Positions 1 to 32,808 of a stretch of DNA of 32,808 nucleotides are shown one piece after another. The notes below the pieces were generated by a model that worked only from the letters and a program-made list of their open reading frames with translations, was not told the DNA's origin and made no database searches. Numbering within the stretch: position 1 is the stretch's first letter; the number at the start of each line of letters is the position of its first letter. Both the position numbers and the translations under genes were made by a program. The DNA is taken from positions 1 to 32,808 of the forward strand of contig JAHFFI010000005.1 in the NCBI GenBank assembly GCA_023248025.1, written 5' to 3'. Source of the stretch: Candidatus Omnitrophota bacterium. GTDB lineage: Bacteria; Omnitrophota; Gorgyraeia; 2-02-FULL-51-18.

Positions 1-102
1 AAGTACCACATCCAGTCCGCGCAGCGCCGCATCGCGCGCGATGCCTGCACCGGCAATGCCGCCTCCTATGACGGCGAGCGTATGGACTTTATCGGAATTC
101 AT
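1..102 (-). CDS. FAD-dependent glycerol-3-phosphate dehydrogenase-like protein, N-terminal fragment (runs off left edge)
   Basis: Reverse strand from ATG at 102 reads MNSDKVHTLAVIGGGIAGAGIARDAALRGLDVVL, a Rossmann dinucleotide-binding GGGIAGAGIARDAALRG motif typical of GlpA/GlpD. Too short for the ORF track. Confidence 0.72.
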   Translation of the reverse strand, partial: MNSDKVHTLAVIGGGIAGAGIARDAALRGLDVVL

Positions 103-122
103 GAGACTCATTATACCGCGGA

Positions 123-956
123 ATGGTATGCTATTTAAAATATACAAAACGTATGCTGAATTTTAAAAAATTAATTAAAAAAGCGATTTTTCCGTCGGGC
201 TCGACGGTGACGATTCTTCGTGGACCGCTCGCGGGCAACCGATACGTCGTGAATGAATATTCCGGCTGGGCGCATATTTTTGGGGGATGGGAGCCGGGTG
301 GCGTCAAAGCTTTTAAAAAATATATTCGTCCCGGTGATGTCGTATTCGATGTCGGAGCCAACACAGGACTTCATTCGCTTCTGTTCTCCCGACTGACGGG
401 TCCTTCCGGAAAGGTTTATGCTTTTGAACCTTTACCTGAAAATGTGCGGCAGATCGAAACGTTGATCTCCTTGAATAAAATTAAAAATATCGATATCTAT
501 CCGGCGGCTCTCAGTAATTATAAAGGCAAGGGCACTTTTACGGCGGGCAACAACACCTGGGAAGGTCATCTGACCGGCTTATCCGATCGGAACGTCGATT
601 CAACAACGGTGTCTGTCCTTACGCTCGACAGTTTTATCGGCGAGGCGCGTCACCCAACGCCGCAATTCATCAAGATTGACGTCGAGGGAGAAGAATCCAA
701 AGTCCTTGAAGGTTCCCGCGAGACGATCGAAAAATGTCATCCGCTTCTTTATGTAGACTTGCATAACCCGGAGCAGGATGTCCGCGTCGGAGCTATTTTC
801 CGGTGGCATGGATACCGGGTGTTCCGCGTGAATTACACGTCCGCCACCGGAAAACTTCTGTCCGAGGTTACGGACCTATCGAAAGGCTGGCCGCACCACG
901 AAGGACTCTCCGGTGCGGTTCTCGGATTTCCACCGGACTCGCCTTTATTATTATAG
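123..956 (+). CDS. FkbM family SAM-dependent methyltransferase
   Basis: ORF with [40 protein letters not shown] and [17 protein letters not shown], hallmark FkbM motifs. An internal ATG at 153 is an alternative start. Confidence 0.88.
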
Positions 957-1511
957 TACCGTTACCTTTTTCATCGCGATGGTCGTTTTTGGTTTATCAC
1001 TGGAATCACGGGGCGCGTTCGCGATTTTGTGCACGATATCCATGCCTTTTGTGACCTGCCCGAACACAGAATGCTTTTTATCCAGCCACGGAGTCGCGGT
1101 GTCGGTGATAAAAAACTGGCTGCCGTTGGTATTGGGGCCTGAGTTTGCCATGGACAGCGTCCCGGCCTTATCGTGCCTCAGTTTCGGTGAGAATTCGTCA
1201 TTGAATTTATAACCGGGTCCGCCGGTACCGGTTCCGGTCGGGTCACCGGTCTGTATCATAAAATCGGGAATGACACGATGGAAAATGATGCCGTCATAAA
1301 ATCCTTTTTTGGCCAGCGTCACAAAATTTTCGACAGTTTTAGGAGCATCCGCCGAAAAAAGCTCCACCTCGATATCGCCGAGAGTAGTTTCTATTTTTAC
1401 GTGTGTGGATGCTGGGGTCATTATTTCCTTTCCTTCGGTTGTTTCGGCGAATGCCGGGGATGAGAGTAGAACAGATATCAGTAAAAAAGCGTTAAAGCAA
1501 GTAGGCTTCAT
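951..1511 (-). CDS. Peptidyl-prolyl cis-trans isomerase, cyclophilin type, with signal peptide
   Basis: [33 protein letters not shown]...[18 protein letters not shown] is the cyclophilin signature; N-terminus [22 protein letters not shown] is a Sec signal. Convergent stop with the FkbM gene. Confidence 0.95.
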
Positions 1512-1652
1512 GAGGCGTCTCCTTATCTGCCCATTGTAAACGATGGGTCGAAAAAATAAAGAATATTTGTTATGATATCCGCCTGCTGTATTCAGCAGGA
1601 CGGATCCGTCCGCGCCAAAGGCGGGCGGAGGTTAGAGTATTAACGATATTTC

Positions 1653-1726
1653 GGGCGAATAGCTCAGCTGGTTAGAGCACCTCCTTTACACGGAGGGGGT
1701 CGTGGGTTCGAATCCTACTTCGCCCA
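1653..1726 (+). tRNA. tRNA-Val (anticodon TAC)
   Basis: GGGCGAA...TTCGCCC acceptor stem, AGCTCAGCTGGTTAGAGC D-arm, CTCC-TTTACAC-GGAG anticodon arm (TAC), GTGGGTTCGAATCCTAC T-arm. Confidence 0.95.
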
Positions 1727-1859
1727 TTTTTACTTTCCTGAAATAGGTTAATATAAATAGTTAATATTGTTAATTATTTTATGTGCATAATTTTTTAAAG
1801 CCTCTTATCTTCGGACGATTCATTAGGTATACTTTCCATCTATATAAGGAAGACGAGGG

Positions 1860-4800
1860 GTGTGGTTTATCCTGTATCAAAACCCTTTTAATATGAAAAA
1901 ACCGAAGACACCGTATTTAAAGATCATCGCCGGCACGCTGGTCCTGGCATTTTTAGCGCAGGATTTTTGCTACGCCGCGCCCGAAATCGCGTCATTTTTC
2001 TCCTCTGATCAGAAGAACATAGATCAGCGGTGGGTGAAAAATGTGCTGCCTGATATTCCACGATCGGTGGCCGAGGTCGTAGATGCCTGGAAGGCCCCCA
2101 AGGAAAGCTCAAGTGGCCCTGAGAGAATCGTTTATCTCATCCAGGACGCCCACACCAATTCATCCGCACAGAAAAATATCGCGCGCCTACTGGAGCTGAT
2201 GTCAGCGGAGACTATTTTCTTGGAGGCCGGTTTTGGGGATGAGTCTCTTGGGTTTCTTAGACCGTATGCGACTAAGCTCGAAAGACAAAGATTGGCCGAT
2301 TCATCCATCCAGGAAGGGTTGATACAAGGCAGCGAATATTATGATCTCACGTCGACGCGCCCGGTGGGGCTTTACGGCGTAGAAAATCTAGCCCTTTATG
2401 CGCAGGCCGTTTCTTTGTACCGGGATGTCAGCCTCGAAAGAGAGCGTCTAAAAAATTACCTTTCACAAGTCCAAAGTGTGATTCAATCGCTCAAACCCAG
2501 AGTGTATCATCCGTTCCTGCGCATGATGGACAGACATTACCAGGATTTTGAAAGCGGCAAGACGACACTGACGGATTATGTCGGGTTCTTATACGAGCAG
2601 GCCGGGCAATTGGCGATCTCGATGGATTCGTACAAGGAACTCAAGCAGCTGCAAAAAATTCGCAAGGCCGAATCGCGGGTGGACTTTGATCAAACCAATG
2701 GTGAACTTGCGCAAGCCTTGTCTTCACTGGGGGAAGAAGAACGAAAAGTTGTCACGCAGGCCGCTTCCGATACGGCCCTATTTAAATTGTCCGGACAGTC
2801 TCACGCAGCCGCTTGGGGCACCTTTACTCTGCTCAGTGAAAAATTAACGGAGCAGAACAAGATGGGGAATTATCCCAACCTAACCCACTATTTTGAGTAT
2901 TTGAATCTTTGCGTGAAACTGGACGTCGAAAAAATTCTCCGGGAAAAAACAGCGCTTGAAAATGCCCTGGTTGCTGTTTATTGCATCACCTCTGATGAGC
3001 ACAAGCTGTTTGTGTCCGGTCAGCACATAACACTGCTTAAAAAAATGCTGGATCTATCGCTGACGCCCGAAGAATTTGAAAATTACCGCTCCCATAAGGA
3101 GGATTTTAATATCGCAGCGCTTACGGGCTTTCTCAACAAAAAAATTATAGATTTTAGAGATGGGTATGACAATACGAGTATTTTAGAAAAGGGTTATGAG
3201 GAAGCGATAGAAAAAAGTGAGGCGTTTTATGGGCTCACCTTTGCCCGAGACGAGCAGATGATAGGTCATGCGCTTACGGAGATGCAAAATGAAAATTTAA
3301 CATCGGCGGCGCTTGTGGCGGGCGGATACCACAGCGTAAATCTGATGCGTCAATTAAAACAAAAGGGCATTTCGTATGTTTGTTTAAGGCCACAAATTTT
3401 GCAGGAAACAAACCAGAAAAAATACGAAGCTATTTTGTTGGGTCAGCATATGGATGCGCAGTTGAATACTTCACTGCCGGTCCCGCCCCGGGTCTCGGCA
3501 ATCAGCGCTATGCGTTTCGGGCTGACACCCACGACGCGTGACGACCACCTAGTTGCTTTAAAATGGCCCTCACCTGAGGAAGCCGAGGGGAAGATCAACG
3601 TCGTGATGAGTCAAAGAAAAAAAGACTTAGGATTGCAGTTTGCTGCTGCCGGCGGGCGGTTGGCAAAGAAGGAAGTGAGTTCATACGGCCCCGCGGATTT
3701 AGTGCAAATCACGCAACAATCGGCCAGACTAATGCCCAGCCCGAAAGAAGCAGCCCTTCTTGAAAGCATAATACCTGCGTTGCCTCAGGATCTGATATTT
3801 TGGGTGTATCACCGCGTCGATGCATGGAAGAAACTTTTATCGCCTTATAAAACCAAGCCGGTTCCTTACGGGTTTTATACGCGATTCTCAAACCCTCCGA
3901 GTATTTCTTTGTTGGACTATTCCTCCGTCCCTTACATCTTGGTGCATGAAATTTTTCATGTTTTTCAGTGCATGGGCATGCGACAAGAATGGTCCATACG
4001 GTTTAAGCATTTTCTTTATAATGTTCCCGATAAAATCATTTCAGACGCTTTTAGGTCCTGGGAAACGTATTTCAAAGAGAGCTCTATTTACAGTAAGAGT
4101 GACGTAGGTTTGGAGCTGGGTGCGCATCTTTTTTCTACGCTTCATTTTTTCGATGAAGCCCCCTTTGAACCGTCCGCGCAAAATTTCGCATCTTTAAATG
4201 ATCATGGTCAATGGGACCCGCAGCTTGGGGACTATTTGCGGGAGGCTCTCGAAACTAGACCCTCTATGGGTCAGCTTTATCAAGTCACGAGAAATTTTGC
4301 ATCTCGTATTTTAGAGGCTCCAGATCCGGTCCGAGATCGGGTATTGGCCGGCCTGAGACAATATTTTGAAGCACACAGCCCGCTGCCGGTTCCTCAAATT
4401 TTTGAAGCATCCACCGAATCCCTCCAAGGGTCGCGTCTGGCACAATCTCAAACAGCGGTTTCTCCCGAAGAAATCACCGATGCAAGAGCCGTGGAGTTTT
4501 ACCGCATGCACAGGGAGCTACTGGCGCTATTTTCAGAATACAATCAAGCCAAGAAATCACCCACACCTCAGATAAAAAAAATAAAAGCCTTTCTTTCTCA
4601 GGTCAGATCCTATGCGGAAAGGCTGGCTCCTTACGAAGCGGAAATAAGGGAATCAAAGGATGAGGATGCAGCGGTTTTGGCATCGTTTGAAGGCCGATCA
4701 CCGCCGGAGCTTAAACGGATCGAGTCCGAATTATCAAAAGAAATCAAGTCCTACCATTCACTTTTTACCGAAGCTCATGCGAACCGTAACGAAAGTGCGC

Positions 4801-7800
4801 TTGACGATCTAAATCATCAAGTGATTGTTCTGCTTAAGCGGCGTCTAAAAATTCAGCTGTTGAGATTGCAATTGGAATTGCAGCAGACGCCCCTGCGCCA
4901 GGGCCCCATTTATTTGATCGTATTGAGCATCGTCGGTATTTACCACCGTCTTTCCTATGAGCATTTATGGCGCACCAGGCGTAAAAGGGGCCAGCTTGCG
5001 CTTGAAGGTTTTCATGTGGGCGACGCGACGGGACATCTGGCCTTTACTTTGTACTATGAAAGACAGCCTGTTTTAAGGGTGGTGCGTTCTGCCGCCGGCA
5101 AAGTGGCCTTAAGTCAGATTATTTGGAAAAAAGTGACTACAACCGCCGGCACGGATGCTCTGATGCCTGTGATGACGCCGCTTAAATTTGAAAGCGTGGA
5201 TCCGGCATTTCGCAGCCGGCTGCATGCGATAGTCAGTCAGGAAGAGGATTACACGCAGCTGATTTACCACGATTTGGCTTTGGAGGATGTATCTACGATT
5301 CTTGAAAAATATAAAGCGAGTCCTGCCGGGATGACAAAGGATATCCGCGCGCATGTCACAGATTCTTTAGAATCAGTTTTGGCAGGCCCCCACGGAAAAA
5401 ACGGACTGCGCTTAAAAAGAGCCCGTGTGGCGAGTGATACCCAACCCCCCAGAATGCTACCCATGCCAAAAGAAAGCCTCGAATCAGCCGTAACACTCCT
5501 TGCCAATAATGATATCCGGTCTGCGTTGGACCTTATTAAGAGTACCAGAGACTACATTCACGGCCGCCTGGGAGTTATAGAAAAAATAAGAATAGCCACC
5601 GCTCGAAAGAAAGATTATTTGTACCTTATTATCCGCGATGGCCAGCTTAGAAAGCTGCTGAGTGAAATCAACACAACAGTTGCAAACCGGCCCATTGATT
5701 TAATTACTTTAAAAAATCAAATGCAAGCACTTGAGGTTATTTTGGAAGAAAGTTTTCAATTTGTGATCAGAGAACGCGAATACATTAACGTCAAACGGAT
5801 GATTCAGAGTGTGCTGGTCGTCTATAAAAATTTTAGTAAAGAACCTGCAGATCCCAGGGATTTGAGAGCTGTTGTTAGCCAATCGCTCGCGGACATGACG
5901 CGGCGAGCCGAGGCGCGGGTGTCGGGCTCAAGGCTTTCGGCGCGCGTTGCCACCTTAAAACAGGCCACGATGCTTAAAAGACTTTCCGAACTTATTCTTT
6001 GGACGGAGGTTGCGATGATTGACTGGGCTAATCGCCAGAAAACAAGTCTGCCGGGGGTGGGCGGGCACGAGGCCGCTGCGGCTTCTTCACTTCACATCAT
6101 AATGGCGCTTGAACTTTTTAGCCGCCGGGGCGAAGACCATGTGGCGCACAAACCTCATTCGTCACCGGCGTATCATGCGTTGCAGTATTTTCTGGGGCAG
6201 ATCCCCAAGGAGGTTCTTTTTAGACTGAGAGAAAATGACATTACTTTAAAACCAAGCCCCTACCAGGAACTTATTGACGACACCTTGGCGAATTCTCCTC
6301 CCGAACTGGCCGCCGCCTACCAAGCGGGCCTAAACGAATTGCTCGAACAATTACCTTCATCCGCAAAGACAGATTTGGACAAGCCCGGTTTACATTCGTA
6401 TCCCGGGATGGCGGACGCCAAACTCAATCCGCGCGTGACCATTCCCACGGGTTCCGTGGGTCTTGGTCCTGCGGCCGTTATCGTCCTGGCACTGGTCAAA
6501 AAATGGCTGCAGGATAATGGCTATACGGTGCCGGATTCGCATTTTTTTGCCGTATTGGGCGATGCGGAATTCGAAGAAGGTAATCTTCAGGAGATTTTAC
6601 CGCTTGTCGCCGAGCACAAGCTTTCGGGCGTGACGCATATCGTCGACTACAACCGCCAGTCGCTGGACGGAAACACTCAAGACCAAAAACTTTATGAAAT
6701 GAAAAACCGCTACGCATCTACAGGCTGGAAAGTAGTGGAGCTAAAATGGGGGGGCCGCATGAAAGCCGCCTTTGCGAAAAAAGTCGGAGGAAAAATTTTC
6801 CAAAAGGTCATGGAAGACATGTCGCCTTCGGCATACCAAGCGCTCCTCGCCAAGACCGGTGCCCAAATCCGCGCTGAACTGCTTGAGAAAAATTTAAAGC
6901 TTAAACCTTTTCTTAAAGTTTATACCGATGCGGCTCTTAAAGAGCTATGGCTGGATCTCGGCGGTCATGATCTGATGGAGCTCACACACGCGCTTGAAGA
7001 AGCCAGGAGCTCCTCTCAGGCGACGGTGATCATTGCCCACACCATTAAAGGCTGGGGGCTTGATCCCCTCATCGGAAAGGTTAGCAATCATTCGGCACTT
7101 TTAAATAAGTCCGAGATGAGTGACCTGAAAACAAAATTAGGCATTCAAGGGATTTCAGAGGAAGATCCCTTTCCCACTTTGGATATCGACAGCACAGCGG
7201 CACAGTGGCTGAGTCAGGTGCAAGCTCGCTTGAAAACGGAAGAAAATATTTCCCGACAAGAAATCGCAAAAAATGAGAATCAATGGCCTTTGCTTCCCAC
7301 ACGCATCATGCCCGGCATTGCGGATGGCATGAAGGAAATCTCGACGCAAGCTTATTTTTCCCAGATGGTGGCCAAACTTCGCCGAATTGCGCAGACACCG
7401 ATAGAAAATCTTACCGGAGATGAAGCGGCTTTAAAATCACTGGCAGAAAGAGTCGTAACCCTTTCACCGGATGTAGGCACTTCTACCGGATTAAGACCCA
7501 AAGGTGCCGTGGGTGGTTATGGGCCGAACAATCCTAAGGATAATCATTTTCGTTTTAGCATCGCCGAGATGAATTCTATGACGACCAGCGCCGGTTTTGG
7601 CAAATCCCATGATTTTTTTGGCGTACGGACAATCCCCGTGCAAACTATTTATGAAATGTTTTGGGACAGGCGCGCATTGGATCCATTTTTTTATGCTCAA
7701 TACTGGGGGTCTTCATTTATTCAATTTGTCACACCCTCCGGTGCGACGCTGTCGTCCGAAGGCGTCCAGCATCAGGGCATTACGGGCGTTGTGGTGGCGG

Positions 7801-10800
7801 AAGCTGTGCCAAACTCTATTCTGTGGGATCCCTGGAACGAAACGGATCTTGATTTTATTTTTACGGATGCGTTGAACCGCACCGCACTGGGCAACGACGA
7901 AGGTAGAAATGTCGTCACTATTCGAGGCACGACAAAAAATATCAGTCGTGAGGAATTGATGAAGCGACTACGCAGTATAAAGGCAAACGCGGGCCTCACG
8001 GATGAGCAGATTTTGACCGCTCATCGAGCAAACGTGCTGGCGGGCGGCTACCGTTTAGTGGATTACCGCGTCCATGAAGGCTATAAACCAAATGAAAATG
8101 TTGTGAATATTTTTGCGATGGGCGCCATGGTTCCTGAGGCGCTTTCTGCCTCGGATGCGCTCCTAAAAAATGTAGGTACTTACGCCAATGTGATTGTGGT
8201 GACCAGTCCCACGCTTTTAAATGGGCGTCTTGCCGAACAGAGCCGTTATGAACATCTCATGAGTCTAGTGCCTAGAGAAGAACGGCCGTTTGTGCCTGTG
8301 GTGACCGTTGCGGATGCGCCCAAGATGCTGCTAAAAGGCATAGGGGACAGGGGCATCGGCCTCCAATCAGAGAATTTGGGACTTTCCGAAAACGGGCTTT
8401 CTACCAGGGATCCCTCAAAAATATATCGCCATCACGGCATCTCGCGTGTGGATATCTTTAATGCGGCTTACGGAATGCTGGTGGAAAGAGACCGAGATGG
8501 AAGTCAAGTCGAAGATCTTTTGAATGCACTTTATGAGGAGGATGCGGGCGCGCGGTTTTCTGCTTCGCTACGTCCTTACGGCGCAGCTTCGCAGGAACGA
8601 GGGGCAGAGCAGAGCGTAGGAGGGCGGTTGTCTTCCGCGCCGCTTTTTCGTTTGGTTTCTCTTAAGCCGCCGCTACGCGGACGGGGGTACCCCATACAGG
8701 GCGAAGTGACTTTCTTGGGTGATCCGGAAAGATTGAAGTCACACTTTTTTACTGCGGAAGAATGGATGCGCGAGTCGTTGGCAAATCGTCGATGGGGTTT
8801 TTATGGATCCGGCAAAGTACGCTTCAGAAAGGATTTCGCGACTTATCCTCAAATGTTTTCGCCATTTTTTGGCGCCATGACAGCCGAGCAGGTTTTTAAA
8901 ATGTGGCAAGGAATGCGGCGGGCAAATACATGGACGCCCGGCGAACCGTTTGTGGTGATCGAGCTGGGCGCGGGCGAAGGCGATCTGGCGCATGATTTTA
9001 TTGAGCACGCGCGCAAAAAAGCTAAAGACCATCAGCCTGAGTGGCAGGATTTTTATGACGCGTTGCAGTACCGCGCCGTAGAATTTTCGCCCGTCTCTTT
9101 TGATACGATGCGGTCTAAAAATAAGACTTTTATGGATCAGGGTAAGCTCGTGGCAGTCCATTCGGATGCGCTGGCTTATCTGGATACCGTGGGCCGGTCT
9201 CCGGTAAAAGGCGTCGTACTATCCAACGAATTTTTAGATGCTCTGCCGGCGCACCAGGTACGCGTACAACCGGATGGCCAGGTCGAGGCGGCCTTGTTTA
9301 TTCCCCTGATTGATACCGATGCGTTGAGGATGTTGTTCCGTTCGGGCGTGTTGGATCGGCAAAAGACAAACACATTTGTAATAGAGGGCCAGAATATAAG
9401 CGCCCTCTCAAAAAAGGATTTCCTTAAGATCAGAGAAAAATTGGAGGATCCAAAAAATAAGACCTTAGCCCGTGATTTGAAGAAACATTTACGCATGGCG
9501 ACCTGTTATTTAAATGCGCGCTATTTTACGGATGTGCAGGAATACGCTCGATTAAATTCAGAAGAGATTTCATCGGTCGCGTCTCGTCATAAAGCCGGCA
9601 ATGTTGCCTTGATTGGGACCATCCACCGCCATTTTATTAAAAAAGCAGCAGACGCTCTGAGCAAGGGGTATATATTTAGTATCGATTATATGGAGCCTTC
9701 TTATAATATCTGGAACCCGCTCGTTGGACAGATGGCCGCATTCTCAGGAAATAAAATATTTTCTGATTGGGTGCTGAACGCCGGAAATTATGATGTCACC
9801 TATGATCCGGATGCCACTTATTTGGATCAATTAGGCCGGCGGATGGGTTTAAAGACTGCCTATTTTGGCAGTCAAAGCAACCTGGAAAAAGGGACATCCT
9901 TTGACTTGAAGACCGAAGACACTTCTTTAGCGATTTATAGAAATTTGTTTCACCGGCGGTTGGAAGATCACCGCAGCGATATTCAAACTTCACGTGATTG
10001 GCTGAGCAGATTCTTTGATGAGTTTCCTATTGATGCCGTGACGACGTCTACGTTCATGGGCCAATGGCCGGAAATAGCATTAAAAAACTTTATCGAACAA
10101 ATAGTGAAAGATCCACGCGTCCCGACGGAAGATCAACCTATGGTAACGACGACATTACAGCAAGTTGTAAAAAATTTAGTAACTAGAACCCAACAAGCAT
10201 TGGATATGTATTTAAGGTCTTTCTATGAGCTTCATTTCAAAATCCTGATCCAGCAAAAACCGGGGACGGATGATTCTTATCAGTTTCCCGCACCTTCGAG
10301 GGACTTGTATCCCCAGGGCGCGCGCCTTAGCCTTGAACACAACGAAACGCTTAGCTTAAGCGAGCTTCTAGAAAAGTTAAATGGATTGGTAAAACTGATT
10401 GCCGGTGAAAGTGACCCCAAAGTGCTACAGGAATATATAAAATTGACGGACGGTTATGTAAATAAATTTTTAGAAGCTACTTCACTGTGGTCAGATGATC
10501 CATTTTCAACTGTTGAAATGGTAGCAGAGTACGAAAAATGGGCGAAGATTCTTATGAGGTTAGTCTACCAAGATGCGCAACTGGCCAGTAAGCAACACAA
10601 CACGGAAGTCAAAAACGCCGCGAAAATAGATCTCGTATCTAACCAATCGAATTTTTCTGAGGCGATTCTAAAACTTACCGGCTCGGCGCGCATTGTGGCC
10701 ATGAGTTCCCACAAAGCGACTTCCATTGAGGTTACCGCAGCTTCTCTAAAAGCGATTGAAAGTATCGCGGGTGAACTATTTGCGTTAATTCACAAAGAGA

Positions 10801-13800
10801 GGGGAGATTATTTATTTTTTACCCGATACAAGCAGGCACTTTTTTCTGCCGATCGTATTCTTGAGTGGCTTAGCGTATTATGGATGATAGGCGCTGCCGG
10901 TGATGCCATCTTGCCGGTGCTTGATCGTCTGATGGATCTTTACGAAGAAAAAGAAATTTTATACATTCTCTTGTCAATCCTGAATCATCCGGGGTCGGAC
11001 ATAAATCAAGACTTTAAATCAGACGTGGTCGATGAGCTTTCGTGGATGGCAGCAAATCTTGGCAAATTTAAACAAAAACTCGAAAAGGTCCAGTCACAAG
11101 ATGCCAATTACGCCGACGCTCAAAAACTGCTCGTGCATCTAAACCGTTTTTCAGAAGCCCGACATAAGTTAGAAATGGACTCCATGGAACCGGGTCACTT
11201 AGCCGGAAGGACTATCTTATTGTTCCGCGAGCTAGAAAAATTAAAGACCCCCGGCGCGAGGTTGGCCGTGCGCGTGGTTAAAAGGGTTGATTTTAAGAAC
11301 AGGGCGCCTTTGAATTTTTACAGAGCTATTCTGGCGCAGAAAAAAATAAAAGTTTCTTCGAATGCCCGATTCAAATGGTATGGGTGGCAATTCGAGACGC
11401 CGGATGGACGGGATACCCTTCAAAAATATGCGATACAGCGGCTTGACCGGCGATCTTACCGGATTTATGGTCAAAAAGATTACAATCCGTTTACCTTTGT
11501 GGATCTTCTATTCATTTATTCGAAATCCGGACGAAACCGAATCAAACTCAAATACACGACAGAAGGCCGGTACTGGATCAAAAACCGAAGACCTTATTTC
11601 ACGACCCACGCGGAAAGAAGGATCAGGAGTCCACTGATTCGGAGTATCGAGTTTCTGTCAGACGGTACGATGAAGGTTTATCTGGATCCGGCGGCCATGA
11701 AAGTATTCGATAGACCCAAAGTGTCTGAAGCTTTTCGGAAAGACGAAGAATATTTCATGACGCGTCAGGGAGACGCTGTGCACTTTGGCGATGGAATTGT
11801 ATTCATACCCGTCTCCACCCATGAAAAATCATCGGGTGCGCGGTTGGCGGGTGAAGCGGTCTATAGCGACAAGGCGCCGGCGGCAGTCGGGGCTTATCCG
11901 CATGCACGACGCTATGAAAACATGCTTTTTGTTTCCGGTATGGGGCCTCGGCAGCGTGGGGCAACTGAGATCCCTGGGGGGACCTTGAAGGATGGCAAAG
12001 CGGTCGCTCATGATATTGAAGCACAAATGCGTTCAACTTTTGAAAATCTGCGGTACATATTGGAAGCGGGCGGATTTTCATGGAAAGAAATTTTAAAAAT
12101 GAATATTTTCCTCACCCATCGATCGGATACACCGGCATTCGAGCGTCTTTGGAGGGAATATTTCCCGACCCAAGAGCATCAGCCCTCACGCAGCATTACT
12201 TTCGTTACCGCGCTGCCGACCCCGATCGCTTTTGAAGTCAACGCAGTGGCGGTCAAAGACTCATCCGTGCAGACACCTCTAGCCACTTTTGCTTTCATGA
12301 GCCAACCATCCGAGGATGCTGCCGATCAAATCCGTAAACTATTCAATAACGTAAAGGCCACGCTCGCACTGGATCGAATTCTCTCAGTCAGCGTTTCGCT
12401 GGCCGATATGAAATATTTCAAAATTTATAATGAAATATGGACAGAAGTATTCTCAGACACTCAACATCAGCCCGCGCGCACAACCGTCGCGGTCGGTACA
12501 CTGCCTGAGGGTGTTGCCATTCTAATTAAAGTAATCACCGTCCAGGAACAGGAAACGACTGAATTTTCAGGCGCACGGTTGGGGAAATATATTCCTAGAG
12601 GCCAACTATTTAACGCAGTGGCAATTGCCGTGTTAGCGGCATTTGCTTATTGGCAGAATTTTCTCCCGCTCGCATCGGACTCGTTTGGCATCTGGATCGC
12701 AAAAACAATCGGTACGTTTGTCAGTTTTGGGATTATTTCGGACACTCTGGCCAAACGCAGCACTGGAGAGCCCATGTCGTGGCGTGCTGCATTTCGCGCT
12801 GCTGCTTATGGAGCAATAAATGGATTTGTGACCATGGGATTTTTCTGGGGCATTGATCAAATTCCTAATCCTATAGGAAACCCTGTTACGCGGGCACTGC
12901 TACAAACATTTATCTTGAGCCAAATCCGTACACGGGTCAAAGCCCAAATGTTTCACACCCAAAATAAAGCGGCCAAAAAAGAAGGGATTGCCAAGAGGCG
13001 ATACGAATCTTTGTGGCTGAGCCGACTTCATGCCATCGGCAGTAATGCCGTGGTCCAATGGCTTCCATTCTGGGTTCGAGGTGCTGCCGAAGCGATCAAA
13101 ACCCAGTGGTTTGACCACTATTTTTCGTACGCGAATCATGATCCTAGACCGTCGCTACTTCGCCGCCCGGAACTTGTAAAACGCATTTCAAATTATTTCC
13201 CAGTCTGGATGGGAAAAGAACAGTGGGCGCTCATGGTTTATGGGCTGATAGCCCCTTTCCTTAATTTATACGATTTTGTGATGAAAAAGAATGTTTCATC
13301 ACTCGATCCGGATCGGAAAAGAGCACTTATGATTCGCACCTGGACTCCGGACGAATCCACAGGCCAAACTTATACTCATCCTTCCGAAATCCAAAAGTTC
13401 GTCATGGCTGAATTAAATCAAAGATTCAAACCGGATCAGACATTTAATATTCTGGATGCCGGCGCAGGAGCGGATCTATACACGCTTAGAAATATTAAGA
13501 GCCGTTTTCCAAACTCAAACGCCCATGCGCTGGATATCTTGCCGATAGACGAAATTGATTTGGATAAAGAGGACCCCTTTGTTTATCACCAGGATTTTCT
13601 GGAGAACACAAGTCTTCTTTCGGGTTCTTTCCAAGCGGTTGTTTCGACTTTGGTATTGGATTTTATTGAGCACGACAAAGCGGTTCAAGAAATCCATCGG
13701 CTACTTGCCGAGGATGGTGTAGCCATTGTGGTGATCCATCAGATTCCCGAAAACGTGTTGGCAGAGCATAGCGAGAAGATAAGCGCTTTCCATCAAATGC

Positions 13801-15758
13801 TTTCTCTTGCTAAAACTTCGGACGAGAGGGATTTGATAGAAGGCAACATCCTCTTGATCAAGACGTTTATTGAAAATCAACAACGTTTTGATTCTATCTA
13901 TAAAAGACGCCAATTTTTCAATTCGCGGGGTTTTAAAGTATTGAAAATGTTGACCGTTGATGAGGGGGACCGCGGCAACCTCGTCGGATTTGTTTTGAAT
14001 AAAGTACCCTCCGGTGCCCGGCTGGCGAAATCGGATCAAAAAATCCTCAATGCTATCGCATCTTTACAATTAAAAGGCAAAAAATCCATCACTCATGAAC
14101 TTATTGCCCAAGAGGCAGGACTGTCGTCCGGCACTATTTTAAATAGAAAATCCCGGAACTCCACTATCCAAAAAGCCGTGGATGAGGTGACCAAGGCTGA
14201 CTTTCAAATCTTATCGGCAATCGCATCCTTACAATCAAAAGGCCAACAACACATCACCCAGAAACTCATTGCCCAAGAAGCAGGGCTAGCGTCTCACACT
14301 ATCACCAAAAGAAAATCCCAGAATCCCGCTATCCGGAAAGCCGTGGATGAGGCGACATTTTTTACAGAGGCAGAATATAAAATCTTATCAGCTATCGCAT
14401 CCTTACAATCAAAAGGCCAAAAACACATCACCCAGAAACTCATTGCCCAAGAGGCAGGGTTATCACCTACAACTACCTCAAACAGAAGATCTCAAAATTC
14501 TGTTATCCGTAAAGCCATGGATGAGGTGACCAATACTGACCTCCAAATCTTATCAGCTATCGCATCCTTACAATTAAAAGGCCAACAACACATCACCCAG
14601 AAACTCATTGCCCAAGAAGCAGGTTTTACGCTTATCACTATTCGCAAAAGAAAATCCCAGAACTCCACTATCCAAAAAGCCATGGATAAGGCGACACATA
14701 ATGACCAAAAAAGCTCCGGCGCCCGACTCGCCACCCCGCTCACTATTGACCCCGTACTTAAAGAAGGTCTGAAATTGGTTTTGGTGGCTCAATATTTAAA
14801 GAAAAAAAACCTGGCACAAGATGAAAAATTTGCAGTTGAGGTGACTCAACAGGATAAAACATTTAACCCTGTTTTTGAAATCAAGATTTCGGGGGCGGAT
14901 GAAAATTTGACGCTTGCGCTGTTATTCAACGGCCAGGCCCAAGTGTCCTTGACGGGAGCGGAGATCAGCGAGTGGCAAACGAAATTGCGTCAACGGAGCG
15001 CTGACGCCCGGCAGAAACAAGCGATTATTTCCATCGCTAAGCTGGCACACAGGCGCATGGACGAGGCTTTGCCGGCAAGTCTTGTTGCATCAGAGGGCGT
15101 GATCGGGTTCAATATGCTTGATTTTAATCTGCAAAAAGATTCTGATTTTAAACAGGCCATAAAACTACTGCACGATTTACTGGCGGCATATGGGCCGGGG
15201 GAGTATTATTTATCCGGCATGGACTCGCAAGCGTTATCGCCCGCTAGAAAAAGATTTGTCGACTCGCAAGTATCTAAATACAAAAAAAAGTATCCCTTTA
15301 TTAAAATATTTCTGACGTATCCAACAGGAAAAATTCTCACCAAAGTGAAACTGATGAAAACTGGTGACAGTGAAATCCTTCCCCTAAGCTCTCAAAATGA
15401 ACTTCAAATTCTGGCGGCGGGGTTTTCTGACGGCCAGGTACCGAATTTAGACGGCGCGCTGCGGCTGGCTAAAAAAATAACGGTGGTTTATACGGCGCGG
15501 GCGGTGTCCGGCGCGCTGCCGCAGGATGCAGAAGCACTTGAAAAAATATATCAAGATTTAAACGAGGTGTCGCGTTTTATGCAAGAATTCTCAGAAAGCC
15601 AATCGCGGCCGTCCGGCCGCGCGCTCCACGCGTATTTTACGGGCGCCATGAACCTTACGGAATCTTTAAATCTGGTGCTTAAGCCGCTGACTGCCTATCT
15701 CGACAACATGGCCAGCGCCCTGGGTCTTATTCGTCAAAGCATTGAGATCAGCGCGTAA
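1860..15758 (+). CDS. Giant secreted modular multi-enzyme protein (about 4,620-4,632 aa)
   Basis: Single uninterrupted ORF. Listed start is GTG 1860; in-frame ATG 1893 (MKKPKTPYLKIIAGTLVLAFLAQDFCYA|APE) gives a clean signal peptide. Several recognisable enzyme modules, separated mostly by GARLA-like motifs. Confidence 0.9.
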   Translation: MWFILYQNPFNMKKPKTPYLKIIAGTLVLAFLAQDFCYAAPEIASFFSSDQKNIDQRWVKNVLPDIPRSVAEVVDAWKAPKESSSGPERIVYLIQDAHTNSSAQKNIARLLELMSAETIFLEAGFGDESLGFLRPYATKLERQRLADSSIQEGLIQGSEYYDLTSTRPVGLYGVENLALYAQAVSLYRDVSLERERLKNYLSQVQSVIQSLKPRVYHPFLRMMDRHYQDFESGKTTLTDYVGFLYEQAGQLAISMDSYKELKQLQKIRKAESRVDFDQTNGELAQALSSLGEEERKVVTQAASDTALFKLSGQSHAAAWGTFTLLSEKLTEQNKMGNYPNLTHYFEYLNLCVKLDVEKILREKTALENALVAVYCITSDEHKLFVSGQHITLLKKMLDLSLTPEEFENYRSHKEDFNIAALTGFLNKKIIDFRDGYDNTSILEKGYEEAIEKSEAFYGLTFARDEQMIGHALTEMQNENLTSAALVAGGYHSVNLMRQLKQKGISYVCLRPQILQETNQKKYEAILLGQHMDAQLNTSLPVPPRVSAISAMRFGLTPTTRDDHLVALKWPSPEEAEGKINVVMSQRKKDLGLQFAAAGGRLAKKEVSSYGPADLVQITQQSARLMPSPKEAALLESIIPALPQDLIFWVYHRVDAWKKLLSPYKTKPVPYGFYTRFSNPPSISLLDYSSVPYILVHEIFHVFQCMGMRQEWSIRFKHFLYNVPDKIISDAFRSWETYFKESSIYSKSDVGLELGAHLFSTLHFFDEAPFEPSAQNFASLNDHGQWDPQLGDYLREALETRPSMGQLYQVTRNFASRILEAPDPVRDRVLAGLRQYFEAHSPLPVPQIFEASTESLQGSRLAQSQTAVSPEEITDARAVEFYRMHRELLALFSEYNQAKKSPTPQIKKIKAFLSQVRSYAERLAPYEAEIRESKDEDAAVLASFEGRSPPELKRIESELSKEIKSYHSLFTEAHANRNESALDDLNHQVIVLLKRRLKIQLLRLQLELQQTPLRQGPIYLIVLSIVGIYHRLSYEHLWRTRRKRGQLALEGFHVGDATGHLAFTLYYERQPVLRVVRSAAGKVALSQIIWKKVTTTAGTDALMPVMTPLKFESVDPAFRSRLHAIVSQEEDYTQLIYHDLALEDVSTILEKYKASPAGMTKDIRAHVTDSLESVLAGPHGKNGLRLKRARVASDTQPPRMLPMPKESLESAVTLLANNDIRSALDLIKSTRDYIHGRLGVIEKIRIATARKKDYLYLIIRDGQLRKLLSEINTTVANRPIDLITLKNQMQALEVILEESFQFVIREREYINVKRMIQSVLVVYKNFSKEPADPRDLRAVVSQSLADMTRRAEARVSGSRLSARVATLKQATMLKRLSELILWTEVAMIDWANRQKTSLPGVGGHEAAAASSLHIIMALELFSRRGEDHVAHKPHSSPAYHALQYFLGQIPKEVLFRLRENDITLKPSPYQELIDDTLANSPPELAAAYQAGLNELLEQLPSSAKTDLDKPGLHSYPGMADAKLNPRVTIPTGSVGLGPAAVIVLALVKKWLQDNGYTVPDSHFFAVLGDAEFEEGNLQEILPLVAEHKLSGVTHIVDYNRQSLDGNTQDQKLYEMKNRYASTGWKVVELKWGGRMKAAFAKKVGGKIFQKVMEDMSPSAYQALLAKTGAQIRAELLEKNLKLKPFLKVYTDAALKELWLDLGGHDLMELTHALEEARSSSQATVIIAHTIKGWGLDPLIGKVSNHSALLNKSEMSDLKTKLGIQGISEEDPFPTLDIDSTAAQWLSQVQARLKTEENISRQEIAKNENQWPLLPTRIMPGIADGMKEISTQAYFSQMVAKLRRIAQTPIENLTGDEAALKSLAERVVTLSPDVGTSTGLRPKGAVGGYGPNNPKDNHFRFSIAEMNSMTTSAGFGKSHDFFGVRTIPVQTIYEMFWDRRALDPFFYAQYWGSSFIQFVTPSGATLSSEGVQHQGITGVVVAEAVPNSILWDPWNETDLDFIFTDALNRTALGNDEGRNVVTIRGTTKNISREELMKRLRSIKANAGLTDEQILTAHRANVLAGGYRLVDYRVHEGYKPNENVVNIFAMGAMVPEALSASDALLKNVGTYANVIVVTSPTLLNGRLAEQSRYEHLMSLVPREERPFVPVVTVADAPKMLLKGIGDRGIGLQSENLGLSENGLSTRDPSKIYRHHGISRVDIFNAAYGMLVERDRDGSQVEDLLNALYEEDAGARFSASLRPYGAASQERGAEQSVGGRLSSAPLFRLVSLKPPLRGRGYPIQGEVTFLGDPERLKSHFFTAEEWMRESLANRRWGFYGSGKVRFRKDFATYPQMFSPFFGAMTAEQVFKMWQGMRRANTWTPGEPFVVIELGAGEGDLAHDFIEHARKKAKDHQPEWQDFYDALQYRAVEFSPVSFDTMRSKNKTFMDQGKLVAVHSDALAYLDTVGRSPVKGVVLSNEFLDALPAHQVRVQPDGQVEAALFIPLIDTDALRMLFRSGVLDRQKTNTFVIEGQNISALSKKDFLKIREKLEDPKNKTLARDLKKHLRMATCYLNARYFTDVQEYARLNSEEISSVASRHKAGNVALIGTIHRHFIKKAADALSKGYIFSIDYMEPSYNIWNPLVGQMAAFSGNKIFSDWVLNAGNYDVTYDPDATYLDQLGRRMGLKTAYFGSQSNLEKGTSFDLKTEDTSLAIYRNLFHRRLEDHRSDIQTSRDWLSRFFDEFPIDAVTTSTFMGQWPEIALKNFIEQIVKDPRVPTEDQPMVTTTLQQVVKNLVTRTQQALDMYLRSFYELHFKILIQQKPGTDDSYQFPAPSRDLYPQGARLSLEHNETLSLSELLEKLNGLVKLIAGESDPKVLQEYIKLTDGYVNKFLEATSLWSDDPFSTVEMVAEYEKWAKILMRLVYQDAQLASKQHNTEVKNAAKIDLVSNQSNFSEAILKLTGSARIVAMSSHKATSIEVTAASLKAIESIAGELFALIHKERGDYLFFTRYKQALFSADRILEWLSVLWMIGAAGDAILPVLDRLMDLYEEKEILYILLSILNHPGSDINQDFKSDVVDELSWMAANLGKFKQKLEKVQSQDANYADAQKLLVHLNRFSEARHKLEMDSMEPGHLAGRTILLFRELEKLKTPGARLAVRVVKRVDFKNRAPLNFYRAILAQKKIKVSSNARFKWYGWQFETPDGRDTLQKYAIQRLDRRSYRIYGQKDYNPFTFVDLLFIYSKSGRNRIKLKYTTEGRYWIKNRRPYFTTHAERRIRSPLIRSIEFLSDGTMKVYLDPAAMKVFDRPKVSEAFRKDEEYFMTRQGDAVHFGDGIVFIPVSTHEKSSGARLAGEAVYSDKAPAAVGAYPHARRYENMLFVSGMGPRQRGATEIPGGTLKDGKAVAHDIEAQMRSTFENLRYILEAGGFSWKEILKMNIFLTHRSDTPAFERLWREYFPTQEHQPSRSITFVTALPTPIAFEVNAVAVKDSSVQTPLATFAFMSQPSEDAADQIRKLFNNVKATLALDRILSVSVSLADMKYFKIYNEIWTEVFSDTQHQPARTTVAVGTLPEGVAILIKVITVQEQETTEFSGARLGKYIPRGQLFNAVAIAVLAAFAYWQNFLPLASDSFGIWIAKTIGTFVSFGIISDTLAKRSTGEPMSWRAAFRAAAYGAINGFVTMGFFWGIDQIPNPIGNPVTRALLQTFILSQIRTRVKAQMFHTQNKAAKKEGIAKRRYESLWLSRLHAIGSNAVVQWLPFWVRGAAEAIKTQWFDHYFSYANHDPRPSLLRRPELVKRISNYFPVWMGKEQWALMVYGLIAPFLNLYDFVMKKNVSSLDPDRKRALMIRTWTPDESTGQTYTHPSEIQKFVMAELNQRFKPDQTFNILDAGAGADLYTLRNIKSRFPNSNAHALDILPIDEIDLDKEDPFVYHQDFLENTSLLSGSFQAVVSTLVLDFIEHDKAVQEIHRLLAEDGVAIVVIHQIPENVLAEHSEKISAFHQMLSLAKTSDERDLIEGNILLIKTFIENQQRFDSIYKRRQFFNSRGFKVLKMLTVDEGDRGNLVGFVLNKVPSGARLAKSDQKILNAIASLQLKGKKSITHELIAQEAGLSSGTILNRKSRNSTIQKAVDEVTKADFQILSAIASLQSKGQQHITQKLIAQEAGLASHTITKRKSQNPAIRKAVDEATFFTEAEYKILSAIASLQSKGQKHITQKLIAQEAGLSPTTTSNRRSQNSVIRKAMDEVTNTDLQILSAIASLQLKGQQHITQKLIAQEAGFTLITIRKRKSQNSTIQKAMDKATHNDQKSSGARLATPLTIDPVLKEGLKLVLVAQYLKKKNLAQDEKFAVEVTQQDKTFNPVFEIKISGADENLTLALLFNGQAQVSLTGAEISEWQTKLRQRSADARQKQAIISIAKLAHRRMDEALPASLVASEGVIGFNMLDFNLQKDSDFKQAIKLLHDLLAAYGPGEYYLSGMDSQALSPARKRFVDSQVSKYKKKYPFIKIFLTYPTGKILTKVKLMKTGDSEILPLSSQNELQILAAGFSDGQVPNLDGALRLAKKITVVYTARAVSGALPQDAEALEKIYQDLNEVSRFMQEFSESQSRPSGRALHAYFTGAMNLTESLNLVLKPLTAYLDNMASALGLIRQSIEISA
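2130..3480 (+). other. Domain: N-terminal ChaN/TraB (Tiki-like) fold candidate within the giant protein
   Basis: RIVYLIQDAHTNSSAQKNIARLLE...TIFLEAGFGDE...GLYGVENLALYAQ...ALVAGGYHSVNLMRQLKQKGISYVCLRPQI resembles the spaced motifs of the ChaN/TraB/EreA-like superfamily. Assigned by eye only. Confidence 0.45.
3690..4130 (+). other. Domain: putative zinc-metallopeptidase-like segment with HExxH
   Basis: PYILVHEIFHVFQCMGM; HEIFH encoded at 3945-3959, followed by a possible downstream Glu/His in VGLELGAHLF. Confidence 0.45.
5943..8540 (+). other. Domain: homodimeric pyruvate dehydrogenase E1 / transketolase-like (TPP enzyme)
   Basis: GGHEAAAASSLHIIMALELFSRRGEDHVAHKPHSSPAYHALQYFLG; GLHSYPGMADAKLNPRVTIPTGSVGLGP; FFAVLGDAEFEEGN...IVDYNRQSLDGN (TPP motif region); SFIQFVTPSGATLSSEGVQHQGITG. 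Length about 870 aa, comparable to full AceE. Confidence 0.85.
8700..9880 (+). other. Domain: MidA/NDUFAF7-like SAM-dependent methyltransferase (COG1565-type)
   Basis: PFFGAMTAEQVFKMW...PFVVIELGAGEGDLAHDFIEHARKK...GVVLSNEFLDALPAHQVRV...GYIFSIDYMEPS. Confidence 0.75.
11859..12548 (+). other. Domain: tandem RidA (YjgF/YER057c/UK114) domains
   Basis: Copy 1: YSDKAPAAVGAYPHARRYENMLFVSGMG...PSRSITFVTALPTPIAFEVNAVAV. Copy 2: TPLATFAFMSQPSEDAADQIRKLFNNVKATL...PARTTVAVGTLPEGVAILIKVITVQ. Both retain the Arg preceding the TxVxV-like strand. Confidence 0.8.
12590..12900 (+). other. Domain: hydrophobic membrane-spanning segment (possible Mpv17/PMP22-like)
   Basis: LFNAVAIAVLAAFAYWQNFLPLASDSFGIWIAKTIGTFVSFGIISDTLAKRSTGEPMSWRAAFRAAAYGAINGFVTMGFFWGIDQ: several hydrophobic stretches; the family assignment is tentative. 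Confidence 0.45.
13420..13860 (+). other. Domain: class I SAM-dependent methyltransferase
   Basis: TFNILDAGAGADLYTLRNIKSRFPNSNAHALDILP...GSFQAVVSTLVLDFIEHDKAVQEIHRLLAEDGVAIVVIHQ. Confidence 0.75.
14028..14710 (+). repeat. Four tandem HTH-like repeats (55/58/55-codon spacing) inside the giant protein
   Basis: Repeated ILSAIASLQ(S/L)KGQ(Q/K)HITQKLIAQEAGL...R(K/R)S(Q/R)NS(T/A)I(Q/R)KA(V/M)DE. The ATC (Ile) codon anchors lie at 14043, 14208, 14382 and 14547. High nucleotide identity, especially units 2-4. Confidence 0.93.
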
Positions 15759-15777
15759 ACATGAATGATCGCTTGGA

Positions 15778-16101
15778 AACCGACGGGGCCTGTCAAAGGA
15801 CGAGGTCTATTTGTCCTCGCCGTCTATTAGCGGCTCCGGGCAAATAGGGACCGCACCACTCGCCACCCGTCGGGTTGTCTGGGTCTTAAGATAGAACACT
15901 CTATTAGCGAATGGTCTAGAACCCCGGAAGTGGTCCTTTGGGGCGCGTTTGAGATTGGCGAGCCATGGAAACCTACTCTTACGCACGAGCCAATCTCAAC
16001 CGAGCGAAAGATTTCCTCGGAGGGGAAATCCGAGCGTCGACCCAAAGGACCACTTCCGGGGTCCGGGACCAAGCATGAGCGTCCGAGCCAGGCGTTGTCG
16101 G
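15778..16101. repeat. Structured intergenic repeat, copy A
   Basis: CCGACGGGGCCTG...CAGGCGTTGTCGG outer pairing; perfect 21-bp arm CCCCGGAAGTGGTCCTTTGGG / CCCAAAGGACCACTTCCGGGG; inner arms GAGATTGGC/GCCAATCTC and GATTTCC/GGAAATC. Shares segments with copies B, C and D. Confidence 0.9.
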
Positions 16102-16167
16102 GAGTGTTAGGCGAAAGGAAGCGGCGTACAGTTTTTGAAGTCGATTATTAACATAGGAGATTTTGTG

Positions 16168-16563
16168 ATGAAAAAATGGATGGTGTTAAGTTTGATTGTG
16201 TTGGCTGTCATGGGCGCTGTCGCGCCGTTCGCATACGCCGGTCGTAAAGCGGGGGAACAACCGGCCCCGCGGCTTCTTTCGCCGACGGACTTGGTGGATC
16301 TGACGGGCAAGGATAAACTCATATTTACGTGGGGCACCGAAGGAGACCGCTCAGCCATTACGTATTATGATTTTAAAATTTATAAAGGCCACGAGACGTT
16401 TGAGGCCGGGCTTATTCGCCGGGAAAAAGTCGCGGCCTCCGACAGCAGCATTGCCATTGAATCAAGCCTATTCGAAAATGGCGGGACCTACGCATGGCAG
16501 ATGCGCAGTATGGGCCTGAGAAAAAGTCGCTCCGCCTACTCCATTTTTAAAGTAAAAAAATAA
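16168..16563 (+). CDS. Small secreted protein, beta-rich/Ig-like candidate, unknown function
   Basis: ATG 16168 with upstream AGGAGA; MKKWMVLSLIVLAVMGAVAPFAYA signal peptide; then LLSPTDLVDLTGKDKLIFTWGTEGD...GTYAWQMRSMG...YSIFKVKK. Confidence 0.75.
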   Translation: MKKWMVLSLIVLAVMGAVAPFAYAGRKAGEQPAPRLLSPTDLVDLTGKDKLIFTWGTEGDRSAITYYDFKIYKGHETFEAGLIRREKVAASDSSIAIESSLFENGGTYAWQMRSMGLRKSRSAYSIFKVKK

Positions 16564-16583
16564 CCCACCCTCATCTTTGTAAG

Positions 16584-16953
16584 TCCATTAATCAAACTAA
16601 CCGCCGGATAGCCCCGCCCGCTCCCGGAGAAGGTCTCCCGGGGACCGTTCGATTTTCCCCTCCGAGGAAACTCTCTCTCCGTCTTCCGCCCTCGCGTGTG
16701 TAAAAGAGTAGGTCTCCATGGCGCGAGGGCTGCAGAAGGCCCCCAGGAGACCTCCTCCGGGAGCCGGCTGATTTAACCGGCGGATAATGCTTAAAGATAG
16801 AACTCTCATTAGCAACCGAGTGCTCTATCTAAGACCAAGGCAACCCGACGGGTGGCAAAGGGCGAGGTCTATTTGCCCGGAGCCGCTAATAGACGGCGAG
16901 GACAAATAGACCTCGTCCTTTGACAGGCCCCGGCGGTTACCTGGATTAATGGA
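16584..16953. repeat. Structured intergenic repeat, copy B (inverted relative to A and C)
   Basis: Outer inverted repeat TCCATTAATC-aaac-TAACCGCCGG / CCGGCGGTTA-cctg-GATTAATGGA. The right half is the reverse complement of the left halves of A and C. Confidence 0.9.
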
Positions 16954-16967
16954 TTCGAGGAATTTCC

Positions 16968-16997
16968 TTGACAGGCTGAACGTTCGTTCAGTATAGT
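16968..16997 (+). promoter_or_regulatory. lexA promoter with LexA (SOS) box
   Basis: TTGACA (16968-16973), 18-nt spacer, TATAGT (16992-16997); GAAC-GTTC-GTTC (16978-16989) matches the Gram-positive-type GAACN4GTTC LexA box between -35 and -10. Confidence 0.85.
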
Positions 16998-17016
16998 GCT
17001 TTCGGGGGAGAGCACA

Positions 17017-17598
17017 ATGCCGACCGAAATAGATTTTGCTTCATCCATTCAAAAAATCCGCGGGTTTTATAAAGAAAGTCATCGCTCTCCCAGTTTTTCC
17101 GAGATCGCATCCCTTTTCGGATACAAGTCCAAGAATGCCGCTTTCGAATTAGTCGATAAACTCGTCCAAAAAGGTTTTCTCAAAAAAGATTCCAAAGGAA
17201 AGATACTCTTTGATCGTTTGGCCGGTGTACGGCTTCTGGGCACGGTGCAGGCCGGCTGGCCCAGTCCCGCCGAAGAAGAGCTCGTCGATACGATGAGCCT
17301 CGATGAATTTTTGGTTGAGCGGCCTCAGCAAACTTTTTTAATCAAAGTGACCGGTGATTCCATGATAGATGCCGGTATTCAAGAGGGTGACCTTGTGCTT
17401 GTCGAGCGCGGTCGGAACCCCAAGAATAAAGATATCGTGATCGCCCAGGTCGACAACGAATGGACGATGAAATATTATGAAAAATCGGGCGGCCAGGTGC
17501 GTCTCATTGCCGCCAATAAAAAATATCCCCCCATCAAACCCCGTGAAGAGCTGAAAATAGGAGGCATCATTGTTGCAGTCATCCGTAAATATAGGTAG
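17017..17598 (+). CDS. lexA: LexA family SOS repressor
   Basis: N-terminal wHTH SPSFSEIASLFGYKSKNAAFELVDKL; AG cleavage site in GTVQAGWPSP; GDSM Ser and TMKYY Lys catalytic positions. ATG 17017 preceded by GGGGGAG. Confidence 0.93.
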   Translation: MPTEIDFASSIQKIRGFYKESHRSPSFSEIASLFGYKSKNAAFELVDKLVQKGFLKKDSKGKILFDRLAGVRLLGTVQAGWPSPAEEELVDTMSLDEFLVERPQQTFLIKVTGDSMIDAGIQEGDLVLVERGRNPKNKDIVIAQVDNEWTMKYYEKSGGQVRLIAANKKYPPIKPREELKIGGIIVAVIRKYR

Positions 17599-17617
17599 TC
17601 CCGAGAACTATCCTCTA

Positions 17618-18913
17618 ATGCTCCGTTCTTTCCCGCGTGCCATTGCACATATCGACTGTGACGCATTTTTTTCAAGTATTGAGCAATCGCTGAATCCTTC
17701 TATCAAAGGAAAGCCCGTGATCACAGGGAAAGAAAGAGGCATCGCGGCGGCGATGAGCTATGAGGCCAGGGATCGCGGTGTGACACGCGGTATGAGACTT
17801 TATGAAGTAAAAAAGCTTTGTCCCGATGCCGTGATTCTGCCTAATGACTACGAAACGTATTCGCTTTTTTCAAAGCGCTTCTACGGGATTTTAAGGCGCT
17901 TTACACCCGATGTAGAAGAATATTCCATCGATGAGGCGTTTGTGGATCTTTCAGGTCTGAGGCGTCTGTATCACGCGCCCTATGAAGTCATCGCGATGCA
18001 GATAAAAGAAACGCTCGAGCGTGAACTCGGGCTGACGGTCTCGGTGGGGCTGAGCATCACGAAGTCGCTGGCTAAGATCGCCTCACGCGAGAATAAACCG
18101 TCAGGATTTACCTGCGTGCGCGGGTACGATCTTAATTCATTTTTAAAATCAATGCCGGTTTCGCGGGTTTGCGGGCTGGGGCCCAACAGCAGCGCTCTTT
18201 TGGCGAAGCACGGAATAAATACCGTCTGGGAATATGTGAACCGTCCTGAAGTATTCGTGCGTAAACTGCTGGGGAAAGTGGGCGCAGAACTTTGGCAGGA
18301 ATTAAGAGGCGACGCAGTCTATCGCGTCATGAAAGGCGAAAATAAACATCAGGCGTCGCTCAGTAAGACCAAAACTTTCACGCCGCCTTCCCATGACAAG
18401 GATTTCGTGCGGGCGCAGATGCTGAGAAACACCGAATCCGCTTTTATAAAACTCCGCCGTCATCATTTGCGCGCAGGTTCCGTCAGTGTTTATCTCACGG
18501 ATCATGAATTTAAAAGCCGGGGTCTTTATGCGGAACTCACGCGTTCCACCGGTTCTACGCTCGACGCAGCGGTTATCGTCGCGGGGCTGTTTGAAAAATT
18601 GTATGATCCGCGGGTGAAATACCGCCGTACCGGTATAGTTTTAAGCTCGCTTGAGATCGATAAAGAAATGCAGTACGATCTTTTTCAGGATGTTTGCCGC
18701 GTAAAAAAACTGGAAACAATATCCAGGGTTATAGACGAAGTGAACCAGACTTATGGAAAGCATTCGCTTCATCTGGGCTCGACGGATCTTTTGAACCGTT
18801 TCGCGCATCATTTGGGCGACCGCGGCGACGTGGCTTTGCGGAAACAGAATCTGCTTCCGGGAGAGACCTTCCGCCGCCGGGTGCGTCTGCCGGTTTGGAA
18901 CGTGAAAGTCTAA
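17618..18913 (+). CDS. dinB: Y-family DNA polymerase (Pol IV, DinB)
   Basis: IAHIDCDAFFSSIEQSLNPSIKGKPVITG...AAMSYEARDRGVTRGM...YSIDEAFVDLSG...SVGLSITKSLAKIASRENKPSG. Directly downstream of lexA. Confidence 0.93.
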   Translation: MLRSFPRAIAHIDCDAFFSSIEQSLNPSIKGKPVITGKERGIAAAMSYEARDRGVTRGMRLYEVKKLCPDAVILPNDYETYSLFSKRFYGILRRFTPDVEEYSIDEAFVDLSGLRRLYHAPYEVIAMQIKETLERELGLTVSVGLSITKSLAKIASRENKPSGFTCVRGYDLNSFLKSMPVSRVCGLGPNSSALLAKHGINTVWEYVNRPEVFVRKLLGKVGAELWQELRGDAVYRVMKGENKHQASLSKTKTFTPPSHDKDFVRAQMLRNTESAFIKLRRHHLRAGSVSVYLTDHEFKSRGLYAELTRSTGSTLDAAVIVAGLFEKLYDPRVKYRRTGIVLSSLEIDKEMQYDLFQDVCRVKKLETISRVIDEVNQTYGKHSLHLGSTDLLNRFAHHLGDRGDVALRKQNLLPGETFRRRVRLPVWNVKV

Positions 18914-18937
18914 CGTGAAAGTCTAACGTGAAAGTCT
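18899..18937 (+). repeat. 13-nt perfect tandem repeat, three copies, across the dinB stop codon
   Basis: (AACGTGAAAGTCT)x3 at 18899-18911, 18912-18924 and 18925-18937. Confidence 0.97.
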
Positions 18938-18975
18938 AGAAGCCCATTCGCCGGGCTCGTGATATTATATTGTAA

Positions 18976-19764
18976 ATGTCACAGCACCCTTTTTCCGGCA
19001 AAACAACTCTTATCACAGGCGGTTCGGGCGGTATCGGTTTTGAACTGGCACGCTTATTTTTACGTGCCGGCTCCAAAGTCATCCTGATAGGAAGTAGCGC
19101 GAAAAAATTGGAAGAAGCCTCAAACCGCCTCGAAAAAGAATTTGGCGCCAAGATAATAACGCTGGCCAAGGATCTGTCGCCCAGTTCCGCCTCACGCGAA
19201 GTCTTCGAAGTGACTCAAAAATGGCCGGCTCCGGTTGATATTCTCGTGAATAACGCGGGTTTCGGCATTTCCGGGTATTTTCACTCAATGCCTGAACTTG
19301 AGCTTTTTAAAATGGTGCGCCTCAACACCCACACGGTTCTGGAACTCACGCGTCTTTATCTGCCCGGGATGGTCGAGCGTGGTTTTGGACGTATTTTGAA
19401 TGTCGCCTCTACGGCTGCTTTCCAGGGAATTCCGATTGAGGCGGCTTATGCCGCGTCAAAGGCGTTTGTTCTAACACTCTCCGAAGGCCTGCATGATGAG
19501 CTCAAATCCAAAGGCGTCGGCGTCACGTGTTTGTGTCCCGGTCCCACCGAAACGTCGTTTTTCACCCGCGGTTCCATTAATGCCTCAACCGTCATTAAAC
19601 GCGTCATGATGTCTCCGGAGGCAGTCGCGAAAACGGGCTTTAACGCGCTCATAAAACAAAAACCCGTTGTCATCGCGGGTTTTCGGAATAAATTCATGAT
19701 CTTCACGGAGCGTTTTGCGCCGCGAAAATGGGTCACGAAAATCGCGCGTAAAATGGTAGAATGA
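18976..19764 (+). CDS. SDR family NAD(P)-dependent oxidoreductase
   Basis: TLITGGSGGIGFELARLFLRAGSKVILIGSS, DILVNNAGFGISG, AAYAASKAFVLTLSEGLHDEL: Rossmann and YxxxK motifs. Confidence 0.93.
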   Translation: MSQHPFSGKTTLITGGSGGIGFELARLFLRAGSKVILIGSSAKKLEEASNRLEKEFGAKIITLAKDLSPSSASREVFEVTQKWPAPVDILVNNAGFGISGYFHSMPELELFKMVRLNTHTVLELTRLYLPGMVERGFGRILNVASTAAFQGIPIEAAYAASKAFVLTLSEGLHDELKSKGVGVTCLCPGPTETSFFTRGSINASTVIKRVMMSPEAVAKTGFNALIKQKPVVIAGFRNKFMIFTERFAPRKWVTKIARKMVE

Positions 19765-19768
19765 AAAA

Positions 19769-20410
19769 ATGAAAAATAAATCAATAACACAGATTGAAGA
19801 AAAGATGGGGTCCTTGGACCCCAGCTCATTGCGCTATCAGGTGCTGGACTCGGCCCGCCAGTTTAAAAGTTCTTGGATAGAGCTCGGACGTTTTTTATAT
19901 CAGGTCAATCAGGGAAAACTTTTTAAGGAATGGGGTTTTATTACTTTTGAGGGGTACACTGCCAAGGAAGTCGGTATCAGGCAGCAGACGGCCGTGAAGC
20001 TGCTTAAGTCCTATTATTTTCTTGAGAAGGAAGAGCCTCAATTTTTAAAACGGCAGCTTGATACCGAAACCAAGCCCAACAGCATCCCGAGTTATGAAGC
20101 CGTAAATGCTCTGAGGCTCGCAAGTCAAAATGACCGTATTCCCGAAAAGCAATACGACGAGATACGGGACGCCGTGCTCGAGGATGCGCGCGAGGAAGGC
20201 GAGGTAAAAAAGAAAATACGTTATGTTTTAAAAGCCAACCCCTCGGCTTCGAAACCCATCGACAAAGAAAAACAGAAAGAGCAGGCGGTTATCCGCACCG
20301 TGGCGGCGCTCAAGAGGTCAAAAATAGAGCTTGAAGAGCTGGGTTTTCCGGACCGGCTTTTACAGAAGTTTGACGACTTTATCGACGTCGTGGCGGAGTA
20401 TCAGCTATGA
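19769..20410 (+). CDS. Conserved hypothetical protein (possible HTH-containing)
   Basis: ORF 4 nt after the SDR, ATGA overlap with the next gene; EGYTAKEVGIRQQTAVKLLKSYYFLEKEEPQFLKRQL looks HTH-like. Confidence 0.65.
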   Translation: MKNKSITQIEEKMGSLDPSSLRYQVLDSARQFKSSWIELGRFLYQVNQGKLFKEWGFITFEGYTAKEVGIRQQTAVKLLKSYYFLEKEEPQFLKRQLDTETKPNSIPSYEAVNALRLASQNDRIPEKQYDEIRDAVLEDAREEGEVKKKIRYVLKANPSASKPIDKEKQKEQAVIRTVAALKRSKIELEELGFPDRLLQKFDDFIDVVAEYQL

Positions 20411-20778
20411 CGCTGCCTCAGACCAAATTTTTTACAGTCAAAGAAGCCAACCAAACGCTGCCGCTCGTACGGAAGATCGTCGACGATATTCTGGATGTCG
20501 GTAAAAAGATACGCGCCATCTCTATCGAGGTTGGCACCCACGCCGAGCAGGATCCGCAAATCACAAAATTGATGGACCAGCTCGAGGATCTTTTTGTCGA
20601 GCTCGAAGACTTAGGCTGTTCTTATCGGGACTGGAACTTCACGATGGGTCTTGTGGATTTTCCGGCTATTATCGGCGGAGAAGAAGTTCTGCTTTGTTGG
20701 CGCAGCGATGAGCTGAGTGTTCAATATTATCACGGTATGGAGGGTGGGTTCGCCGGCCGTAAATTGCTTCCGGCATAG
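20407..20778 (+). CDS. DUF2203-like protein
   Basis: KFFTVKEANQTLPLVRKIVDDIL...LEDLGCSYRDWNFTMGLVDFPAIIGGEEVLLCWRSDELSVQYYHGMEGGFAGRKLLP matches the DUF2203 pattern. Confidence 0.8.
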   Translation: MTLPQTKFFTVKEANQTLPLVRKIVDDILDVGKKIRAISIEVGTHAEQDPQITKLMDQLEDLFVELEDLGCSYRDWNFTMGLVDFPAIIGGEEVLLCWRSDELSVQYYHGMEGGFAGRKLLPA

Positions 20779-20791
20779 ATATTTACGGAAT

Positions 20792-20828
20792 AAAAAAACC
20801 GGCGGGAGACTTTCCCGCCGGTTTTTTT
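20792..20828. terminator. Bidirectional intrinsic terminator between convergent genes
   Basis: AAAAAAACCGGCGGGA-GACTT-TCCCGCCGGTTTTTTT: perfect 16-bp inverted repeat with A- and T-tracts. Confidence 0.95.
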
Positions 20829-20847
20829 CTTGTCTATTCTTCGGAGA

Positions 20848-21102
20848 TTATGAGAGGTGCTTGGAGATGAGTTTTGTCATCTCAAACATCGAGACCTGCG
20901 CTTTGCCGAAGATCGGCTTCAGGTTCGCGTCCGCATTGATGTTTCTGCGGTTCTTCTTATCCTGCAGGTCATTCTTCTTAATGTATTCCCATAGCTTCTT
21001 CACAACCTGAGTGCGAGGTAACATTTTGGTGCCGACAACTTTCGCCAGCGCGTCGCTCGGTTGTAAAGGTTTCATGAATGCTGCATTTGCTTTCTTGGCC
21101 AC
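20848..21102 (-). CDS. Stand-alone SWIB/MDM2 domain protein
   Basis: MAKKANAAFMKPLQPSDALAKVVGTKMLPRTQVVKKLWEYIKKNDLQDKKNRRNINADANLKPIFGKAQVSMFEMTKLISKHL is a full SWIB domain. Confidence 0.92.
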   Translation of the reverse strand: MAKKANAAFMKPLQPSDALAKVVGTKMLPRTQVVKKLWEYIKKNDLQDKKNRRNINADANLKPIFGKAQVSMFEMTKLISKHLS

Positions 21103-21240
21103 GTGTAACCCCCTTAGAGTTAAAGAGTATTGTTTTAGCTACCCGCGCGCGCCTTCTTGGCCTTCGCGCGATTCAATAGTTCTATCATAAACCCCTTTAA
21201 AAGAGAAAGATAATTTTCTCGAGGGGAAAACCGCAACTTT

Positions 21241-21604
21241 CCATTAATCCCAGTAACCGCCGGGGCCTGCCAAAGGACGAGGTCTATTTGTCCTCGCCGT
21301 CTATTAGCGGCTCCGGGCAAATAGACCTCGCCCTTTGCCACCCGTCGGGTTCTCTTAGGTCTTAATAGAAAACAACTCTATTTGCTAATGGTATGAGGAC
21401 CACTTCCGGGGCCCTAGACCATTCGCTAATAGAGTGATCTATCTTAAGACCAAGACAACCCTACGTGTAGAGATAGGTTACGGTTAAGAGGCCCGTTTCG
21501 GTGTTGGGTTAGGGTAACGGGTTTAGATACCACGTCTATTTTCGTTACCCTTACCGAATAACGACACGGGCCTCGTCACCCTAACCAGGCCCTGTCGGTT
21601 ACCT
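21241..21604. repeat. Structured intergenic repeat, copy C
   Basis: GTAACCGCCGGGGCCTG...CAGGCCCTGTCGGTTAC outer stem; arm AAAGGACGAGGTCTATTTG/CAAATAGACCTCGCCCTTT; arm GGTCTTAATAGA...ACCATTCGCTAATAGAGTGATCTATCTTAAGACC; 44-nt arm GGTTACGGTTAAGAGGCCCG.../...CGGGCCTCGTCACCCTAACC. Confidence 0.92.
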
Positions 21605-21608
21605 GTGC

Positions 21609-21614
21609 TATAAT
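21609..21614 (+). promoter_or_regulatory. Candidate -10 element of hemW, immediately upstream of the start codon
   Basis: TATAAT ends 6 nt before ATG 21621; no clear -35. Confidence 0.45.
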
Positions 21615-21620
21615 CCTCGC

Positions 21621-22748
21621 ATGCGAGGTATATATATACATATTCCGTTTTGCACAAAGAAGTGTCATTACTGTAATTTTGTAATCAGTACCGACGGGTC
21701 TCCCAAGATGCAAGGCAATTTTTATGCGGCACTCTTGAAGGAGATGGCCAAAATGGCTGAGCACTTTAAAGGTAAGCGCTTTGATACGGTTTATTTCGGA
21801 GGAGGCACCCCGTCGCTTGTTTCCGAGGGAGACCTTCTTAATATTTGCGGTGCCCTGAGCGACCATTTTCAATTCACGGACGATACGGAAGTCACTATTG
21901 AGGCCAATCCCGGGGATATCACACCGGCCAAAGCCCGCGCCTGGAAAAAAATGGGAGTCACGCGCGTGAGCCTAGGCGCTCAGAGTTTCCAGGATGCGAC
22001 CTTGAAGCGCATCAATCGTACTCACACGGCAGATGACATCGTGAGCTCGTTCCAGATGCTCAAAGATGCCGACCTCAGCAATATCAACGCCGACCTTATT
22101 CTTTCACTGCCCGGAGAAGGTTTTCGGGAATTGGAAAGTTCCTTGAGCCGCGCTGTGAAGCTCGGGCCTACTCATGTTTCACTTTATGAATTGACGATAG
22201 AAGAGAAAACCGTGTTCGGGACCGAATTCAAGAGCGGTGCGTTGAAACTTCCCGATGAAGATTCGCAGATCAAAATGCTTTTGTATGCGCGAAAATATTT
22301 AAAGGACGACGGGTTCGAGCATTATGAGCTGCTTAATTTTGCGCGCAAAGGCTATCAGTCCCGTCACAATCTGCTTTATTGGGCCAATGAAGAATATCTG
22401 GGGCTTGGGCCGGGAGCGTTTTCATTCTGGGGCGGCAGGCGTTATCAATACGCGTCGAGCGTGGATGAATATTTGGAGAAAATATCCAGGGAAGATTTCA
22501 CAGCCGCCGAGGAGGAGACACTTACACCTGAAAAACGTGAAGTGGAATCGTTGCTATTGGCTTTAAGGCGCCTCGAGGGTGCAGACATTCATAATTTTAC
22601 ATCCGTATTTAAACGTCTCGAAAAAGAAATAGCCGGCCTCGAATCTCAAAACCTCTTATCCCGCACCAAAGGCCGTCTGCATTTGACTGACCGCGGCCAA
22701 CTCCTGGCCGAGACCGTTTTCACTGAACTTTCCTCACCCAATATATAA
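21621..22748 (+). CDS. hemW: HemW-like radical SAM protein (coproporphyrinogen III oxidase-like)
   Basis: GIYIHIPFCTKKCHYCNFVI (CxxxCxxC), TVYFGGGTPSLV, VTIEANPGDI, RVSLGAQSFQDATLKRINRTHTADD. Confidence 0.9.
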   Translation: MRGIYIHIPFCTKKCHYCNFVISTDGSPKMQGNFYAALLKEMAKMAEHFKGKRFDTVYFGGGTPSLVSEGDLLNICGALSDHFQFTDDTEVTIEANPGDITPAKARAWKKMGVTRVSLGAQSFQDATLKRINRTHTADDIVSSFQMLKDADLSNINADLILSLPGEGFRELESSLSRAVKLGPTHVSLYELTIEEKTVFGTEFKSGALKLPDEDSQIKMLLYARKYLKDDGFEHYELLNFARKGYQSRHNLLYWANEEYLGLGPGAFSFWGGRRYQYASSVDEYLEKISREDFTAAEEETLTPEKREVESLLLALRRLEGADIHNFTSVFKRLEKEIAGLESQNLLSRTKGRLHLTDRGQLLAETVFTELSSPNI

Positions 22749-22760
22749 ATTCCTCCTCAC

Positions 22761-23247
22761 AGGTAACCGACAGGGCCTGGCTCGGGCGCGCCCTATTTGT
22801 CCTCGCCCTTACGGGCTCCGGGCAAATAGGGACCGTGCCCTCGCCACCCGTCGGAGATATTGAAAGACATTGTTTGGTAACGGTTAGGGTGACGAGGCCC
22901 GTGTCGTTATTCGGTAAGGGTAACGTAACCCAACACCGAAACGGGCGTCTTAACCGTAACCTATCTCTACCCGTCGGGTTGTCTGGATCTTAGATAGAAT
23001 ACTCTATTAGCGAATGGTCTAGGACCCCGGAAGTGGTCCTTGGGGGCGCGTTTGTCCGCCGGAGGCGGATCCGCCTCCGGCGGAAGATAGCGAGCCATGG
23101 AAACCTACTCTTACACACGAGCCAATCTCAACCGAGCGAGAGATTTCCTCGGAGGGGAAATCCGAGCGTCGACCCAAAGGACTACTTCCGGGGTCCGGGA
23201 CCCAGCAATGTGTATTCTTCGGGGAGCTGGCAGGCCCTATCGGTTAG
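22761..23247. repeat. Structured intergenic repeat, copy D (largest)
   Basis: GTAACCGACAGGGCCTGG...CAGGCCCTATCGGTTA outer pairing; 22876-22970 is the reverse complement of the C arm at 21471-21586 with an internal deletion; 22981-23215 matches the arm series of copy A. Confidence 0.92.
23055..23084. repeat. 30-nt perfect palindrome nested in repeat D
   Basis: TCCGCCGGAGGCGGATCCGCCTCCGGCGGA; absent from the aligned position in copy A (gcgcgtttg|agat...). Confidence 0.95.
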
Positions 23248-23296
23248 GTTTGTTTGAATAGAGCCGAGAAGACATGCGATATGATAATATACTGCG

Positions 23297-23623
23297 ATGA
23301 CATCCGCGCGGAATGCTTATGAAAATGCGGTGGACTTGATTGCCAAAGGGGAGAAAGAAAGGGCCGCCGAGGCGCTTGAGGCGATGATTTCGGTGTACCC
23401 AGATTTTGCCGATGCTTATGAAACGCTCGGCATGGTATTTTATAAATTGAATCGTTACGATGATGCGATAGTGTGGACCGACAAACTGGCCAAGCTCAGG
23501 CCTGATTATGCGATGGCGCATACGAATTTGTCTGTTTTTTATATGAAAAAAGGCGATAAAATAAAAGCCGAAGAAGAAAAAGCTTTGGCCACGGTTTTAA
23601 GTTTCGGGAAAGCAAAAAAATGA
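23297..23623 (+). CDS. Small TPR-repeat protein
   Basis: AYENAVDLIAKGEKERAAEALEAMISVYPDFADAYETLGMVFYKLNRYDDAIVWTDKLAKLRPDYAMAHTNLSVFYMKKGD: consecutive TPR motifs. Confidence 0.85.
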   Translation: MTSARNAYENAVDLIAKGEKERAAEALEAMISVYPDFADAYETLGMVFYKLNRYDDAIVWTDKLAKLRPDYAMAHTNLSVFYMKKGDKIKAEEEKALATVLSFGKAKK

Positions 23624-24495
23624 CCAAGAATCATCTGCGCATAGGACTCGTCCAGATGCGCTGCCAGAAAAATCCGGCGGACAATTTAAAAAAAGCATTA
23701 AGCCAGGTGAGAATCGCCGCGCGAAAAGGCGCACAAATAGTGTGTCTCCAGGAGCTTTTCAATACGCCTTATTTCTGTCAGGGGCAAAAAACCGAGCACT
23801 TTGACCTGGCCGAGACAATCCCCGGTCCCGTCACGGACGCCTTGGCCAACCTAGCCCGAAAAGAAAAAGTGGCACTCATTGCGCCGCTTTTTGAAAAGTA
23901 CCGTAAAGGTGTTTATTATAATTCCGCGGCGGTCATCGACTCAAACGGCGAACTCATCGGCAAATACCGCAAAATGCATATTCCGGACGACCCGGGATTC
24001 AATGAAAAATTTTATTTTTCGCCGGGCGACCTCGGTTTTAAGACATTCAAAATAAAGTCCGTCAAGATAAGCGTCCTCATCTGCTGGGACCAGTGGTTCC
24101 CGGAAGCCGCGCGCATGGCGGCACTCGACGGCGCGGATATTCTTTTTTATCCCACGGCCATCGGCTGGAAACCCAATAAACCCAAAGAGACGGAAGCTTA
24201 TCATTCTGCCTGGGAAACGATACAAAGAAGCCACGCTATCGCCAACGGTGTTTTTGTGGCGGCGACGAACCGCGTGGGCCAGGAAGGAGCTCTCAGGTTC
24301 TGGGGACAGTCTTTTGTGGCGGATCCCTTCGGTGCCGTGCTTTATCGCGCGAGCGAAAAAGACGAAGAGATTGTCATTGCCGATTGCGATCTCGCGAAAG
24401 TCGAGCAAACCCGTCGCGAATGGCCATTTTTCCGCGACCGGCGCATGGATGCCTACCAAGCGATCTCGTCCCGTTCCGTTGAGAAAAAAAATTAA
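23620..24495 (+). CDS. aguB: N-carbamoylputrescine amidase (carbon-nitrogen hydrolase)
   Basis: IVCLQELFNTPYFCQ, GKYRKMHIPDDPGFNEKFYFSPGD, VLICWDQWFPEAAR: Glu-Lys-Cys triad; sits directly upstream of agmatine deiminase. Confidence 0.92.
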   Translation: MTKNHLRIGLVQMRCQKNPADNLKKALSQVRIAARKGAQIVCLQELFNTPYFCQGQKTEHFDLAETIPGPVTDALANLARKEKVALIAPLFEKYRKGVYYNSAAVIDSNGELIGKYRKMHIPDDPGFNEKFYFSPGDLGFKTFKIKSVKISVLICWDQWFPEAARMAALDGADILFYPTAIGWKPNKPKETEAYHSAWETIQRSHAIANGVFVAATNRVGQEGALRFWGQSFVADPFGAVLYRASEKDEEIVIADCDLAKVEQTRREWPFFRDRRMDAYQAISSRSVEKKN

Positions 24496-25516
24496 CTTCC
24501 GGATGCCGGCGGAGTGGGAACCCCACGCCGCGACTTGGCTTTCCTGGCCCCACAACGAGATTACCTGGCCTGGTCGGAAGCTTGCCGAGGTCGAGAATAT
24601 CTACGTACAGATGATGTCGGCGCTATTGCCAAATGAAAAAGTAAATCTTTTGGTAAGCAATACGACCGAAGCCAAAAAAGCGGCAACCGCACTGTCACGC
24701 CGCGGCATTTCTTTAAAGAATCTTATTTTCCACCGCGTCAACACCGTCGATACCTGGATACGTGATTATGGTCCGATATTTGTGAAAAAGGCGGAGGTTG
24801 CTTTTACCAAGTGGATTTTTAACGCATGGGGCGGAAAGTACCAGGACCTGGCCCGCGATACCGGCGTAGTGGACAAGCTTCCGGTGCTTAAAAAATACAA
24901 ACGCGTGGATACAGGCATCATTCTCGAAGGTGGCTCGATTGATGTGAACGGACGGGGGACGCTGCTTACGACAGAACAGTGTCTTCTCAACCCGGGCCGT
25001 AATAAACATCTTTCAAAAAGCGGGATAGAGAATTATTTAAAAAAATATCTTGGTGTTCGCAAGGTTGTATGGCTAAAAGAAGGTATTGAAGGGGATGACA
25101 CGGACGGTCATGTGGACGACATTACGCGCTTCATCAATGTCTCGACCATTCTCACAGCCCTTGAGCCCAATACCCGCGACAAAAATCACGCATGGCTGCA
25201 AGAGAATCTAGAAATATTAAAGCGTGAAAAAGACGCGGATGGAAAGCGTTTCACGCTGGTTGAGCTTCCGATGCCCGGTGTGGTTGGACCCGCACGGAGC
25301 GACATGAAACACAAACGTCTTCCCGCAAGCTATGCCAATTTTTACATCGCGAATGGGGTGGTGCTACTGCCCGTGTACAGTCACGCCAACGACAAAAAAA
25401 CGGAGCGCATTTTAAAAAAATGTTTTCCTTCGCGAAAGATCGTTCCGATAGAATGCTCACCGCTTGTTTATGGTCTCGGCTCCATTCACTGCGTCACGCA
25501 GCAAGAGCCGCGTTGA
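24479..25516 (+). CDS. aguA: Agmatine deiminase
   Basis: FRMPAEWEPHAATWLSWPHNEITWPG, DTWIRDYGPIFV, LEGGSIDVNGRGTLLTTEQCLLNPGRN, DDTDGHVDD, GLGSIHCVTQQEP. Start likely TTG 24479 or ATG 24503; the ORF-track start at 24248 is inside aguB. Confidence 0.92.
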   Translation: MRKKINFRMPAEWEPHAATWLSWPHNEITWPGRKLAEVENIYVQMMSALLPNEKVNLLVSNTTEAKKAATALSRRGISLKNLIFHRVNTVDTWIRDYGPIFVKKAEVAFTKWIFNAWGGKYQDLARDTGVVDKLPVLKKYKRVDTGIILEGGSIDVNGRGTLLTTEQCLLNPGRNKHLSKSGIENYLKKYLGVRKVVWLKEGIEGDDTDGHVDDITRFINVSTILTALEPNTRDKNHAWLQENLEILKREKDADGKRFTLVELPMPGVVGPARSDMKHKRLPASYANFYIANGVVLLPVYSHANDKKTERILKKCFPSRKIVPIECSPLVYGLGSIHCVTQQEPR

Positions 25517-26418
25517 AAAGATTTAAACCTCACCGCACCGTTCTTTATTTCGGGCTTCGTATTCTCGAGAAGCTTTTAAATATTTTTTCCTATGACACCG
25601 GATTCAAGATCGCCCAGACCCTCGGCCTCTGGTCCTACTTTTGTGCGCCGCTTGAGCGCAAGCGAACGCTTGAAAATCTCAACAGTGTTTTTGGAAGCGA
25701 TAAGTCTCAGGACGAAATACGGCGTATCGCGAAAGAAGTGTTCGTTAATTTCGGCCGTTCACTTTATGAGCTTCTTGCATCGAAAAAGATCGTGGCCGAT
25801 TGGGATAGGTTCGTGAGCGCCGAAGGACTCGAGCATCTCGACAAAGCGCTTGCAAAGAAAAAGGGTGCGGTCATCGTCGCGGGGCACATTGGTAACTGGG
25901 AACTATTGGCCGGATATCTTGCGCGCCAAGGATATCCGTGTACGGTTGTGGCGCGCCGTGTGTATTTTGAAAAATACAATGCCTGGATGGTTAATTTAAG
26001 AAATAAAATGAAGGTCGACACCATCTATCGTGACGCGCCCGTACGCGATGTTTTGTCGGCGCTCAGACTCAATCGGCTTGTGGGTTTTGTGGCTGACCAG
26101 GATACGGACGGAATAGACGGGATTTTCGTGCAGTTTTTTGGCAGATCCGCCTGGACGCCCACGGCACCCGTGCGTTTTGCGCGTGTGGGGGAAGCCCCGA
26201 TGCTGCCGGTATTCATCGTGCGGAAAGGTATGCATCATACGGTGACGGTGGGGCCAGAATTGGAATTAAATTTAAGCCGCGACAAGGAAGAGGAGCTTAA
26301 GATAAACACCCAGAAATGGGTGACCCTTCAGGAAGCATTTATCCGCAAATTCCCTGAGCAGTGGGTGTGGAACCATAGACGATGGAGGACCACAAGCCCT
26401 GATTTGAAAAGCTCCTAA
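25513..26418 (+). CDS. Lysophospholipid / lipid A biosynthesis acyltransferase (LpxL/HtrB family)
   Basis: GAVIVAGHIGNWELLAGYLARQGYPCTVVARRV, FVADQDTDGIDGIFVQFFGRSAWTPTAPVRFA, PEQWVWNHRRWRT. TTG start overlaps the aguA stop (TTGA). Confidence 0.88.
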   Translation: MKRFKPHRTVLYFGLRILEKLLNIFSYDTGFKIAQTLGLWSYFCAPLERKRTLENLNSVFGSDKSQDEIRRIAKEVFVNFGRSLYELLASKKIVADWDRFVSAEGLEHLDKALAKKKGAVIVAGHIGNWELLAGYLARQGYPCTVVARRVYFEKYNAWMVNLRNKMKVDTIYRDAPVRDVLSALRLNRLVGFVADQDTDGIDGIFVQFFGRSAWTPTAPVRFARVGEAPMLPVFIVRKGMHHTVTVGPELELNLSRDKEEELKINTQKWVTLQEAFIRKFPEQWVWNHRRWRTTSPDLKSS

Positions 26419-26431
26419 CTTCTGCTATAAT
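26404..26431 (+). promoter_or_regulatory. Candidate promoter for the pur operon
   Basis: TTGAAA (26404-26409), 16-nt spacer, TATAAT (26426-26431), about 30 nt upstream of the purB start. Confidence 0.5.
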
Positions 26432-26461
26432 AGTAGCTCCACCGAAGCCTTGGAGTGACTT

Positions 26462-27757
26462 TTGATTAACCGTTATACGTTGCCTGAAATGGGCAAGATC
26501 TGGACCGAAGACAATCGGTTCAGGGTGATGTTAGAAGTAGAAGTGGCGGCCTGCACCGCCATGGCAAAGCTAGGGCTCATACCCACCAAATCCGCTCAGA
26601 TTATCCGTAAAAGAGCCAATGTAAGTATCTCACAAGTGACTGAATTTGAAAAGGTTACAAAGCACGACGTCACGGCATTTCTAAAAAGCGTCGCACAGTT
26701 TGTGGGGTCAGAATCTCGCTTCATTCATAAGGGTCTTACCTCCAGTGACGTATTGGATACTGCCTTAAGCCTGCAAATGTGTCAGAGTTTGGACATTCTG
26801 ATAAAAGTGACTGACGAATTTCTGGCATTACTGAGAAAAAAAGCAGTTCAATATAAAAATACGGCCATGATGGGCCGCTCGCACGGCGTGCATGCCGAGC
26901 CCGTGACGCTGGGACTAAAATTCCTGCTTTTTTATGAAGAATTTAAACGCAACCGCGCGAGACTCGAGCGCGCACGCTTCGCGGTCTCGGTCGGCAAAAT
27001 TTCGGGCGCTGTCGGCACTTACGCCAATATAGATCCGCGCGTCGAAAAAGAAACGCTTAAAATTTTAAAATTACAAGTTGCGCCTGTTTCCACGCAGATC
27101 CTGCAACGCGACCGTCATGCTCAGGTGCTGGCGGTGATTGCCATTGTCGGCGGCTCACTCGAAAAATTAGCCACAGAGATCCGGCATCTTCAGAAAACGG
27201 AAACACTGGAAGTGGAAGAGCCGTTCTCGGAGGGACAGACGGGCTCGAGTGCTATGCCGCATAAAAGAAATCCAGTGAATTGCGAGCGTGTGGCGGGCCT
27301 GGCGCGAGTCCTACGCGGAAATGCGCTGGCGGGCTTAGAGAATATCGCGCTCTGGCATGAACGCGACATCACGCATTCGTCGGTCGAAAGAATCATTCTG
27401 CCGGATTCTTTCATTGTGATACATTTTATGATGCGCGAGATGATAGCCGTCGTAAAAGACCTGCGCGTGTATCCGGAGAACATGCTCGCCAATATTTGGA
27501 AAACACGCGGGCTTATTTTTTCTCAGAGAGTGCTCTTGGCGCTGATAGACAAGGGCCTGTCGCGTGAGGCATCCTACAAGATAGTCCAAAAGAATGCGAT
27601 GCGGGCATGGAACGACCGGAAATCTAATTTTAAGGATTTGCTTCTGAAAGAAAAAGAAGTAATGCGATACTTCTCGAAAAAAGAAATAGAGTCGCTGTTT
27701 AATCTTGATTACCATTTAAAACATATAGGGACCATATTCAAAAGGGTGCTGAAATAA
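26462..27757 (+). CDS. purB: Adenylosuccinate lyase
   Basis: HDVTAFLKSVAQFVG, FIHKGLTSSDVLDTALSLQ, GRSHGVHAEPVTLGLKF, GSSAMPHKRNPVNCER. TTG start with upstream GGAG. Confidence 0.97.
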   Translation: MINRYTLPEMGKIWTEDNRFRVMLEVEVAACTAMAKLGLIPTKSAQIIRKRANVSISQVTEFEKVTKHDVTAFLKSVAQFVGSESRFIHKGLTSSDVLDTALSLQMCQSLDILIKVTDEFLALLRKKAVQYKNTAMMGRSHGVHAEPVTLGLKFLLFYEEFKRNRARLERARFAVSVGKISGAVGTYANIDPRVEKETLKILKLQVAPVSTQILQRDRHAQVLAVIAIVGGSLEKLATEIRHLQKTETLEVEEPFSEGQTGSSAMPHKRNPVNCERVAGLARVLRGNALAGLENIALWHERDITHSSVERIILPDSFIVIHFMMREMIAVVKDLRVYPENMLANIWKTRGLIFSQRVLLALIDKGLSREASYKIVQKNAMRAWNDRKSNFKDLLLKEKEVMRYFSKKEIESLFNLDYHLKHIGTIFKRVLK

Positions 27758-27758
27758 T

Positions 27759-27998
27759 ATGAAAGCCAAAGTTTACGTGACGCTAAAAAGATCCGTTTTG
27801 GACCCGCAGGGCAAGGCCGTCCAGCACGCGCTCCAGACTTTAGGTTTCGAAAATGTGAAAGACGTCCGAATGGGCAAATTTATCGAGCTCGACATGAAGG
27901 ACATCCCTAAGCCCGAGGCGGAACAAAAGCTCAGATCCATGTGTGAGAAACTTTTGGCCAATACGGTCATCGAAGAGTACAAATACGAACTGGTCTAA
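27759..27998 (+). CDS. purS: Phosphoribosylformylglycinamidine synthase subunit PurS
   Basis: KVYVTLKRSVLDPQGKAVQHALQTLGFENVKDVRMGKFIELD. Confidence 0.97.
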   Translation: MKAKVYVTLKRSVLDPQGKAVQHALQTLGFENVKDVRMGKFIELDMKDIPKPEAEQKLRSMCEKLLANTVIEEYKYELV

Positions 27999-28001
27999 AA
28001 A

Positions 28002-28691
28002 ATGAAATTTGGTGTTGTAGTTTTTCCAGGTTCTAATTGTGATTACGACTGTTATCACATTTTAAAAAATGTGATGAAAAAGCCGGTTGAATTTGTGTGG
28101 CATAAAGAGCGAGACATTTCTTCTTTTGATTGTATCGTGCTGCCGGGTGGTTTTAGCTACGGCGACTACCTGCGCACCGGCGCCATTGCAAGATTTTCAC
28201 CCGTGATGGAAAGCGTGGCCAAACATGCCCAGAAGGGTAAGCTTGTCATTGGAATCTGCAATGGATTCCAAATCCTGCTCGAGGCGGGGCTTCTGCCCGG
28301 TGCTATGCTTCGAAACCGCTCGCTGCAGTTCGTCTGCAAATTTGTGCACCTGCGCGTCGAGAACAACGCGACGCCGTTCACCAAAAAATTGAAGAAAGGC
28401 CAAGTGCTCCATATTCCGATAGCACACGGCGAGGGAAATTATTTCGCGGAGCTTGAGGGCCTGAAAAAATTGAAGGATAACGATCAGATCGTAGTTCGTT
28501 ATTCCGATGCTTTGGGCGGCCTCTCCGATGCGTATAACCCGAACGGCTCTCTTGAGAATATCGCGGGCATCTGCAATGTGGAAAAAAATGTATTCGGTCT
28601 CATGCCGCATCCGGAACGCGCCTCCGAAAAAGCGCTGGGTTCGGTCGATGGCCGGGGAATATTTGAGTCACTCTTGGAGTCCGCCGCATGA
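28002..28691 (+). CDS. purQ: Phosphoribosylformylglycinamidine synthase subunit PurQ (glutaminase)
   Basis: [72 protein letters not shown]. Confidence 0.97.
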
Positions 28692-30925
28692 CGACGCTGG
28701 CTATAGAGATAACGCCTGAGATTATCCAGAAGCACAATCTGACGCCGGAAGAATACGAGCGTATAAAAAAAATATTGGGACGTTCTCCTAATATTACGGA
28801 GCTTGGCATCTTCAGCGTTATGTGGAGCGAGCATTGTTCCTATAAAAATTCGAAGAACATCCTTAAGCTTCTGCCGAAAGAGGGCCGGCGTATTCTCGTG
28901 AAAGCAGGTGAAGAGAACGCGGGCGTCATCGACATCGGGGACGGGCTCGTCATTGCTTTTAAGATCGAGTCTCACAACCATCCTTCGGCCATCGAGCCTT
29001 TCCAGGGAGCGGCCACCGGCGTGGGCGGTATCCTACGTGACATTTTTACGATGGGCGCGCGTCCCATCGCGTCCATGAATTCACTGCGGTTTGGAAAGCT
29101 GGACGGCGCGGACGCAGCGGCGACGAAACGTCTGGTAACGGGTGTCGTGAACGGTATCGGTTTTTACGGCAACTGTATCGGTGTACCGACGGTGGGAGGA
29201 GAAGTTTATTTTGATGAAGGTTATGAGGGCAATCCTCTCGTGAATGCGTTCAGTCTCGGTCTCGCGCACAAAAAAGACATTGTGAAGGGCAAGGCCGAAG
29301 GGGTGGGTAATCCTGTGTTTTATCTCGGTTCCGCTACCGGACGCGACGGCATGGGCGGGGCTAGTTTCGCGTCGAAAGACTTAAGTGAAGAATCCGAAAA
29401 AGAAAGACCCGCTGTGCAAGTAGGCGACCCTTTCATGGAAAAATTGCTGCTCGAGGCCGTGCTCGAACTTTTAAAAACGGATGCAGTCTCCGGTATTCAG
29501 GACATGGGTGCCGCGGGACTCACTTGTTCCACTTGCGAGACCGCGTCGCGCGCCAGTAACGGCATGGAAATCGAGCTCTCGCGCGTACCACAGCGCGAAA
29601 CCGGTATGATCCCTTATGAGATCATGCTCTCCGAGTCACAAGAGCGCATGCTGGTTATTCTAAAAAAAGGCCGCGAGCATGAAGCCAAACGTATTTTTGA
29701 AAAATGGGATCTGCATGCGGAAGAAATAGGTGTCGTCACAGACGACGGTATGTTGCGCGTAAAAGAAAACGGCGTGACGGTGGCCGAGATCCCGGCGCGG
29801 GCGCTCGCCGACGAAGCGCCGGTTTACACGCGTGAAGAAAAAGAGCCGGCTTATTTTAAAAAACTTGCAGATTTCGATCCCAAATCCTGCGGGGACGCCG
29901 GTGATCTCAACGCCGTTCTTTTAAAACTTCTTGATTCCCCGACCATTGCCAGCAAAGAGTGGATTTATACGCAGTATGATCACATGGTGCGCACCAACAC
30001 AACGGTGCTCCCGGGTTCTGACGCGTCTGTTATTCGCGTAAAAGACACCAATAAATTTCTCGCGATATCTCTAGATTGCAATGCCACCTACTGCTATCTT
30101 GACCCGTACGAAGGCGCCAAGATCGCGGTCGCGGAATCCGCGCGCAACGTCGCCTGCTCCGGCGCCGTGCCCTTGTCGGTCACTAACTGTCTCAATTTCG
30201 GCAATCCCATGAACCCGGAAATTTTCTGGCAGCTTAAAAAAAGCGTCGAGGGTATTCGCGACGCGTGTGTTGCCATGGATTCTCCAGTCTCGGGCGGAAA
30301 TGTTTCTTTATACAATCAGAATCCCAAAGGCGCTATTGATCCCACGCCCACCATTGGCATGGTGGGTCTCATCGAAGGGTACGAACCGGTAACCTCTTAT
30401 TTTAAGAATACGGGTGACGGTATCATTCTTTTAGGGACCACAAAAGAAGAACTTGGCGGGTCCGAATTTCTTAAAACACTTTTTAACGTAAAAGCCGGCC
30501 GCGTGCCGCGCCTGGATCTCAAGGAAGCCAGAAATCTTGTTGATCTTTTGGTCGCGTTGGCCAAGAAATCCCTGCTCAAGTCCGCACATGACCTGTCCGA
30601 GGGCGGTCTTGCGGTGGCGCTGGCGGAAAGTGTCATCTTAAATCGTGATCACGAGATCGGCGCCGAGGTCCAGGTGTCTCAAGGCGGTCTTTCGCACGAA
30701 GCGCTTTTATTTGGTGAATCGCAGTCACGGGTCATCCTGTCGGTGGACCCGAAAAAATTAAAGGATGTCGAAGAAGAAATAAAAAAGTCCGGGGTTCCTT
30801 ACCAAGTGATCGGCAAAGTGGGCGGCGATAGTCTTAAAATAAATTCTCTCATCCACACGCCGATTGCGGTAATGAAGAATGCGTGGCGAAATGCCATCGG
30901 TAGAAGAATGGCAATTAGCGGATAG
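28688..30925 (+). CDS. purL: Phosphoribosylformylglycinamidine synthase subunit PurL
   Basis: [72 protein letters not shown] overlap with purQ. Confidence 0.97.
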
Positions 30926-30935
30926 GAGTTATACA

Positions 30936-31196
30936 GTGGAGCAAAAGATTATACGGAGTTTAGAAAATATCGCTCGGGAAGCAAAATCATGCGACACAGC
31001 GACGTTGGAACGCGATGTGAAAGAGCTGCGCGCGATTTTAAAGCAGGTGTCCTCATCGCCGTTGTTAAGCCAATTGGATCAGGAACTGGATATTTGGGAG
31101 AAAAAAATCAGCGTTATCGCAAATGAGCCGGCTGGACGCCAGGGAATGGCGAAGCACGCGCATCATTGGACAGAAATTATAAAAAAAGCAGGTTAA
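30936..31196 (+). CDS. Uncharacterised 86-aa helical protein inside the pur operon
   Basis: GTG 30936 with GGAG upstream; MEQKIIRSLENIAREAKSCDTATLERDVKELRAILKQVSSSPLLSQLDQELDIWEKK...; ends 1 nt before purF. Confidence 0.7.
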   Translation: MEQKIIRSLENIAREAKSCDTATLERDVKELRAILKQVSSSPLLSQLDQELDIWEKKISVIANEPAGRQGMAKHAHHWTEIIKKAG

Positions 31197-31197
31197 T

Positions 31198-32604
31198 ATG
31201 TCAGAACTTAAAGATAAATGCGGCGTATTCGGCATCTACGGTCATCCCGAAGCGGCCTATTTAACCTATCTCGGGCTTTATTCTCTGCAGCATCGCGGCG
31301 AAGAGTCTGCGGGTATCGTTTCGTCGGACGCAAAGACGATGTATTCTCATCGCAGCATGGGCCACGTGCAGGATGTGTTTGATCAGGACCGTTTGAAAAA
31401 ACTCATAGGCGATCGGGCGATCGGACATGTGCGTTATTCCACGACCGGTTCGAGTCAGCTCAAAAATGCTCAGCCGATTTTAGTGGATTATTCGCGCGGA
31501 GAGATCGCCATCGCCCACAACGGCAATCTCGTGAATGCCAATATTCTTCGTTCAGAACTCGAAGCCTACGGCTCCATTTTTCAGACAACGACGGACAGCG
31601 AGATCATTATTCATCTGATGGCCAAACCCTCTAACCGGAATATCGAAGAAGGGGTCGTGGATGCGCTGGCCCGCGTGCGCGGCGCGTATTCTCTGGTTTT
31701 TCTCACTCACAAGATGCTCATAGCGGCGCGTGATCCTCAGGGATTCAGACCGCTTTGGCTCGGAAAACTGGGCGATGCGTATGTTGTGGCTTCCGAAACC
31801 TGCGCTTTCGACATCATGAACGCGCAACACGTGCGTGAGATTGAGCCGGGCGAAGTACTTTTTATATCGGCGAGCGGTATTCGCTCAGAACGCATTCCTT
31901 CTACGGAAAATAAGCACGCGCACTGTATTTTTGAACACGTGTATTTCGCGCGTCCCGATTCCCGCATCTTCGGCGAGAGTGTCCATATCGTCCGTGAAAG
32001 ACTGGGGAGACAACTGGCCAAAGAACATCCGGTTGACGCGGATATCGTGATACCCGTGCCCGACTCAGGCAATTCCGCCGCACTCGGCTATTCACAGTAT
32101 TCGAAGATCCCTCTTGAATACGGCGTGATCCGCAATCACTATGTGGGGCGTACGTTCATTCAGCCCTCACAGGGCATACGTGATTTCAAAGTCAGCGTGA
32201 AATTCAATTTTGTGCGCGAAGTGCTTGAAGGAAAACGCGTCATTGTTGTCGATGATTCTATTGTTCGCGGCACGACGTCCAAGATCCGTGTCAAGAGTCT
32301 GCGCAAAGCAGGCGCCAAAGAAGTGCATCTGCGAATTTCCTGCCCACCGCACCGTTTTCCGTGCGCTTACGGCATTGATTTTCCCACGAAAGAAGAACTG
32401 GTGGCCAATAAATATTCGACGGAAGAATTGAGAAAATATTTTGAATGCGATTCGGTAGGTTATCTCTCGCTGGAAGGCATGCTGCAAAGCGTCAGCTTCC
32501 CGAAGGAAAGCTACTGCACGGCCTGCTGGACCGGCGATTACGTTCTCCCTTTCGGCAATATGGACAAATATCATGCGGAATTTTCAACCGGTCAGCGGGG
32601 CTAA
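31198..32604 (+). CDS. purF: Amidophosphoribosyltransferase
   Basis: KCGVFGIYGHPEAAYLTYLGLYSLQHRGEESAGI, GHVRYSTTGSS, VIVVDDSIVRGTTSK (PRPP loop). Confidence 0.97.
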   Translation: MSELKDKCGVFGIYGHPEAAYLTYLGLYSLQHRGEESAGIVSSDAKTMYSHRSMGHVQDVFDQDRLKKLIGDRAIGHVRYSTTGSSQLKNAQPILVDYSRGEIAIAHNGNLVNANILRSELEAYGSIFQTTTDSEIIIHLMAKPSNRNIEEGVVDALARVRGAYSLVFLTHKMLIAARDPQGFRPLWLGKLGDAYVVASETCAFDIMNAQHVREIEPGEVLFISASGIRSERIPSTENKHAHCIFEHVYFARPDSRIFGESVHIVRERLGRQLAKEHPVDADIVIPVPDSGNSAALGYSQYSKIPLEYGVIRNHYVGRTFIQPSQGIRDFKVSVKFNFVREVLEGKRVIVVDDSIVRGTTSKIRVKSLRKAGAKEVHLRISCPPHRFPCAYGIDFPTKEELVANKYSTEELRKYFECDSVGYLSLEGMLQSVSFPKESYCTACWTGDYVLPFGNMDKYHAEFSTGQRG

Positions 32605-32610
32605 AAGTTT

Positions 32611-32808
32611 ATGAGTAAAATGAAGAGAATGAATTATAAACAGTGCGGCGTCGACATCGACAAGGCCAACGCTTTCGTGGAAGAGATCAAGCCTTTGGCG
32701 AAAGCGACGCGCCGTCCGGAGGTCATGGCCGGCATCGGCGGTTTGGAGCGCTTTGCAGACTGCCCGAGAAATATAAAAAGCCGGTGCTTGTCAGCTCGAC
32801 CGATGGTG
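32611..32808 (+). CDS. purM: Phosphoribosylformylglycinamidine cyclo-ligase, N-terminal part, apparently frameshifted near 32742
   Basis: MNYKQCGVDIDKANAFVEEIKPLAKATRRPEVMAGIGG, then the expected [23 protein letters not shown] appears in another frame. Confidence 0.85.
   Translation, partial: MSKMKRMNYKQCGVDIDKANAFVEEIKPLAKATRRPEVMAGIGGLERFADCPRNIKSRCLSARPMV

What the first reader, a model, noticed from the sequence alone, without database searches (positions are those of the whole stretch)
1860..15758. Giant secreted ORF strings together unrelated enzyme modules (polyprotein-like architecture)
Seen: one 13.9-kb ORF with a Sec-type signal peptide (MKKPKTPYLKIIAGTLVLAFLAQDFCYA|AP), then ChaN/TraB-like, HExxH, AceE-like E1, MidA-like methyltransferase, 2x RidA, membrane segment, class I methyltransferase, 4x HTH-like repeat and a C-terminal domain. 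These families are normally separate cytosolic proteins and do not form a known pathway together. Giant ORFs are known from Omnitrophota-like bacteria, but this cargo combination with regular spacers looks like a polyprotein or exported cargo scaffold. The function is inference.
Basis: partly seen in the sequence, partly recalled or inferred. Interest (0 to 1): 0.87.

Follow-up and report, generated by a model that had tools for sequence, protein, structure and literature searches.

The report
Secreted bacterial polyproteins with repeated linkers
This Omnitrophota genome packs unrelated enzymes into very long exported proteins. A conserved protease-like head starts each one, and the same short linker (SGARLA) separates the enzymes, so the giant genes known from these bacteria may encode polyproteins that are cut into many separate enzymes.

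Summary
The 13.9-kb ORF is real (4,632 aa; likely start ATG 1893) and is not a one-off fusion. The genome encodes at least five more such ORFs, and relatives have them up to 12,582 aa. In 33 ORFs the motif occurs 139 times against 2 for its reversal. None of 140 sites falls inside a Pfam domain (18 expected). ORFs with an intact 5' end start with a Sec signal peptide and a ~500-aa head whose invariant D-x-H / E / R / H residues match the TIKI endopeptidase active site. Long ORFs tend to end in Ala (16/22 vs 29/252 other ORFs). The head occurs in 175 of 384 Omnitrophota genomes. A second lineage uses a different linker, R[SA]E[VLM]R. All 21 GARLA-type heads form one fully supported clade with no RxExR type in it. 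Cargo is reshuffled and includes pyruvate-dehydrogenase-like E1, isocitrate lyase, malate synthase and hexokinase. Best explanation: a Sec-exported polyprotein cut at the linkers, perhaps by its own TIKI head. Export signal, linkers and modularity are shown. Cleavage, protease identity and cargo destination are inferred.

The parts
1860..15758 (+). Giant ORF, 4,632 aa from the GTG; likely true start ATG 1893
   Evidence: N-terminus aligned with paralogues
1893..1976 (+). Sec-type signal peptide (MKKPKTPYLKIIAGTLVLAFLAQDFCYA)
   Evidence: equivalent basic + hydrophobic N-terminus in 71 of 72 relatives
1977..3464 (+). Head domain, TIKI-superfamily-like; invariant D85-x-H87, E111, R452, G477-G478-x-H480 (numbered from ATG 1893)
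   Evidence: 73 heads; AlphaFold2 pLDDT 88.5; TIKI active-site comparison; PF04187 hits
3651..3665 (+). Linker motif 1 (GGRLA)
3651..4427 (+). Module: zincin-like, HExxH at aa 696 (VHEIFHVFQ); related module in paralogue P0004
4428..4442 (+). Linker motif 2 (GSRLA)
4428..5924 (+). Module: no Pfam match, function unknown
5925..5939 (+). Linker motif 3 (GSRLS)
5925..8546 (+). Module: AceE-like pyruvate dehydrogenase E1 / transketolase fold; also found in L032 and, in part, in L090
8547..8561 (+). Linker motif 4a (GARFS)
8619..8633 (+). Linker motif 4b (GGRLS)
8619..10316 (+). Module: MidA-like SAM methyltransferase (Methyltransf_28); also found in L022
10317..10331 (+). Linker motif 5 (GARLS)
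10317..11252 (+). Module: no Pfam match
11253..11267 (+). Linker motif 6 (GARLA)
11253..11834 (+). Module: no Pfam match
11835..11849 (+). Linker motif 7 (SGARLA)
11835..12569 (+). Module: two RidA (Ribonuc_L-PSP) domains
12570..12584 (+). Linker motif 8 (SGARLG)
12570..14012 (+). Module: hydrophobic segments plus class I methyltransferase (PF08241)
14013..14027 (+). Linker motif 9 (SGARLA)
14013..14717 (+). Module: four HTH-like repeats of about 57 aa
   Evidence: (HTH_24, weak)
14718..14732 (+). Linker motif 10 (SGARLA)
14718..15755 (+). C-terminal module ending -EISA; C-terminal [AS]A is a family feature

Best explanation
The ORF encodes a Sec-exported polyprotein. SHOWN: a signal peptide; a conserved TIKI-like head; about ten unrelated modules separated by the motif SGARLA; the same design in other ORFs of this genome and in related genera; reshuffled cargo; a C-terminal Ala signature; a linker motif that depends on lineage and tracks head phylogeny. 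INFERRED: after export the chain is cut at or next to the Arg of each linker, releasing the modules as separate enzymes. The most likely cutter is the head itself, a TIKI-family endopeptidase acting in cis or in trans, with linker specificity that diverged between lineages (SGAR-LA versus RSEVR). Also INFERRED: one signal peptide thereby exports many normally cytosolic enzymes, to act in the periplasm, at the cell surface, or in a host or prey cell. My confidence is about 0.95 for modular exported architecture, 0.6-0.65 for cleavage at linkers, 0.4 for the head as the protease, and 0.3-0.4 for delivery to another cell. The number in this field is for the whole chain as far as 'cleaved at the linkers'.
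For: Motif enrichment 139 to 2 over its reversal in 33 ORFs; found de novo without presupposing it. 0 of 140 sites fall inside Pfam domains, 18.2 expected, none of 20,000 simulations as low. The second linker R[SA]E[VLM]R has 41 sites, 0 inside domains, 5.9 expected, P 0.001. A transketolase module (Pfam 1391-2031) lies between RxExR sites at 1374 and 2097 in L090. The AceE module is bracketed by the motif in two polyproteins, window and L032. In the own genome 12 of 13 DNA-pattern hits fall in frame in giant ORFs. Seven places in the genome carry the head. Signal peptide in 71/72. Head residues D85-x-H87, E111, R452, H480 are invariant in 73 heads and match RRSP's 2His/2Glu plus Arg set (E3900-x-H3902, E3930, R4001, H4030; PMC6254334), with R-to-H spacing 28 vs 29 and H-to-E spacing 24 vs 28. 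All 21 GARLA-type heads lie in one 100/100 clade containing no RxExR type; all 15 RxExR types lie outside it. C-terminal Ala in 16/22 long ORFs vs 29/252 others, p = 8e-10.
Against: No proteomic or biochemical evidence of cleavage. Foldseek against the PDB gave no match below E 0.001 for the head model, so the TIKI assignment rests on residues, strand order and weak Pfam hits. Many ORFs with the same head (label 'none', 28 of 76) show no recognisable linker motif. Synonymous codons in the linker are biased (A = GCG 73% vs 32%, R = CGG 49% vs 18%), so some DNA- or mRNA-level cause is also present. Tracking head phylogeny could reflect shared ancestry of host and its protease rather than head specificity.
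Confidence: 0.6

Rival explanations
1. Uncleaved exported multi-enzyme scaffold: the linkers are flexible hinges or docking sites bound by another protein, and the giant chain works intact at the surface.
For: Literature treats Omnitrophota giant ORFs as intact surface or adhesion proteins (PMC10066038). Linkers are Pro/Ser-rich at their N-terminal side. No cleavage data exist.
Against: A hinge does not need a near-invariant A-R-L core in 139 copies. Cargo is unrelated soluble enzymes, not adhesins. Two lineages use two different Arg-containing linkers.
Confidence: 0.22
2. Exported polyprotein cut at the linkers by a separate host protease; the TIKI-like head has another role (recruitment, inhibition, a different substrate). 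This is a sub-case of 'cleaved at the linkers'.
For: Arg in both linkers would suit an Arg-specific protease. Some genomes carry the head as a short ORF without long cargo.
Against: Clan CD candidates C11 and C14 are absent from all 20 genomes checked. S41/Prc is missing from 6 of 9 genomes of the window's family. No conserved neighbour gene was seen beside the giant ORFs inspected.
Confidence: 0.3
3. The linker is a DNA-level element (recombination or insertion site) through which modules are swapped; its peptide has no function.
For: Codon choice in the motif is biased towards GGC-GCG-CGG-YTG in several genomes. Cargo is reshuffled.
Against: Arg and Leu are each encoded by all six codons while the residues stay invariant. 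DNA conservation stops sharply at the motif with no conserved flanks. Hits lie in frame on the coding strand of giant ORFs.
Confidence: 0.08
4. Assembly artefact or decayed gene fusion.
For: The source is a fragmented, 84%-complete genome.
Against: Same design in several ORFs of this genome, in the window's family and in many other genera, including a single-cell genome, L060; no internal stops; E1 active-site residues kept.
Confidence: 0.01

Closest known systems
Giant ORFs of Omnitrophota (Velamenicoccus archaeovorus 39,678-aa protein; giant ORFs in PMC10066038)
   Same: Same phylum; giant exported ORFs; poorly annotated
   Different: The published text found here describes adhesion, transmembrane or polysaccharide-degrading giants and does not use the word polyprotein. 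It reports no TIKI-like head, repeated linker, C-terminal Ala or metabolic cargo in the passages read. Whether the V. archaeovorus protein itself has this head was not tested.
MARTX toxins (multifunctional autoprocessing RTX)
   Same: Works like: one giant secreted chain, variable modular cargo, release by protease cutting between modules (PMC6315884); one MARTX effector, RRSP, is itself a TIKI endopeptidase (PMC6254334)
   Different: MARTX has repeat-containing N- and C-terminal arms and an InsP6-activated cysteine protease domain; neither was seen here. Here there is a Sec signal peptide, a TIKI-like head, a repeated sequence-defined linker and metabolic cargo.
TIKI superfamily (Tiki, RRSP, EreA/EreB, ChaN, TraB/PrgY)
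   Same: Invariant D/E-x-H, E, R and GG-x-H positions and a parallel-strand core order
   Different: Asp instead of Glu in the first pair; a large helical insertion between E111 and R452; fused to giant cargo
Viral polyproteins
   Same: Works like: one ORF, many products, repeated cleavage-type sites
   Different: Bacterial chromosome, Sec-exported, metabolic enzymes, no sequence relation

Membership tests
TIKI superfamily endopeptidase | Catalytic 2His/2Glu (E-x-H ... E ... H) plus conserved basic residue | tested here: met
   D85-x-H87, E111, R452, H480 invariant in 73 heads against RRSP residues; note Asp for the first Glu
TIKI superfamily endopeptidase | Significant profile match | tested here: inconclusive
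   PF04187 (Tiki superfamily, ChaN) in 2 of 73 heads, best 4.2e-5, below the curated cut-off in the one hit whose score is shown; no PDB sequence match
TIKI superfamily endopeptidase | Parallel beta-sheet core fold | tested here: inconclusive
   Confident model (pLDDT 88.5) with strand order placing QDxH, E and GGxH at strand ends; Foldseek not significant
TIKI superfamily endopeptidase | Peptidase activity | not testable with these tools
   needs biochemistry
MARTX toxin | Cysteine protease domain and repeat-containing arms | tested here: not met
   No such Pfam matches in 6 own-genome and several related ORFs
Polyprotein | Single ORF with several independent protein domains separated by recurring sites | tested here: met
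Polyprotein | Proteolytic maturation into separate products | not testable with these tools
   needs proteomics or N-terminomics
Sec-exported protein | Signal peptide | tested here: met
   Basic + hydrophobic N-terminus in 71 of 72 heads with AxA/SxA-type ends common; SignalP not available
S41 (Prc/Ctp) processing at C-terminal Ala | S41 peptidase present in genomes with the feature | tested here: not met
   Absent from 6 of 9 genomes of the window's family, some 89-93% complete

The most novel reading that the evidence does not exclude
Giant genes of Omnitrophota that carry this head are self-processing secreted polyproteins. A TIKI-type protease head and its linker sequence co-evolve by lineage, and the released cargo (E1, isocitrate lyase, malate synthase, hexokinase, aldolases, methyltransferases) is exported to work outside the cytoplasm, possibly rewiring the metabolism of a prey or host cell.
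Probability: 0.3. Interest if true: 0.95.

Novelty: categorically new. Interest (0 to 1): 0.86.

Why it matters
Giant ORFs in Omnitrophota are a known puzzle whose roles are described as poorly understood (PMC10066038). This gives at least one large class of them an anatomical rule (signal peptide, TIKI-like head, linker-delimited cargo, C-terminal Ala) that can be scanned for, and turns the puzzle into a direct test: are the linkers cut, and by the head? If so, bacteria use large self-processing polyproteins to export whole sets of metabolic enzymes. I found no earlier description, but the library I could search holds no bioRxiv preprints and few subscription papers, so priority is not established.

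Tried and rejected
Arg-specific clan CD proteases as processor: C11 and C14 absent from 20 genomes. S41/Prc as reader of the C-terminal Ala: absent from 6 of 9 genomes of the window's family. Foldseek of the head against the PDB: no significant match; the long helical insertion dominates. Profile search of the PDB with 73 heads: nothing. AlphaFold2 of the RidA region as a single sequence failed (pLDDT 37) and says nothing about linker order. G050's apparent 35,113-aa ORF contains 24,000 masked residues and is discarded. DNA-level recombination-site reading: no flank conservation, in-frame only, but synonymous codon bias is real and unexplained. Literature searches for 'polyprotein' with Omnitrophota, for 'bacterial polyprotein' and for GARLA/SGARLA gave nothing relevant. 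The motif patterns were chosen after seeing the data; de novo enrichment and reversed/permuted controls guard against that. The Pfam-avoidance and C-terminal tests are not corrected for relatedness of ORFs, and the Pfam spans were entered by hand from the best stretches.

Full report
1. The observation. The window holds one uninterrupted ORF, 1860-15758 (+), 4,632 aa. The likely start is ATG 1893, which gives a classical signal peptide. Pfam finds RidA twice, Methyltransf_28 (MidA), the transketolase/E1 domains and a class I methyltransferase. The E1 module aligns with E. coli pyruvate dehydrogenase E1 at 5e-34 and keeps residues such as the Glu in LSSEGVQH and AHTIKG, although GDG has become GDA. 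What it called regular spacers are irregular in spacing but share a sequence.

2. The linker. A motif [GA][AGS]R[LF][ASG] occurs 11 times, at module borders. A DNA pattern for [STAC etc.]-G-A-R-L-A in the whole 1.46-Mb genome gave 13 hits; 12 are in frame in giant ORFs, on contigs C21, C47, C52, C79, C82 and C111. These are further giant ORFs: P0002 (4,015 aa), P0003 (3,385), P0006 (3,830, cut at its 5' end), P0004 (1,853, both ends open) and P0005 (1,058, 3' open). In 33 ORFs of this lineage [GA]ARL[AS] occurs 139 times; the reversed motif occurs 2 times and permutations 0-2 times. A blind k-mer enrichment finds GARLA, AARLA or G.RLA as a top pattern in many of them. The site logo is P-S-[GA]-A-R-L-[AS] with little information further out. 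In relatives G348 and G031, 24 of 30 DNA-pattern loci lie in frames longer than 400 aa.

3. Linkers avoid domains. In 13 ORFs with Pfam matches, 140 linker sites after the head were tested; none lies inside a Pfam span, against 18.2 expected, and none of 20,000 simulations was as low. The matched modules are unrelated: E1, MidA, RidA, isocitrate lyase, malate synthase, DeoC aldolase, histidine phosphatase, hexokinase, starch-synthase-like glycosyltransferase, GDPD, GHMP kinase, DHDPS, calcineurin-like phosphatase, HEAT repeats, beta-propeller, acyl-carrier-like domain. Modules are reshuffled: the E1 module recurs in L032 with linkers near its borders and in part in L090; the MidA module recurs in L022; the zincin-like module recurs in P0004; C-terminal domains are shared by P0006 and G348 and by L025, L058 and P0003.

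4. A second linker in another lineage. In other Omnitrophota the blind search finds R[SA]E[VLM]R (L090 14 copies, L091 12, L093 10; reversed-type control 3, 0, 0). Of 41 such sites in four ORFs, none lies inside a Pfam span, 5.9 expected, P 0.001; a transketolase in L090 spans 1391-2031 between sites at 1374 and 2097. About a third of the head-bearing ORFs (28 of 76) show no recognisable linker of either type.

5. The head. ORFs of the family with an intact 5' end begin with a basic-hydrophobic signal sequence (71 of 72) and a ~500-aa domain. Its invariant residues over 73 sequences are Q84, D85, H87, E111, G162, F445, R452, G477, G478, H480, P500. AlphaFold2 gives a confident model (pLDDT 88.5, pTM 0.84) in which QDxH, E and GGxH follow beta strands and a long helical insertion separates the halves. 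This matches the TIKI active site as established for RRSP: E3900-x-H3902, E3930, R4001, H4030 (PMC6254334); R-to-H spacing is 28 here and 29 there, H-to-E spacing 24 and 28. Two of 73 heads hit PF04187 (Tiki superfamily, ChaN), weakly. Foldseek found no significant PDB match. I file it as a probable TIKI-superfamily member with unproved activity.

6. Distribution. Seven heads lie in this genome. Among 384 Omnitrophota genomes 175 have the head, in 138 of 283 genera. Named relatives are nearly all Omnitrophota, including single-cell genome SCGC AAA011-A17, plus Auribacterota. Open frames reach 12,582 aa (the part read) with 12 GARLA sites in G190 and 6,904 aa in G348; an apparent 35,113-aa frame is an artefact of masking. 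In a tree of 76 heads all 21 GARLA-type ORFs fall in one clade of 28 with 100/100 support and no RxExR type inside; all 15 RxExR types lie outside it.

7. The other end. Long complete ORFs end in Ala in 16 of 22 cases (12 in AA or SA), against 29 of 252 other ORFs of the same contigs (Fisher p = 8e-10); the window's ORF and three paralogues end in ISA, SAA, QSA and YSA. The obvious reader, S41/Prc, is missing from 6 of 9 genomes of the family, so this stays unexplained.

8. Mechanism. Shown: export signal, conserved head with an intact TIKI-type residue set, linker-delimited unrelated cargo, lineage-specific linkers that follow head phylogeny, terminal Ala. Inferred: cleavage at the linkers, most simply by the head, and action of the released enzymes outside the cytoplasm. 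In this 84%-complete genome the only full-length isocitrate lyase and AceE-like matches lie in polyproteins, so this cargo is not merely a spare copy. Clan CD Arg-proteases C11 and C14 were not found. An HExxH motif is enriched in the ORFs (15 against 4.3 expected, controls 3 and 4; one pair is a duplicate) and some of these zincin-like modules are alternative protease candidates.

9. Known relatives. It works most like MARTX, a giant secreted chain whose effectors are cut apart (PMC6315884), but lacks MARTX's defining protease and arms. Giant ORFs in Omnitrophota are known and described as poorly understood (PMC10066038); the organisation described here was not found in the papers I could search. 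It is rated categorically new on that basis, with the caveat that preprints and most subscription journals were not searchable.

Noticed in passing
L091 ORF, aa 1976-2356: An intein splicing domain (PF14890, 3.5e-22) sits between two RxExR linkers (1940 and 2385) inside a giant ORF of another Omnitrophota lineage.
   Followed up: no
linker sites in the own genome and relatives: Synonymous codons of the linker are biased to GGC-GCG-CGG-YTG in several genomes although Arg and Leu use all six codons; flanks are not conserved. Cause unknown.
   Followed up: partly
C-termini of giant ORFs: C-terminal Ala (often AA or SA) is strongly over-represented in both linker lineages; the S41 protease that would suit it is absent from most genomes of the window's family.
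   Followed up: partly
P0006 (L020:9-11498:-): Isocitrate lyase, malate synthase and aldolase-type modules lie in one polyprotein, and that isocitrate lyase is the only full-length one found in the genome.
   Followed up: partly
L034 ORF, aa 1043-1431: Hexokinase of the two-domain PF00349/PF03727 type as polyprotein cargo.
   Followed up: no
L068, L085: The head and long ORFs also occur in Candidatus Auribacter fodinae (Auribacterota), outside Omnitrophota.
   Followed up: no
several genomes of family f9, e.g. G162, G205: The head occurs as a short ORF of about 520-560 aa without cargo; what it does alone is unknown.
   Followed up: no
P0001 aa 696, P0004 aa 1319, L079 aa 943, L093 aa 1802: Recurring HExxHxxQ zincin-like motif in polyproteins of both lineages.
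   Followed up: partly
window 1653-1726 and 123-1511: tRNA-Val just upstream of the giant ORF; an FkbM-type methyltransferase and a cyclophilin-type peptidyl-prolyl isomerase gene lie before it.
   Followed up: no
window 23620-32604: Downstream genes read by eye as a nitrilase/agmatine-deiminase-like pair and purine biosynthesis genes (purB, purQ, purL, purF-like), apparently unrelated to the finding; only the lipid A acyltransferase (25420-26418) was checked by Pfam.
   Followed up: no

Follow-up and report, generated by a model that had tools for sequence, protein, structure and literature searches.

Giant ORFs in one Omnitrophota family carry a short peptide motif of the GARLA type at the seams between their modules, and the modules between motifs are reused in different polyproteins. 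We rate as somewhat better than even the chance that the motif is the processing site of an exported modular polyprotein, at which an endopeptidase would cut the chain into free modules. The giant ORFs have a common layout, which consists of a signal peptide, a Tiki-like domain at the N-terminus (N-domain), variable unrelated modules and a common type of C-terminal tail. The variable modules comprise enzymes, TPR, HEAT, HTH-like and other domains.

The giant ORF of the window and the enrichment of the motif

The window, that is, the whole stretch of 32,808 nucleotides that was analysed, is contig C21 in an assembly of 1.46 Mb and 152 contigs. Its giant ORF has an alternative start at GTG 1860 and is 4632 aa long when counted from this GTG; its parts are listed in Table 1. 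The end of its signal peptide is of the (S/A)-x-A type, which by eye is common among the other giant ORFs. Downstream of the giant ORF, at 16996-18913, a UmuD-like S24 peptidase lies beside a Y-family polymerase, an SOS-type pair.

Table 1. Features of the giant ORF in the window.
Feature	Position	Strand	Remark
Giant modular ORF (polyprotein)	1893..15758	+	ATG 1893 is the preferred start, as it gives a signal peptide
Predicted Sec signal peptide MKKPKTPYLKIIAGTLVLAFLAQDFCYA	1893..1976	+	Alignment judged by eye
Conserved N-domain, Tiki/ChaN-like	1977..3449	+	D85, H87, E111 and H480 invariant in 36 sequences
Junction motif GGRLA	3651..3665	+	In frame
Module 2, putative zinc-peptidase-like (HEIFH)	3666..4427	+	From sequence; without Pfam match
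Junction motif GSRLA	4428..4442	+	In frame
Junction motif SGSRLS	5922..5939	+	In frame
Pyruvate-dehydrogenase-E1/transketolase-type module	5940..8546	+	Homologous module after motif in L170
Junction motif GARFS	8547..8561	+	In frame
Junction motif GGRLS	8619..8633	+	In frame
MidA/NDUFAF7-type methyltransferase module (Methyltransf_28)	8634..10316	+	Homologue between motifs in L153
Junction motif GARLS	10317..10331	+	In frame
Junction motif GARLA	11253..11267	+	In frame
Junction motif SGARLA	11832..11849	+	RidA match begins two residues later
Tandem RidA module	11850..12566	+	
Junction motif SGARLG	12567..12584	+	In frame
Module with hydrophobic, membrane-like segments (by eye) and SAM methyltransferase (Methyltransf_11)	12585..14009	+	
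Junction motif SGARLA	14010..14027	+	In frame
Helix-turn-helix-like repeat module	14028..14714	+	Homologue directly after AARLA in L158
Junction motif SGARLA	14715..14732	+	In frame
C-terminal domain with conserved-type tail ending ...SA and stop	14733..15758	+	

A sequence-only reading of the window had listed twelve sites of the motif. Eleven of them are exact, and all are in frame in one ORF. The remaining site, GALRLA at 15453-15470, was rejected as a copy because it does not fit G-x-R-L-x and falls within the C-terminal domain. The window's other ORFs of at least 100 aa are free of the pentamer, as that reading had said.

The frequency of the motif was then determined in larger sets. In 0.91 Mb of the window's genome, the ORFs that reach 1000 aa or more (33,787 aa in total) contained 51 copies of G[AGS]RL[ASG], and the shorter ones (255,266 aa) contained 7; each of seven permuted pentamers tried on the same 0.91 Mb gave 0-1 matches. 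In 1.08 Mb of the genome, GARL[ASG] was found 51 times in 12 giant-like ORFs versus twice in 1073 others; the giant class of this count is partly motif-defined, so the 0.91 Mb count is the cleaner test. Nine ORFs of at least 1000 aa in the 0.91 Mb set are without GARL[ASG] and start with ordinary-looking proteins; judging from their first residues, several look like housekeeping enzymes. Among 74 giant or N-domain ORFs (207,600 aa), a set chosen in part for carrying the motif and including 46 ORFs chosen by the N-domain alone, GARLA was observed 189 times versus 0.85 expected. Ala, Leu, Arg and Gly are frequent residues, which would favour a composition artefact or chance, but the approximately 220-fold excess and the 0-1 matches of the permuted pentamers rule this explanation out for practical purposes. 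The motif is thus far more frequent than composition predicts, and the objection that the sequence-only reading had raised against itself on this point failed. The extent of the enrichment is larger than a single window could reveal.

Consensus, variants and lineages

The consensus is [GA]AR[LM][AS], and the window also has G or S at position 2. The accepted variants in the 74 ORFs were AARLA (95), GARMA (41), GARLS (37) and GARLT (12), with GARLG (10), PARLA (10), GGRLA (10) and GSRLA (7) as lesser ones. The AARLA count is less clean than the others because AARLA can also arise in Ala-rich helices. In these ORFs the Arg was essentially fixed, position 5 was small, and position 4 was L, M or F (GARFA 6), whereas GARVA and GARIA occurred 2 times each. 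By its residues, a fixed Arg followed by L/M/F and then a small residue, the motif looks like a substrate motif.

The motif was restricted to one Omnitrophota family, with lineage-specific variants. The ratio of GGNGCNCGNCTNKCN to its reversed-pattern control was 34:2 in G000, 37:4 in G031 and 36:15 in G172, and in genomes of the phylum outside the family the counts were, by eye, close to those of the controls. The window's genome has GARL without AARL or GARM, and JAJVIE is nearly the same. CAMDWQ and G251 have GARL and AARL, and JAGVCY and JAGOUK have more GARM, AARL or AARM. Distant ORFs with the N-domain, for instance those of QZJZ and JAJDCD, were without the motif, and an alternative junction word sought in distant Omnitrophota carrying the N-domain was not found either. 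A giant ORF of a related, nearer genome, L217 (JACPAX), has 5 copies of a repeated word, PSMNP, which is possibly another seam word.

Position of the motif at module seams

Pfam positions, recurrent modules and enzymes with solved structures bore out the placement at module boundaries that had been proposed from the window. None of 98 motifs lay inside a Pfam domain, versus 11.4 expected (P 5e-6). The 22 modules common to different polyproteins contained 9 internal motifs versus 24.9 expected, and 43% of their ends were within 45 aa of a motif versus 15% (0 of 2000 rotations). The E1, MidA and HTH modules of the window recur in L170, L153 and L158 and are motif-adjacent there too. Another shared module (G190C1 3778-4047 and G000C67 484-760) has motifs at both ends in both polyproteins.

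Two enzymes define the seam more closely. The isocitrate lyase 2 module of contig C52, which retains the CGH signature, aligned to chain residues 36-775 of 786 of the solved enzyme; it begins about 13 aa after one GARLA and stops about 19 aa before the next. The RidA match begins 2 aa after a motif and, for many solved chains, its first aligned position is residue 2-4 of the chain; by this alignment the RidA after the motif appears to start at its natural N-terminus. An AlphaFold model of the RidA stretch from single-sequence input had a pLDDT of 37 and was uninformative. The motif lies outside the domains detectable by Pfam or solved structures, which, as far as these domains go, answers the concern that it might belong to folded cores.

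One ORF of 10,129 aa has 27 motifs, and their spacing is more even than chance (median 300 aa, CV 0.40 versus 0.94). The flanks of the motif are only mildly linker-like. A short motif, repeated and evenly spaced in one long ORF and set in a mildly hydrophilic context, would also suit docking or assembly, in which a partner (a chaperone, or a secretion or surface scaffold) binds the uncut chain, and the ends that the ORFs have in common, both N- and C-terminal, suggest that export takes a dedicated route. However, the motif has no tie to any partner, and a docking motif need not stand where an enzyme naturally begins, as it does at RidA. We regard docking as improbable.

Modules as complete proteins

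Normally separate proteins are found in the family's giant ORFs, including E1, MidA, RidA, isocitrate lyase 2, a malate synthase-like protein and others. Several modules are complete, and those of isocitrate lyase 2 and RidA gave near full-length alignments. The isocitrate lyase module of C52 is the sole near full-length match to this enzyme in its genome, so it may be the functional copy; C62 has a short match, which probably represents a related enzyme. A standalone TIM is present in 12 of 13 family genomes, including the window's genome and G172, and therefore the TIM-like stretch in the giant ORF of G172 is not needed as a TIM. Some modules may be divergent extra copies.

The giant ORF of contig C52 (L004/L005) combines isocitrate lyase 2, malate synthase-like and DeoC/FbaB-like aldolase modules, the aldolase apparently being followed by a degenerate copy. 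A giant ORF on contig C22 of G251 (L055, L056) has a partial 1,3-beta-glucan synthase domain, a domain best known from eukaryotes, which ends about 15 aa before a motif. Zinc-peptidase-like HExxH words were about three times as frequent in the giant ORFs as expected (15 versus 4.6); they were seen in the window (3666-4427), G000C82, G172C57, G031C27, L183 and others.

Shared ends of the giant ORFs

The giant ORFs with a visible start have a signal-peptide-like start and the N-domain. Across 36 sequences, whose identity falls as low as 19%, residues Q84, D85, H87, N89, E111, G477, G478 and H480 of the N-domain do not vary. The PF04187 (ChaN/Tiki) profile matched 6 of the 36 N-domains (best E 4e-5), and the window copy was not among the matches. 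The N-domain model had a pLDDT of 82.7, and Foldseek searches with it gave no reliable Tiki-fold match (best E 0.11; an Ere structure at E 1.3). Catalysis by one Tiki-superfamily endopeptidase needs two His and two Glu (PMC6254334). The D-x-H, E and H of the N-domain resemble this plan with Asp in place of one Glu, and the activity is putative.

The contigs bearing the N-domain are titled Candidatus Omnitrophota or Omnitrophica, save one Bdellovibrionaceae and one Candidatus Auribacter. L200, whose contig is the one titled Bdellovibrionaceae, may reflect a binning or naming error, or transfer. The N-domain is not strictly tied to the motif, because it is present also in Omnitrophota ORFs without the motif.

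At the other end, 40 of the 48 giant ORFs with a visible end (hand count) terminate in [AS]A, versus 17 of 810 other ORFs. The tail type is an amphipathic-looking stretch followed by [AS]A and the stop (L007, L004, window 15600-15758 and others). In some tails the motif is echoed by an ARM[AS]-like stretch that lies a few residues from the end. The tail is a possible C-terminal recognition tag.

History of the motif at the DNA level

The sequence-only reading had placed the conservation of the motif at the protein level only. The codons do vary (42 distinct 15-mers among 49), but they are biased, and identical 15-mers are in excess. In the pooled genomes, GGC, GCG, CGG and CTG were over-used in the motif, and CGG encoded its Arg 105 times versus 41.5 expected (p 8e-28), whereas the codons of the same residues up to 12 positions either side were unbiased (p 0.19-0.64). 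Viewed singly, most of seven genomes follow the pooled trend, and JAJVIE favours CGT for Arg. Identical 15-mers numbered 44 versus 18 expected by codon shuffling (0 of 2000 shuffles), the recurrence coming chiefly from JAJVIE (25 versus 7.3) and CAMDWQ (9 versus 3.5). The flanks of the identical words are unrelated, which excludes recent duplication of larger stretches as the sole cause. Translational accuracy is disfavoured as the cause of the bias because CGG is a minority codon in the seven ORFs presumed to be highly expressed, where it makes up 7% of the codons for Arg. Synonymous-codon bias is unexpected for a pure protein-level cut site, and a DNA-level history of the seam is a new element. 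From these sequences, either the word has been copied or its synonymous sites are under selection, and neither alternative is favoured.

The codon data bear on a recombination seam without cleavage, in which the DNA word is copied or serves as microhomology for module exchange, the chains function uncut as giant multidomain proteins and the peptide is a tolerated, soluble linker. A bias confined to the motif, exact 15-mers beyond what site-wise codon frequencies give, the failure of translational accuracy and the shuffling of modules between polyproteins at the motif all argue for it. Against it, recognition of the peptide is indicated by an Arg that is fixed and a position 4 limited to L/M/F, and many synonymous variants persist. 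Moreover, 48 of 69 matches to a loose DNA pattern of the motif are in frame within giant ORFs, so the word seems to be kept for the protein. We consider recombination without cleavage possible but rather unlikely; a recombination seam may be additional to processing, not instead of it.

The codon bias also suggests a nucleic-acid signal, such as internal initiation or ribosome pausing between modules. The motif Leu codons CTG/TTG are over-used (153 versus 91.5 expected), and Met (ATG) replaces Leu in the 41 GARMA. Internal start codons are disfavoured, however, because at position 4 Val (GTG) is almost absent and Phe is accepted, and because 30% of the Leu codons depart from NTG. Synonymous change has left Gly, Ala and Arg in place, and most genomes are without a Shine-Dalgarno-like word. 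A translational signal is very improbable.

Discussion

We return to the processing site as the reading that we favour, and we infer the following course. The signal peptide would export the giant chain, which would fold module by module, and an endopeptidase would recognise the GARLA-type seam and release the modules. Our guess for the bond is after L/M (between GARL and A), because Ala or Ser N-termini would result; the data fit a cut after Arg equally well. The candidate enzymes are the N-domain, a zinc-peptidase-like (HExxH) module or a host protease in the remaining genome. No protease tracking the motif was found. Clostripain C11 was rejected, as none of the 13 family genomes searched contains it, and a signature search for other proteases, which covered 74% of the window's genome, brought up no clear candidate.

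Three roles had been suggested for the motif from the window. The processing site and the recombination seam remain, and both may hold; the internal and repeated placement of the motif makes a C-terminal sorting tag unlikely. A fuller scheme, in which the Tiki-type front domain would release the modules at GARLA seams that double as DNA joints for module swaps between chains, is speculative, and we think it has a small chance of being right.

If the seam is cut, the giant genes of Omnitrophota would be compact multi-protein genes rather than single giant proteins, and their size, domain content and proposed predatory role would be read differently. The motif would also predict a site-specific protease, and it offers a simple rule by which giant ORFs without annotation can be split into modules for testing. 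Were the seam a recombination joint, module shuffling would have a bacterial analogue here.

C-terminal sorting signals (LPXTG, PEP-CTERM and GlyGly-CTERM) are short conserved peptides on exported proteins. The motif is likewise a short conserved peptide of predicted exported proteins, but it is internal and repeated, and the [AS]A tail is without a hydrophobic span and basic cluster. MARTX toxins are exported, multi-module, autoprocessing chains. The MARTX-type family includes a Tiki-superfamily endopeptidase as one module (PMC6254334), of which the Tiki-like N-domain may be a counterpart, and the giant ORFs share the predicted export of a multi-module chain. In contrast to these toxins, the giant ORFs have several metabolic-enzyme modules and the motif at many seams, and the C80 cysteine protease domain had no Pfam match in the giant ORFs scanned. 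Compared with the Tiki superfamily (ChaN, Ere, TraB/PrgY; PF04187), the N-domain has the acid-x-His, Glu and GG-x-His in family order, together with weak profile matches, but it carries a large helical insertion, and its fold match is not significant.

Processed polyproteins are known from RNA viruses and some protist plastids. The giant ORFs resemble them in having several complete proteins per ORF with a short conserved site between. They differ in being cellular bacterial genes, several per genome, with unrelated modules and a signal peptide, and their cleavage is inferred. To our knowledge, there are no bacterial families of exported polyproteins whose unrelated modules are split by one common peptide. 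In a literature search that excluded bioRxiv preprints and most subscription journals, we found no paper naming the motif or a polyprotein in Omnitrophota. Giant ORFs themselves are known in the phylum as very long ORFs, some of them thought to be surface or predatory proteins, and the passages of that report cited here describe few annotated domains and mention no junction motif (PMC10066038, Seymour et al. 2023). The ORFs analysed here are likewise very long and from the same phylum; relative to the 20 kb limit of that report (PMC10066038), the ORF of the window (13.9 kb) lies below and the ORF G190C1 of a relative (30 kb) above. That Omnitrophota possess giant ORFs is therefore known, and their module grammar is new.
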